Shown one piece after another: positions 1 through 64,000 of a stretch of 64,000 nt of DNA. A model generated the notes under the pieces. The model saw nothing but the letters and a program-made list of their open reading frames with translations, was not told the origin of the DNA and ran no database searches. The stretch is from positions 82,749,495 to 82,813,494 of the forward strand of contig JALGPY010000005.1 in the NCBI GenBank assembly GCA_023055425.1, read 5' to 3'. Source of the DNA: Linanthus parryae. Taxonomy: Eukaryota > Streptophyta > Magnoliopsida > Ericales > Polemoniaceae. Numbering within the stretch: the stretch's first letter is position 1; each line of letters opens with the position of its first letter. The position numbers were made by a program, and so were the translations under genes.

Positions 1-330
1 TCTTCTAAGCCTATCTTCCACGATAGCAGCACATGCGAAAATGATCTTAATTGATCTTCTAAGCTTATCTGCCACGATAGCAGCTCATGCGAAAATGATC
101 TTAATTGAGCTTCTAAGCCTATCTGCCACGATAGCAGCCTATGCGAACATGATCTTAAAAGATCTTTCAAGCCTATCTTCCACGATAGCAGCACTATACA
201 AATGCGATTTAAAATTCGTTATTAAGTCTATCTATTGTGGTAGCAACATTATGCAAAATGATCTTAAGTGATCTGCAAAGGCCTATCTGATTTGGGGAAA
301 ATCACAAGCCTATCTGCCAAGATAGCAAAG
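1..330 (+). repeat. 54-bp tandem repeat array
   Basis: About six imperfect copies of a 54-bp unit run off the left edge. The anchor 'atgatc' occurs at 41, 95 and 149, with decayed versions near 202 and 258. Each unit holds CTATCTKCCACGATAG, in which CTATC and GATAG can pair as a short hairpin. An apparent plus-strand reading frame at 41-271 is only the repeat read in phase and is not proposed as a gene. Confidence 0.85.
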
Positions 331-1688
331 CCGCGCGAGCACGATCTCGAAAGATCTAAGAACATATCTGCGAATCTATACGACATATAGCAACACAAAG
401 TGTGTATATAGCACTACAGAAGGCGAAATTTGCCGATACGCATGCGAAATTGTAATTTGTTGTAACAAAACAGCAAATCATACAAAGCAATTTATCATTA
501 TAAGTCAAAAGCACTTACAATTTATCTGTCTAGATAACAGCTTACAAGCGAAAAAGCTCAAATCTAACTGCGCAGCCAACATGGCTTACAATGCATCTAA
601 AAAGTAACTTACAAACGAGAAGTTACACATCGGGGGAATCCTAACTGAAAAAGGATGAACCTAACGGTCCTAAAACAGGCTATGCGATACACAAATCTGC
701 GACCGAAGATCTGTGGCAAGTAGGGTCTTGCTATAAAATGAATGTCCTACGAGCGCCACAAGAGGCAATGCGTTCAAGATCCCAGCATTTGGCAAGGCCC
801 TTGTCTGATCAACACCCCATGAGATGCGCCTGAAGAACCACCGGTTCCGGCGTGAAACATGCAAGCAGAAACTCCAAAGGGCAGGGTCTCCTTGTCCACG
901 GGAACGAGCACAACGGCTCGCCACCCTGAGCTCACGAACGTGGAGGCAATAAATTCTCCTCTGGGCATGCTGGAGGAGAATCCCCCCGCTCATTACGAGC
1001 CGGTAGCAAGGTCAGTACGGCGCTGCACCTCGCCGGGAGGTGGCCGGAAACATGACCTGCAAACATAATAGACGAAGAAAATTCTTCGAATAAACATGAG
1101 GTATTATCTCCATCTTCTTTATGATGGTTATAAAGATCAATAAGCCTTATGAAGCGGATCTTGGAAGCTATTTCTATAGCACAAAGCGCAAACTCTGGTT
1201 TCACAACTTGGAGTTGCCATGAATCAACGAAAAACAAGCGTTGAAGCCAGCAGTCGTAAGGACTCACGGCAAAGCACATTTTTGGGATGAAGAACCCAAA
1301 TGGCAAAGGGCAAATTTTATATAGACCTTGTGGAGACTCTTCAGTTTCCAAGATGAGTCAGCAGAATTTGGAAAGAGGGTAAGGATCAATCACTTACGCC
1401 TTGAAAAACGGTAATAATCAATTACCCTACTAAAGGCTACGACGATTCAGTTGCGTATCCTAATTAATGACGGATGGTCATGATTCGGATGGACTTCCCA
1501 AGGAAAGCGTGCTTATCTAATGAGAAATTAGCGCGAAAATCAAGGCAGAATATCAATTGCTGACGTCGTAAATTGATATGCACAGAGATATTCTAGCAAA
1601 TCCCGGAAAGGGCAAAACGGCCATTTCGATAATTTTGTTAAAAAAAAGGAGGAGAAACCCTAGAAACATTACAGCAATGTTTCAGCTA
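331..1688. other. Non-coding spacer of the Tat element
   Basis: No supported gene. Only short overlapping frames without recognisable domains occur on either strand. The block lies between the tandem array and the 3' end of the antisense PMD gene, so it may include that gene's 3' flank as well as the element's untranslated region. Confidence 0.5.
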
Positions 1689-2507
1689 CCTATCTGCTGC
1701 TTTTCAAAACAATCCCTTGATCAGGGAATCATTTGGAGTAAACTGACGGCTCAGATTTTCCACTTGCTCCACTTCCTGTTTCAGTTGCTCGCATTCGGCG
1801 TTCATCTCATTTAAGAGCTTCATAGCCTCTTCAACCTTTTGCCTTTGCTGCTCTACCTTCTGCTTCTCAGCTGCGAGGCTTTCGTGGCCGCGTTTCAAAG
1901 TTACGGCTACGCGAATAAGGGTGACTCTTTTCATAAGAAACTTAAAGCCCAATTTGCCTTGAACTTTGGCAAGAAGATTTTGGCACATGCCAGAAAGCAA
2001 TTCCGCGCTCTGAGGAGAAATGGTCGCAGGGGTGGCCGCGGAAAGCTGCTCAAAAATCCAGATGGCTTCAGTAAGAAATAGCCTCCTGTCAAAGGGCCCT
2101 ATCTGCTGCTTTTTAAAACAAGCCCTTGATCAGGGAATCATTTGGAGTAAACTGACGGCTCAGATTTTCCACTTGCTCCACTTCCTGTTTCAGTTGCTCG
2201 CATTCGGCGTTCATCTCATTTAAGAGCTTCATAGCCTCTTCAACCTTTTTCCTTTGCTGCTCTACCTTCTGCTTCTCAGCTACGAGGCTTTCGTGGCCGC
2301 GTTTCAAAGTTAAGGCTACGCGAATCAGGGTGACTCTTTTCATAAGAAACTTAAAGCCCAATTTTCCTTGAACTTTGGCAAGAAGATTTTGGCACATGCC
2401 AGAAAGCATTTCCGCGCTCTGAGGAGAAATGGTCGCAGGGGTGGCCGCGGACAGCTGCTCCAAAATCCAGATGGCTTCAGTAAGAAATAGCCTCCTATCA
2501 AAGGGCC
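1689..2507 (-). repeat. Two-copy 409-bp tandem duplication of the last PMD-gene exon
   Basis: The stretch at 1689-2097 is repeated at 2098-2507 with a handful of substitutions. It covers most of the last exon of the antisense PMD gene (the coiled-coil C-terminus and stop). The gene-proximal copy (2098-2507) still belongs to the reading frame; the distal copy (frame at 1704-2000) lies after the stop codon. Both copies keep the same coiled-coil frame, so the duplication is younger than the coding sequence. Confidence 0.9.
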
Positions 2508-5500
2508 CTATCTCCAGGGACCTCGCAAATGACTGGGGATAAGTGAGGCGCATCCGAACTAGCCAGTCCACGTCGGCTAGCTTCAAACCTAAAGTAATGT
2601 CAAAACTAGGTCATACTATCGAATGCACAAGCCAAGAATGCAAGATGCGAACAGCAAAGCATGACATACCCGTTCCTTCAAGGATCTCGCGCAGAGAAGG
2701 AATGCGCATTGCTGGGATAGTTGAAGACTGTCCTCGCTCCATTGCCCCTCTATCAGCTGCGAGCTGTAACTCCTCATAGTTGCGGGGAAGAGTATAAGCC
2801 GCACCAGGTGCGATCGCAGCCCCGATCTTCGAGCCCCAAAAGCTCCACGCAGGAAGAGGTGCGGCCGACTCAGTCATTGCCGGAGGCATGACGGTAGAAG
2901 AAGTGGGAGCTTGATGAGGAATACCTTCAGGTGCGATAGCATCAGCAGCATTTTTCCTTATTTCCTCAGCACCTGCATGGGGATCTTCTTCCATTAACAC
3001 GGTGTCAGCCTCGGCGTCATCAGAAAGCTCGGTGACATCCTCGAATGGCTCTCCTGCATACTCAGCATCTGTGACAGGCTTCTCGGTATATGAACTCGGC
3101 ACCGGGACATAGGACGCAGAAGGTTGACTCCTTTGCTCCAACACAAATTCATCAGCGATGCCTGCGATACAAAATGCGATGGTGTGAGGTAACTTGCATT
3201 GTACGTTACTTTACTATCTTCACTAAGCTAAGAGCAAGCACCTCCACGCGAAGGTGGGATTGCATTATCCTCGTCATACGCTAAGGACGTGGAACCTTGC
3301 CCTATTAATGTGTCTTCATTAAGCATGTCTTTAAGATGAGCATGACCTGGGGCGCGAAGAAACCAGTCATGATTATGTTTAGTTGCTAAGCCTAGTTTGC
3401 GCATATCGTTCAAGTGATTACCTGGTGGTTCAACGCACTTGCCTACTAGCCAACGGAGAATGTCAACTTTTGACACACCGTGCTTTAATGCACCAGCTAT
3501 AACATCTCGATAACTTAATGCGAGATTAAAAATCTCACCTTCGTTGCCGCCTGCGATTTCTTCAATATCTGCTTGGGCTTGCCCCAAGGCTGCTGCATGC
3601 TCTTCTGGAGCCGCATCCTCCTCCTCAACTCGAGGAGCCACCTCTTCGGGAAGCACATCTTCCTCATCAGCTGGACGCACTAATTCGTCGACATGCTGTT
3701 CTTCGAGGCTCCTCTGCCTCACACGCTCGAGCTCCTCCTCTTCTCGCTTTCTTCTCCTTTCAGCAGCTTCCGCAACTGTCTTCTTGGACTCGGCGAGAAT
3801 GTCCTCGCCTATGGGTTCGTCAGAAATACCAGAATGAGCACCCCTCTTCTGCCTCTTGGCCAAAAGGCCACTGATGGTCTCATCATCATCATCATCTGCG
3901 AAGAAACGATTGGTTCAAAATCAAGTTGCGAAAAGAGTTACGATAATGAGAAGGGAAACGCGATTGAGATACCTCCTGATTCTTCCTCATGTATCACATT
4001 TACTCTTTCTTCTTCTTCTTCATCTCCTTCTCTTGGCTCCCGCCTCTCCTCTTCTTCCTCCTGGCCGAATGGAATGAAGGTCTCTACTGCGAGCTCCTTC
4101 CGTGTTTTACTGGGCATGCGACCTTTGCATTTGTCTTTGGCAGAAAGGGACCTCGCAGGAGGGGAAGTTGGAGCGTTTTTAGGGGAAGAAATTGTAATTC
4201 TTCTTTGCCTGGGCCTCTTTGCTCTTGGAGCTGCAGTCACTGGGGGAGATGGATCGTTTCTGGGAGGAGACAAGGCTGGAGTATTGTCTATTAGCGAGTC
4301 TGCAAAAGCATTCATGACCTCGCGAATCCTGGCCTCGACCTCGGGATCCATTCTCGATGCTAGCCGAAACGACTGTCCTTGTCTTCTTGTGATAACAATG
4401 GTGTTAACCAGCGATTTGGAACGCTCACCAGATGCAAACCTCCGCACGTGACACTACAGCAAGCAGTGTAGAATAAAGATGTCAATATGGGAAAGTAAAG
4501 AAGCTTAGAGCATGCAAAAGAAGTTGCTTACCTTAGCAAAAGTCTCGCTATATCTGATGACATGCGAGTCGCCAGTTTTTAGAACAACCACCTTCACGGT
4601 TACCTGCAGGTTGCTCAAAGGGAAGATTGCTCAGCAAGACTGTTTTGCACTCCTTTGTCAACAAACGCTTATAGCAGCCTCTGATAATAGACTGTGGCCA
4701 GATTGGTGGTGCCACTGCATCAAAACCGAACTGGGGAGAAACGCGAGTAGGATCAACATCTACAGTAATCCTCTCATACCTCGGCGCGAGCTCACGAATA
4801 TGCTATGCGAGAGCAGGAAGGGAACCTCGCAGGCACCACCAAAAGAATTCGCAATAGCGCTCATGGAAATGCTCTCCATCTTCGAAGAGGAGCTCTTCCG
4901 AGAAGACACACCCTTAGGAGGATACATCTTTGGAAACCATCGCACGTTTTCAATACGCATGGCATAGGGCCTGGCTATGAACTCTTGCTGATTGTCACAT
5001 ATCAGGCTCCAAATGCACTTGGGGTTATTTTTCCCAAACCATCTCGCAGCTCTGCCACTGTTACGCTCCTCCACCGCGCCTGGGGGACACCACTTGTTGG
5101 GCTTAGAAGCAGTTGGGGAATAGGAGGGCCATCGCTCAAAGACCCACATTGTCAAGAAGGCAATGTTAACGAAAGTCAGTATGTCGAGACGGCCACGCGA
5201 TTCTTTCATGGCCACAACTAGCTGATCCAGTCTGTAGTACAGCGTGCCCAAGACCAAGGGTCCGAGTGCGACTCTCTGACCAAGGGCCAATTTCACGATA
5301 AGGGGCAGAACTTGATAGAAGACCCCATCATGTGGGTGACCATCGATTAAGTACCTCGACAACCAAGCGCAGAGGAAGGCACAAAGGGTCAAGTGATAAC
5401 CCTTACCTTCCACATAGTTCTTGGCCTCTGGGTCTTGACTCAGAAGCTTCTTGGTGATGCTGATGTTCGCATAATCACGGAAAAAGTATTGGACCCATTT

Positions 5501-6199
5501 ATTCCAAGTATTCTTCGCAGACGTATCAACCAACTGCCAGTCAGGAAGGGCTTATGTAGTGGTCCACCGGGTGGAGATTTTCTTTACCTCTGACAAGCAC
5601 TTCTCCATCTGCGTGTACAAAGCAATCTCCGCATCCATCCTCAAGGGACTCAAAGGATCCACCTCACCCATGGGAGACAGATCGTACAGCATGTGCACGT
5701 CCTCGAGCGTGGGGGCAGCCTCAAACTTAGCAAAGTGAAAAGTGTGAGTCGCAGGCGAGTAGCGGGAAAGAAGGTTTAGAAGCATAGATTGGTCCAGCTT
5801 CACGGCAGCACCCTTCATAGCACGAACTGCGAAATATATGCCAGCTTCGTTTAAAGTAAAGGCGAGATGGATCAGTACATGGTCGATCCACTCATCCATG
5901 TAGTCCAATTTCTGAACAAAGGCTTGGGTGGAAATAGCAGCATACGGGAAGTACCCATTTTCGATTCCCAATCAAACCACGTCTTCGCAGCCAATAAATT
6001 CGAGCAAAGCTGATTTAACTGGAGGGGTTAACGTTAGCAATCCCTCACCAGTGATAGGGGTAGGCAGTTTCATTGCCTTAACCCTAGCATGGTAGAAGTC
6101 TTTGCCACCCAGATAAGGGGCTTTTCGCCATAAAGCTTGCGGGAGATCAGGTATTTCTTCGTCCTCCTTGATGGGTCTAGTTCCTTTTGTCTTTGCCAT
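2113..6199 (-). pseudogene. Antisense five-exon plant-mobile-domain gene of the Tat element
   Basis: I read five exons on the minus strand: 6199-4532, 4453-3973, 3895-3242, 3161-2670 and 2588-2113. Four introns of 77-81 bp have GT-AG ends, with phases 0,1,1,1 that keep the frame; about 1256 codons in total. Exon 1 resembles the aminotransferase-like plant mobile domain: a THTFHF segment, then E-x-APTLEDV, and later WVFERWPSYSP. Exons 2-3 are charged, with a basic AKRPRQRR patch and Glu/Arg-rich helix; exon 5 ends in a coiled coil. It is broken by TGA at 5972-5974, TAA at 5552-5554, and two roughly compensating frame slips between about 4820 and 4600. The start at 6199 is the first ATG of the open frame. 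Its function in the element is unknown. Confidence 0.75.
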
Positions 6200-6933
6200 T
6201 TCTGCGGAAAAGCAAGAAAAAAGGGGGGAGAAATATGCACACTTTCAGTTTGAATTCTGAGATTCAAGATCTATGGGAAGAAAGATGAACAGTTTCTGGT
6301 ACCAATTTCAGAAATTGGAGATTGGAATTGTTTGTATTATCAGATATTTCAAAACCCTACATTCGAGGTCTTCATCATTGGGAGACTAAATCAAAATTGG
6401 ATTCAGAGATTGGAAGCTTCTTTACGGGTTTTCAGCAGATAACACATCATGGGTTTGCAGATCAAACACAGTTCAAAGCATATTCTGGTATATTAAATTA
6501 AAATTGAACAAGGCCAACCTTGTTTCTGTAAAGCTTGCTTGGATGCAGACAGCCGAAGAAGACGATTTGCAATTTTGAACTGGTGATTGATTATCTGAAT
6601 CTGCTCTCGAAGGCTTCCGGGTACCATTCACTTTAAGAGAAAGAAGTGATGCTTTGCAACAATGGAGAGTACATAATATTTATCCAAAAACAATGAAGGG
6701 TTGCTTCCTTTCAGTAGTTGAATCGCAACCGTCACCGTCGAATCGCGCAATCACAGGGCAAGCTGACGTCACCCCTAAAACCCTAAAGGCCAGACAGCAC
6801 GACTCTAGGGGTTTTAGGTCATAATGGCACGCACGGGGTTTGAATTTACTCATATTTGAATTGGTGCGTGGCGGCGACGCGTATGTTGGTTTTCGCGCAT
6901 GGAAGTCTATCCTGCTATGAGTCTTCACGCGCA
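6200..6933. other. Spacer between the antisense PMD gene and the 3' LTR
   Basis: No coding sequence is supported. The block lies immediately 5' of the minus-strand PMD gene, so if that gene was transcribed its promoter and 5' UTR should be here. I could not identify a convincing minus-strand TATA box. Confidence 0.45.
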
Positions 6934-6943
6934 GAAAGGGGGC
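6934..6943 (+). promoter_or_regulatory. Polypurine tract of the Tat element
   Basis: A purine run agaaaggggg lies just upstream of 'ctaa' and the presumed LTR start TGTAG at 6947. This is the usual position of the plus-strand DNA primer in LTR retrotransposons and orients the element on the plus strand. Confidence 0.6.
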
Positions 6944-7132
6944 TAATGTAGATAGGGATTTCTGGACAAGAAGATCTTGGCCACGTGGCAATCATCCAGC
7001 ACACCATATTGTGCTCCACACACACGAGATCACAGCCGCACTGATCCATGTGGGGGCTGCGAGACAGGGCCCTCGCATACCACCACACGGGACTTGTAGG
7101 GACTTAGTGGTTTGGAGGCTAGAGTAAGTGTT

Positions 7133-7161
7133 GTCGCGTGCGAGTCAAGCCCGCACGCGAC
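7133..7161 (+). promoter_or_regulatory. GC-rich hairpin in the Tat LTR
   Basis: GTCGCGTGCG at 7133-7142 is perfectly complementary to CGCACGCGAC at 7152-7161, giving a 10-bp stem with a 9-base loop upstream of the TATA box. Its role is unknown; it is rich in CpG, so a methylation target or protein site are options. Confidence 0.5.
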
Positions 7162-7209
7162 CTTTAGTAACTGCTTTTGAGAGATTTATGGCACGAGCTC
7201 CATAAACCC

Positions 7210-7234
7210 GGTCAATCCGGTCAAACCCGGTCAA
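7210..7234 (-). promoter_or_regulatory. Three W-box-like sites in the Tat LTR
   Basis: GGTCAA occurs at 7210, 7219 and 7229, about 10 bp apart, which is TTGACC on the minus strand. TTGAC[C/T] is the known W-box bound by WRKY factors. The cluster lies about 140 bp upstream of the TATA box at 7372. Stress- or defence-responsive transcription is an inference. Confidence 0.45.
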
Positions 7235-7371
7235 CCCCATAACGGTTCCGGTATTCGCGCATCACGTGCTGTAACGGTCCCTATATACGCGGACGAACGT
7301 GTCGTTGTGGTTAAGCTAATTAAGCCGCCATTGATGGGCGCATTAACCACACTGCAACAGTCACATTCTCC

Positions 7372-7383
7372 ACTATATATAGG
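7372..7383 (+). promoter_or_regulatory. TATA box of the Tat LTR
   Basis: ACTATATATAGG sits about 200 bp before the LTR end and is followed by a CT-rich leader with repeated 'ctctct'. This matches the layout of a plant LTR promoter. A second weaker TATA-like string (ctatatacg) lies near 7281. Confidence 0.6.
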
Positions 7384-7913
7384 ACGTTAACCTTTCCATA
7401 CAAAGGAGAACACACTAGCCATACGCGGAAGCTCTGCCAAACCTCTGTCTCTCTCTCAGACATTACTACTACCTTACTCTCTCCCTACACACAACCCAAC
7501 TCTTCCTGTGCTATCTCTGATCCTCTACTTACGGTGTACACGGAGTTCTCCTCGCTGGAATCTCTTGTGCAGAAGCGGTAACACATGATTTCCAAAAGAT
7601 CCAACTTACTAAGCAATAACAGTTAAGTCCAGATAAACCTAATGACCAAAAAAAAAAAACAAACACCTAGATTTCTCCCCCTTTTTGACTTTCATCAAAA
7701 CGAAACAGAAGGAAGTTGTATAAGAGTCTTTGGAAAATTAAAAAAATACAGTTTTAAAAAGATAAAATTTCATGACTTTGAAGGGGATTTCAAGGCCTTG
7801 AAAAGTAGAAGAAAGAGTAGGCAAGAATTAAGGGTCTAGTTCTTCATCTCCTTGCTGCTCTTCACCTTCTTTCTGACTAATCCCATCATCATCATCATCA
7901 ACCTGTTCTTCAT

Positions 7914-8474
7914 CTATTTCATCAATAATTCAACTAATGGTCTTTGATCACACTGTTGAATAGAAAAGGTTAATCCTTCAAAGGCCTTCCTTCCATGTCT
8001 CAGTTTCTTCTTTATAAACACCTTTTTCTTCAGTGCTGAAGAAACTTTCTGATGACCTTTTCTCCCAATTTTCAAGCTAGATTCTGACTCAGTTTCCTTT
8101 CTTGATAAAGAGTAAATTCCATAGGATCTTGAAGTTGCTTCTGAATCCGAATCCTGAATGTAAATATTTTCTTTTCCCTTTCCTGCTGTGTCAACCTTCT
8201 TCTTTGTCTTCTTAGGGCTTCCTATCTGAATCCCTTTCTCTTTCTCTTGAGTAGTCTCCATTATCATCTTATTTTTGCTTGAAACAGGGGTCTGATCCTT
8301 CTTTGCTTTCTTTTTGGGATGATGAGGATCCATTTCTTCTGCAGTAGGTGTCTTTGAACTTGAGTCCCAACTGATGGTTTGAACCTCTTCCCCAGTTGTC
8401 TTTCTTTTCTTCTCTGCACCAGTCTTTGAACCACCAGCCACCTTTAATCGGTCTGAGGCTCTTCTTGTGCTCAT
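7914..8474 (-). pseudogene. N-terminal part of the extra ORF of element A
   Basis: A 186-codon minus-strand frame starts with a Met followed by basic, Ser/Thr- and Lys-rich sequence. It matches in character and position the N-terminus of the element B extra ORF (from 59970): charged, with nuclear-localisation-like KKKAKK and KKTKKK clusters. The central globular domain present in B is absent. After the stop the sequence passes to an acidic Asp/Glu-rich stretch, so an internal deletion removed the middle of the gene. Confidence 0.6.
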
Positions 8475-8971
8475 TATGGTTTGGGAGAATAAGAGAGATG
8501 TAGGATAGATACGAAAGAGAGAAGGAGATAATAAGATAAAAGTGAAGAGTTTGAGTTTGAAAAGGTAACTAAAATAATTTCTGATCTTAGAAGATCCTGA
8601 GTTATCAGAAATTATTCAAAATCTTTGATGCCGTTGGAAAGAAATAATATTATACTCTATTTGGCTAAAAAGGAATTTTAAAAAATGAGAGACAATATTG
8701 AGCAAATATCTAGAAAGATAGCACCCAATATTGAAAGATCCAGAGTTGATTGAATAGCAATTACATAGACTTATTTTCAAGGCCTTGAAAAGCATTTCAA
8801 GGCCCTGAAAAGCCGTTTTACTGAAACACATATAATCAAAGCTTTGAAAAGATTTCAAGGCTGTGAAAATCAGTTCAAACCATTGAACCACATAAAATCT
8901 TACCTTACTTACCTGATGCTCCACCTGAACCAATGCATCTTTGTTTAGCATGCCTAACTCCAATCTTAGAT
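8475..8971 (-). other. Spacer between RNase H and extra ORF of element A
   Basis: No coding sequence is supported. The stretch contains several copies of the TTCAAGGCCTTGAA palindrome family (perfect core at 8778-8787, near-copies around 8799, 8840 and 8858). Confidence 0.6.
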
Positions 8972-10640
8972 CTATGAATCTTCATCTGGCAATGGTATAG
9001 TGAAGATATCTGCAAGTTGCATGTTAGTAGAAACAAATTCAAGAACAATATAACCTTTTTTTGCATGATCTCTGATGAAGTGATGTCTGAAATCAGTATG
9101 CTTTGTTCTTGAATGCTGAACTAGATTCTTTGTAATTGATATTGCACTTGTATTGTCACACTTGATAGGTATATCTCTGAAATCAAATCCAAGATCTCTC
9201 ATTTGTTGTGCAATGCAGAACACCTGTGAACACCAAGCTCCAGCAGCTATGTATTCAGCTTCTGCTGTTGATAGTGAAATTGAGTTTTGGTTCTTGGAAT
9301 GCGAGCTTATTAACGATGATCCAAGAAATTGGCAGCATCCTGATGTAATCTTTCTATCAACTTTATATCCAGAAAAATCAGCATCTGAATAGCCACTCAA
9401 AGAAAAGTTACATTATTTATGATACCAAAACCCTAAGTCTTTGGTACCATTGAGATATCTAAATATTCTCTTAACTGTAGTAAAGTGTGATTCTTTAGGA
9501 TAAGCTTGAAATCTAGCACACATACATTCTCTAAAAATAATATCTAGTCTGCTAGTTGTGAGATATAGTAATGATCCAATCATACCACTATATTCTTTTC
9601 CCAATAACAGTCTTACCAGATTCATCCTTGTCTATGGATAATGTAGAACTCATGTGGGTCTTGATCTCTTTGGATTGAGCCACACTTTTAAAGGATTAAA
9701 AGGGTCCGTTAAGCGCCTCACGACCTGGTCATGGATAGATCACCCAGGTTCGGGTCCATAAGCAGCCTGGCGGACTACTAGCTAGTGTGTATCATCGTTT
9801 TAATATTTTCCAAATATTTTTTGGTGATTCAAATCTTTGAGTATTATAACTTCTTTTTCATTTTTCTTTTTTTTATACCTTTTGAATTCGCTAAGCAAGT
9901 CTCTAGTGTACCTGCTTTGATGTAGAAATATTCCCTACTTCATTTGATGAATTTGAAGTCCAAGAAACAAGTTCAATTCTCCCATCTAGCTCATTTCAAA
10001 TTCCCTACTCATAAGGCTTGAGAATTCCTTGCACAAGAGATAATTAGTAGCTCCAAACAGTATGTCATCAACATAAATCTGAACTACAGGCATATCTTTC
10101 CCATGAGTCTTTATGAAAAGAGTTTTGTCCACTCATCCTATTTTGAAATCATTTTTCAGTAAGAATTTTGACAATATTTCATACCAAGCTCATGGAGCTT
10201 GTTTCAAACAAGAATGAGCTTTTTCAAGTTTGTAAACATGATCTGGAAACTTATCATTTTCGAAACCAGGAGGCTGAGCAACATAAACTTCTTCTTGCAA
10301 ATATCCATTTAGAACAACACTTTTCACATCCATTTGAAAGACTTTCATGTTTTTGTGAAATGCAAATGCAAGTAGAATTCTAATTGCTTCTAACCTGGAA
10401 ACAGGAGCAAAGGTTTCTTCATATTCAATACCTTCTTCTTTATTTTAGACTTGAGCTACCAATCTAGCTTAGTTCCTGGTTACCTTTCCATTCTCATCTA
10501 ATTTGTTTCTGAATACCCACCTGGTGCCAATGATAGACTGATTTCTTTATGGAGGAACCATATTCCAAACCTTGTTCCTTTCAAACTCATTGAGTTCCCT
10601 TTGTATTGCTATAATCCAGTCTACTTCTTTCAAAGCTTCT
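8972..10640 (-). pseudogene. Copia RT and RNase H of element A (broken)
   Basis: On the minus strand the RT begins near 10640 (NEFERNKVWN-like region) and keeps the catalytic YVDD at about 10074-10063, followed by FGATN. The C-terminal part at 9625-9413 has GMIGSLLYLTTSRLDI and the RIFRYLNGT segment. RNase H (9400-8972) has DADFSGYKVDRK, STAEAEYIAAG and the HSRTKHTD motif, and is the best preserved part. A ~185-bp SINE-like insertion at 9693-9877 plus several stops and frameshifts disable it. RT copies RNA into DNA and RNase H removes the RNA strand. Confidence 0.8.
9693..9877 (+). mobile_element. Probable tRNA-derived SINE inserted in RT of element A
   Basis: Compared with the same RT segment in element B, element A has about 185 extra bases here. 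The insert contains GGTTCGGGTCC at 9747-9757, a good match to the RNA polymerase III B-box (GGTTCGANTCC), and ends in a T-rich tract near 9870. Similar flanks (cttttaaa at 9686-9693; cttttgaa at 9879-9886) look like a decayed target-site duplication. A clear A-box was not found and the family is not recognised. Confidence 0.45.
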
Positions 10641-10769
10641 TTCACAGTTTTACGTTCTACAAGAGAGATAAAAGCATTAAAAGCACAAAGATTTTTCAGC
10701 TGTGATCTGGTTTGTGTACCAGTTGTTGTATGTGAAATATGATATCAATAGGATGATATGAGAGATATT

Positions 10770-12080
10770 TTAATCTCTTTCAAGGTGACCAAGGTTCAGG
10801 CTCTCCAGGTTGTTTCTCAAGTCTCTGAGAAATTGAAGTAGTGGCTTGATCTCGTGTCTTTTCCAGAGGTTCTGTTTCAAGGATTTGAACCTTAGTTTCA
10901 AGGCCTTGAAAATGCCTCCTTTGTTCCTGTGAGATATCCTTGCAACCTTTTGAGAATTCTTCTTCAGTATCTGAATCATGCTTGTTCAGGTTAAGATCTA
11001 CAAAACCATCACTCAAAGAACCATCATAGCTTTCATCAAAAATAACATGACTACTTTCTTCTACAAGCTTGGTTATCTTATTATAAACACCATAGGCTTT
11101 CATTGTATTTAAATATCTAAGAAAAATACCTTCATCACTTCTTGTATCAAACTTACAAAAAATTTCCTTACTATTATTGTGGATAAAACAGGTACAACAA
11201 AAAGGTCTGAAGAAATAAATGTTTGGCTTTATTCCTTTGAATAGCTCATAGGGATCTTCAAGATAGGTCTGATCAAGCACCTGTTTAGAATATTGTTTGT
11301 TGTATTCACAGCTTTTGCACAGTAATATTTTGGAAACTTGTTTTCAAGAAGCATTGTTATTGACATGTCTTCAAGAGTCCTGTTCTATCTTTCAAAAACT
11401 CCATTATGTTGAGGAGTTCTAGGAACAGAGAATTTGTGAGAGATACCATGCTTAGAACAGAAAATATCAAATTCTAGAGTATCAATGGGTCTAGAGGTAC
11501 TTACAAAGTTCTTTGGTATGAAGGAGCTTCTAGTTTGCTTGCCTTGAGCACATGCTTTGCAAACTTTTTCATCTTTGAACTTGATAGAGGGTAATCCTCT
11601 TACTAAGATTCAGGACTAGTTTATTCAAAGTGTGCAAGCTAATTTTTCCAAACTTTTTGTGCCAAAGGATTGAATCTTCTTTCAAGGCCTTGAGACACTG
11701 CTGATTTTCTTCTACAACTTTGTTGGTTTGAAAAAGTATAGACATTGTTTGGCCTAGAGGCAGTAATGATGCAATTTCCAAATTTCTCCTCATGAACCAC
11801 ACATTTCTCTTTGTCAAAAATAACCATATTACCATTATCACAAAGCTGAGATACACTAAGCAATTTAAATTTCAAACCATCAACTAGATATACATCAGAA
11901 ATAGAGTTTTCAAATCAGTACCAACTTTTCCAATACCAATAATGTTTCATTTGCCTTTGTCACAAGTGTGATTGAACCTTCAGATTGCACTTTCAATTAT
12001 GAGAATAAAGATCTCATTCTAATCACGTGTCTTGAGCAACCACTGTCCATAAACCATTTTTGTTCTTTGTTCTTGGTGAC
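10770..12080 (-). pseudogene. Protease and integrase remnants of element A
   Basis: From 12080 downwards the frames encode an aspartic-protease DSGCSRH motif, then KFKLLSVSQLCDNG (from 11875), a GAG-pre-integrase 'WHKKFGKI' segment near 11680, and integrase core fragments. The segment from 11280 gives DPYELFKGIKPN, F-x-RPFCCTCFIHN and SDEGIFLRY, typical of the copia integrase C-terminal region. Many stops and frameshifts are present. A perfect CAAGGCCTTG lies at 11683 at the same place as in element B (56722). Confidence 0.7.
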
Positions 12081-13531
12081 AACCTGCAAACACCAATCAC
12101 TTCCTTAACCATCTATTAAACCAAGTGTGGAATTTGGATTCATATTAAGGATCAACCATGTTAGGTGGTTTAACCCCCTTGGGAACCCAAATCTGTCTAA
12201 CTTATCCTTTGAGTTGGAAGGGAAACGAGTTCCTCATTTTGCGAGGGTCTCTTCTTCGGAAAGGACAAGTCATTTTAACATGACCAAATTTCTTTCAGTA
12301 ATGGAAGTTAGGAGAAGTTTTGCTTTCATCTTTCAAAAATCAGGTATTGTTCTTTCTTGGAAAATTTGGATTTTATGCAATACCTGTTTTTTGAACAGAC
12401 TTTGAACTTCCTACAAGAATCAGATTCAAAGTGTGTTCTTAGCCTACAAGCTTGGTTTTAATTGATTCAGACTTTTGAAGTTTCTCCGTTAGAGCAGTCC
12501 TTTGTTTATCTAATTCATCAACTTGATGTCCCAGATTAACAATGCTATCACTCAAAGATGAGTTCTCAGTGACTATATCCTTGACTTGTGTTTTCAAGGC
12601 TTTGAAACTGGTATTCAAGGCTTTGAAATCACTATAAATTTTCTTCTGAGAAATTTCAAGATTCTAATTCAAGCAAACAAGCTTCAAATTTTCTTTTGCT
12701 TGCTCATGAACTTTTTCTTTCAAATATCTTATTTCTTTCAGATATTCCTCTTCAGTTAAAAGCATTGTTATGAGATAATCTGAGACAACTTCTGTTGGTT
12801 TTGAAATTAAACAGTTTACCATTACCACAATGTTCTTTTCAGAACTGTCATCATGTTTGGCCATAAAACATAGGTTGGCATGCTATTCTTCAGAATCGGA
12901 GTCACTTGAAGTTTCTGAATCACTCCATGAAGCTATCATAGTTTTCTTTCTTCTATCATGATCGTTCTTATGAAAATTCTTGCTTTTCTTGTGCTGAAAA
13001 TCTCTTATCAAGTGTCTTGAATCACCACACTAAAAGAAATTCATAACTTTAGGCTTATTCCCATGTGAAGAATATTTACCTTTGTAGTCCTTGCTACTGG
13101 AGGATCTGTGTCTTCCTCTGTTGAATTGCTTGTTTCCAAAGTTTTTCTTCATTTTGAGAATTCTCATCAAGGCTTCGGAAATCAAATCATATGGATATTC
13201 ATCATCATCTTCAGTTTCAAGGCTTTGAGATGACTCATTTCCCTTTGCCTTGAGAGCGTGGTTCTTGACACTTTCTGGTAATGCTTCATCAGCTTGACTC
13301 ATTTTCCTTTGCCTTGAGAGCTAGGTCCTCAGATTTAGGAGTTTTGATCCCATCTTTCTCTGTGTAGAAAGTGTGAGGACCATTCTGAATGATAGTCCAA
13401 AGCTCTATGTCTTAATCAATGATGAACATTTTCATCAAATTTTTCTAATGAACAAAATTATCTCCACACAAGAAAGGAGGTATGTTAGCAGCACTTTCCT
13501 GAGAGAAACCACCATTACCTGATGTACTCAT
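12081..13531 (-). pseudogene. Gag of element A (internally deleted)
   Basis: ATG at 13531 opens a frame resembling the UBN2-type gag of elements B and D (STSGNGGFSQESAAN, then PPFLCGDNF). It soon meets stop codons, and the middle of gag is missing compared with B. The segment 13302-13030 resembles the SQSLETEDD region of B's gag; 12864-12664 resembles the MAKHD...coiled-coil part. A second zinc-knuckle-like block (GHVKMTCPFR) is near 12270. Gag would form the virus-like particle shell. Confidence 0.65.
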
Positions 13532-13560
13532 AATCACAAGATGGTTATATTTATGCAGTG

Positions 13561-13579
13561 ATACAAGCTCTGATACCAA
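13561..13579 (-). promoter_or_regulatory. Primer-binding site of element A
   Basis: Directly inside the LTR edge the minus strand reads TGGTATCAGAGCTTGTAT, matching the 3' end of plant initiator tRNA-Met, the usual minus-strand primer for copia elements. Confidence 0.75.
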
Positions 13580-13580
13580 T

Positions 13581-14826
13581 TGAAAGGGTGTACAGTAGGT
13601 AGAAATGCAGGATCAATACTCTAGAGAGGGGGTTGAATATAGTATGCCACCTTTTGCTAACACTTGCAAGAGAAGTGGTTTCAAAAGAGTTTGTATATAA
13701 AAAGTGTAGTTCAAGGCCTTGAACTGAGTTTCAAGTCCTTCGGATGAAAACAGTTATGTATAAAGAGAAGAAGTCTATTTCAAGTCCTTGAAATGATTTT
13801 CAAATCCTTGAAATGAAAATGTTTGAAAGCTGCAAGTAAACTAAGTATGAAACTGTAAAGAATATGCAAGAGACACAAGATGTATAGAGCTCAGTCCACT
13901 TGGACCTATGTCTCTACCTCAGGGATCTTCTTCCTCCAGGATTTCCAATTCAATTCTTATTAATCCATAGCTAAGCCCTAGAACTCAAGATTAGAGAGAT
14001 ACCTTACTCTATTACAGCTTGAGGTTCTCACTAACCTATCTTGTACCTGCTCTAGCTATCGGATTAACTAAGAGTTATCTATTTTTCACTTTGAAAAATC
14101 GTTTATAATGAAAGCTAGAAGTTTAAACAAGAAGATATACAAATGTAGTCCACAACAGAAGAACACAGAGAATGAAACTGCGGTAAGAATGCAGTGTTCT
14201 TCTGAGAATTGGATTGAGCATTTGATCTGCTTCTTTGTTGCTTGGAAATCATTCAATGTGGTTGAAAGTCTCTGTTTTTGACCGTTGAGTTGTGTCTTCA
14301 AATTCTTCAAACTGAGCTCCTTTTATACAGCTCATTTGACTTGCAAATCTTCGAGATTTTCAGCAACCAACTTTCCTATTTTGTAGGAAACAACTTTGAA
14401 TTCTCTAACAGTCTTCATTTAACGGATAGTTGATCAGTATCGTCAAAGATACTGATTTGATCTTGTTCATAAACATGTTGAGAAGCTGTCACACGAAATT
14501 GACTGGTCACAGAATCAAATTATCTCTGAATTTCCTTCCATGCAAAACTCAGGTTAGGATGTAAATCCTGTTAAATAGGAAATACATTTTCCTTGCAAAG
14601 CTAAGTCAAACAGATGGATTAAATACTGTTAAACATGTAATAATGCCTCGTCTTTCATTATCAAGTAACAATAGATCAAGCACATGGGTTTATGAGTTCA
14701 GTCAAGATCAGAAGCTCCCCCTAAGTATATGAAGTTGAAACTCAGTCAGTTCCAAGGCATTGAAAGGTGTTTCGAGGCCTATCTATTTCAAGTCTTTAAA
14801 ACTAATGAAACTGAATTGATCTTACA
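13581..14826 (-). repeat. 5' LTR of element A
   Basis: A 1246-bp LTR on the minus strand begins TGTAAGATC (14826) and ends ACACCCTTTCA (13581), next to the primer site. It carries the palindrome core CAAGGCCTTG at 13712 and several near-copies (13738, 13780, 13800). A partial second copy of this LTR, with the same downstream flank, is at 24729-25809. Because the flank is shared, that second copy comes from segmental duplication and not from a separate insertion. Confidence 0.75.
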
Positions 14827-15342
14827 CGATTTTTTTTATTTAGAACTTGAATTTATGGTTTATTGTTTTCTCTCTTCGGTAAAGTTTGATTTTTAGGCTA
14901 TTTAAGTCCTTCTTGTGGTCTTTTTGCCATTGTTGATTGATTATTGAGATTTATAGAAAATATGGAGTTTTTTAAGAACCCCATAGTGGTTCATTCATGA
15001 TTTCCCTTTCTATTCATTTCTTCTTACTGCTCCCATGAACGTCTAGATTCAGTTCAGCGTCATTATCCTCGTCTCTCATTGTCTTCAATGCTTCTTAATC
15101 CTTTCCCCCTCTTCAACGATTATTCTTTCCTGCTGTGCTCTAGATTTGGAACACAGTTCCTTTTCCTCTCTTTTTACAAAATGAATAAATAGATTCAATA
15201 TACATAAAATATTGTTGACAAGTAAGAATATCAGCAGTCAAAAATTTCTACAGTAACTAGTAAAATTTGTGTAGTAATTATCAGCACCATAAACTTTTAT
15301 ATAATCAGAGACATAATATCATATAAAATGCTGAACGTCACC

Positions 15343-15485
15343 ATTTTTTCTCAACCCTTCAAGTTCTCCCCTTATGTGGATTTTTTTTATTTTATGATGT
15401 GCTTATAGAAATATCTTAAAATCGATATTACCAACAATCATATCTTGACACGTAAGAGTTGAACTTGAAGGGTGAAGAAAAAAAG
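15343..15485. mobile_element. Foldback MITE-like element, copy 1
   Basis: About 36-bp imperfect terminal inverted repeats: ACCCTTCAAGTTCTCC near 15354 pairs with GAACTTGAAGGGTG near 15461, with matching T- and A-rich outer ends. Total length is about 143 bp with no coding capacity. No certain target-site duplication was seen, so the superfamily is not assigned. It predates the segmental duplication because copy 2 has it at the same place. Confidence 0.6.
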
Positions 15486-15927
15486 GTAAAGCATACCAGC
15501 CCTCATTTTGAAATAATCACTGTTAACTCTATTTTTAGGAGACTATCATATAATTATTTTTGTGCAATAAATGAAATACCTCTATCCATACAACCTACTT
15601 AGGTTACGAGAGATTTTATAAATTCAACATTTATACGATTTCGAGGTCGACATATGAATTTTATAAATTAAGGAGTGCACAATCAACTAAGTACATGACT
15701 AATTGCACACTTTTGAATTAATCACGGTTAAATAGATTAGAGATGTATATTTGGTATCTTGAAGTTCTACTTAAGAATATTATTTTTATTCAAGGTACAA
15801 CTTTATTAGTAGTTGTATGAATAATTTTTTACAACATAATTATTTTATAATTATGTGTAATTTTATTTTGGTAGTAACATGAAATTTATTTTTGTAGTTA
15901 AGAAACTTATGATTTGATGATAATTTG

Positions 15928-15960
15928 GTGTGTGTGTGTGTGGGGGGGGGGGGAGGGGGT
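15928..15960. repeat. (GT)n plus G-tract microsatellite, copy 1
   Basis: A GT repeat runs straight into a G-rich tract of about 12 plus more G. The matching site in copy 2 is at 26908-26938 with different repeat numbers. Confidence 0.85.
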
Positions 15961-16491
15961 AAAACACCATTCTCGAATTTGGATAAAAATAGGAGATATT
16001 ATTATTTAACTATCTGTTATAAAAATTATTGAATATTGTGGGAGACGAAAAACACTATTTTTCCACGGAAAAATTATGAAATAGTGCATTTGAGAGTAAT
16101 CTTTGGGAGGCCGAACAATATTTTCCTTAACATATAGTATTTGGCGTAAAATTTGATCTCCAATGTGGAATATGCTCTGAATTCTTTACGTCGACTTATG
16201 TAATAGTCTTGAACGTTATTGTGTATGTGTGCGCTCATTTGTTGAAGAAAAATCATTTATCAACACATTGAGGATCACAAATCAATTGAGAATTTATTAA
16301 TTCATTCACTTATTGTCTCATTTAGGAGTACACAAACATTCATACATTAGAGCTCTGATCCCTCAACTTTTCCACCAGTATAATGTCATTGATCGGTAGG
16401 TTATTCTATTCATTTATTCCAAAATAGTATTCAGGAAATCCCGAGATCTTCGTGCATCCTACCTCCGAATTATTGACTCTATCACAAAATA

Positions 16492-16888
16492 TCAAGGGCA
16501 CTTCGAACCCTTCAAACGGAAAGAACAATGGCAAAACTTCAGATTGGGATCTGCAGCTGGAATACAAGAAAGTATGTGGTCTGTGGACCTTGGGTAACCT
16601 ATCATGCATGCTTATCGACACAACGTAACCGAACATAGTTCCACAATGAAAAGGATTTTTTCACAGTTTATTTCATCAGCATTCACTATTCTTGTTGTTG
16701 CGACTGCATGAGTGAAAATAACGTAAAACATCCATCCAAAAATACTTTAATGTAAGGAACCTGGTTTTGGTTTAATTTATGAAATGGACTTATATACGGT
16801 TGAATGAAAGAGAAGTGAAAAACAAACCTGGCATGAAAATGGTGATGATCATGAGACAGCAAAAAATAGAAGAGAGCTTCATGGTCAT
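16492..16888 (-). pseudogene. Defensin-like (cysteine-rich secreted peptide) pseudogene, copy 1
   Basis: Two exons on the minus strand: 16888-16828 encodes a 20-residue signal peptide (MTMKLSSIFCCLMIITIFMP); after a 124-bp GT-AG intron, 16703-16492 encodes the mature part. The joined frame is 91 codons including the stop, in phase throughout. The mature part has eight Cys, including C-x3-C and C-x-C spacings, the signature of the cysteine-stabilised alpha-beta (defensin) fold, and the intron after the signal peptide is typical of plant DEFL genes. A TAA between the third and fourth Cys kills it. DEFL peptides act outside the cell in defence or signalling; the role of this one is unknown. An SCR-like (SCRL) identity is an alternative. 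Confidence 0.7.
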
Positions 16889-17485
16889 TAAGTACGCAAA
16901 CGTATCCTTTTTTTTCCAGATAATGAACATATTACATTCCTTCATTTATAGTTAGATTTTACCCATTGTTTTAATTTAAATTGGAGACACGATTAGTTAA
17001 TAGAAAATCTGGCAAACACAACTTTTTTCTAAAGAGAGCCGTCAATATTGGTATATGGTTGTTTAACCTTTTTTTCTTCCTTCGTTTAATCATTAAAAAT
17101 GAGATTAACTAGGAGGGCCATGTTAATTTTTCTAACTTGTACTAGCTTTGTACATTTTTATAAGAATTTGGATCTAGTTGATTTAAATACTCTAATCGTT
17201 AACCAACGAGCATAGGTAAAAGGGTATAATTGATATATTTAAATATTTTAATTCCAATCTTCCTTCATATTTGGACATGCAATCATTTTTCCCATCACAA
17301 AATTGGGTCAGTGATTTTTCAATGCTTATTGGTACAGCTCCAAACGAAATTTCTATCTAGCTCATCACATACTTTGTGTTTGAATGTGGAATCTAATTTT
17401 CATGATGTACGGTGCCATCACTAATAGAAATCGGTTTTTTACGAAGGTACTCTCTTCATTAAAAAAAAATGGTCATTAGATTGGA

Positions 17486-17490
17486 AACAC
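17486..17490 (+). repeat. Left target-site duplication of element C
   Basis: AACAC abuts the 5' LTR of C; the right copy is AATAC. The uninterrupted copy 2 has AATAT at the same place, so the left copy probably changed one base after insertion. Confidence 0.7.
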
Positions 17491-18232
17491 TGTTGGAATA
17501 TATGCGCTAGAGGCAATCTAGATTAGTATGAATTCATTTTGGCTAGAACATTCATTGTATTATTTGTTGGATATTTAATATAATGAAGTCCTTAAATTTA
17601 CAATTGTGTTGTTTATCTTAAATATCCCTAGTCCAGTATAATGATTAATAGGACAATAATTTGTAGACTAGTATGGGGTTGGATTGATATGGTGATATCA
17701 TGATCGAACACATGGGTGTGCATTAAGAGTAATGGCGCACTGGATTGACCCATCTCCGAGAAGGCTACATACACGTTATGTAAAGTCACAAGCGCTTCTC
17801 GTGGTGACAACGGTATTGTCACCCTTAGACATGAAGTCACTAGATTATCTAGTTGTGGATAATTGTGATTTTGGTAGCGTCAAACGCTACACCGTAACTA
17901 GGTAGTTATATAAGTACCGGATACGATGAGAAGCAAGCTTAGAAAACGTAGTAGACGTAGATATAATTTGTCCCTCCCACATAACGGGAGCAAATATCCG
18001 AGGCCACTCGAGGGATAGTGCTTATAGAATGTTCGGCCAAACTGAAATTAATCAATATGGGATATTGATGTTATTTGTACGAATAAGGCTATTCCCAGGA
18101 TCGAGAAACTATGGATTGGATATACGTGTGTGACTTGTATGTCTCGTGTCCAATCCGGATATGAGGACAAAGGGATGTGACAATTACTTGCACAAGTTTT
18201 GTCGGATGAATATTCTATTAGTGCGCTAGAAC
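17491..18232 (+). repeat. Truncated 5' LTR of element C
   Basis: 742 bp matching the first part of the 3' LTR (20098-20840), ending at 'ctagaac' where the two copies diverge. At 18233 the sequence passes into pol, so the LTR tail, primer-binding site and 5' internal region were lost in one deletion. Confidence 0.85.
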
Positions 18233-20085
18233 TAGGAAACTAAGGGTTACTAGTTCTACAAAGTCTCCTTTCAATAAGAAAAGTGAGTTTTTCTCTAAAG
18301 AAGAAAGTGGGAGGACTGTAGAAATTGAAGAAATTCAAGAACCACAAATCACTGAACCAACTATGGAACATGAACAAGATCCACAAGGAGTTGTGGAACA
18401 GCCTGTTCAGGTAACACAGGAGATTCGTAGATCTAGTATAGTACGCCAGGAACCCGAGAGGTATGGACTTCTCGTGACAGACTCTGGTGACTGAATTCTC
18501 ATAGATGATGAGCCTACTACCTATGAAGAGGCCATGAAAGGGCCAGACTCTCAGAAGTGGCTAGAAGCCATGAGATCCGAGATGGAATCCATGTATATCA
18601 ACAAAGTATGGACTTTGGTGGAACCACCGGAAGGGGCGAGACCCATAGGGTTCAAGTGGGTCTTCAAGAAGAAGATCGACATGGATGGTAATGTGATTAC
18701 CTATAACGGCCGATTGGTAGCTAAAGGATTCAGACAGATTCAATGTATTGACTATGATTAAACCTTTTCACTAGTCGCTATGACCAAATCCGTCCGAATC
18801 CTACTTGCCATTGCAGCATACTACGACTATGAGATTTGGCAAATGGATGTCAAAACAGCATTCCTTTATGGGGATCTCCTCGAGGACGTGTATATGATAC
18901 ACCCGGAGGGTTTTGAAGATCCAAAGCAAGCCAACAAAGTTTGTAAGCTGCAGCGATCCATTTATGGATTGAAGCAAGCTTCTAGGAGTTGGAATCGAAG
19001 TTTTGATGAAGTAGTCAAAGTGTTTGGCTTCATCAAAAATGAAGATGAGTCTTGTTTCTACAAGAAAGTTAGTGGGAGCTCTGTAGCTTTTCTGGTCTTG
19101 TATGTGGATGACATACTACTCATTGGAAACGACGTTCCCATGCTGCAATCTGTTAAAGATTGGCTAGCAAAATGTTTCTCAATGAAAGACTTAGGGGAAG
19201 CAGCCTACATACTTGGTATAAAGATCTATAGAGATAGATCTAGAAGACTGCTAGGCCTAAGTCAAAGTACATATATTCACAAGATGTTGATGCGGTTCAA
19301 CATGCAAGATTTCATGAAGGGATTCTTTCCCATGTCACATGGAATCACTCTTTCGAAGAGTGGTGGTCCTTCCAATGAGATTGAGAAGAAATGCATGAGT
19401 AGAATTCCCTCTGCCTCGGCCATAGGATCTATCATGTACGCCATGTTATGTACTAGACCCGATGTGTCATATGCCTTGACTATGACAAGCAGATACCAAT
19501 CTTATCCGGGTGAGAGTCACTGGATTGCAGTCAAGAACATCCTAAAGTCTTTAAGAAGAACTAAGGATGCTTTCTTGATATTTGGCGGTGAGGAAGAGTT
19601 GTATGTAAGGGGTTACATGGATGCAAGCTACCAAACCGACAGAGATGACTTTAGATCACAGTCGGGATATGTGTTTTGACTGAATGGAGCAGCGGTGAGC
19701 TGGAAGAATTCCAAGCAAGAGACGGTGTCTGATTCCAAGCAAGAGTACATTGTTGCAAATGGCACAGCAAAACAAGCTGTTTTGATCAGAAAATTTGTTT
19801 CTGAACTTGGTATGGTTCCTAGCATTGAGGATCCAGTAGAGTTGTACTGTGCAACACTGGGGCGATCGCGCAATCAAAGGATCCCATGTCACACCACAAA
19901 TCCAAGCACGTGCTCAGGAATTTTCATCTTATTCGAGATATTATCGATAGGGGAGACGTTCGGATATGCAAGATTCCTACAGATGAGAATCTGTAAGATC
20001 CACTTACAAAGCCGCTTGTTCAGTGGAAGTATGAAGGGCACACTAGGAGCATTGACATACGAGATGCATCAAATTGGCTCTAGTG
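18233..20085 (+). pseudogene. Copia RT-RNase H of element C (nonsense-broken)
   Basis: One frame runs from the acidic integrase-RT linker (GRTVEIEEIQEPQ) through RT, with MDVKTAFLYGDL, IYGLKQASRSWN and catalytic YVDD at 19101-19112, into RNase H with FGGEEELYVRGYMDAS and DDFRSQSGYVF. Stops interrupt it at 18492 (TGA), 18759 (TAA, in the normally E-containing YDETFS) and 19677 (TGA, where a Cys is expected). A frameshift near 19860 scrambles the RNase H C-terminus. RNase H ASWKNSKQET is recognisable. The element had no working pol. Confidence 0.88.
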
Positions 20086-20097
20086 CAAGTGGGAGAC
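20085..20097 (+). promoter_or_regulatory. Polypurine tract of element C
   Basis: gcaagtgggagac lies immediately before the 3' LTR start, the usual plus-strand priming site. Confidence 0.7.
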
Positions 20098-21514
20098 TGG
20101 TTGAATAGATTCCCCAGAGGCAATCTAGTTTAGTATGAATTCATTTTGGCTAGAACATTCATTGTATTATTTATTGGATATTTAATATAATGAAGTCCTT
20201 AAATTTACAATATTGTTGTTTATCTTAAATATCCCTGTTCCAGTATAATCATTAATAGGACAATCATCTATAGACTAGTATGGGGTTGGATTGATATGGA
20301 GATATCATGATCCAACACGTGGGTGTGCATTAAGGGTAATGGCGCAATGGATTGACCCATCTCCGAGAAGGCTACATACACGTTATGTAAAGTCACAAGC
20401 GCTTCTCGTGGTGACAACGGTATTGTCATCCTTAGACTTGAAGTCACTAGATTATCTAGTTGTGGATTATTGTGATTTCGGTAGCGTCAAACGCAACACC
20501 ATAACTGGGTAGCTATAAAGGCGTGTACCGGATACAATGAGAAGCACGCTTAGAAATAGTAGTAGACGTGGACAGAATTTTTCCGTCACACATATCGGGA
20601 GCAAGTATCCGAGGCCACTCGAGGATATAGAATGTCTGGCCAGACTCAAATAAATCAATATGGGATATTGATGTTATTTGTACGAATAAGGCTATTCCCA
20701 GGATCGAGAAACTATGGATTGGATATACGAGTGTGACTTGTATGTCTCGTGTCCAATCCGGATATGAGGACAAAGGGATGTAACAATTACTTGCACAAGG
20801 TTCGTCGGATGACTATTCTATTAGTTGGCTAGAACGGATGTCTTGCTAGAGACCGCTCCATATTAGCAAATTGTTGCTAACAACTAGATAGAACCTATGA
20901 GGTCACACGCTATATAGAGATGAACTAGATTTCGGAATTAATTAATGTGAGTAAATAATTAGAAGGATCACTTTGCAACACCTTGCAAACTTAGTAGGAC
21001 TAATTTGCAAGGAAGGGACTAAACCGAATTCTAGTAGGACTAGAATAGGTCCTTTAGGTAGTTAACAAGGATTTGTTGGACTAGATATAGGATGCTCCTT
21101 CCATCCTTCACACAGTTATGAATCTATTATTCATAACTTGAGTGGGAAAGAACAAAGGAGAGATAGAAAGCAACAAGAGGGCCGAACTCGACCCCCATGC
21201 AGCCGCCCCGTCCCTGTCGGCCAACCAAGGAGGCCGAATCCTCCTTGTTTCCTCGTGTTGTGTGATTTCTTCTTCCTCTACCTCCGGTCCAAGCTAGCAC
21301 AATGTAGAAGGAGGTTATAGATCTCAACTCTAAGCGTGGATAATCCGTAGAGACGTGACACAATACTCATTACAAGTCATCACAGGAGAAACCCTAAGGT
21401 GTGTAACATGATTCTTCCTTTACCATCGTTATGCTTCTCTTCCTGTGATCCTTGGAGGGTATTGAATGGATAACTTATCTTTTTCCGCTGCGTATCCATG
21501 ATCTAAACCCTACA
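20098..21514 (+). repeat. 3' LTR of element C
   Basis: A 1417-bp LTR, full length on this side. The first bases (tggttgaatag) have drifted from the 5' copy (tgttggaatat), but from 'gaggcaatctag' the two match closely. It contains the inverted repeat GTGACAA/TTGTCA that is also in the 5' LTR (17804-17822). No gene lies within it. Confidence 0.85.
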
Positions 21515-21519
21515 AATAC
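21515..21519 (+). repeat. Right target-site duplication of element C
   Basis: AATAC follows the LTR end CCCTACA and leads back into host sequence GACGACATTTTC, which continues in copy 2 at 28406. Confidence 0.75.
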
Positions 21520-22226
21520 GACGACATTTTCTCGTCCGCATGTGGTGGGGATAGCTATATCGTTAGTCTGACCAACCACGAAATCTAGACTTGGTTGTTA
21601 GAAGAGGCGACGACATTGCCGACTACACATGTTCATCCTGTAAAAACTTTGCCCAAAACTTTGTCGGCCATATTTTTACGTGGTTTAAACCCTTTCTGAC
21701 GAGCATTCGACTATAATTATTTGTCATTTGACCTATGCCAACTAGTTTGCAACTCGGTTTCACGACCTTTATTACGATAATCTCATTTAAGTCGACGATT
21801 TTGCAGTTGTATAATTTTATTAACGCATCAATTTTTGTTTTGGTAAAGTCCTTAAAATAATAACGTGATCGCCGTGATATAACTTTGGCTTACTAACATG
21901 CGCATTAGGTTTGTATAATGTCTTCTTTATAGACAAATACTTATGTAGTTTCCTATTTCAAATATTTTTATGCCTATACAAATAAGTTGTTGGTGATACC
22001 TTTTTTATACTCACGCATAACAAAATTACATGTTCATACCCAAATGAACTCGTTTGTGATCTCTTTTCACCTCACACATAACACAAATAAACTACCTAGA
22101 GGAACTTGCAAAATCCACAAACATAGGATCCAAAGCTGTTACACTACTGAGCCTAACATGGCAAAACCCAAAATAACACAATATTGTTTCATGGATCATT
22201 AAAGTACAAAAATAATACTGAACGCA

Positions 22227-22511
22227 TTAGTAGCCAAAAACATAGGCAAAACCCTTAAGTTTTAAATATTCCACAACATCGTTGTAGTTGGTGTTGTTAG
22301 TTTCAAAATAAACCCATAGCATTGTTCTTACCGATGTATTTACCACATGGTACCTAAGAGACCGACTAAGTCTGCACGCTGTCGATTTGGAATAAAAAGA
22401 ACGGTCGTTGATGACCTGCAGTTTCAGAATGGATTCCGCCGTCATCTTCACCATTTGTTTCTATTATAAAAAAGGAAAAACGATTAACACCATAACAAGA
22501 AAATTATACAT
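22227..22511 (-). pseudogene. Unrecognised small secreted-type pseudogene, copy 1
   Basis: On the minus strand from 22511 an ATG opens a hydrophobic leader (MYNFLVMVLIVF). It breaks by a one-base loss compared with copy 2, and a longer frame (22454-22227) continues through LQVINDRSFYSKSTAC and ends in a Tyr-rich tail. The same region in copy 2 (29398-29210) keeps an unbroken leader. Alternatively the T-rich stretch ending in TAATAG could be an intron acceptor and this frame a 3' exon. I do not recognise the family. Confidence 0.35.
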
Positions 22512-22699
22512 GAAGAGAGAATTAGGAATCTAACATGCACTTTGGAAACCTTGTCTTGGTAATCTAGTTTGAATTAAATATCCTAATAACTGAATTTATA
22601 TGTAAAAGTTGAATATAAAAATAATTCACGGATATAAGAAAAAATAATTGATGTATGACACACAACAAGGAACATCAAACAAGAAAAGTCGCATTCATG

Positions 22700-23056
22700 A
22701 TGCAAGATAGATGAGTGAACCTATAAATAATGAACCAACTGTTAGAATGTCCCATACTACCCATGATGAACCTATGAATCCACTAACCGTCTCTACCACC
22801 ACAAGCATAGATTCCTCATAGTGAACCTATAAACAACTATACATCTCTAGTACCCACTAACATTGAAGCAACTAATCAACTTCCCCAAACTGCCTCACCT
22901 ATGTAGGTTAATGCTATGGCCAACAATAAACTTTCCCTACTGCACGTTCTATCAAGAATAAGAAATAACAGAGATTGGTTTCTTACCTTAATTTAATTTC
23001 TTAACTTAATTTCAAAATATGTCACGATGATTCCGTTCCCAACACCCCATCAAAGC
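22700..23056. other. Host segment with coding-like scraps, copy 1
   Basis: Short plus-strand stretches read like old exon sequence (NIEATNQLPQTAS, then LLHVLSRIRN) and occur with fewer differences at 29750-29880 in copy 2. No intact frame or recognised family. Confidence 0.3.
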
Positions 23057-23172
23057 CTATGATGAACATCTTCATCAAAGCCTTCTAATGCATGAAATTG
23101 TCAACACAGAACAATGGAGGTCTGTTAGCAGCGCTTCCTTGTGAGAATCCACCATCTCCTACATTACTCATA
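23056..23172 (-). pseudogene. Gag N-terminal fragment of element D
   Basis: About 39 codons from ATG 23172 matching the N-terminus of element B's gag (FSQ, NRPPLFC, DNFMH). Truncated at the junction with the host duplication near 23056. Confidence 0.8.
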
Positions 23173-23204
23173 GTCACCAGATTGTTAGATCTAAAAACAG
23201 TGAC

Positions 23205-23222
23205 ACAAGCTCTGATACCAAT
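23205..23222 (-). promoter_or_regulatory. Primer-binding site of element D
   Basis: The minus strand reads TTGGTATCAGAGCTTGT next to the LTR end, complementary to the initiator tRNA-Met 3' end. Confidence 0.75.
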
Positions 23223-23223
23223 T

Positions 23224-24728
23224 GAAAGTGTGTAATGTAGACTAAATACAGGACCTAAATACTCTAGAAAGGGGGGTTGAATAGAGTATGGAAACTTTTT
23301 GCAAAACTTAAAGTTTAACAGGATAGCTTTGTGTGAAACTTGAAATCTCAAGGCCTTGAGATTTTGTAAACTGTCTGAAACTCACTAAGGCAAAATTGTA
23401 AGCTTCAAGGCCTTGAGCTGTGAATAATTCTAAATAGCATTTAAACCCTAGTTTGATTTGAGTTGTGTGCAGCAGATAATAATCAAACAGAAAAGTAAAG
23501 AACACAAAGCAATTTACAGAGTTCAGTCCCAATGGACCTAATCTCTGCCTGAGAGATCTAATCCCACCAGGATTGGGCAAACACTTCTTATTACTCACAC
23601 AGAAACATCCCTAGATCTGCAAGCCTAAGTGATTTCCCATACACCTATACAGCTTGTGGTTCCAAACCTATCTAGTTCCTGCTACTAACTTTTGAACTAA
23701 CAAGAACCTCTTGTTGTTCACTTGAATAACAAACCACTAGGTTAAGTGAGGTTTAAGATAATATAGAGATACACTGATGAAGTACAAATGAAGAACACAG
23801 TATAAAGATAAGCTGTTGAAGCCTGGATGTGTTCTTCAGGAATGACTGGATTGATTTGATCTTCAGAAGTCTGGAATGAAGCTTGAATAATTGTGTGTTT
23901 GAATGGATGATCTCCCACGAATTTGTCACACCTCTCAGAGTATTATGCAAGCCTCTCCCATCTTCATAATTCAAAACAGTCTCTTTTATCCACAGCTGCA
24001 ACTGATTGAGAGATTTTAGGATCTCTGTTCCTACGAATCCTCCTTCTGTTTTCAACTTAAATTCAAACAACTCTCAGGTGGACATCCGTTGGAGTTTGTT
24101 GTGATTTCTCCTGCACGTTTAACAAACCTGCAATAGCAAAGAAACACTGCAACAACACAATCCAAACAACTAACAGTACTGAGACTGTTTGGTTATACAG
24201 TTTCTGATAAAACAGTTTAATAAATTTAGAACATCAATCTGCATATCCTCTAAATTAAATAAGATATGAAAAACAAGTTCAAGACATTTAGAAGTTAGTG
24301 AATAATGACAATACTAAGAGTCATAATCTGCAAGAAACAATCAATCAAGTTATGTAAAAATTGTCAGTTGCTCAAGGCATATCTCAAGGCCTTGGAGCTC
24401 TGAACCTGCTTCACAGCATTTAAAAAATCAAACCCAGATAACTTTGATTCTTCATGTTCTGATCATCTGCAATTTTGTTAGATCTATAAATAGTACAAAC
24501 CACAAATATATACCATAAACCACTGATTTGAATAATCAGATATCCAATTACGCAACACAAAGATGTTAGAGCACATAGCCGAATAAGCAATCTCAAGGCT
24601 TTGAACTTATGTCAATCTCAAGGCCTTGAGATGACTAACAAGCCTTTGCTGCTAATGTCTTATCCTTTTGTCTTTCATCACTCAAAACAATTACCAATCA
24701 AAGCACATTCAGGGATCTTGACTCAACA
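23224..24728 (-). repeat. LTR of element D
   Basis: 1505 bp; minus-strand ends TGTTGAGTC...CACTTTCA. Length and sequence match the B LTRs (1510 and 1506 bp). Perfect CAAGGCCTTG palindromes occur at 23349, 23406, 24385 and 24619. Confidence 0.88.
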
Positions 24729-25809
24729 GTTAAGTATAAAGAGAAGAAGTCTATTTCAAGGCCTTGAAATGAGTTTCAAAACCTTGACATGAAACTGTTT
24801 GAAAGCTGCAAGTAAACTAAGTATGAAACGGTGAAGAAAATGCAAGAGACACAAAATGTATAGAGCTTAGTCCACTTGGACCTACTTCTCTACCTCAGGG
24901 ATCTTCTCCCTGTAGGATTTCCTACTCAGTTCTTATTAATCCACAGCTAAGACCTAGATCTCAAGCACAGAGAGAAACCTTCCTCTATTACAGCTTGTGG
25001 TTCCCACTAACCTATCTTGTACCTTCTCTAGCTATCGGATTAACTAATAATTCTCTATTGTTAAATTTCAACAATCCCTGAGAATGAAAGCTAGAAGTAT
25101 AAACAAGAATATATACAAATGTAGTCAAGAACAGAAGAACACAGAGAATGAACTGCTGTAAGAAAGCATTGTTCTTCTGAGAACTGGATTGATTATATGA
25201 TCTGCTTCTTTTTATCTTGGCAATCCTTGAATGTGTTTGAATGTCTCTGTTTTTCCCCGTCGAGTTGTTTCTTCAAATGCTTCAAACTGCGCTCCTTTTA
25301 TATAGCTCATTTGACTTGCAAATCTTCCAGATTTTCAGCAACCAACTTTCCTATTTTGTGGGCAACAACTTTGACTTTTCCAACAGTCTTCTTTTAACGG
25401 ATATTCATCAGTATCTTCAAAGATACTAAGTTGATCTTGTTCATAAACATGTTGAGAAGCTGTCACATGAATTTGATTAATCACAGAATCAAATTATCTC
25501 AGGATTTTCTTCCCTGAAAACTCAGGTTAGGAAGTAAATCCTGTAAAATAGGAAATAAATTTTCCCTGCAAAGCTAAGTCAAACAGATTGATTAAATACT
25601 GTTAAACATGTAATACAGCCTTGTCTTTCATCATCAAGTAAAAACAGATCAAGCACATGGGTTTATGAGTTCAGTCAAAATCAGAAGCTCCCCCTAAGTA
25701 TATGAAGTTGAAGCTCAGTCAGTTCCAAGGTAGTGAAAGCTGTTTCAAGGCCTTAAATTGACTAGCTATTTCAAGTATTTGAAACTAATGAAACTGAATT
25801 GATCTTACA
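24729..25809 (-). repeat. Partial A-type LTR at the start of duplication copy 2
   Basis: Matches 13753-14826 of the element A LTR in order, including 'ctccccctaagtatatgaag' and the end ...GATCTTACA, and shares the downstream flank (cggttttttta versus cgattttttttta). The left edge is element D's LTR. It carries CAAGGCCTTG at 24757 inside an 18-bp perfect palindrome. Confidence 0.85.
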
Positions 25810-26322
25810 CGGTTTTTTTACTTAGAACTTTAGTTTATGGTTAATTATTTTCTCTCTTCGGAAAAGTTAGATTTTTAGGCTATTTAAGTCCTTCTTGTGG
25901 TCTTTTTTCCATTGTAGATTGGTTATGGAGATTTTGAGAAAATACGGAGTTTTCTAAGAACCTCAGAGTGGTTCATTCATGATTTCCCTTTCTATTCATT
26001 TCTTCTTACCACTCCCATAAACTTCTAGATTTAGTTCAGCGTCTTTCTCCTCCTCTCTCATTGTCTTTAATTCTTCTTAATCCTTTCCCCCTCTTCAACG
26101 ATTATTCTTTCCTGCTGTGCTCTAGATTTGGAACACAGTTCCTTTTCCTCTCTTTTTACAGAATGAATAAATAGATTCAATATACAAAAAAATTTTGTTG
26201 ACAAGTAAGAATATCAGCAGTCAAAAATTTCTACAGTAACTAGTAAAATTTGTGTAGTAATTATCAGCACCCTAAACTTTTTAATAATCTGAGACAATAT
26301 CATATGAAATGCTAAACATCAC

Positions 26323-26465
26323 CATTTTTTCTTCACCCTTCAAGTTCTCCCCTTATGTGGATGTTCTTGATTGATGATGTGATTATAGAAATATCTTAAA
26401 GTAGATACTAACAACAATCATATCTTGATACGTAAGAGTTGAACTTGAAGGGTGAAGAAAAAAAT
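26323..26465. mobile_element. Foldback MITE-like element, copy 2
   Basis: Same as the copy at 15343-15485, with slightly better terminal inverted repeats: CTTCACCCTTCAAGTTC near 26331 against GAACTTGAAGGGTGAAG near 26441. Confidence 0.6.
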
Positions 26466-26907
26466 GTAAAGGATACCGTCCCTCATTTAGACATAATCAT
26501 TGTTAAATCTATTTTTAGGAGACTATCATATAATTATTATTTTTAAATAAATGAAATACCTCTATCTATACCACCTACTTAGGTTGCGAGAGATTTTATA
26601 AATTCAACAATTATACGATTTCGAGGTCGAAATATGGATTTGGTAAATTAAGGAGTGCAGAATCAACTAAGTACATGACTCATTGCACACTTTTGAATTA
26701 ATTACGGTCAAATATATTAGAGAATATTTTTGGTTTCTTGAAGTTCTACTTAAGAATATTATTTTTATTCAAGTTACAACTGTATTAGTAGTTGTAAGAA
26801 CAATTTTTTACAACATAATTATTTTATAATTATGTGTAATTTTATTTTGGTAGTAACATGAAATTTATTATGGTAGTTAAAAAACATATGATTTGATGAT
26901 AAATTTG

Positions 26908-26938
26908 GTGTGTGTGTGTGGGAGGGGGGGGGGGGGGG
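26908..26938. repeat. (GT)n plus G-tract microsatellite, copy 2
   Basis: GT repeat followed by a long G-rich run; repeat numbers differ from copy 1 (15928-15960). Confidence 0.85.
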
Positions 26939-27404
26939 TTAAAACTCAAAATTGGATAAAAATAGGAGATATTATTATTTAACTATCTACTATAAAAATT
27001 ATTGAATATTGTGGGAGACGAAAAATTATAAAATTGTACATTAGAGAGTAATATTTGGGAGGCCGAACCATATTTTCCTGGAATACGCTCTTAATTCTTC
27101 ACGTCAAATTATGTAATAGTCTTGAACATTATTGTGTATGTGTGCGCTCATTTGTTGAAGAAAGATCATTTATCAACACATTGAGGATCACAACTCAATT
27201 GAGAATTTCTTAATTCATACACTTATTGTCTCATTCATGAGTACACAAACATTCATACATTAGAGCTCTGATCCCTCAACTTTTCACCACTAAAATATCA
27301 TTTATCGGTAGGTTATTCTATTCATTTATTCCAAAAATAGTTATCAGGACATCACTAGAGCTTCGTGCATCCTCCCTCCGAATTATTGACTCTATCACAA
27401 AATA

Positions 27405-27801
27405 TAAAGGGAACTTCGAACCCTTAAAACGGAAAGAACAACTCCAAGACTTCAGATTGGGATCTGAAGCTGCAATACAAGAAAGTATGTGGTCTGTGGA
27501 GCTTGGGTAACCCCACATGCATGTGTATTGACACAACGTAACCGAACATAATTCCATAGTGAAAAGGATTTTTTCACAGTTTATTTAATCAGCATTCACT
27601 ATTCTTGTTGTTGCGACTGCATGAGTGAAAATAACGTAAAACATCATTCCAAAAATACTTTAATTTAAGGAACCTAGTTTTGGTTTAATTTATAAAATGG
27701 ACTTATATATGGTTGAATGAAAGAGAAGTGAAAAACAAACCTGGCATGAAAATGGTGATGGTCATGAGAGAGCAAAAAATAGAAGAGAGCTTCATGGTCA
27801 T
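27405..27801 (-). pseudogene. Defensin-like pseudogene, copy 2
   Basis: Exon 1 (27801-27741) encodes an intact 20-residue signal peptide; exon 2 starts at 27616. Damage differs from copy 1: a TAA replaces the Glu codon a few residues before the first Cys, the C-x-C has lost its first Cys (to Trp), the last Cys is Phe, and the original stop (TGA) is TTA so the frame would run on to 27318. Conversely the codon that is a stop in copy 1 is Tyr here. The two copies therefore died separately after duplication. Confidence 0.65.
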
Positions 27802-29209
27802 TAAATACGCAAACGTATCCTTTTTTCAGATAATGAACATATTACATTCCTTCATTTATAGTTAGATTTTACCCACTGTTTTAATTTAAATTGGAGACAC
27901 GATTAGTTAATAGAAAATCTGGTAACCACAACGTTTTTCTAATGAGAGCAGTCAGTATTGATATATGGTTGCTTAACCTTTTTTTTTTCTTCCCTTCGTT
28001 TAATCATTTAAAATGAGATTAACTAGGAGGGCCATTTTAATTTTTCTAACTTGTACTAGAATTGTACATTTTTATAAGAATTTCGATCAAGTTGATTTAA
28101 ATACTCTAATCTTTATCCAACGATCATAGGTAAGAGGGTAGAATTGATATAGTTAAATCTTTTAATCCCAATCTTCCTTCATGATTTGACATGCAATCAT
28201 TTCCCCCATCGCAAAATTGTATCGTAAATTTTAAATGCTTATTGGTAGAGCTCCAAACGAAATTTCTATCTAACTCATCACATACTTTGTGTTTGAATGT
28301 GGAATCTGATTTTCATGATGTAGGGTGCCGTCACTAAAAGAAACCGGTTTGTTACGACTGTCCTCTCTTCATTAAATAAAAAATGGTCATTATATTGGCA
28401 ATATGACGACATTTGCTCGTCCGCATGTGGTGGGGATAGCTCTATCGTTAGTCTGACCAACCACGAAATCAAGACTGTGTTGTTAGAACAGGAGACGGAA
28501 TTGCCATCTACACCTTTCATCCTGTAAAAACTTTGCCCAAAACTTTGTCGGCTATAGTTTTACGTGGTTTAAACCTTTTCTAACGAGCATCCGACTATAA
28601 TTATTCGCCGTTTGACCTATGCCAACTAGTTTGCAACTAGTTTTCACGACCTTTATTACGATAATCTCATTTAAGTCGACGATTTCGCAGTTGTATATTT
28701 TTATTAACGCATCAATTTTTGTTTTGGTAAAGTCTTTAAAATAATAACGTGCTCGCCGTGATATAAATTTGGCTAACTAACATGCTCATTAGGTTTATAT
28801 TATGTCTTCTTTATAGACAAATACTTATGTAGTTTCCAATTTCAAATTTTTTTATGCCTACACAAATAAGTTGTTGGTGATACCTTTTTTATAACTCACG
28901 CATAACAAAATTACAGGTTCATACACAAATGAACTCGTTTGTGATCTCTTTTTGATCACTCACACATAACACAAATAAACTACCTAGGGGAACTTGCAAA
29001 ATCCACATAGGATCCGAAGATGTTACACTACTGAGCCAAACATGGCAATACCCAGAATAACACAATATTGTCTCATGGATCGTTAAAGTACAAAAATAAT
29101 ACTGAACGCATTAGTAGCCAAAAACTCAGGAAAAACCCATAAGTTTAAAATATTCCACAACATCGTTGTAGTTGTTGTTGTTAGTTTCTAAATAAACCCA
29201 TAGCATTGT

Positions 29210-29398
29210 TCAAAATGATGTATTTACCATATGGTACCTAAGAAACCGGCTAAGACTGCACGCTGTCGATTTGGAATAAAAAGAACGGTTGTTGATGACC
29301 TGCAACTTTAGAAGCTGGACTCCGCCATCATCTTCACCATATGTTTCTATAATAAAAAAGGAAAAAACGATTAACACCATAACAAGAAAATTATACAT
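29210..29398 (-). pseudogene. Unrecognised small secreted-type pseudogene, copy 2
   Basis: A 62-codon frame starts with a hydrophobic signal-like segment (MYNFLVMVLIVFSFFII), followed by an acidic stretch (GEDDGG) and LQVINNRSFYSKSTAC. It stops early; copy 1 continues about 30 codons further in its frame. It has too few Cys for a defensin-like peptide. Family not recognised. Confidence 0.35.
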
Positions 29399-29952
29399 GA
29401 AGAGAGAATTAGGAAACTAACATGCACTTTGGACACCTTGTCTTGGTAATGTAGTTTTAGATTCATCTCCTTCTAACCGAATTTATATGCAAAAGTTTAA
29501 AATTATAAAAATAATTCAGGGATATAAGAAAAAATAATTAATTTATGAAACACAACAAGGAACATTCAACAAGAAAAGGCGCATTCATGATGCCAAACAG
29601 ATGAGTGAACCTATAAAGATTGAACCAACTGTTAGAATTTCCCATACTACCCCATGATGAACCTATGAAGCCACTAACCGTCTATACCACCACAATCATA
29701 GATTCCACATAGTGAAGCTATAAACAACTAACCATCTCTAGTACCCGCTAACATTGAAGCAAAAATTCAACTTCCTCAAACTGCCTCACCTACGCAGGTT
29801 GATGCTATGGCCACCAATCAACTCTCCCTACTTGAAGTTCTATCAAGAATAAGAAATAAAAGAGATTGGTTTCTTACCTTAATTTAATCTCTTAACTTCA
29901 TTTCAAAATCTGTCACAATGATTCCGTTCCCAACACTCCATCAAAGTCCCTT

Positions 29953-30238
29953 ACCCAAATCCCTTATAATGGAACCGTTTCGCAAAAACCTGCATGAAGA
30001 GGAAGAGGTCACCAGCCCTTTGACAGGAGTGCCATAGCCATGAGAAAGCTCCAATTTTCATCTCTGATGCAGATGATCGTTCGAGCAGTTACTTCTCACA
30101 CATGGTTCCCCTTATGTCACGTTGTTTGAAAAGAGAAAAAGTGTACTAGAGGAAAGCCAGCGGATAAGAGAAGAGGTTGAAAGGAAAATTGAGGTCATTG
30201 AGAATATCAAGTTTTAACATGATCGAAATTTCGAAAGG
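29953..30238 (+). other. Host coding-like remnant next to element E
   Basis: Beyond the end of homology with copy 1, plus-strand stretches read EPFRKNLHEEEEVTSP near 29970 and SVLEESQRIREEVERKIE near 30145-30200, the latter a heptad-like charged helix. Frames are broken in between. This looks like the end of an old host gene cut by element E; I do not recognise it. Confidence 0.35.
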
Positions 30239-30529
30239 TTAATAAATATGTATTAGAGTTATAATTCTCGCACGATTTGCTATCGTTTTGTGTGATTTCC
30301 AGGTAGAATATGTTAGAAATACACTATGATTGTGAAGTATGTGAGTAGTTGAGGTATTCGTGCTTATTTGATAAATCCGGACGTTTCTCTCATTATTTAC
30401 ATTTATTTTGTCACTTTTGATTGCACGGGGTCTTTTCGTGTAATGTTTGACAAGTAACGGAGCTCATGGAGAGATGAGAAATGAACTTCGGAACATATGC
30501 GGGAGCCTGCGAAAGAATAAAGAAAAAAA

Positions 30530-30670
30530 AATACCCATGGGGTCGCATAAGCAGAATTTTCTGGTCCTGCGACCAGAAACTTGAGATACTAACTGTAACT
30601 CACGACCAGGGGGTCTAGTTGCATGATCAGAAGCTAGTCGCAAGACCAGGAGTTTTCTAGTCCTGCGATC
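30530..30670 (+). promoter_or_regulatory. Hairpin cluster in E 5' LTR
   Basis: TCTGGTC-CTGC-GACCAGA at 30560-30577 forms a 7-bp stem; several diverged TGGTCCTGCGAC-type half sites follow to 30670. The same cluster is better preserved in the 3' LTR (51410-51545). Confidence 0.55.
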
Positions 30671-31542
30671 AAAAGGAAATACTAGTACTCTCAAGGCAAA
30701 CAATAGGGGTTTTTGGTCAATACTTGAAAGTTGTCTTGTGATTAATTAGGAGACTTCTAGATCAAATAAAAGAGGAGGCACGTAAAGAAAAAAAAAAAGG
30801 AGAAGAAAAAGGGGGATTATTGAGAAGAACGAACGGAGGAGAAAGATAAGAAGAATACGACGATGAAGAAAAAAGCTTTACCATTGAAGCTTCTTTGCGC
30901 TTGATTTCTTCTACCTTTCTTATTCAATTTTAATGGAGAAAAACTTTGTTTTTTCTTAATCAACTATGAGTAGCTAAAAACTCCATAGCTAGACATCTCG
31001 ATTTGAGAGTCTAGGGTTCATGTAAACGATGATATTTTTTCAGATTGGATCTTTGCTTCATGATTTCTTGATTTCATATTTCGAATCAATTCTAGTTTCT
31101 TGTTTATGTTAGTAATACTACTCGAGTGACACGATTAGGAGATAAGATAGGGTTCAAGAACTAGGGTTTCATTCAATAGTTGATTCATGCTTAAAGTTAG
31201 CTTATTTTAATTCAATTGATCATGTCATGTGCTTAATACTCAGTGTTAATGGAGTAGCTAACCGGAAACACTGCTTAGTTAGTGAATGCACGATAGTGAT
31301 TCTAACTAACTAGGATGAGACTTGAACATCAATCCCGTATCAGTGAGACTGTTTCGTGTTAGGATTGGATAGTGTGGGTAGATTCGGTAGGTCAGATTCG
31401 ACTGTTTCGTACAATGGTTGACAGACAGGACCCGTTTACGTGCATGTCGTTAGCCTACTAGAATGGACTGTTAGACACAAGAGACCGATAGGAGATTGTA
31501 ATCTATCGTGAAGTAGAATGACTTGAGACCGATAGGAGATAG

Positions 31543-31547
31543 TCAGC
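31543..31547 (+). repeat. Left target-site duplication of element F
   Basis: TCAGC, identical to 46292-46296. The uninterrupted 3' LTR of E reads 'gatagtcagcgctgtt', which is the empty site. Confidence 0.95.
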
Positions 31548-31834
31548 TGATAACTCCGTTTTCGGAGTTATTTTATGCCTTTTATTTCTACGTTTTGCGT
31601 GCTTATAATGGAGAATTTGTCGTCTTTTGAGTAAATTGAGCATAAATGTGAAAATACGAGTTCATATGCAATACTTGTTAAATCCGGGCGTTTCTTTAGA
31701 TTTTTGAGCTTTTTATTGTGATATGATCGCGGGTTGTGTTTTCGTGTTGTGATTCGCAGGAAAACAGGGCTTGGATGATCGTGCGGGATTTGGAAGCGAA
31801 CTTCGGAAACGAGGAACTCAAAGACAAGTCGAGA

Positions 31835-31975
31835 GGAGAGTCAAAAGTCAAAGGAAGTCAATGGAAAGTCAAAGGAAAGTCAAACAGAAGAGGAAGGTCA
31901 AAGAAAGTCAACGGAAGATCAAGGAAAGAAAGAATGGAAGAAGAAAGTCAAAGAAGAGAAGAGAAAAGTCAAAGG
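31835..31975 (-). promoter_or_regulatory. Array of nine W-box-like sites in F 5' LTR
   Basis: [A/G]GTCAA occurs nine times in about 140 bp, always on the same strand, giving TTGAC[T/C] on the minus strand, the WRKY-bound W-box. It is repeated in the 3' LTR at about 44965-45105. A low-complexity purine context could produce some copies by simple repeat expansion. Confidence 0.5.
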
Positions 31976-32001
31976 AGGCAAAAAGGGGGCTGGAACACAG
32001 T

Positions 32002-32180
32002 GTCTTCGTGCGAAGACATTAGTCTTCGTGCGAAGACTTTACACTTAGCCAAAAATGATCTCTGCAGCATTCTCTTCTTAAAACAGCTCTCAGTATCTAA
32101 ATGAGAAGATCTTCGCACGAAGAGGCAGAAGTCTTCGTACGAAGACTCTTCGTGCGAAGACAACTGTCTTCGTGCGAAGA
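32002..32180 (+). promoter_or_regulatory. Palindrome cluster TCTTCGTRCGAAGA in F 5' LTR
   Basis: Six units: 32002-32017, 32022-32037, 32110-32123, 32131-32146, 32147-32160 and about 32166-32180. The version with TA at the centre is a perfect 16-bp palindrome. Arrangement is two units, a ~70-bp gap, then four units. A diverged copy of the whole module is at 40169-40347. Confidence 0.8.
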
Positions 32181-32254
32181 GGTCGGGGGTCAGCAGCAGA
32201 TTTTTGGGGCTTTTCCGTATTATTTCCAAACTTTGTAATATTATTATGGGGACG

Positions 32255-32262
32255 TATTTAAG
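32255..32262 (+). promoter_or_regulatory. Possible TATA box of F LTR
   Basis: TATTTAAG lies about 75 bp after the palindrome cluster. It is a weak match, chosen for its position between upstream sites and leader. Confidence 0.3.
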
Positions 32263-33167
32263 ACTTTTAGGTCGTCTTTTTCAGAAGTTTTGGAAGATTA
32301 GAGACATCTTTGGAGATCAAGAAGCCTTGGAGAGAGCTTAGGAGCTTTTGGATCATTCGTTTGAATTCTAAACTCTCGTTTTTCTTGATTTTTATGTTTA
32401 AACTCATTATAATCGTCGTTTTGATTATGAATATGAGTAGCTAAACACCTTTTGCTGGGAATTCTCGTTTGGTGTAGCTAGGGTTTGATCTAAAGTCGAT
32501 GTTTTGATGATTGTGATGCATGCTTTAGCTTAATCTCTCGTGTTTATTCATTATTATTGATTATTTGCGTTCTTAATCACATTATCTTTGCGAGTAGCTA
32601 ACGTAAAGATAGAATCAATTAGTTTCACGCGGTAACTCCGTGATAACTAGTCGGTAAATTGAATAATCTACCTAGTCGTATCAATGTTTGGTAACTCGGC
32701 ATCGTTAACTAGGATCGTTAAAGTAGAATTACAATCTTAATGCATACTTAAACCTAAATTAGGCTTGGTAACTCGGTTTAGTTTAGTTTAAGTATAGTGG
32801 ATTTGCTTGGTAACTCGGTAAGTTCAACATTGCTTGATTAATAGTGAATAACACGTGGTTGTTTTACGAATCAAAACATAAATTTAGATCGACCTAGTGA
32901 ACCTAGAGAATTCCCGGTGCTTTTCCCTTATTGATAAAACCCTCCAAATATTCATTCTTTATTAATCGTGAATTATTTCACTTGGTTAATTGAGAATTTT
33001 GCGTTTAATTCCTTAGAATTAGATAAAAACACAACTTGCGACTTGCCCACATAAGGTATAGAATAATAATTAATTTAAACAAAGTCCCTTGGGTTCGACA
33101 ACCCGGATTTCCGGTTTATTACTACACACGACGGCTGTGCACTTGCAGTTGGAACGTGTCAAGTTTT

Positions 33168-33185
33168 TGGCGCCGTTGCCGGGGA
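33168..33185 (+). promoter_or_regulatory. Primer-binding site of element F
   Basis: TGGCGCCGTTGCCGGGGA, six bases inside the LTR end, complementary to the 3' end of tRNA-Asp; this is the primer known for Athila-lineage elements. Confidence 0.9.
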
Positions 33186-33298
33186 CTTCGGCTAAATTAG
33201 TTATAATTCCTAGCCTTAGGGATTTTAATTTATTGTTTATATTCTTTACTCACCTACGTTTTGCGTGTTTCGTGATTTCAGGTTGATTTACACGGTGC

Positions 33299-36200
33299 AT
33301 GACCCGTTCTCGAGACAGGCCTTTGTATCCAACGTTTGAAGACCCGGAATCCTTATTAAAAGCACAGCGTAGAGACAAGAGGAATTCAAGCTCAGTAGTG
33401 ATGGACGAAGAAACGAGAGCTGAGTTTGAGAGGATCCGCAAAGGGATGCAGGATGCGGAAGCAGCTAGAGCTGCAGCTGTAGAGGAGGCTGCACAAAGAG
33501 CCGCAGAAGCTGAGGAGGTGAGAGCTCAAATGGCTGAGATGCAGGCAAGGATGGATCGCATGGCTCCCCCAAATCCACAACCACGTCATGGTGTGGGGGC
33601 ACAAGTGGCGAACATCGGTGGGAACAACAATGGTAATAATGGGGAAAACAACAGGCAGAACAATGCTGAGAATGAAGAACGCCCGATGGTGGATTATTTC
33701 AGGACTACTCCAGCATGTTATCAGCCTACCATTGTCAGGCCACAGATCAATGCCCAACACTTCGAGTTGCGCCAACATATGATCAACATGGTTCGTGATG
33801 AGTGCGCATTCAACGGAGCCCCAGGAGATGACCCCAATCACCATCTGCTGGTATTTGAGCAAATCACATCAACCCTGCACGATCAGCGAGTTCCAGATGA
33901 GACAGTTAAGCTTTTACTATTTCCATTCTCCTTATCTGGAAAAGCCAAGAAGTGGCTTATGGAGCTGCCAGCTGGAAGCATAGTGACATGGGCAGATTGT
34001 TGTCATGAGTTTCTGAGGAAGTATTTGCCACCATCCAGAGTCGCGCAGCAAATGGCTGAGATTGCAAAGTTCACTCAGGATGAAGACAGCTCTTTGGGAG
34101 ATGCATGGAGAAAGTTCAGCCAAATTCTCCGTAGATGTCCGAATCATGGAGTGCCATGGCACAAGCTCTTCCATTATTTCTACACTGCACTAGACAAGGA
34201 GACAGCTGACCAGTTGGATATGCTAGCTGGAGGTAATTTTATGGGACTTGGAGCACAGCGAGCTCAAGATTTGCTGAACAATGCGTCAAAGAGAGAGACT
34301 ACACGATCTGAAACGCGTAGGTACTCCAAACCGGGGGATACATCTTTGGTCAACAAGATTGAATCGATGGAACAAAAGTTGGAATCCATGACTTCAGCAT
34401 TTCACGGTATGCACCCTCCAACACAGAAGCCCATGGGTGAATTACTAGCAGATGAAAGCCAGGGATATGATAACAGTGTTGAAGATGTGAATTTTATGCG
34501 ACAGCAGCAATGGCCTAACACCTATCATCCCAACAATCGTAATCACCCCAACTTCAGCTATGCCAATCCAAACAGTGGATTATATGCACCTGGACAGAGA
34601 CCCAATGTTCCATATCAAGCGAGGCAAGCTCCACAACAGCAGGCTCCACAAAAAGAAGAGCAAGAGACAAATGCTCTATTGAGAAAGCTCCTAGCTAATC
34701 ATGACAGGATGGAGAGCGCGATTGTCTCAATACAAGCAACAATAAAAAGCCATGAGACTCAGATTGGGCAGATCGCCAATCAAAATGTCAAGCTTCCACC
34801 CGGCATGCTTCCAGCAAATACCATCACTCCTAACGAGCAGCTAAATGCCATCACAACTCGCAGTGGCATCACTACTGAGGATCCCCCATATCCTAGCCAC
34901 GCGCGAGCTGAGGCGACTAAGGCCACTGAGAAAGCTTTGGATGAAGAGATTCCCGTGCCTACCGTGAGTCCCCAATCAAAGGACACGGTGAGGAAGTCGG
35001 ATGAGAAACAGAAGCCTAGGGAGGAATACAGCGTGCGAGTGCCATACCCGCAAAGATTGAAGAGCCAAGAGGATGCCAAGCATTTCAAGCAGTTTGTGGA
35101 TATCTTCAGGAAACTGCACATTAATATACCTTTTGCAGAGGCCATCTCACAAATGCCGAAATATGCCAAATTTCTCAAGGACCTCCTTTCTAATAGGAGG
35201 CGCATGGATGATTTTGAAACCGTGACTTTAAATGAGGAGTGTAGCGCCGTTGTGCAAAAAGCGCTACCAAAGAAGATGAAAGATCCGGGCGGTTTCATCA
35301 TTCCTGTTACATTGGGAGACGCATTTCATGGGAGGGCATTGTGTGACCTTGGTGCGAGTATTAATTTGATGCCTACATCGGTTTTTGAGCAACTTGGTGT
35401 GGGAGATCCTAAGCCTACCAGGATGTGCTTGCAGATGGCTGATCGCACAATAAAACGCCCCAGGGGTGTTTTAGAGGATGTATTAGTGAGAGTTGAAGGA
35501 CTCATCTTCCCAGCTGATTTTGTGATCTTAGACATGGAGGCCGACGATGATGTTCCTCTTATTTTGGGCCGTCCATTCCTGGCCACTGGGAGAACTATCA
35601 TTGATGTGGCCAATGGAGAGCTGACTATGCAGATCAACGATGAGAAGATGGCCTTCAATGTATTTGAGGCTATGAAGTTCCCCGCATACGCGGTGAGCGA
35701 GCAGTGTTTTGGGGTGGAGGCATACACGCTGGACGAGGAGGACGATATTTTGTTGGAGCAACTATATGAGGAGTTTGCTCTATTTGATTCCAGTGAGAAG
35801 GAGCAAGCTTTAGATGTTCATTGGCGCCCACCATTACCCCTCTTTAATGAGGGAAGCAGGAAGATTCTTACTCCTTCTCTTATTACTGCTCCTGTTTTAG
35901 AATTAAAGCCTTTACCTGCTCATTTGAAATATTTATACTTGGGATCTAATGATACTTTACCTGTGATTGTATCTGCATGTTTGGACAGGGAACAGGAGGA
36001 GCAGCTTCTCGAGGTACTACAGAAGAGGAAAGCAGCTATGGGATGGACAATAGCAGATATTAAGGGGATCAGCCCCACAGTTTGCCAGCATAAGATCAGG
36101 CTCATGGAAGACAAGAAGCCGCTAGTTCAATTTCAGCGCCGCCTCAACCCTCACATGCAGGAGGTGGTGAAGAAAGAGGTGCTTAAATGGTTGGAAGCAG

Positions 36201-36346
36201 GTATCATTTATCCGATTTCCGACAGCACGTGGACTAGCCCGGTACAATGTGTTCCCAAGAAGGGAGGTATAACTGTGGTGGAAGGGGACAAAGGTGATCA
36301 AATTGCCACACGTACCGTTACTGGGTGGAGAGTTTGCATGGATTAG
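33299..36346 (+). pseudogene. Athila gag, protease and start of RT (ends at in-frame TAG)
   Basis: A 1015-codon frame from ATG 33299. Residues ~45-90 form an Ala/Glu-rich helix; ~180-290 is the retrotransposon gag domain (LLLFPFSLSGKAKKWLMELP). The aspartic protease follows: CDLGASINLMP near residue 680 and ILGRPFLATGR near 755. RT begins around residue 930 (KKEVLKWLEAGIIYPISDS). The frame ends at TAG 36344-36346 exactly where RT normally has Tyr in the D-Y-R-K-L-N motif, so this is a nonsense change, not the natural end; downstream RT is in the same frame. The following bases (CGCAAA) do not match the CARYYA leaky-stop context. No CCHC zinc knuckle is present. Confidence 0.92.
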
Positions 36347-37952
36347 CGCAAACTCAATGATGCCACTTTGAAGGATCACTTTCCCCTCCCATTCGTGGAC
36401 CAGATGCTTGATAGGCTAGCTCACCATTCACACTACTGCTTTTTGGATGGATATTCTGGGTATAATCAGATAGCGATTGAGCCGACTGACCAGGAGAAGA
36501 CGACATTTACTTGTCCATATGGGACGTTTGCATTCAGACGCATGCCCTTTGGGCTATGCAATGCCCCAGCTACGTTTCAGAGGTGCATGATGTCTATCTT
36601 CTCAGATATGATGGAGCAAAATTTTGAAGTCTTCATGGATGATTTTTCGCTTTATGGTGATGGGTTCGAAGACTGTCTCCAGCAGCTAGCTCGGGTACTG
36701 GACAGATGTATTGACACCAACCTAGTGCTTAACTGGGAGAAGTGCCATTTCATGGTGACCGAGGGAATAGTGTTGGGGCACAAGATCTCCAGTAAAGGTT
36801 TAGAGGTAGACCGGGCGAAGATTGAGGTGATCGAGAAGCTTCCTTACCCTACGTCTGTCAAAGGGGTACGGAGTTTCTTGGGACATGCAGGTTTCTATCG
36901 GCGCTTCATTAAGGACTTTTCGAAAATCACAAAGCCTTTATCTGGTTTGCTTGAGAAAGATGCCGTGTTTGATTTCAATGAAGACTGCAAGACAGCTTTT
37001 GATTTGCTCAAGAAAAAGTTGATTAGTTCTCCCATTATAGCCACTCCAGACTGGACCCTACCGTTTGAACTTATGTGTGATGCCAGCGATTACGCGGTGG
37101 GAGCAGTGCTGGGACAGCGGAAAGACAAGGTAGCTCATGTTATTTACTATGCTAGTCGTACTCTTAACACTGCACAGGTTAACTACGCCACCACGGAGAA
37201 AGAGATGTTGGCTATTATCTTCGCATTGGACAAGTTTCGTCCATATCTTGTGGGTTCTCAGGTGACTATTTTCACGGACCATGCAGCCCTCAAATATCTT
37301 CTTGCTAAGAAGGATGCGAAGCCTAGATTGATCCGATGGGTGTTACTGATGCAAGAGTTTGATATAGTGATAAAGGACAAAAAGGGTGTAGAGAACGTTG
37401 TTGCAGACCATTTGTCACGACTGGATAACGAAAAACAAGAAGATGTGCCGATTAGAGAAGATTTTCCAGACGAACAACTTATGGTGGTGGTAGCAGCGGT
37501 GCCTTGGTTTGCAGATTTGGCAAATTTCAAGGCGCTCAAAATTGTTCCGAAAGACATGACGTTCCATCAGAAGAAGAAATTTTTCGCAGATGCACGACAC
37601 TATTTCTGGGATGACCCTTATTTGTTTAGGTTGGGAGCTGACAATGTGTTGAGAAGATGCGTAGCTGAGCCAGACACTTTGGACATTCTTAGACACTGCC
37701 ACGAATTGAATTGCGGAGGACATTTTGGCAAAGCGCGTACTGTGGCAAAGGTATTGCAAAGTGGATTTTACTGGCCTACTTTACATAAAGATGCTCATTT
37801 ATTTGTGCAGCAATGTGATCGATGTCAGAGAACCGGCAATATCTCCAGCCGAAATGAGATGCCTCAAAATTTCGTGTTGGAAGTAGAGCCTTTTGATGTC
37901 TGGGGCATCGATTTCATGGGACCATTCCCATCTTCACTTGGCAATCTTTATA
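36347..37952 (+). pseudogene. Athila RT, RNase H and integrase N-terminus
   Basis: Continues the gag-pol frame after the [25 protein letters not shown], catalytic F-M-D-D at 36632-36643, then [16 protein letters not shown]. RNase [22 protein letters not shown] and FTDHAAL. Integrase: an HHCC zinc finger ([12 protein letters not shown] to CDRCQRTGN) and the first catalytic Asp in [10 protein letters not shown]. The protein then runs into foreign sequence at about 37953 and ends at a chance stop (38134). Confidence 0.92.
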
Positions 37953-38551
37953 CGCCCGCTCCGGCAGGAATGGAGCTATTTCACATCTTTTATTACCGAA
38001 TAGGGGCAGCCAGCCAATCTTATAAAGGCTGTGCGGGAAGAGGTCCATTGAGAGGTCAACTTCTTCTCTTTAGAGGTAAGAGAGGGGGGAGATCAGTTTG
38101 CCCTTCCTTCGGTGGGCGTAATCTCTTCTTCTAATAAGTGTGCAACGACTCCAGGCTCCAGCCGCAAAACAAGAACAAGAAGAGTTCCCGCTTTCTTCAA
38201 AGGATGGCTGCTTCCAAGCCCACCTCCAGGTTGTCATCGCTCGATCACTTCCTTTTCCACTAAGTGATTGCTTAGGGACCTTAGCGTACGATCTGGGCTG
38301 TTTCCCTCTCGACTTTGGATCTTAGCACCCAAAAAGTCTGTCTGTACAAACGATCTAGGCCTGTATTCGGAGTTTCCCTGGGGTTGGTAAGGCTGTTGAA
38401 ATGGGGCCACCCTAGCCCATTGAGTGCTCTACCTCGGGCCATCGACATCATACGCTCTACTGAAATAGATTTCGCGGAAAACCAGCTATATCCGATCTTG
38501 GTTGGCCTTTCACCCCTAGCCACAAGTCATCCCCGTATTTTGCCACATACG
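37953..38551. other. Organelle-derived insertion (NUMT-like) inside F integrase
   Basis: About 600 bp interrupts the integrase between '...GPFPSSLGN' and 'LAVDYVTKW'. The right ~360 bp is reverse-oriented plant mitochondrial 26S rRNA (see next feature). The left part (37953-38188) is not rRNA and I do not recognise it; it may come from another place in the mitochondrial genome. Little or no integrase sequence seems lost at the target. Confidence 0.8.
38189..38551 (-). rRNA. rrn26: Fragment of plant mitochondrial 26S rRNA (non-functional)
   Basis: On the minus strand this matches large-subunit rRNA: GATGACTTGTGGCTAGGGGT, GTGAAAGGCCAACC, GAGGTAGAGCACT, GAGAGGGAAACAGCCCAGA, CTAAGGTCCCTAAG and GCTTGGAAGCAGCCATCC, which line up with E. 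coli 23S rRNA domain II, roughly nt 740-1095. Variable positions fit the plant mitochondrial, not the plastid, version as I remember them. The fragment stops at 'aagaaagcg', inside the GTPase-associated region. It is dead DNA here. Confidence 0.88.
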
Positions 38552-38552
38552 T

Positions 38553-39392
38553 TTAGTGTTAGCTGTGGATTATGTGACCAAGTGGGTGGAGGCAATGGCT
38601 TGCCCCAAAAACGATGGGGCTACTGTAGAGAGATTCGTGCGGAAGAGCATTTTTACACGGTTTGGAACTCCCAGAGCCATAATCAGTGATGAAGGATCGC
38701 ATTTTGTGAATAAAGTCTTTGCCAATGTCTTGAGCAAATATGGGGTAAAGACGCATAAGATATCACTGGCCTATCATCCGCAGTCGAATGGGCAAGCAGA
38801 AGTTTCTAACCGAGAGATAAAAGGGATTCTGGAGAAGACAGTCAACCCGGGACACAAGGATTGGTCTCTACATTTAGACGATAGCTTATGGGCGTACAGG
38901 ACTGCTTACAAGACTCCTTTGGGCATGTCTCCCTACCAGTTAGTGTTTGGGAAGTCGTGTCATCTTCCGGTGGAACTTGAGCACAAGGCATTCTGGGCTT
39001 TGAAGAAGATCAATTTGGACGCTAAGCTCTCCGGTGAGCTACGAAAGCAAGCACTACTTGAACTTGAAGAATTTCGATTGATGGCGTATGAAAGTGCGAA
39101 AATCTATAAGGAGAGGACAAAACTGTGGCACGACAGGCACATCATCCCGAGAGACTTCAAGGTAGGACAGAAAGTATTGATCTTCAATGCAAGACTAAAG
39201 CTGTTTCCAGGGAAATTGAAATCTAGGTGGAGTGGTCCTTACACGATTACTGAAGTTTATCCATGGGGATCTCTTGAGGTAGAGGACGCAAATGGGAACA
39301 GGTTTAAGGTGAATGGTCAGAGAGCGAAACCGTATGTGGACGGGAATTTCATTGGAGTCATTGAATGGCTTCATGCAACTCCCGCAACTTGA
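38553..39392 (+). pseudogene. Athila integrase C-terminal part after the insertion
   Basis: Frame resumes as [12 protein letters not shown] near 38556 in a different phase from the upstream pol. It has the second catalytic Asp in [10 protein letters not shown] and the Glu in [12 protein letters not shown], so all three DDE residues survive but are split by the insertion. The C-terminal region has [21 protein letters not shown] and ends PATPAT-like at 39392. Otherwise intact. Confidence 0.9.
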
Positions 39393-40140
39393 GATATCTC
39401 TGAGGTAACTGGGTCGGGCCGTCGACCTTAAAATACAAAGCGCTTGTTGGGAGGCAACCCAACCTATTTATTGCTTTAGGATAGATTTTAATACTGTTTT
39501 GTAATTTTTATTCGGTTTGATTCTATTGAGGGGTGCGAGAGAGTGGATTTAATATTTCCAATGAGTATGTGCAGGAATACGAGGTGAAAGGCCTATTTCG
39601 GATCCCCCTTCTTGATGCGCGCGTGCGAAACAGAGTAGAAAGTCCAGATTTGCAGCTAAATACGCGTATCGGGATCCGAAGTGAAGGAATTGAAGGTGGA
39701 AGCCATTTCTGCATCTATTCAACACACGCACCTGGGGAAGATCATGTTCCCGGACTCCCCGTCTTGATTTGCGCAAGAATTTGATTAGTGAACGGAGAAA
39801 GCTAGCACGCCGGCACGGATTACGCGGTGAAATTTTGAAGGACAGACTGAAATGAGAATTGAACAATGCCAACGTGTGGGGGTGGTCGAGAGCTTTCTGT
39901 AGACAGGTGGATCGCGCAAATCGGAGTCCGGATGAGAAAGTTACGCCAAAAAGGATGTTTTCGCAAGTAAAACGAGGCCAAAAGCATCCGGAAATGCAAA
40001 ACGTGCCTTGGAACGCGTGAAATTGACAAATAAAATATTCCCCGGATTTTGGGAGTGTTTTAAGGTAAAAAGGGAGTCTCGAGGTCGAGGAGATCCTTCG
40101 GAAAGCAAAGGCACGATCGAAGACGCGAAAAATCGACAAA
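39393..40140 (+). other. Post-integrase spacer of element F
   Basis: Contains a motif shared with element E right after the pol stop: 'gggtcgggccgtcgacctta' and 'tgggaggcaacccaa' (E at 48965-49020). No coding sequence is supported. Confidence 0.6.
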
Positions 40141-40420
40141 AAGGATGTTTTTAGCACAATTCAGCATTGTCTTCGTACTAAGACAATTGTCTTCGTACGA
40201 AGACTTTGTACTTAGAAAAAATAATGAAGCTCTGAATTGTCTTCTCAAAACAGCTTGCAGTATCTGTTTGAGAAGACCTTCGTGCGAAGACAAAAAGTCT
40301 TCGTACGAAGACTCTTCGCACGAAGACTATTGTCTTCGCACGAAGACAGCGGGTGAAAGGCCAGTTTTATCCACGCACGGACACCTGATGGGGGCTACTT
40401 ATTAGGGGCTTTTTGGACTT
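40141..40420 (+). promoter_or_regulatory. LTR-derived module upstream of F third ORF
   Basis: Diverged copy of F LTR 31990-32200. Same six-palindrome layout (40169, 40189-40204, 40278-40292, 40297-40312, 40313-40327, 40332-40347) and similar sequence between, e.g. 'aaaacagcttgcagtatctg' against 'aaaacagctctcagtatcta'. It lies about 730 bp before the third ORF and may serve as a separate promoter; that is inference. Confidence 0.7.
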
Positions 40421-41080
40421 TTTGCCCAAACTTGAAGCTTCATCAGCTGGGGGATCGAGTACCATCTTCATTCTTCATCTTCAAACTCAGTCTTCTCTCC
40501 ATAGCCGCGCACTAGCTCGATTCAACCCACCATTGTTTCTTCACCAAATTCAGCAACCCACCTAGGGTTTTGCTCGCGATTCCAAGGAGAACAACATTCC
40601 AGAGGTTGTTTTGAGAGAGAGAGTGAGACCAGAGAGAAATTAGAGGAGGAAGAAGCTAGGGTTTTGAAGGAGAAGTGAGAAATTGGACGAGCTACAGCTT
40701 GATTCACCTTTCGGACGAGAAGGAAACATTGACGGGGACTACGCAAGGAGTACGGAGCAGCAAGAAATTCGAGATTTCGACAACTTTTTCCGGCGACATC
40801 AAAATCAGTCCGGGTTCGTCAAATTGGGAAATTTTTGCGTCCGTAAGACTTGCTCCGGACGCGTAGGTACTATCTAAACCTCGTAATTTCATATTCGAGT
40901 CTTAGGCACATTGAGTAAAAGCCCGGTTATATTTTGTTGCGCTTAGAAGCGTATTTGGGGGCGATTGCGTAAAGTCCTAGGAACTATTTGTTTACTTGCC
41001 TATGTGTTTCGTTTAGTGTTCACTTCTTGTTCACGTGCACAATTGTTGAGTTGCTTGTTTTACTTGAAATTGAATTATAC
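40421..41080 (+). other. Leader-like region before F third ORF
   Basis: CT-rich stretch with repeated 'cttcat', then GA-rich 'gagagagagtgagacc' sequence and short frames. It looks like a 5' UTR, possibly with an intron (a candidate donor near 40866 and several candidate acceptors before 41081), but I cannot fix splice sites. No recognised protein. Confidence 0.4.
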
Positions 41081-42388
41081 ATGGCGGGTGGTAAGAAACG
41101 AAAGACGGGAGAGGGTTCGTCACAAGAAGCATCGGGATCGGGCGATCCTCAATTAGAGATTCCGCCTACTCCCCAATATGCCATCTTGACGGCCCCTTTC
41201 CCGGCTAAACCGGGTATTGTCGGCCGACGAAAGGCCAAGGCCAATTTGAAAGAGAGAAGTATTGGGCCGGGTTATTATGATAGCTACCGTTTTGTCACTC
41301 ATGAGGCCCATCTTGACTCGCGAAGAGATACGTATTTGACTAAGAACGGGCAGCCCGAGAAAGCTTTTCCTTTGCACGAGGACATGCCTCAAGCAATTAA
41401 GGAAATTTATGAGCGCGAGAAGCTTGACAATTGGTTTAAACTAGTAGGGCAGTCGAGTTCACACATTACGAGAGAGTTTTTGTTCAATTTGCGTTATGCA
41501 AAGGATGGAGAGAGTCAAGATCCTCGTCTCGTTTACTGTCGGAACGAGTGGATAGTCTTCACGCCAGAGACTATCGCTCTCGCCATGGGTTTCCCCGCTT
41601 TGAAAGACGGTTGTGGGTTAGAGACGGTTCTTCGTAGTGAGAACCTTTGGTCTCGTTTAAATGCTTTTTGCTTTGCGAAGGGGGTTGATCCATGGGACAG
41701 GAAGGGAGAGGTGATTCATTGGAAGGCCGAGAAGAGGTTTTATAGGCCGGAGGCTAGGTGGTGCTGTGAAGTGTTAGAAAACTGGGTTTTGGGAATCACA
41801 CGAAACCCTAGTTATACATTCCGCCTCTCTGTCTGGGCCCTTTGTCTTTACACCGGGGTTAGAATTAATATCCCCAAACTGATTTGGGAGAACTGTCTTG
41901 AGAGGGTGTCGAGGACGAACAAATTGGGTCCCGGTCATACCTGCTTGATCACTCACCTAGCCAAAACTGCTGAGGTAGTCATAGGGAGAGATATGGACTT
42001 GAAACCGTTTACTGCTAGGAAGTGGCATAGGTTTGATGAGACGGCGAGGAAGAAGGGCAAGGGTAGGAGGATGAACACCTCTAGGTTTGACAACCAGGTT
42101 GCCTACGACCACTTGAGAGAGGAGATGGCCCGGGATAGACTCGAGAGGAGACGCCAGTTTGCCCACACTCGGGACAATCAGGCGAAGCTGGGGGGTTTAA
42201 TCCAGATGGTTGGCCAGTGGGTTATACAGTCTAGTGGTCAGGCGGCGGGGGAGTTTGTTCCACCGGTCCCGACGGCGGATCCATGGTTTCAGGAGGATGA
42301 CTTTGAATATGAGGTTCCGCCGAGTGAGGATGAGGAAGAAGAAGATGATGAGGAGCAAGAGGAAGATGAGGAGGAAGATGACGAGTAG
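41081..42388 (+). CDS. Third ORF of Athila element F ('env-like'/putative plant transposon protein type)
   Basis: 436 codons, intact. ATG 41081 is preferred because the protein then starts with the basic AGGKKRK; an upstream in-frame ATG at 40988 would add 31 mostly hydrophobic residues that could mimic a signal anchor. The middle contains ARWCCEVLENWVLG and NPSYTFRLSVWALCLYTG, with FTPETIALAMGFPAL earlier, resembling the 'putative plant transposon protein' domain found in the ORF after pol in Athila elements. C-terminus is a long Asp/Glu tail. Such ORFs have been called env-like; membrane fusion activity is not shown, and I see no transmembrane segment in the 41081 form. It is the only undamaged gene in the window. 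Confidence 0.75.
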   Translation: MAGGKKRKTGEGSSQEASGSGDPQLEIPPTPQYAILTAPFPAKPGIVGRRKAKANLKERSIGPGYYDSYRFVTHEAHLDSRRDTYLTKNGQPEKAFPLHEDMPQAIKEIYEREKLDNWFKLVGQSSSHITREFLFNLRYAKDGESQDPRLVYCRNEWIVFTPETIALAMGFPALKDGCGLETVLRSENLWSRLNAFCFAKGVDPWDRKGEVIHWKAEKRFYRPEARWCCEVLENWVLGITRNPSYTFRLSVWALCLYTGVRINIPKLIWENCLERVSRTNKLGPGHTCLITHLAKTAEVVIGRDMDLKPFTARKWHRFDETARKKGKGRRMNTSRFDNQVAYDHLREEMARDRLERRRQFAHTRDNQAKLGGLIQMVGQWVIQSSGQAAGEFVPPVPTADPWFQEDDFEYEVPPSEDEEEEDDEEQEEDEEEDDE

Positions 42389-43769
42389 TGGAGTGTGCCC
42401 TCATGCTAGAATTGTTGAGTCCTCGTGTTATCGTTGAGGACAACGATGCATTCTAGTGTGGGGGTGGTTGAATCCTTTTTACTAGTCAGTGTCGTGTCTT
42501 TGCATCGCCAGTGTCTGCATGTAGTTAGAGGTTTTTTGGTTATGTCCTTAGTTTTCTTTTTATTATTCATCTTTTTGCACGTTTTGGTATTTTTGAGTCA
42601 ACCCACCATTGTTGAGTCGTTAATCGAGTTGGCCTTGCATATAGTGTAGGTAAAAAAAAAAAAAAAAACTAAAAATGTGAAAACACAAAAAAAATTAAAA
42701 ATTTGAGAAAGGGAAATTGAAAAAAGCTGAAAATTCGGTAAAATCGAGAGGCGTGAGACTTTTAGGCATAGGGCGTGAATTGCGATCGAGAGTGGCAATG
42801 TGAGAGTCCCTTAGTAAGTATAGAGAAACTCTCTTTACGGGAATGCGTGCCTATTTTACACACGAACTTAATTCTTTCAAATTTAAAGTGTGTGCCTAAT
42901 TTTCTTACAAGAGTTGAGCTAGGTGTGAGCTAAACAAGCCGAACGTTCTTGTGTACGTCTTAGGTAGTCGCCAACCCGCCTCGTAGTGGCACACAGAACA
43001 GCTGTGCGAGGTGTGTATTAGAGCACTCACTGCTTCTAGAACTTACCTTGTAGGACCACTAGTAAACCCGTATTTGAACCATGGATTCTTTGACAACCGT
43101 TGGACTTAGGGTGACGATTCTTGGCCTTCAGCATTGATTGGTTAGGATCACCGCTTTAGTGCGTCACGAGGATGTTGTAGTTGAGGGGGATCGATGAGGG
43201 AGTACTTCATGCTATATTTGTGTGAGTCTTACATATCGCATGCACTTCATTTGTGATCTTCGAGGGGAATGCGAGGGTGAGTGAGAGTAGGCTTGCGCAC
43301 TTCGGTGTGGCGGTGTTCCATGGCATTACAACATGGACACAAGTGAGGAGAGCCGTGAGTGTGTACATCTAATACACACGAAACTTGGGTTGGGGGAATT
43401 TAATAGGTGGATCGTGCTAGGTACCGGATCTTACTCATCATGGTGTAGGAGGTTTGGTTGGATTAGGCACGAGACAGACATTTGATCGACTACTTGAGAG
43501 GGGACAGGATTACATTCGAGTGTGGGGGTGTCGACATTTGACTTCGGACATCGAGATTGCGTTTGCGACGACTCCATCCCCACACATGTTTCTTTAATGT
43601 TAGCGGCTTTGTTGATTTACACCGAGGATTTCATTGAGATAGGGAGAGACATTGATTTGTGATTTATACGTGATTTGGATATTGTCTCTCCTTACGATTA
43701 CATGATTAGCTTGATTCATTGGAAGACCACTCGTGAAAGATATTGAAGGAATTATGCAGGATTTTGAGA

Positions 43770-43810
<41 letters not shown>

Positions 43811-44640
43811 AAAGAGAGAAAAAAAAAAGAAGGAGAGATGAATAAAGGTAGAATGAGAAGCTTTGTGGAAGAACGAGTGGAGAAGCGACTAGTTCACGAA
43901 CGGGAGATTTTTGGCTTATGCATCATTCATGACGATGGCCGCGGAGATCGTAATTGTACCGGGGTTTGAGGGGATCGAGGGCCGGAGATGGTGAGTTTCG
44001 GGCTTGGTTTCCATCATTGTTGTGAGGGTGTGTGAGCTATGGTATTTGTGAGAATGTGACGCTTTAGGACTTGTATTTGATTCTTATCCTATTTGTCCCT
44101 AAAGCCTCATCATTTTAAACCTGTTAGCGGATTAGGAGCTCGGACCTTGAACGTGGCTTAGCCTAGCGTAGCCTTTTATTTTGTGGCACACATGAAAAGG
44201 TATTGCATTTTTGTACTTAGTAAAGTTAGGTTCTCTATACTAGCTAGGGGGAATTCATGTTGACGAATTTGATTTCGAATCATTCCTTGTGTCTAGATTT
44301 CTCATCGCTTCGTGTGAATCGGTTTAAGCTAATGGAGATTGCCCAATCTCGCAAAAGAAAAGAAAAATTCGTATTTCAATACTTGCATTGTGAATATTGC
44401 ATTTGCATATAGGTGCATTGTGTATAATCGAGTCGTGTCGACTAGTAGGAAGGATGGTTGGTGAATGGTTCTACTCGGATAAGTATGCAAGAGTTCTTGG
44501 TATTGTATGCAGTGTGAGGTGATAGTATGCAATTGGCGTAGGGAAGTATGCAATGAGTAATTGGTAGTATGCAAAGTTGGATGAATTGCGGAAAAGCGAA
44601 AGAAGCTTTGACTTGAGAGAGATGGAATTGACTTGGGAGA
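42389..44640 (+). other. 3' spacer of element F
   Basis: Non-coding, with several blocks shared with element E (42950-43020 with 49715-49770; 43260-43350 with 50005-50095). It holds repeated AGTGTGGGGGTG strings (42455, 43519), a small-loop hairpin CGTTG-AGGA-CAACG at 42432-42445, and a run of 34 A at 43775-43808. Confidence 0.65.
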
Positions 44641-44659
44641 TTTGCTCGGGACGAGCAAA
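44641..44659 (+). promoter_or_regulatory. Hairpin next to F polypurine tract
   Basis: TTTGCTCG-GGA-CGAGCAAA, 8-bp stem with a 3-base loop, just upstream of the polypurine tract. Element E has a reduced version at 51070-51088. May help define the priming site or 3' end of the RNA; inference. Confidence 0.6.
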
Positions 44660-44661
44660 AG

Positions 44662-44677
44662 GTAGTGTGGGGGTAGT
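44662..44677 (+). promoter_or_regulatory. Polypurine tract of element F
   Basis: GTAGTGTGGGGGTAGT directly before the 3' LTR (TGATAAC at 44678). Confidence 0.7.
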
Positions 44678-46291
44678 TGATAACTCCGTTTTCGGAGTTA
44701 TTTTATGCCTTTTATTTCTACGTTTTGCGTGCTTATAATGGAGAATTTGTCGTCTTTTGAGTAAATTGAGCATAAATGTGAAAATACGAGTTCATATGCA
44801 ATACTTGTTAAATCCGGGCGTTTCTTTAGATTTTTGAGCTTTTTATTGTGATATGATCGCGGGTTGTGTTTTCGTGTTGTGATTCGCAGGAAAACAGGGC
44901 TTGGATGATCGTGCGGGATTTGGAAGCGAACTTCGGAAACGAGGAACTCAAAGACAAGTCGAGAGGAGAGTCAAAAGTCAAAGGAAGTCAATGGAAAGTC
45001 AAAGGAAAGTCAAACAGAAGAGGAAGGTCAAAGAAAGTCAACGGAAGATCAAGGAAAGAAAGAATGGAAGAAGAAAGTCAAAGAAGAGAAGAGAAAAGTC
45101 AAAGGAGGCAAAAAGGGGGCTGGAACACAGTGTCTTCGTGCGAAGACATTAGTCTTCGTGCGAAGACTTTACACTTAGCCAAAAATGAGCTCTGCAGCAT
45201 TCTCTTCTTAAAACAGCTCTCAGTATCTAAATGAGAAGATCTTCGCACGAAGAGGCAGAAGTCTTCGTACGAAGACTCTTCGTGCGAAGACAACTGTCTT
45301 CGTGCGAAGAGGTCGGGGGTCAGCAGCAGATTTTTGGGGCTTTTCCGTATTATTTCCAAACTTTGTAATATTATTATGGGGACGTATTTAAGACTTTTAG
45401 GTCGTCTTTTTCAGTAGTTTTGGAAGATTAGAGACATCTTTGGAGATCAAGAAGCCTTGGAGAGAGCTTAGGAGCTTTTGGATCATTCGTTTGAATTCTA
45501 AACTCTCGTTTTTCTTGATTTTTATGTTTAAACTCATTATAATCGTCGTTTTGATTATGAATATGAGTAGCTAAACACCTTTTGCTGGGAATTCTCGTTT
45601 GGTGTAGCTAGGGTTTGATCTAAAGTCGATGTTTTGATGATTGTGATGCATGCTTTAGCTTAATCTCTCGTGTTTATTCATTATTATGGATTATTTGCGT
45701 TCTTAATCACATTATCTTTGCGAGTAGCTAACGTAAAGATAGAATCAATTAGTTTCACGCGGTAACTCCGTGATAACTAGTCGGTAAATTGAATAATCTA
45801 CCTAGTCGTATCAATGTTTGGTAACTCGGCATCGTTAACTAGGATCGTTAAAGTAGAATTACAATCTTAATGCATACTTAAACCTAAATTAGGCTTGGTA
45901 ACTCGGTTTAGTTTAGTTTAAGTATAGTGGATTTGCTTGGTAACTCGGTAAGTTCAACATTGCTTGATTAATAGTGAATAACACGTGGTTGTTTTACGAA
46001 TCAAAACATAAATTTAGATCGACCTAGTGAACCTAGAGAATTCCCGGTGCTTTTCCCTTATTGATAAAACCCTCCAAATATTCATTCTTTATTAATCGTG
46101 AATTATTTCACTTGGTTAATTGAGAATTTTGCGTTTAATTCCTTAGAATTAGATAAAAACACAACTTGCGACTTGCCCACATAAGGTATAGAATAATAAT
46201 TAATTTAAACAAAGTCCCTTGGGTTCGACAACCCGGATTTCCGGTTTATTACTACACACGACGGCTGTGCACTTGCAGTTGGAACGTGTCA
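44678..46291 (+). repeat. 3' LTR of element F
   Basis: 1614 bp, same length as the 5' LTR and different at three positions by eye. W-box-like array at about 44965-45105 and palindrome cluster at 45132-45310. Confidence 0.96.
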
Positions 46292-46296
46292 TCAGC
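46292..46296 (+). repeat. Right target-site duplication of element F
   Basis: TCAGC, matching 31543-31547; followed by the remainder of E's 5' LTR. Confidence 0.95.
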
Positions 46297-46651
46297 GCTG
46301 TTACCCGGCTTAGTTAGAGTATAGTAAACATGTTTCTCAGATAATTCGGACATTGTTTACAACCCTAGGTGATCAATGAGATTGCCTAGTCCTCTCCATT
46401 AATTGATTAAGATTTCTTCTTAATTCCAGTTTACTATTATTATTTTTATTGATCGCAGCCACTTGTTTGGGGGTGCCAACACCACAATTCACACACTTTT
46501 TACTCCGGTTACCTAGTGAACTACATCAATTTGTTAATTATAAATTTTTTGCGAGTTTGTGCTCGAGGGATCGACAACCCGAGTAATGAAAATACTCACT
46601 CTTTACTACTTGGTTGTACGCATGCGTAATAGGCGCTAGTAAACTGCGTCA
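46292..46651 (+). repeat. 5' LTR of element E, second part
   Basis: Continues E's LTR ('gctgttacccggcttagtta', also at 52226) and ends AACTGCGTCA before the primer site. The last ~270 bp have no counterpart in the truncated 3' LTR. Confidence 0.85.
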
Positions 46652-46657
46652 TGTTTT

Positions 46658-46675
46658 TGGCGCCGTTGCCGGGGA
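46658..46675 (+). promoter_or_regulatory. Primer-binding site of element E
   Basis: TGGCGCCGTTGCCGGGGA, identical to that of F; tRNA-Asp type. Confidence 0.88.
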
Positions 46676-46794
46676 CAACAGTCAACAAGTTTTTAGTTAA
46701 TAATTAGTTTAGATTGCTTTTATTTTTCTGTTAAATTTGCTATTTTGATTTCTTATTTGTTTTCTCATTTTTTGCTATTTTAGGTACTCAGTTC

Positions 46795-48953
46795 ATGCAC
46801 AGGATCCCAAGAGAGCTTGTGCCCCCACTAGAAGACCCAGATCAGTTGTTCAGAGACCAAAGAAGAAGACTAAAACAGAGCACCATGGGCGAACAATTAA
46901 CCAACGCGCAGCTTAATCAGCGGTTGGAAGAGCTGTCTAAGCAGCTAAATGATCCCAACTCCCAGACATCGCACAACAATTCTGGGCAGGCTATTGTGGA
47001 GAAGTTTCAGTCGTCCACCTATGGACACAATCCGACAATTGTAGTGCCAGAGATACATGCCGATCACTTTGATCTTAAGCCTGCGACAATTCAGACGGTA
47101 ACCAATCAGTTCCAATTCTATGGGAACAAGGATGAAGACCCCAATGAATATATTGGGGGATTTAATGCTTACATAAAGGCTACAAAATACAAAGATGTGA
47201 CAAGCGAGGAATTGAAGCTCATTCTTTTCCCTTACTGTCTGAAGGGTGCAGCTGAGAAGTGGCTCCAGTCAAGAGCTCCTGATTCGATCACTACATGAGC
47301 TCAATGTGTGGATGAGTTCATGGACAAGTTTTATACAGTTCAACAGGTGATTGAGCTAGAGGGTGATATTTTATGCTTTCGGCAACAGGCCAATGAACAC
47401 GTGGTGGATGCATGGGACCGTTTTATGCATTTGATTTAGGAAGTGCCCGAATCATGATTTTGGGGATTACAAAATTTTTCAAGTCTTCTACCATGGTCTA
47501 GAACGTCACAATAGGGAGCTGGTTAACAGAGAAGTTGGGTAACAAGGATAGCAGAAGAATTGGAACCAAGGGAACTACAGACCAGGCACAAGAGATCATC
47601 CATGTTTCAGGTGTGGAAATCAGTTTGGAGCTATATACGCACCTGGGTTTCGGCACATGCCACAAGCACCAGTTTTGCACGCTCCATCACCGGCTGCTAT
47701 ATCGCCAAACCCAAAGATTTTTGTACTTATTAAGGCGTTAACACCGCTGAGTAACAAAATGAACGATATGACCACGACGGTCAATGCTATGTCTTCTGAT
47801 TTGCAGGCTACGAAGACTTCTATTCATTCACTAGAGGTACAAGTTGGGAAAATTGCAACGCAATTATCTGCTAGAGCACTTGGTTCTCTACCGTCTAACA
47901 CAGAGAATATGCGCCAGGTAAATGCCATTACCACTCGTAGAGGGGTTTCGTTGACTGATCCACCATACCCGAGCCATGCCAGAGCTGAAGAATTAATGGC
48001 TAAGGAGCATGAGGTATTCGATTCTGAGAAGACACCTGTCATGGTCCCCGAATCCAATGGCATGACTCCACATGATGAGGAAAAGTCCAATGAGGTATTA
48101 CCACCACCCTCTTCTTATAAAGATGTACCTTTTCCATTGAAAACTAGAAAGAATAAGGATGACTCTGAGGAGTACATGTGATTTCTTATTATTTTCTCCA
48201 AACTGCACATAAACATTCCGTTGATTGAGCGTTGCAGAAAATGCCTAAGTATGCGTGGTTTATCAAGGATGCAATCCTTGGGAAAAAAAGCTATGGATGA
48301 CTTTGAGATAGTGAAGTTGAATTAGCATGTGAGTTTATGTGTCTTGCATGAGCTACCCAAGAAAAAGAAAGATCCAGGTAGATTTGTGATTGAGGCTACA
48401 CTTGGCGAGGCCTATACAGGCAGCGCTCTGTGTGATCTGGGAGCGAGTGTAAACTTGATGCCGCTTTCAGTATTAAAAAATCTAGGTGTGGGGGAGCCTC
48501 GTAAAACCTGGATAAATCTACAATTCGCTGATAAGTCATCCAAGAAGGCCATTGGGGGTGGTAGAAGACTTACTTGTGAGGGTTGGTAGTTTGATCATGG
48601 CAGCTGATTTTGTGATACTGGATATGCCGGTTGGTTACGTTTCGATCATTCTTGGTAGGCCCTTTCTGGCTACGGGTCGGACGTTAATTGATGTAGAGAA
48701 TGGGGAGTTGATCATGAGGGTCAACGATACTTTGGAGACCTTTCAGGTTTTCAAACCGACTCCTCAGTACACTCGTGAGGTGAAGCCAGGATTGCCATTT
48801 CCCGTGCAAGTTAGGCGAGGAATTCAAGAGCTGACTCAGAAGGATCCGCTTGAACTTAAGGTAAAAGCATTGAGTGTGCAGGCGCACGAGGTAGTTATGA
48901 GCATCCAGCGCCAGAAGTTGGATACGGAACGACCTGCCAAACCACCTTTCTGA
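46795..48953 (+). pseudogene. Broken gag-protease of element E
   Basis: ATG 46795 opens a gag resembling F (PPLEDPDQLFRDQRR; ELKLILFPYCLKGAAEKWLQS) that stops at TGA 47296, where Trp is expected. After frameshifts, 47657-48181 carries the gag C-terminal coiled region and the ITTRRGVSLTDPPYPSHARAE motif; 48329-48589 and 48552-48953 carry the protease (CDLGASVNLMP, then ILGRPFLATGRTLID). A vestigial C-x2-C (CFRCG) lies near 47605. The frame ends KPPF then TGA, and the next bases match the sequence after F's integrase stop, so RT-RNase H-integrase were cleanly removed. Confidence 0.85.
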
Positions 48954-51105
48954 GGCTCTTGAGGTAACATGGTCGGGCCGTCGACCTTACATTACAAGCG
49001 CTGATTGGGAGGTAACCCAATTAGGATGCTTGTTGTTTTTGTTTTTATTTGTTTATGAGTTTTGTATATTTGACTATGAGGGGTGAGAGAGAGTGGACTA
49101 GTTTTTCCAATCAGTGTGCAGGGACAGAGGTACAAAAGACACAACGAATTCTCCTTCTTGATGTACGTGCTAGAGATTACAAGAAATTGTGGAAAGGAAA
49201 AAGCCCCACAGTAGTATGCAGAAAATATATAGAGAATTGCTCGAGGTCGAGGAGAAATTCCAATATGTTGAGTTCCACATGCATGAGAGGGCTACAGTTC
49301 ATGTCCTAGACGCACATAGAAATACGGGCGCGTAGAGACTTCTTCGGAAATTGTCAACGGTCCACAGGACCCCTTCTTGTTGGAATTTCGCGGCAACGGT
49401 GCCTATGTAGGTCTGGGCACCCATGTACCTCTAACTCTCTCTCTTGTTTCTAGGTTTGGAGCGCTGATTGTTGAAATCCAGTGCCTGCACATTTAAGCGA
49501 TGAGTCCTCCTTCATTATCTCTAAATTCGTTGAGGACAACGAAACGTTTAAGTGTGTGTGTGTGGGGGGGGATATGTCTACTTTTACTAATGCACATTAG
49601 AAATGCAAGTAGGCGCGAGAATTTGGATTAGGAAGACTTATATGGCTAATGCACGTTAGAAATGCAAGTAGCTGCCTCTCAGACTGGTTATCCTACTAGC
49701 GCTACACCACCGTCACTTAGGTAGTCGTCAACCCTCCTGGTAGTGGCAACGGAACAGCTGTGCTAGTGATTTTTATGGGGGCCTCACGTCCCGTCTCCAT
49801 CTCCTAGGTCCACTAGTTACCCCAATTGATCCGTTTACCCCTTCTATTCACAGCCTCTAGCCTAGGAAGCATTTAATTTTGACTTTCATCAATTGTTAGA
49901 ATGGTCCTTTCCTATTCTTCATGATAGAGGGAGTCGATATAGGGAGGTTCGATGAGGGTGTTCGGAATTGATACATCTTATGTGGATTCTATTACATGTC
50001 GTCTTTTGAGGGGATATGAGGGTGAGTTAGAGACGGTAGGACACTTTGGTGTGGCGGTGAGTCGTGTCCTTACACCACGATCACAAGTTGAGTGCCGTAG
50101 TGCGTGATGTTTTTTTCCGCACGATATGGGGTGGGGTTGGTCGAGCTTATAAGAGGTCGTGCGTTAATGTTCATTTATATTCTTTATATCTTAGGTGATG
50201 AGGAGGATCAGTTGGAAAATAAACGATTTACATTGATTACCGGGTTGCGAGAGATGCATTACATTGAGTGTGGGGGTGTCGACGCATATTTGATTATATC
50301 ACTGATTTGACACATTCCACCTCCCACATTATCTGCTTTGATATTGGATCTCCTCGGATTTTACTATGCTATTATTGGATCCATGTGTTAATGTTATTGT
50401 TGATGAAATGAAAAAAAAAAGATTGAAAGTGAATTGAATAAGGAGCTTGCTTTACACTTCATGAAGAACCGAGGAGATTAGCTATGGATCTTGATCACTC
50501 TTTCACATTCGTGGCCACGAGAACGGCTTTGCACCAAGATTGAGGGAATGAGGGACGGAAGTGTGAGATTCGGTGGGATTCCTTGGATTTTGGTGAGGGA
50601 GTGTGAGAATCAAGTTTTTGTGAGTTATATCATGACGTCTAGGACTACGCTTCTAAATATCCTGTCCAACCCGTCCTAAGTCGTCAGCAGTGTGAACCCG
50701 TGGATAAATAGCTCGGATGGTAAGTGTTAGGGATATGTTTGACGAGTGTGCAAAGCAATGTCTTAAGTGTTCGTGCCTGTTCTGTCTAACGAAACTGGCC
50801 GCAAGTTCTACCGATTGCCAAAGTTAAAGAATTTTCGAGGGAATATGAGAGCCTTATGACTTGGCGATTTACTTTTTGAGATTGCCCGATCTCTAGATAA
50901 AAAGAAAAAACTATTTGCATTGCTTAATTCTTGCATTGTTTATGATCGATTTGCATATTGTATAGTCCTATAGATTGCATGGGTGCGTGTGTTGTTTGTG
51001 TCACATGGCTAGTGACATTGTTGGCAATTAGGTGGATTGAGAATCATAGTGTGGGAGATGTTTTTGATTTTGCTCGGGATGCGCAAAAAGGTAGTGTAGG
51101 GGATT
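48954..51105 (+). other. 3' spacer of element E
   Basis: Non-coding; shares ordered blocks with F's spacers. Has hairpin CGTTG-AGGA-CAACG (49528-49541) followed by a GT/G tract (49551-49570), AGTGTGGGGGTGTC at 50266, and a GTAGTGTAGGGGATT polypurine-like tract at 51091-51105 just before the LTR. No third ORF. Confidence 0.65.
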
Positions 51106-52350
51106 TGATAACTGTTTATTAGAGTTATAATTCTCGCACGATTTGCTACCGTTTTGTGTAATTTCCAGGTAGAATATGTTAGAAATACACTATCATTGTG
51201 AAGTATGCGAGTAGTTGAGCTATTTATGCTTATTTGATAATTTTGGGCGTTTCTCGCATTTTTTACATTTATTTTGTCACTTTTGATCGCACGGGGTTTT
51301 TTCGTGTTGTGTTTGACAGGAAATGGAGCTCATGGATCAAGAGGAGGGAGAAACGAAGTTTGGAACATATGCGGCAGCCTGAGAAAGAAGAAAGAAAAAA
51401 AAATACCCAGGAGGTCGCAGGACCAGGATTTTCTGGTCCTGCGACCAGAAACTTGAAAAAATAACTGTAACTCACGACCAGGGGGTCTGGTCGCATGATC
51501 AGAAGCTGGTCGTAGGACCAGAATTTTTCTGGTCCTGCGATCAGAAGGAAATACCAGTACTCTCACGGCAAACAATAGGGGTTTTTGGTCATTACTTGAA
51601 AGTTGTCTTGTGATTAATTAGGAGACTTCTAGATCAAAAAATAATGAGGAGCCACATAAAGGGAAAACAAAGAGAAGAAAAAGGGGGATTATTGAGAAGA
51701 ACGAACAGGGGAGAAAAAGAAGAAGAAGATTTCTTGATTTCTTGATTTCATCTTTTGAATCAATTCTAGTTTCTTGTTTATGTTAGTTATCCTACTCGAG
51801 TGACACGATTAGGAGATAAGCTAGGGTTCAAGAACTAGATTTTCATTCAATAGTTGATTCATGCTTAAAGTTAGCTTATTTTAATTCAATTGTTCATGTC
51901 CTGTGCTTAATACTCAGTGTTAATGGAGTACCTAACCTGAAACACTGCTTAGTTAGCGAATGCACGACAGTGATTCTAACTAACTAGGATGATACTTGAA
52001 CATCAATCCCGTATCACTGAGACTGAGAATAAACGTGTTAGGATTTTTCTAGTAGGTAGATTCGATAGGTGAGATTCGACTGTTTTGTGCAACGGTGGAC
52101 CGATAGGGCCCGTTGTCGTGCATGTCGTTAGCCTACTAGAATGGACCGGTAGACACAAGAGACCAATAGGAGATTGTATTCTATCGTGAAGTAGAATGAA
52201 TTGAGACCAATAGGAGATAGTCAGCGCTGTTACCCGGCTTAGTTAGAATACAGTTAACGTGTTGCTCAGATAATTCGGACATCTTTTACAACCCTAGGTC
52301 ATCAACAAGATTGCCTAGTCCTCTCCATTAATTGATTAAGAATTCTTCTT
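51106..52350 (+). repeat. 3' LTR of element E (truncated)
   Basis: Starts TGATAACTG, matches the 5' LTR with an internal loss of ~190 bp near 51729, and stops matching at about 52350 after 'gattaagaattcttctt'; about 300 bp of the LTR end are gone. It preserves the uninterrupted target of element F at 52222-52226. Confidence 0.85.
51410..51545 (+). promoter_or_regulatory. Hairpin cluster in E 3' LTR
   Basis: GGTCGCAGGACCAG, then the hairpin TCTGGTC-CTGC-GACCAGA at 51432-51449, then TGGTCGCATGATCAG, GGTCGTAGGACCAG and TCTGGTCCTGCGATCAGA to 51545. All are variants of one imperfect palindrome. Confidence 0.6.
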
Positions 52351-52880
52351 CTAGTCTTGAATTCAAGCTTGCATGTCCATCTTTTGAGTTTATTGATGAA
52401 ATTTCATATTAGTTTTCTTCATCTCCATGCTTGATTCTTCATTTCCATGATTAGATCATGTGTTTGACTTCAAAAGTTACACAATTTCATGAAACTCACA
52501 CCAGAAACCCACATGCACTTTGTATTTTGTTTTTGTTGCACTTGAATCTCAAGAATATTTTAATAATTTGTTTAAGAGCATTTGAAAATATTTTTTCATT
52601 CTTAAAATGATGTTATTTGGGTGAAAATCAAGTATTCTTAACATGCATGTACTACTAGAACCATTCTAGTTGATTTTTGAAAAATTGTATGTTTATACAA
52701 TCTGGCCAGTTTTTGAAACATATATTATCTCTAAATTTTGTCTCTGTGGAATTTTTAATTCTTTCATATTCTAAAACTAGACTCATAGAGGGTAATTTTG
52801 AAAGAAAATTCAACTCCATAGCCTTATTGGTCATGTTTTCTGAAACTCTGTTTTTGTACAAATTTTGCCATTTTTGTTAC
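52351..52880. other. Unassigned sequence left of element B
   Basis: AT-rich, non-coding; a short frame at 52677-52886 has no recognisable domain. The string 'tctaaaactagactcatag' near 52765 has a loose echo at 63866 on the other side of element B, which suggests an old repetitive element, unidentified. Confidence 0.35.
52876..52880 (+). repeat. Left target-site duplication of element B
   Basis: GTTAC, identical to 63636-63640. Confidence 0.93.
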
Positions 52881-54390
52881 TGTTGATTCAAAGACCCTTG
52901 AATGTGTTTTGGTTGATAATTGTTTTGAGTGATGAAATAAAAAGACAAAGAAAAAAGGAGCAAAGCATTTCAGATACTCCAAGGCCTTGAGATATTGACA
53001 GAACTTCAAAGCCTTGAGAGTTATTCTATTCTGCTATTTGTTCTAACAGATCTGTGTTGCAGATTGGATATCTGATTATACAGATCAGGGATTTACTGCA
53101 TATACTTCTGGATTACACTATTTATATATCTAACACAATTGCAAATGATCAGAACAGGAAGAATCAAAGTTATCTGGGTTGAACTTTGAATATATGTGAA
53201 GAAGGTTCAGAGCTCCAAGGCCTTGAGATGTGTCTTGAGCTGCTGACAGTTTTTACATAACTAAGTTGATTCTTTCTTGCAGGTTATGATTCTTAGTATT
53301 GTGATTAGTTACTCACTTCTAAGTGTCTTAAACTTTTTTTTCATGATTTATATGTATTAGAAGTTATACATGTTTTTGTTCTAATCTCTTAACCAGTTTT
53401 ATCAGAAACTGGATAACCAAACAGTCATAGTACTGTTATCTTTCTGGATTATGTTGTTGCTGTGTTTCAATGCTGTTGCAGGGTTGTTAAACGTGCAGGA
53501 GCAATCTCAAAAAACTCCAACAGATATCCACTTGGAGCTGTTTGAATTTCAGTTCAAAACAGAAAGAGGATTTGTAGGAACTGAGATCCTAAAATCTCTC
53601 AATCAGTTGCAGCTGTGGATAAAAGAGACTGGTTTGAATTTTAAAGGATATAGAGGCTTGCAGGATACTCAGAAAGGAGTGAAAAATTCGTGGGAGATCA
53701 TTCATTCAAAGAAACAAACATTCAAGCTTCAATCCAGATTCTAGAAGATCAAATCAATCCACGTTTTCCGGAAGGACACATTCAGGCTTCAACAACTTAT
53801 CTTTTCTACTGTGTTCTTCACTTGTACTTTAATCTGTGTATCTTTAGAGTATCTTAAACCTCAATTAACCTAGTGGTTGGTTGTTCAAGTGAACAACAAG
53901 AGGTTCTTGTTAGCTCAACAGTTACTAGCTGGAACTAGATAGGTTTGGAACCACAAGCTGTATAGGTGTAAGGGAAATCACTTAGGCTTGAAGATCTAGG
54001 GTTGTTTCTGTGTGAGTAATAAGAAGTGTTTGCTCAATCCTGGTGGGATTAGATCCCTCAGGCAGAGATTAGGTCCATTGGGACTGAACTCTGTAAATCG
54101 CTTTGTGTTCTTTACTTTAAAGTTTGATTACTATCTGCTGCACAAAACTCAAATCAAACTAGGGTTCAAAAGCTGTTTAGAATTGTTTATAGTTCAAGGC
54201 CTTGAAGCTTTCTATTTTGCCTTTGAAAGTTTCAGACAGTTTACTAATATCTCAAGGCCTTGAGAATTGAGTTTCACACAAAGTTATTCTGTTATACTTT
54301 GAATTTTGAAAAAAGTTTCCATACTCTATTCAACCCCCCCCCCTTCTAGAGTATTTAGGTCCTGTATTTAGTCTACATTACACACTTTCA
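52881..54390 (+). repeat. 5' LTR of element B
   Basis: 1510 bp. Perfect CAAGGCCTTG palindromes at 52980, 53216, 54195 and 54253, plus the one-mismatch form at 53007. Confidence 0.94.
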
Positions 54391-54392
54391 AT

Positions 54393-54406
54393 TGGTATCA
54401 AAGCTC
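54393..54406 (+). promoter_or_regulatory. Primer-binding site of element B
   Basis: TGGTATCAAAGCTC, the initiator-Met tRNA complement with one A for G, two bases inside the LTR. Confidence 0.8.
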
Positions 54407-54440
54407 ATGTCACTGTTTTAGATCTAACAATCTGGTGACT

Positions 54441-56314
54441 ATGAGTAATGTAGGAGATGGTGGATTCTCACAAAGAAGGGCAGTCAACAGACCTCCATTG
54501 TTCTGTGGTGATAACTTCATGCACTGGAAGGCATTGATGAATATGTTCATCATAGATCAAGACATGGAAATATGGTCAATAGTTCAAAATGGTCTTCATG
54601 AGTATTACAGTACAATTGTTGGAGTCAGATGTATCAAGTTTGCGGAAAATCTTTCAGTTACTGAACTGGAAAAGGTATCAAAAAATTACAAGGCTATGAA
54701 TCTGTTATACTGTGCTCTTAATGCAGATGAGTTTAACAGAGTGTCAAATTGCAAGAGTGCCAAAGAAGTATGGGATAAACTGGTGGTGACATATGAAGGA
54801 ACTAGTCAGGTTAAGAAGACAAAAATCAACATACGTCTAAGGCAATATGATTTGTTCAAGATGAACTCAGATGAGACAATCAAGGAGATGTTCAAAAGAT
54901 TCACTGATGTGGTGAACAATCTGGAGTCATTGGGAAAGAGGTTCTCAAATGAAGAGAAGGTCAGAAAGATTCTGAGAAGCTTGCCAAAAGCCAAGTGGGA
55001 GCCAAAGACAACATCCATTGAGGAAGCTCAGGACTTGAGTCTTCTTCAGCTAGATGATCTACAAGGAAAGATGCTCACTCATGAAATGTCTATGAAGGAT
55101 GTGGAAGGTGATTTGAGTGAAAACATCAAGAACCTAGCACTTAAGGCAAAATACAGTGAAAAGTCTCAAAGCCTTGAGACTGAGGATGAGCCTGATGATG
55201 AAGAGGCTTTAGCATTTTTCTCCAAGGCCTTGGCCAGGATTCTCAAAAAGAAAAGAAACTCTGGTAACAGGGATTACAACAGAGATAGATCAAGACCCTC
55301 AGGCAGCAAGGACTACAATAGTAAACCTTCATTACAGTCACATAAAACTAAAGTAATCAATTGTTTGGAGTGTGGTGATGCAGATCATTTAGTAAGGGAC
55401 TGTCCACAAAAGAAGAAGAACAGGAACTTCAGAAGAAAGACAGTGACAACAGAAGGAAGAAATCCATGATGGCTTCTTGGAGTGATTCTGATTCATCAAG
55501 TGACTCAGACACAGAAGAAGAGCAAGCAAACTTATGCTTCATGGCAAAGCATGATGAGGAAAATTCATCTGACATACATATTGAAGATATGGTAAAAAAT
55601 TTACTTGCTAGTCCTTCTGATGTACTTCCTGATATTCTCAAAAATATGTTTTTAAATGAGGAAAGTTATAGAAATGAGATTTCTGCTTTAAAGATTAAGT
55701 TTCATGAGCAGATAAAAGAAAACCTGGACCTAGTTTTTTCAAACAAAACTGTTGAAGTCTCTAAGACAAAGCTTGAAAATGACTTCAAGGCCTTGGACAG
55801 CAGGTTCAAAGCCTTGAAGGCACAGATAAAAGAGGTTGTTGATCAAAACACTCTTTTGACTGAAAGATATGCTGATCTGAAGACTCATTAGGAGAATTTA
55901 GAACAGCGGATCTATTATTTGACTGAGAAACTTCAAGATTCCAAGAAGGTCCTAGCTAGGTTTACAGGCTCAAAACATAATATGAATCTCATTCTTGGAG
56001 GAAGTCTGAAATCAATGCATAAAAGTGGGATTGGCTATAATCCAAATTTTCCAAAGAAAAGCCAAACTACTTTTATCAAATCTGGTAGCAGACATTCTCC
56101 AAAATGTCATTACTGTGGAAAATTTGGTCATGTCAGATTAACTTGTCCCTTCAGAAGATCAGAACCTCACACTATGAGGAATACTTATCCTTATCAGCTT
56201 AAGGGACAGGTTAGGCAGATTTGGGTTCCAAAAGGGATTAGGCCACCAAACATGGTTGATTCAGAGTATAACTCAAAGTTTTGCACTTGGTCTAATAGCC
56301 TGTTGAGGCAATGA
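54441..56314 (+). pseudogene. Gag of element B (frameshifted)
   Basis: ATG 54441 (MSNVGDGGFSQRR). The UBN2-type gag core has NFMHWKALMNMFI, KSAKEVWDKLVVTYEG and LRSLPKAKWEP; a first zinc knuckle CLECGDADHLVRDC is near 55368. A frameshift near 55465 moves to a second frame with SWSDSDSSSDSDTEEE, a coiled coil, a stop at 55889, and a second zinc knuckle CHYCGKFGHVRLTC near 56107. Gag would package RNA; zinc knuckles bind it. The palindrome CAAGGCCTTG falls here at 55223 and 55786, in different codon phases. Confidence 0.88.
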
Positions 56315-56321
56315 TTTATTT

Positions 56322-56732
56322 TTGCAGGATGTCACCAAGGCCTTGAAAGATCAGAAGTGGATATTAGACAGTGGATATTCCAGACATATGTGTGGAAAGA
56401 AGTCTCTCTTCACTGAACTTACAGAAAAATCTGGAGGAACAATCACACTTGGTGACAAAGAAAAATGCAATATCATTGGTATAGGTAGTATTGGTTATGG
56501 TTCTACAAATTCTATATCTGATGTTTATCTGGTAGATGGACTTAAGTATAATTTGCTTAGTATCTCTCAGTTATGTGATAAAGGGTATAAGGCTAAATTT
56601 GACAAGGAGAAATGTGTGGTGCAAGATGAGAAATCTGGTGATTGCATACTCACTGCTCCTAGATCATATAATCTATATGCTATGAATACTAACAGTGTTG
56701 CAGGTGACAAGCTAAAAGCCTCAAGGCCTTGA
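56322..56732 (+). pseudogene. Aspartic protease of element B
   Basis: Catalytic region is WILDSGYSRHMCG (copia proteases usually have DSG-[AC]-[ST]), followed by GSTNSISDVYLVDGLKYNLLS and SQLCDKGYKAKFD. The frame ends at the palindrome site 56722-56731; integrase begins in another frame. Confidence 0.85.
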
Positions 56733-57919
56733 AGGAAGATTCAAAGCTTTGGCACAGAAAGCTTGGGCATATTGGTATACATACCTTGAATAAAATCTTC
56801 TCAAAAGACTTAGTAAGAGGTTTACCATCACAGAAATTTTCAGATGATGAGGTTTCCACGGCATGTGTACAAGGTAAACAAACCAGAAGCTCATTCAAGC
56901 CAAAGAACTTTGTAACTACTTCTAGACCCTTAGAATTGCTTCATATGGACTTGTGTGGTCCTATGAGAGTTCAGACCCCAAAAGGTAAGAGGTATATGCT
57001 TGTTATAATTGATTATTATTCTAGATATACTTGGGTGATGTTTATTAGAGACAAAACTGAAGCTTTATCTGAATTTTCTAGACTATGCAAAGAGCTTCAA
57101 ACTTTGAAAAATTTACCTCTTGCATCCATTAGAAGTGATCAAGGTAGGGAGTTTGATCAACTTGACTTTGATTTGTTTTGTGCAAAGCATGGCATTTCAC
57201 ACAACTTCTCTGCACCTAGAACTCCACAGCAAAATAGAGTAGTTGAAAGGAAGAATAGGACACTTGAGGATATGTCCAGAACCATGCTTCTTGAAAGTAA
57301 TTTGCCAAAGTTTTTATGGGCATAAGCTGTTAACACTACCAATTATGTGCTGAATAGATGCTTGATTAGACCTATTTTGAAAAAGACCCCCTATGAACTG
57401 TTTAAAGGTAGAAAGCCTACTGTTTCTTATTTCAAACCTTTTGGTTGTATCTGTTTTGTGCATAATAATGGTAGAGACAATCTTGGTAAGTTTGATGCTA
57501 GAAGTGATGAAGGTGTATTTCTTGGATACTCTCAAACTAGCAAAGCCTATAGAGTTTATTATAGAAAAACCAAGATTGTGGAAGAGAGCATTCATGTAAT
57601 CTTTGATGAAAGTACTAATGACTCTCTGAGTGAAAGTTTTGCAGATCTAGATTTGAACAAGCATGAATCAGATGATGATGCTATGGAAGAAGACAAAGGC
57701 AAAACTAATGTGCAAAATCAATCATCAGAATCTCAAGGCCTTGAACCTCTTGCTGAACCAAAATCTCAAAGCCTTGAGACAGAAGCTGAAACTTTCTATG
57801 ATGCTCCCTCTACTGTTTCAAGGACTCAAAGCCTTGAAGGAGAATACTCTTGGGTACCAAGAAAGAAGTTTAAGTACCTTGCAGACCATCTAGCTGATGA
57901 CATTCTATCAGATCCATGA
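56729..57919 (+). pseudogene. Integrase of element B
   Basis: GAG-pre-integrase LWHRKLGHIGIHTLN; zinc-finger residues; catalytic Asp in HMDLCGPMR, Asp in SDQGREF and Glu in VVERKNRTL, all present. TAA at 57323-57325 interrupts it where Glu is expected before AVNTTNYVLNR. The second part has CLIRPILKKTPYELF, SDEGVFLGYSQTSKAYRVY and an acidic linker containing three SQ-[GS]-LE-type repeats encoded by the palindrome family (57734, 57767, 57837). The linker ends at TGA 57917. Confidence 0.88.
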
Positions 57920-59482
57920 ACTGGAACTCAGATAAGAGGACAGTTGAAGAAATTTTGTGCTTTTAGTGAATTTGTATCTTTCATTGAGCCTAAGAATACC
58001 AAGGAAGCACTAGAAGATGCAGAATGGATCATTGCAATACAGAGTGAGCTGAATGAGTTTGAAAGGAACGAGGTTTGGAATCTGGTCCCCAGACCTAAAG
58101 AGAAATCAGTTATTGGAACCAGATGGGTATTCAGAAACAAGCTTGATGAGAATGGCAAAGTGGTAAGAAATAAAGCCAAACAGGTAGCTCGAGGATATAA
58201 TTAGGAAGAAGGTATAGATTATGAGGAGACTTTTTCTCCTGTTGCCAGGTTAGAAGCTATTAGAATACTTCTTGCATTTGCATCTCACAATCACAAAAAA
58301 CTTTATCAAATGGATGTTAAATGTGCTTTTTTGAATGGATATTTACAAGAAGATGTTTTTGTAGCACAACCTCCTGGTTTTGAAGATGAAAACTTTCCTG
58401 ATCATGTTTATAAACTGGATAAAGCTCTTTATGGTTTAAAACAAGCTCCAAGGGCTTCGTATGACAGACTTTCAAAATTTCTACTTGAAAACAATTTCAA
58501 AAGAGGCTTAGTTGACAAAACTCTTTTCATTAAACACCATCAAAGTGATCTGTTAGTAGTTCAGATTTATGTAGATGATATTTTATTTGGTGCTACTAAT
58601 GATGCTCTTTCAAAAGAGTTTTCTTGTCTGATGTGCAGGGAGTTTGAGATGAGCCTAATGGGTGAACTGAATTTCTTTCTTGGACTTCATTTCTTACAAA
58701 TGAAAAAAAAGGAATTTTTGTGCATCAAGGAAAGTATACCAAGGACTTATTGAATAAGTACAATAAGTCACAGTCCAAGGTGCTTAAGACCCCTATGAGT
58801 TCATCACTCTCTTTAGACAAATATTCAAATGTTAAGAGTGTGAATCAAAAGGAATACAGAAGTATGATTGGATCACTATTATATTTAACTGCTAGCAGAC
58901 CTGATATTATGTTCATTTTCTGTATGTGTGCTAGATTTCAAGCAGATCCTAAGGAAAGTCATTTAACTGCAGTCAAAAGAATTTTTAGATATTTGAATGG
59001 AACTAGAGACTTAGGGCTCTGGTATCCAAGAAGATCTAATTTTATGTTGAGTGGCTATTGAGATGCAGATTTTGCAGGATATAAAGTAGACAGGAATAGT
59101 ACTTCTAGATGTTGTCAATTTCTTTGATCTTCATTGATGAGTTGGCATTCCAAAAAGCAAAAATTTTGTAGCCTTATCAACTGCAGAAGCTGAATATATT
59201 GCAGCTGGTGCGTGCTGTTCACAAGTGTTATGGATTGCTCAGCAACTTAGAGATCTTCGCTATAATTTCATAAATGAGCCTATTCATTGTGACAACAAAA
59301 GTGCTATTTCAATCTCTAAGAATCCAGTTCAGCACTCAAGGACCAAGCACATAGATGTGAGACATCACTTCCTTAGAGATCGTGCAGAAAAAGGTGATGT
59401 TGTTTTAAATTTTATCTCTACTTCAATGCAGATTGCTAATATTTTCACTAACCTTTGCCAGATGATAGGTTTTCATCTCTAA
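57920..59482 (+). pseudogene. RT and RNase H of element B
   Basis: RT: EPKNTKEALEDAEWI, VWNLVPRPKEKSVIGTRWVF, MDVKCAFLNGYLQEDVFV, catalytic YVDD at 58568-58579. RNase H: CCQFL, then CDNKSAISISKNPVQHSRTK. Damage: TAG at about 58202 (Gln expected), frameshift at an A-run near 58708, TGA at 59059 (Ser expected), and frameshifts around 59125-59170. Confidence 0.9.
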
Positions 59483-59969
59483 GACTTGAATTGGGGATGT
59501 TAAACAAGGATGCATTGGTTTAGGGGGAGTGTTAGTACTTATATGTGTTTATGTGATGAATATCAAAGCCTTGAGATTATACTTTCTGAAGCCTTGAAAG
59601 TATATCTCAAAGCTTTGATGTTTCTCAAAATGCAGAAAATCTTAAGGCCTTGAGATTGTTCTCCAGGTCTTGATAATATCTGTAATTTAAAAAAAAATGG
59701 ATCATCAAATGTTATATCTTATCTTTTTAGATAATTGTATAATATTTTAATTACTCAGAGAATTTTCTAAAATATCCCAAAAATATTTTTCAATATCCTT
59801 TTTTTGCATGTTGATATAGCAGAGTCCTTTTATGACTCATCCTTTTCAACCTACTTAAGCTGAAAGTCTGGGCTTTTTCTTCTCATTCTCTCTCAATTCT
59901 GTACGACTCTACTCTCTCTCTCTGAGTTTCTCTCAAACACATTCTCTTCTCAAAACCCTAAACCCCAAA
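59483..59969 (+). other. Spacer between RNase H and extra ORF of element B
   Basis: Non-coding; contains palindrome variants at 59564 and 59641 and a CT-rich leader (59880-59950) before the extra ORF. A subgenomic promoter or splice acceptor here is possible but not identified. Confidence 0.5.
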
Positions 59970-61690
59970 ATGGAGCGCAAATCAGCCAGAATTCAGCAAC
60001 TGGGAAAGCCCTCTGGCAGATCCAAGAAGAGAGCAAATAAGAAGGAGAAGATAGGGATTTCTGATTCAGATTCAGAAAACACTCAGAGCTTGCATGACGA
60101 TACTCCTCCTGCAAAGAAGTCCCGAACAGAGAAGGGAGATGAACGCTCAGGCATTGATCCACAACAAGAGACACATGGTGGTGATCAACCTAGGTCAGAG
60201 AAGAAGAAAGGGGAGAAAAGAAAAAGAGTAGTGAAGAGGAAAAAGGGGAAATCAACTCAAGAAAGCCAGAAGAAATCATCTGAAGGAGGACAAGAAAAGA
60301 CCAAACCCTCAGAGAAGAAAACTAGGGTTAAGCAAGTTGCTGCTGCAACTAAGAAAGGATATCAAGGTAAGAATGTACTTCCTACAGACTGGTTTGTCCG
60401 TTCTGAGGTTAGAACTGTATGGATGCAAGGGTATGCTTCATCTAAGGTAGCTTTTTGTAGTATGATTTCTGAAGAATTATTGGATAAATTGGACATTGAC
60501 TGCATGAGAAAGTAAAGAGAAACTCTTGTTTGGAAGGTGTTAAATCCTAGTTCAAAGGCCTATCCTAGGTTAACTAGGTTATTTTATCTGAATTTAGTTT
60601 CTGAAGGTGATGATAAAATGGTGTTAACTTCAAAAGTGGCTGGTGTGGATTGAGGTTAGATCATAGGACTTTTGCCAAGGTCCTGGGCATTCCTAAGAAA
60701 TACAATATTGGAAATTACCCTGATAGGAAGGAATGTTTGGATAAGGCAAAGGAGATGTTTTTTATTGAAGGTGTTCCCTCTGGTCCAAAGCAGTTGACAC
60801 ACTCGGTGCTCAACTGTGAAGCCAAAATCTTGTTTACAATTCTGATGAGGAGTGTAGTTTCCAGAGAGAACACAAGGGAGTTAGTGAATGATAAGGTTCT
60901 GATTTTTATGTATCTGATATCTCAAGGGTTTGAGATAGACTTGCCAACAGTTGTTATGGAGCATATGATTTATCGTGCAACCAGGACTAGAAACCATCCT
61001 CTTCCATATGCAAACCTGTTACCTCTTTTCTTTGAATATTTTGATGTACCTGTAAAAGGAGAGGAAAATATTACTGGAGTTTTTGGGTTGATAGATGAGA
61101 CTGCACTTCAGAGGATTGGAGTAGTTCAGACAGGGAAAGGACATTGGAAGTTTTATTCAGATTTTTCAAAGGCAGAACTTGCTGAGAAGGACTTTGTGAA
61201 GCCTAAGGGGACTACATCTGGAAAAGGACAAGCCAATGAGGATTACTCTTTGTTGGTTGAGAAGTTAGAAGATCAGCAGGTTGAGATTGAAGATCTCAGA
61301 CAAAGGTTATTTGATCTGTCAACTGAATTCAACCAGTTCAAGGGCTTGATGAATGTTATGAATGGGAAGCTGGATGTTGTCATCAAGGGCTTGAATCTGG
61401 AGAAGATACCTTCTGCTACTAGTCATGACACCAGTGTGGATTCAGATGAAAGGCTGGGAGATTATCAGAAGAAGAAGAACAAGCCAATTCCAATGGTGCT
61501 TACTTCAAAAGATTTGTATGAACAAACTGATGAAGAAGATGCTGGTGAAGACACAGGTGTTGATGCAGCTACAGAGGTGGATTCAGTACAGGCTAAGAAG
61601 AAAGTGGATGAGATAATTCAAGAGGTTGTTGCAGAAGTGGAAGCTGAACAAGAAGGTAATCAGTCTGCTGAAGATGCTGCAAGTGAATAA
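59970..61690 (+). pseudogene. Extra ORF of element B ('putative plant transposon protein'/env-like type)
   Basis: ATG 59970 starts a Lys/Ser-rich region with basic clusters (KKRANKKEK; KRKRVVKRKKGK). The central domain continues through a TAA at 60513 and a one-base frameshift near 60650 into RTFAKVLGIPKKYN, LTHSVLNCEAKILFTILM, DLPTVVMEHM and HPLPYANLLPLFFEYF, resembling the Transposase_32-type domain. Residues near 61240-61400 form a coiled coil and the C-terminus is acidic. Function unknown; 'envelope-like' is only a label by position. Confidence 0.75.
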
Positions 61691-62118
61691 GAAGTTGGAG
61701 AAGGCTCAGCGAAAGGCCAGACATCAAAGAAGAAGTGAAGATCAGAGATTGCCAAAGCCTTGACCCTCTATCTATTTCTCTTCTTTCTTTTTTTTTCTCA
61801 AGGCCTTGACTTTTTGGCTAAAATTTTGTTAAGTTATTAGACTCTGAGTAATGATCGAACATTTCTTCATCCTTATTTGATGAAAGTCAAAAAGGGGGAG
61901 AATTTATGTGGTTCTGTGTTTGCAGTATTTGAATAATAATAATACTTAGTTGTTTCATAATCAGTTGTGTTTATATTTTTGTGGTAATATGTAAATTTTC
62001 TTTTTGCAGGTTATTTGTTTGGCATTATTTCGTGATTGTATCTGCATTTTGTGGTTGTCTAATTTTGAATATAAGTGGCAGGAAAATCTATACAAGACTG
62101 TAGGATTTGTCTTTCATC
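61691..62118 (+). other. 3' spacer of element B
   Basis: Non-coding. Has palindromes at 61753 (one mismatch) and 61799, and an internal polypurine-like 'tcaaaaagggggagaat' near 61889 that is conserved in element A (reverse at 7677-7693). Confidence 0.6.
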
Positions 62119-62129
62119 AAGGGGGAGAT
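62119..62129 (+). promoter_or_regulatory. Polypurine tract of element B
   Basis: AAGGGGGAGAT directly before the 3' LTR TGTTG. Confidence 0.85.
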
Positions 62130-63635
62130 TGTTGATTCAAAGACCCTTGAATGTGTTTTGGTTGATAATTGTTTTGAGTGATGAAAGACAAAGACAAAGA
62201 CATAAGCAGCAAAGCATTTCAGATACTCCAAGGCCTTGAGATATTGACAGAACTTCAAAGCCTTGAGAGTTATTCTATTCTACTATTTGTTCTAACAGTT
62301 CTGTGTTGCAGATTGGATATCTGATTATACAGATCAGGGATTTACTGCATATAGTTCTGGATTAAACTATTTATATATCTAACACAATTGCAGATGATCA
62401 GAACAGGAAGAATCAAATTTATCGAGGTTTAACTTTGAATATCTGTGAAGAAGGTTCAGAGCTCCAAGGCCTTGAGATGTGTCTTGAGCTGCTGACAGTT
62501 TTCACAAAACTAAGTTGATTCTTTCTTGCAGGTTATGATTCTTAGTATCGTGATTATTTACTCACTTTTAAGTGTCTTAAACTTTTTTTACATGAATTAT
62601 ATGTATTAGAAGTTATACAGGTTATTGTTCTAATCTGTTAACCAGTTTTATCGGAAACTGGATAACCAAACAGTCATAGTACTGTTATCTTTCTGGATTT
62701 TGTTGTTGTTATGTTTCAATGCTGTTGCAGGGTTGTTAAACGTGCAGGAAAAATCTCAACAAAATCAAACGGATATCCACTTAGAGCTGTTTGAATTTCA
62801 GTTCAAAACAGAAAGAGGATTTGTGGGAACTCAGATCCTAAAATCTCTCAATCAGTTGCAGCTGTGGATAAAAGAGACTGGTTTGAATTTTAAAGGAGAT
62901 AGAGGCTTGCAGGATACTAAGAAAGGTTTGAAAAGTTCGTGGGAAATCATTCATTAAAACAAACAAACATTCAAGCTTCAATCCATATTCCAGAAGATCA
63001 AATCAACACAGTTTTTCAGAAGGACACATCCAGGCTTCAACAGCTTATCTTTTCTACTGTGTTCTTCACTTGTACTTTAATTTGTGTATCTTTAGATTAT
63101 CTTAAACCTCAATTAAACTAGTGGTTAGTTGTTCTAGTGAACAACAAGAGGTTCTTGTTAGCTCAACAATTAGTAGCTTGAACTATATAGGTTTGGAACC
63201 ACAAGCTATATAGGTGTAAGGGAAATCACTTAGGCTTGAAGATCTAGGGCTGTTTCTGTGTGAGTAATAAGAAGTGTTTGCCCAATCCTGGTGGGATTAG
63301 ATCCCTCAGGCAGAGATTAGGTCCATTGGGACTGAACTCTGTAAATCGCTTTGTGTTCTTTACTTTACAGTTTGATTACTATCTGCTGCACACAACTCAA
63401 ATCAAACTAGGGTTCAAAGGCTGTTTAGAATTGTTTACAAATCAAGGCCTTGAAGCTTTCTATTTTTCCTTTGAAAGTTTCAGACAGTTTACTAAAATCT
63501 CAAGGCCTTGAGATTTGAGTTTCACACAAAGTTATTCTGTTAAACTTTGAATTTTGAAAAAAGTTTCCATACACTATTCAACCCCCCCTTCTAGAGTATT
63601 TAGGTCCTGTATTTAGTCTACATTACACACTTTCA
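62130..63635 (+). repeat. 3' LTR of element B
   Basis: 1506 bp; palindromes at 62229, 62465, 63443 and 63501, all at the same places as in the 5' LTR. The 63501 copy is the centre of a 22-bp perfect palindrome (63495-63516). Confidence 0.94.
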
Positions 63636-63640
63636 GTTAC
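63636..63640 (+). repeat. Right target-site duplication of element B
   Basis: GTTAC, matching 52876-52880. Confidence 0.93.
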
Positions 63641-64000
63641 AAATATCATTTCCAGAAACTTATGGCACCCAATATATCTTGTGATAAAAATAGACAAATA
63701 AGGGATTCATTCAGGAGAATGTGGGAAATTTTTACTATTCCTCAAGTATTAGTAATTGTTTTTCAAAGTTGAAATTTTCAGCCTAAGTTGTCTCTGCATA
63801 GCAGTGTTTGTTATTTTTGTAAATTGAGTTTTATAATAGATCTGATTGATTTTTTCGGTGTTTCTAAAAGTAGACACATTGATCCTAAATTAATTTCATG
63901 ATTTTAAGAGATATTTTCATATGGTAGATATGGATCTACAGTCAGAGCTACAATTCTGTCAAGGATTGTAGTTTCACCATTTTTAGAAAACTTGAATTTT
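63641..64000. other. Unassigned sequence right of element B
   Basis: AT-rich, non-coding. Continues the sequence interrupted by element B; nothing recognised. Confidence 0.4.

What the first reader, a model, noticed from the sequence alone, without database searches (positions are those of the whole stretch)
52881..63635. A 10-bp palindrome, CAAGGCCTTG, is scattered through the SIRE-like elements
Element B has 14 exact copies: 52980, 53216, 54195, 54253, 55223, 55786, 56336, 56722, 57734, 61799, 62229, 62465, 63443, 63501. Many more have one change (CAAAGCCTTG at 53007, 55167, 55807, 57767, 57837, 59564, 61753). Element A has exact copies at 7791, 8778, 10899, 11683 and 13712; D at 23349, 23406, 24385 and 24619. 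I saw none outside these elements. A given 10-mer is expected about 0.06 times in 64 kb. Copies fall in LTRs, spacers and coding DNA in different codon phases, so DNA or RNA, not peptide, seems conserved. Several are at matching places in A and B. It could be a dimeric-protein site, an RNA dimerisation or packaging signal, or a small-RNA target.
Basis: seen in the sequence. Interest (0 to 1): 0.87.

Follow-up and report, generated by a model that had tools for sequence, protein, structure and literature searches.

The report
Directional near-palindrome repeated throughout SIRE retrotransposons
A plant jumping gene of the SIRE/Sirevirus group carries a 10-letter near-palindrome many times along its length, inside its genes too; it appears to be kept by selection on the DNA or RNA itself and nearly always faces the same way, which points to a recognition code used by the element or its host.

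Summary
CAAGGCCTTG occurs 24 times in the window (0.05 expected) and 75,209 times in the 1.51-Gb genome, against 423 for the reversed control. Of 20 loci picked for motif clusters, 15 have SIRE protein hits; 5 loci at regular coordinates have neither. The site is not a plain palindrome. Read along the element it is CAARGSYTTG, with symmetric T-rich and A-rich flanks. Its variants are strand-biased: CAAAGCCTTG 51, mirror form 2; 22 homology groups against 1; tandem order 12,058 against 419 genome-wide. Tandem copies sit mostly 20 or 21 bp apart. In coding DNA it is far above synonymous-codon shuffles (13 against 0.4), and codon choice at its sites is unusually conserved between loci (0.86 against 0.67), so nucleotides, not peptide, are conserved. 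Hairpin covariation is weak and not established. It is best filed as a variant of the palindromic repeated motifs published for Sireviruses (PMC2829016), differing in core, direction and presence in coding DNA. The most likely mechanism is a directional DNA-binding site; an RNA packaging or assembly signal is the main rival.

The parts
52881..54390 (+). 5' LTR of SIRE element B; exact copies at 52980, 53216, 54195, 54253 and CAAAGCCTTG at 53007
54391..54404 (+). Sirevirus-type junction and primer-binding site ATTGG-TATCAAAGC (one change from the published TATCAGAGC)
   Evidence: sequence; published junction
54372..55469 (+). gag open frame (PF14223); motif at 55167 (phase 0) and 55223 (phase 2)
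55379..55891 (+). open frame after gag with a tandem motif pair 21 bp apart, 55786 and 55807
56708..57919 (+). pre-integrase/integrase/SH3 frames; motif at 56722+56742 (20 bp apart), 57734, 57767, 57827
58205..58753 (+). reverse transcriptase piece (PF07727), free of the motif
59522..59660 (+). linker before ORF3: PPT octamer at 59522 and motif variants at 59564, 59608, 59643
59859..61690 (+). two open pieces (59859-60515 and 60617-61690) of the env-position ORF3; the second matches PF20167 below its cut-off here (37 bits, cut-off 45), while longer frames in L006 and L014 pass it; motif at 60923, 61339, 61384
61753..61808 (+). 3' linker copies at 61753 (CAAAGCCTTG) and 61799 (exact)
62120..62127 (+). 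terminal polypurine tract AGGGGGAG, starting exactly 10 bp before the 3' LTR; further copies at 59522 and 61893
   Evidence: rule
62130..63638 (+). 3' LTR of element B; copies at 62229, 62256 (CAAAGCCTTG), 62465, 63443, 63501
7751..15800 (-). SIRE element A, minus strand (segment taken as oriented): exact copies 7791, 8778, 10899, 11683, 13712; CAAAGCCTTG in element sense at 12595, 12616, 13218
23049..24766 (-). Element D: minus-strand LTR (23223-24728) with a gag piece; copies 23349, 23406, 24385, 24619; 24757 lies just beyond its LTR in the neighbouring repeat

Best explanation
CAAGGCCTTG is the high-copy repeated motif (RM) of this SIRE/Sirevirus lineage: a cis-acting recognition site, sense form about YYYCAARGSYTTGRRR, spread through LTRs, linkers and coding DNA and kept at the nucleic-acid level in one fixed direction. 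The mechanism I think most likely is sequence-specific double-stranded DNA binding. Near-dyad half-sites, often in tandem two helical turns apart (20-21 bp), would be bound cooperatively by an element-encoded or host regulator acting along the whole element, either on transcription or on silencing, as VANC proteins act on VANDAL motifs. Shown: abundance, presence in SIRE elements, direction, spacing, and nucleotide-level conservation in coding DNA. Inferred: that a protein binds it, that it does so on DNA, and what the binding does.
For: Abundance: 24 exact copies against 0.05 expected; 75,209 genome-wide against 423 for the reversed control; TTCAAGGCCTTGAA 35,440 against 4. In 264 kb (the window plus 20 loci picked for the motif) there are 92 exact copies, and 12 scrambled palindromes have none. 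SIRE link: SIRE protein hits in 15 of those 20 loci, and 77 of the 92 copies lie within 2.2 kb of such a hit; no exact copy and no protein hit in 5 loci of 10 kb at regular coordinates. Nucleotide-level constraint: 13 exact copies in 45 coding HSPs against 0.40 in synonymous shuffles (maximum 3 in 300), CAARGSYTTG 42 against 2.8; leave-one-out codon identity 1429/1666 = 0.858 against 0.672 +/- 0.030, 0 of 400 random sets as high; 44 of 45 coding sites shared with another locus. Direction: 51 to 2; noncoding 37 to 0; 22 groups to 1, p 5.7e-6; 12,058 to 419. Symmetric half-site preferences beyond the core. Spacing: 33 neighbours at 20 and 12 at 21, none at 19 or 22-24, in 13 distinct homology pair groups. 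A 10-bp near-dyad with two-turn spacing and no clear helix covariation fits DNA binding somewhat better than an RNA helix. Precedent: VANC21 binds a dispersed nine-base motif arrayed in one direction and often in tandem (PMC5735166, passages).
Against: A fixed direction is not expected for a symmetric dimer on double-stranded DNA; it needs an asymmetric binder or a directional function, or it points to RNA. The 20-21 bp spacing could come from tandem duplication of one unit instead of selection on spacing. No binding protein was identified; the fold prediction of ORF3 failed (pLDDT 32). VANC motifs lie mainly in noncoding DNA, whereas this motif is also in coding DNA. Covariation signals at pairs -2/+2 and -4/+4 and the count of double changes (3 of 500 shuffles as high) leave room for an RNA hairpin.
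Confidence: 0.45

Rival explanations
1. RNA-level signal: each copy is a short stem-loop (stem ..UUUCAA/UUGAAA.., tetraloop RGSY) of the genomic RNA, bound by Gag at many dispersed places to select and package the RNA, much as RGAG-loop packaging signals are proposed to work in hepatitis B virus.
For: The motif reads one way along the transcript and in B it spans LTRs, gag, integrase, ORF3 and linkers. TCAA-N4-TTGA is far more common with a 4-nt gap (158) than with gaps of 2, 3, 5, 6, 7 or 8 (2-16 each), and 78 of 93 one-change variants differ in the middle four bases. Of 9 stretches folded as RNA (chosen by me, one a tandem pair), 5 had z of -1.9 or lower. Double changes are above shuffles (57 against 43.7, 3 of 500), and at -2/+2 within homology groups 4.3 of 7.4 weighted double changes are compensatory, 0 in neighbouring registers. 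HBV precedent from starts of abstracts.
Against: Helix pairing is not clearly above shuffles (72.1% against 70.9 +/- 1.1, 79 of 500 as high), and an off-register pair shows as much association as the in-register ones. The inner three bases are CAA in 90 of 91 hairpins with 5-bp stems and RGSY loops, so they do not covary. Mismatches in the sense strand are C.A more than U.G and AGCC more than GGCT, the opposite of wobble tolerance in sense RNA. Three of the 9 stretches fold worse than shuffles.
Confidence: 0.3
2. Cis-regulatory palindromes that are hotspots of small RNAs and hairpin formation, as described for maize Sirevirus LTRs; host silencing and element promoter need pull the same sites in opposite ways.
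For: Same element group and the same kind of palindromic high-copy motif; small-RNA hotspots at Sirevirus LTR palindromes are reported (passages). A tandem pair can form a longer hairpin (-21.4 kcal/mol for 55777-55825).
Against: No small-RNA data here. Copies in integrase, gag and ORF3 coding DNA are conserved at synonymous level, which silencing targets alone would not favour. Pairing between tandem units shows no excess.
Confidence: 0.1
3. By-product of mutation: units spread by local tandem duplication, template switching or gene conversion during reverse transcription, without function.
For: Tandem units of 20-21 bp suggest duplication; weak symmetric co-change of flanks could come from template switching.
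Against: Copies lie in many separate homology groups and in all codon phases. Synonymous conservation between loci implies purifying selection.
Confidence: 0.1

Closest known systems
Repeated motif (RM) boxes of Sireviruses (Bousios et al. 2010, PMC2829016)
   Same: High-copy palindromic motif in Sirevirus LTRs and linker, different in letters from element to element.
   Different: Core AAGGCCTT, without the CGG-CCG signature or any CpG; also in gag, integrase and ORF3 coding DNA; degenerate copies are directional; tandem spacing of 20-21 bp. None of the 13 published RM consensus sequences in Table 3 is CAAGGCCTTG.
[quoted passage not shown] 2016; not held; known here only from passages in PMC10760457 and PMC5311732)
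   Same: Clustered palindromes in Sirevirus LTRs, hairpin potential.
   Different: Maize motif is CACCGGACNNNGTCCGGTG and described for LTRs; small-RNA role untested here.
VANC21 target motif YAGTATTAY in VANDAL21 (PMC5735166, passages)
   Same: Short motif at high density in one element family, same orientation, often in tandem repeats.
   Different: VANDAL elements are not LTR retrotransposons; the motif is mainly in noncoding DNA; a VANC protein is shown to bind it, none is known here.
Dispersed RGAG-loop packaging signals of hepatitis B virus (starts of abstracts PMC7612645, PMC8677749)
   Same: Many short sites along the RNA of a reverse-transcribing element.
   Different: RNA helix not established here; no Gag binding data.

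Membership tests
Sirevirus (Ty1/copia) element | PPT octamer AGGGGGAG starting 10 bp before the 3' LTR | tested here: met
   62120-62127, LTR from 62130; rule
Sirevirus (Ty1/copia) element | Several PPT copies in the linker | tested here: met
   59522, 61893, 62120
Sirevirus (Ty1/copia) element | 5' LTR junction CA/ATTGG and PBS TATCAGAGC | tested here: met
   CA-ATTGG-TATCAAAGC at 54389-54404, one change in the PBS (rule)
Sirevirus (Ty1/copia) element | Inverted repeat around the PPT/3' LTR junction | tested here: inconclusive
   CTTTCATC at 62111-62118 and GATGAAAG at 62180-62187 read by eye; no statistic
Sirevirus (Ty1/copia) element | Copia gag, integrase, RT domains; RT phylogeny in the Sirevirus clade | tested here: inconclusive
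   Pfam PF14223, PF00665, PF07727 found; no RT tree was built
Sirevirus repeated motif (RM) | Palindromic, at least 8 copies per element (published count: 3' LTR plus linker) | tested here: met
   B has 14 exact copies (8 in the two LTRs, 6 internal); in 3' LTR plus linkers alone 5 exact, 9 with CAA-N4-TTG variants
Sirevirus repeated motif (RM) | CGG-CCG core forming CpG islands (core in 12 of 13 published RMs) | tested here: not met
   Core AAGGCCTT has no CG; seen directly in the sequence; rule. CpG islands were not computed
Sirevirus repeated motif (RM) | Found in LTRs and the linker next to ENV | tested here: not met
   It is there, but not only there: 13 exact copies in 45 gag/integrase/RT/ORF3 coding HSPs
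VANC-type self-recognition | Dense motif in one direction, tandem repeats | tested here: met
VANC-type self-recognition | Motif mainly in noncoding DNA | tested here: not met
VANC-type self-recognition | Element-encoded protein binds the motif and removes methylation | not testable with these tools
   ORF3 is PF20167; fold prediction failed
Dispersed RNA packaging signal | Conserved stem by compensatory change around a loop motif | tested here: inconclusive
   Pairing not clearly above shuffles, double changes above
Dispersed RNA packaging signal | Bound by Gag or capsid protein | not testable with these tools
   none

The most novel reading that the evidence does not exclude
The motif is a directional self-recognition code written along the whole retrotransposon, coding DNA included, and read by a protein encoded by the element itself. 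The candidate is ORF3 (PF20167), in the place where Sireviruses have their envelope-like gene, acting as a regulator or anti-silencing factor. An unrelated Ty3-type element in the same window, which also has a PF20167 ORF3, would then use its own code, CTTCGTRCGAAG, in both LTRs and in a copied LTR block before ORF3.
Probability: 0.12. Interest if true: 0.88.

Novelty: new variant of a known kind. Interest (0 to 1): 0.62.

Why it matters
The palindromic repeats published for Sireviruses were described as LTR and linker features, mostly with CpG cores, and without a common binding factor. Here the motif also runs through coding DNA, is protected at synonymous sites, has a direction and a tandem spacing of 20-21 bp, and is present about 75,000 times in one plant genome. 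This makes it testable which molecule reads the repeats, and whether reading happens on DNA or RNA.

Tried and rejected
Peptide constraint: rejected, because synonymous shuffles keep the protein but lose the motif. Simple symmetric dsDNA dimer site without direction: disfavoured by strand bias. Base-composition bias as cause of the strand bias: in the oriented SIRE sequence AGCC and GGCT tetramers are about equally common overall, 266 and 240. RNA hairpins with the RGSY loop and other stems: 1 of 91. Long hairpin between tandem units: no excess pairing. A first clustering of sites by short flanks collapsed almost all into one cluster and was replaced by 150-nt homology groups. A first codon-identity test picked its columns by shared motif and so was biased; it was replaced by the leave-one-out test. 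The motif pair in IMG/VR: 3 stretches, none with SIRE protein hits. Rfam at gathering threshold: only a bacterial-type LSU rRNA piece in the window. Homologues of the 357-aa ORF3 piece in the protein collection: none at E 0.001. ORF3 against solved structures by sequence: only weak matches, mostly to coiled-coil constructs, best E 0.029. ORF3 fold: unusable, pLDDT 32. ORF3 against the Plant-mobile-domain protein at 4760-5551: no match. Papers holding the 10-mer as text: 43, of which 20 were listed, none on retrotransposons by title; papers holding 'retrotransposon' and the inner 8-mer: 14, none on plant LTR elements by title.

Not done: comparison with SIRE elements of other plants (no plant DNA collection at hand); genome-wide flank counts CTCAAGGCCTTGAG and TTCAAGGCCTTGAG, and the spacing control N12-40 (not completed).


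Full report
Observation. The 10-mer CAAGGCCTTG occurs 24 times in the 64-kb window, against 0.05 in dinucleotide shuffles, and 44 times with up to one mismatch, against 1.86. It or its inner or 12-base form is the most frequent palindrome of 8, 10 and 12 bases in the window. The genome that holds the window (1.51 Gb, 121 contigs) has 75,209 exact copies; the same letters read backwards, itself a palindrome, have 423. TTCAAGGCCTTGAA has 35,440, its control 4.

Where it lies. Element B is a Sirevirus by published structural marks: PPT AGGGGGAG exactly 10 bp before the 3' LTR with further copies at 59522 and 61893, and the junction CA-ATTGG-TATCAAAGC (rules). Its gag, integrase and RT match copia families. 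No RT tree was built, so the name rests on these marks. Of twenty 10-kb stretches chosen for motif clusters, 15 have hits to B proteins; L013, L019, L022, L023 and L024 have none, and the L013 copies have flanks like B's LTR copies. Of 92 exact copies in these stretches and the window, 77 lie within 2.2 kb of a usable SIRE protein hit and 15 do not. Five stretches at regular coordinates gave no exact copy and no SIRE protein hit; one has a single TCAA-N4-TTGA with another centre, one (L028) shares about 1 kb of another repeat with several motif loci and window 20496-21515, and one (L027) resembles the Ty3 element. That is a small control: 2.5 exact copies would be expected there if copies were evenly spread.

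Not a plain palindrome. In sequence oriented by protein hits (about 117 kb in 19 segments), the variants are one-sided: CAAAGCCTTG 51 and its mirror 2; CAAGGGCTTG 10 and 0; CAAGGGTTTG, two changes, 8 and 0. Some rarer variants are not one-sided, for example CAAGACCTTG 5 and 2, CGAGGCCTTG 3 and 2. With CAA-N4-TTG the middle four bases are GGCC 77, AGCC 51 (mirror GGCT 2), AGCT 15, GGGC 10, GGGT 8, so the sense form is CAARGSYTTG. In noncoding DNA alone AGCC is 37 to 0. Counting homology groups instead of copies, 22 vote for the sense direction and 1 against for the four main asymmetric centres (p 5.7e-6); AGCC alone is 15 groups to 2 (p 0.002), GACC 4 to 2, GTCC 1 to 2. Without any orientation by genes, the tandem order GGCC then AGCC (10-11 bp between) occurs 12,058 times genome-wide and the opposite order 419 times, reversed controls 0.

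Selection on nucleotides. 254 sites fall into 77 homology groups by 150-nt flanks. In 45 coding HSPs (25,167 nt) there are 13 exact copies, against 0.40 in synonymous-codon shuffles (maximum 3 in 300), and 42 CAARGSYTTG against 2.8 (maximum 7); all three phases occur. With the columns chosen from one locus and codons compared only among the others, identical codons for the same amino acid are 1429 of 1666 (0.858) at motif columns and 0.672 +/- 0.030 in random blocks, 0 of 400 as high; 44 of 45 coding sites have the motif in at least one other aligned locus. The loci are related and some may be copies of one family, so these numbers are not all independent.

Spacing. Adjacent sites peak at 20 (33) and 21 (12) bp, with none at 19 or 22-24, and scattered values from 17 and 18 and from 25 upward. 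The 44 pairs at 20-21 bp belong to 13 distinct homology pair groups. That is about two turns of B-form DNA; duplication of a unit of that length is the other reading.

DNA or RNA. Among sites chosen for CAA-RGSY-TTG, the flanks prefer T before and A after the core, symmetrically out to about three bases, with weaker purine/pyrimidine preference at the fourth. For an RNA hairpin with this centre as loop, pairs should covary. On one to three sites per group (89 sequences) paired cells are 72.1% against 70.9 +/- 1.1 in shuffles (79 of 500 as high), double changes 57 against 43.7 (3 of 500), covariation score 0.155 against 0.130 (13 of 500). In-register association is slightly raised at -1, -2 and -4, but the off-register pair (-1,+2) is raised as well. 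Within homology groups, double changes at -2/+2 are compensatory in 4.3 of 7.4 weighted cases and in none in the neighbouring registers, and within tandem units pairing at position 2 is 0.83 against 0.66; these favour pairing. Against it, sense mismatches are C.A rather than U.G and AGCC rather than GGCT, and the inner three bases are CAA in 90 of 91 such hairpins. Of nine stretches folded, five did well and three worse than shuffles. I put DNA binding at 0.45 and an RNA signal at 0.30.

Known context. Bousios et al. 2010 (abstract, found passages and sections 6, 8, 9, 10, 12, 19 read) list palindromic repeated motifs in 13 Sireviruses, in LTRs and before the env gene, 12 with a CGG-CCG core; none is this one. 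The 2016 maize study was not held; passages in two later papers say that LTR palindromes are small-RNA hotspots, with the copia motif CACCGGACNNNGTCCGGTG. VANC21 (passages) binds a short motif arrayed in one direction. HBV packaging signals were seen only as starts of abstracts. In the listings, seen as titles and starts of abstracts, I saw no report of this motif in a retrotransposon; one search listed 20 of 43 papers, and most subscription papers are not in that library.

A parallel nearby. A Ty3-type element in the same window carries CTTCGT[AG]CGAAG (or its mirror) in both LTRs and in a block before its third ORF; that block is an 80% copy of the LTR block. The third ORFs of both element types match PF20167 above its cut-off (SIRE ORF3 of L014 56 bits and of L006 70 bits, Ty3 ORF 54 bits, cut-off 45), though B's shorter piece stays below it (37 bits) and does not align with the Ty3 ORF by BLASTP. 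This is the ground for the bold reading that ORF3 reads the repeats; nothing tests it yet.

Verdict. A real, apparently selected, directional repeat. Known kind (Sirevirus repeated motif), new variant; function inferred, not shown.

Noticed in passing
window 31998-32180, 40165-40346, 45134-45298: Ty3-type element (LTRs 31545-33161 and 44675-46291, 99.75% identical) has its own palindrome CTTCGT[AG]CGAAG in both LTRs, and an 80% copy of that LTR block before its third ORF (40973-42388, PF20167): an LTR-derived block that could drive ORF3.
   Followed up: partly
window 38091-38473 (minus): Piece of bacterial-type large-subunit rRNA (Rfam RF02541, 144.8 bits), perhaps of organelle origin, inside the Ty3 element between its RT/integrase frames.
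   Followed up: no
SIRE ORF3 (L006:7098-8477, L014:4381-5823) and window 40973-42388: The env-position ORFs of a Ty1/copia and a Ty3 element share the Pfam family PF20167.
   Followed up: partly
window 13749-17318 and 24725-28232: Direct repeats about 90% identical, 10.9 kb apart, with D's LTR next to the second copy; 24757 and 13781 are homologous motif sites in them.
   Followed up: no
window 4760-5551 (minus): Open frame with a Plant mobile domain (PF10536, 54.5 bits).
   Followed up: no
L014 8331-8289, L020 8597-8639 (integrase region): Triple tandem units 21 bp apart with core order GACC, GGCC, AGCC, the same order in two loci.
   Followed up: no
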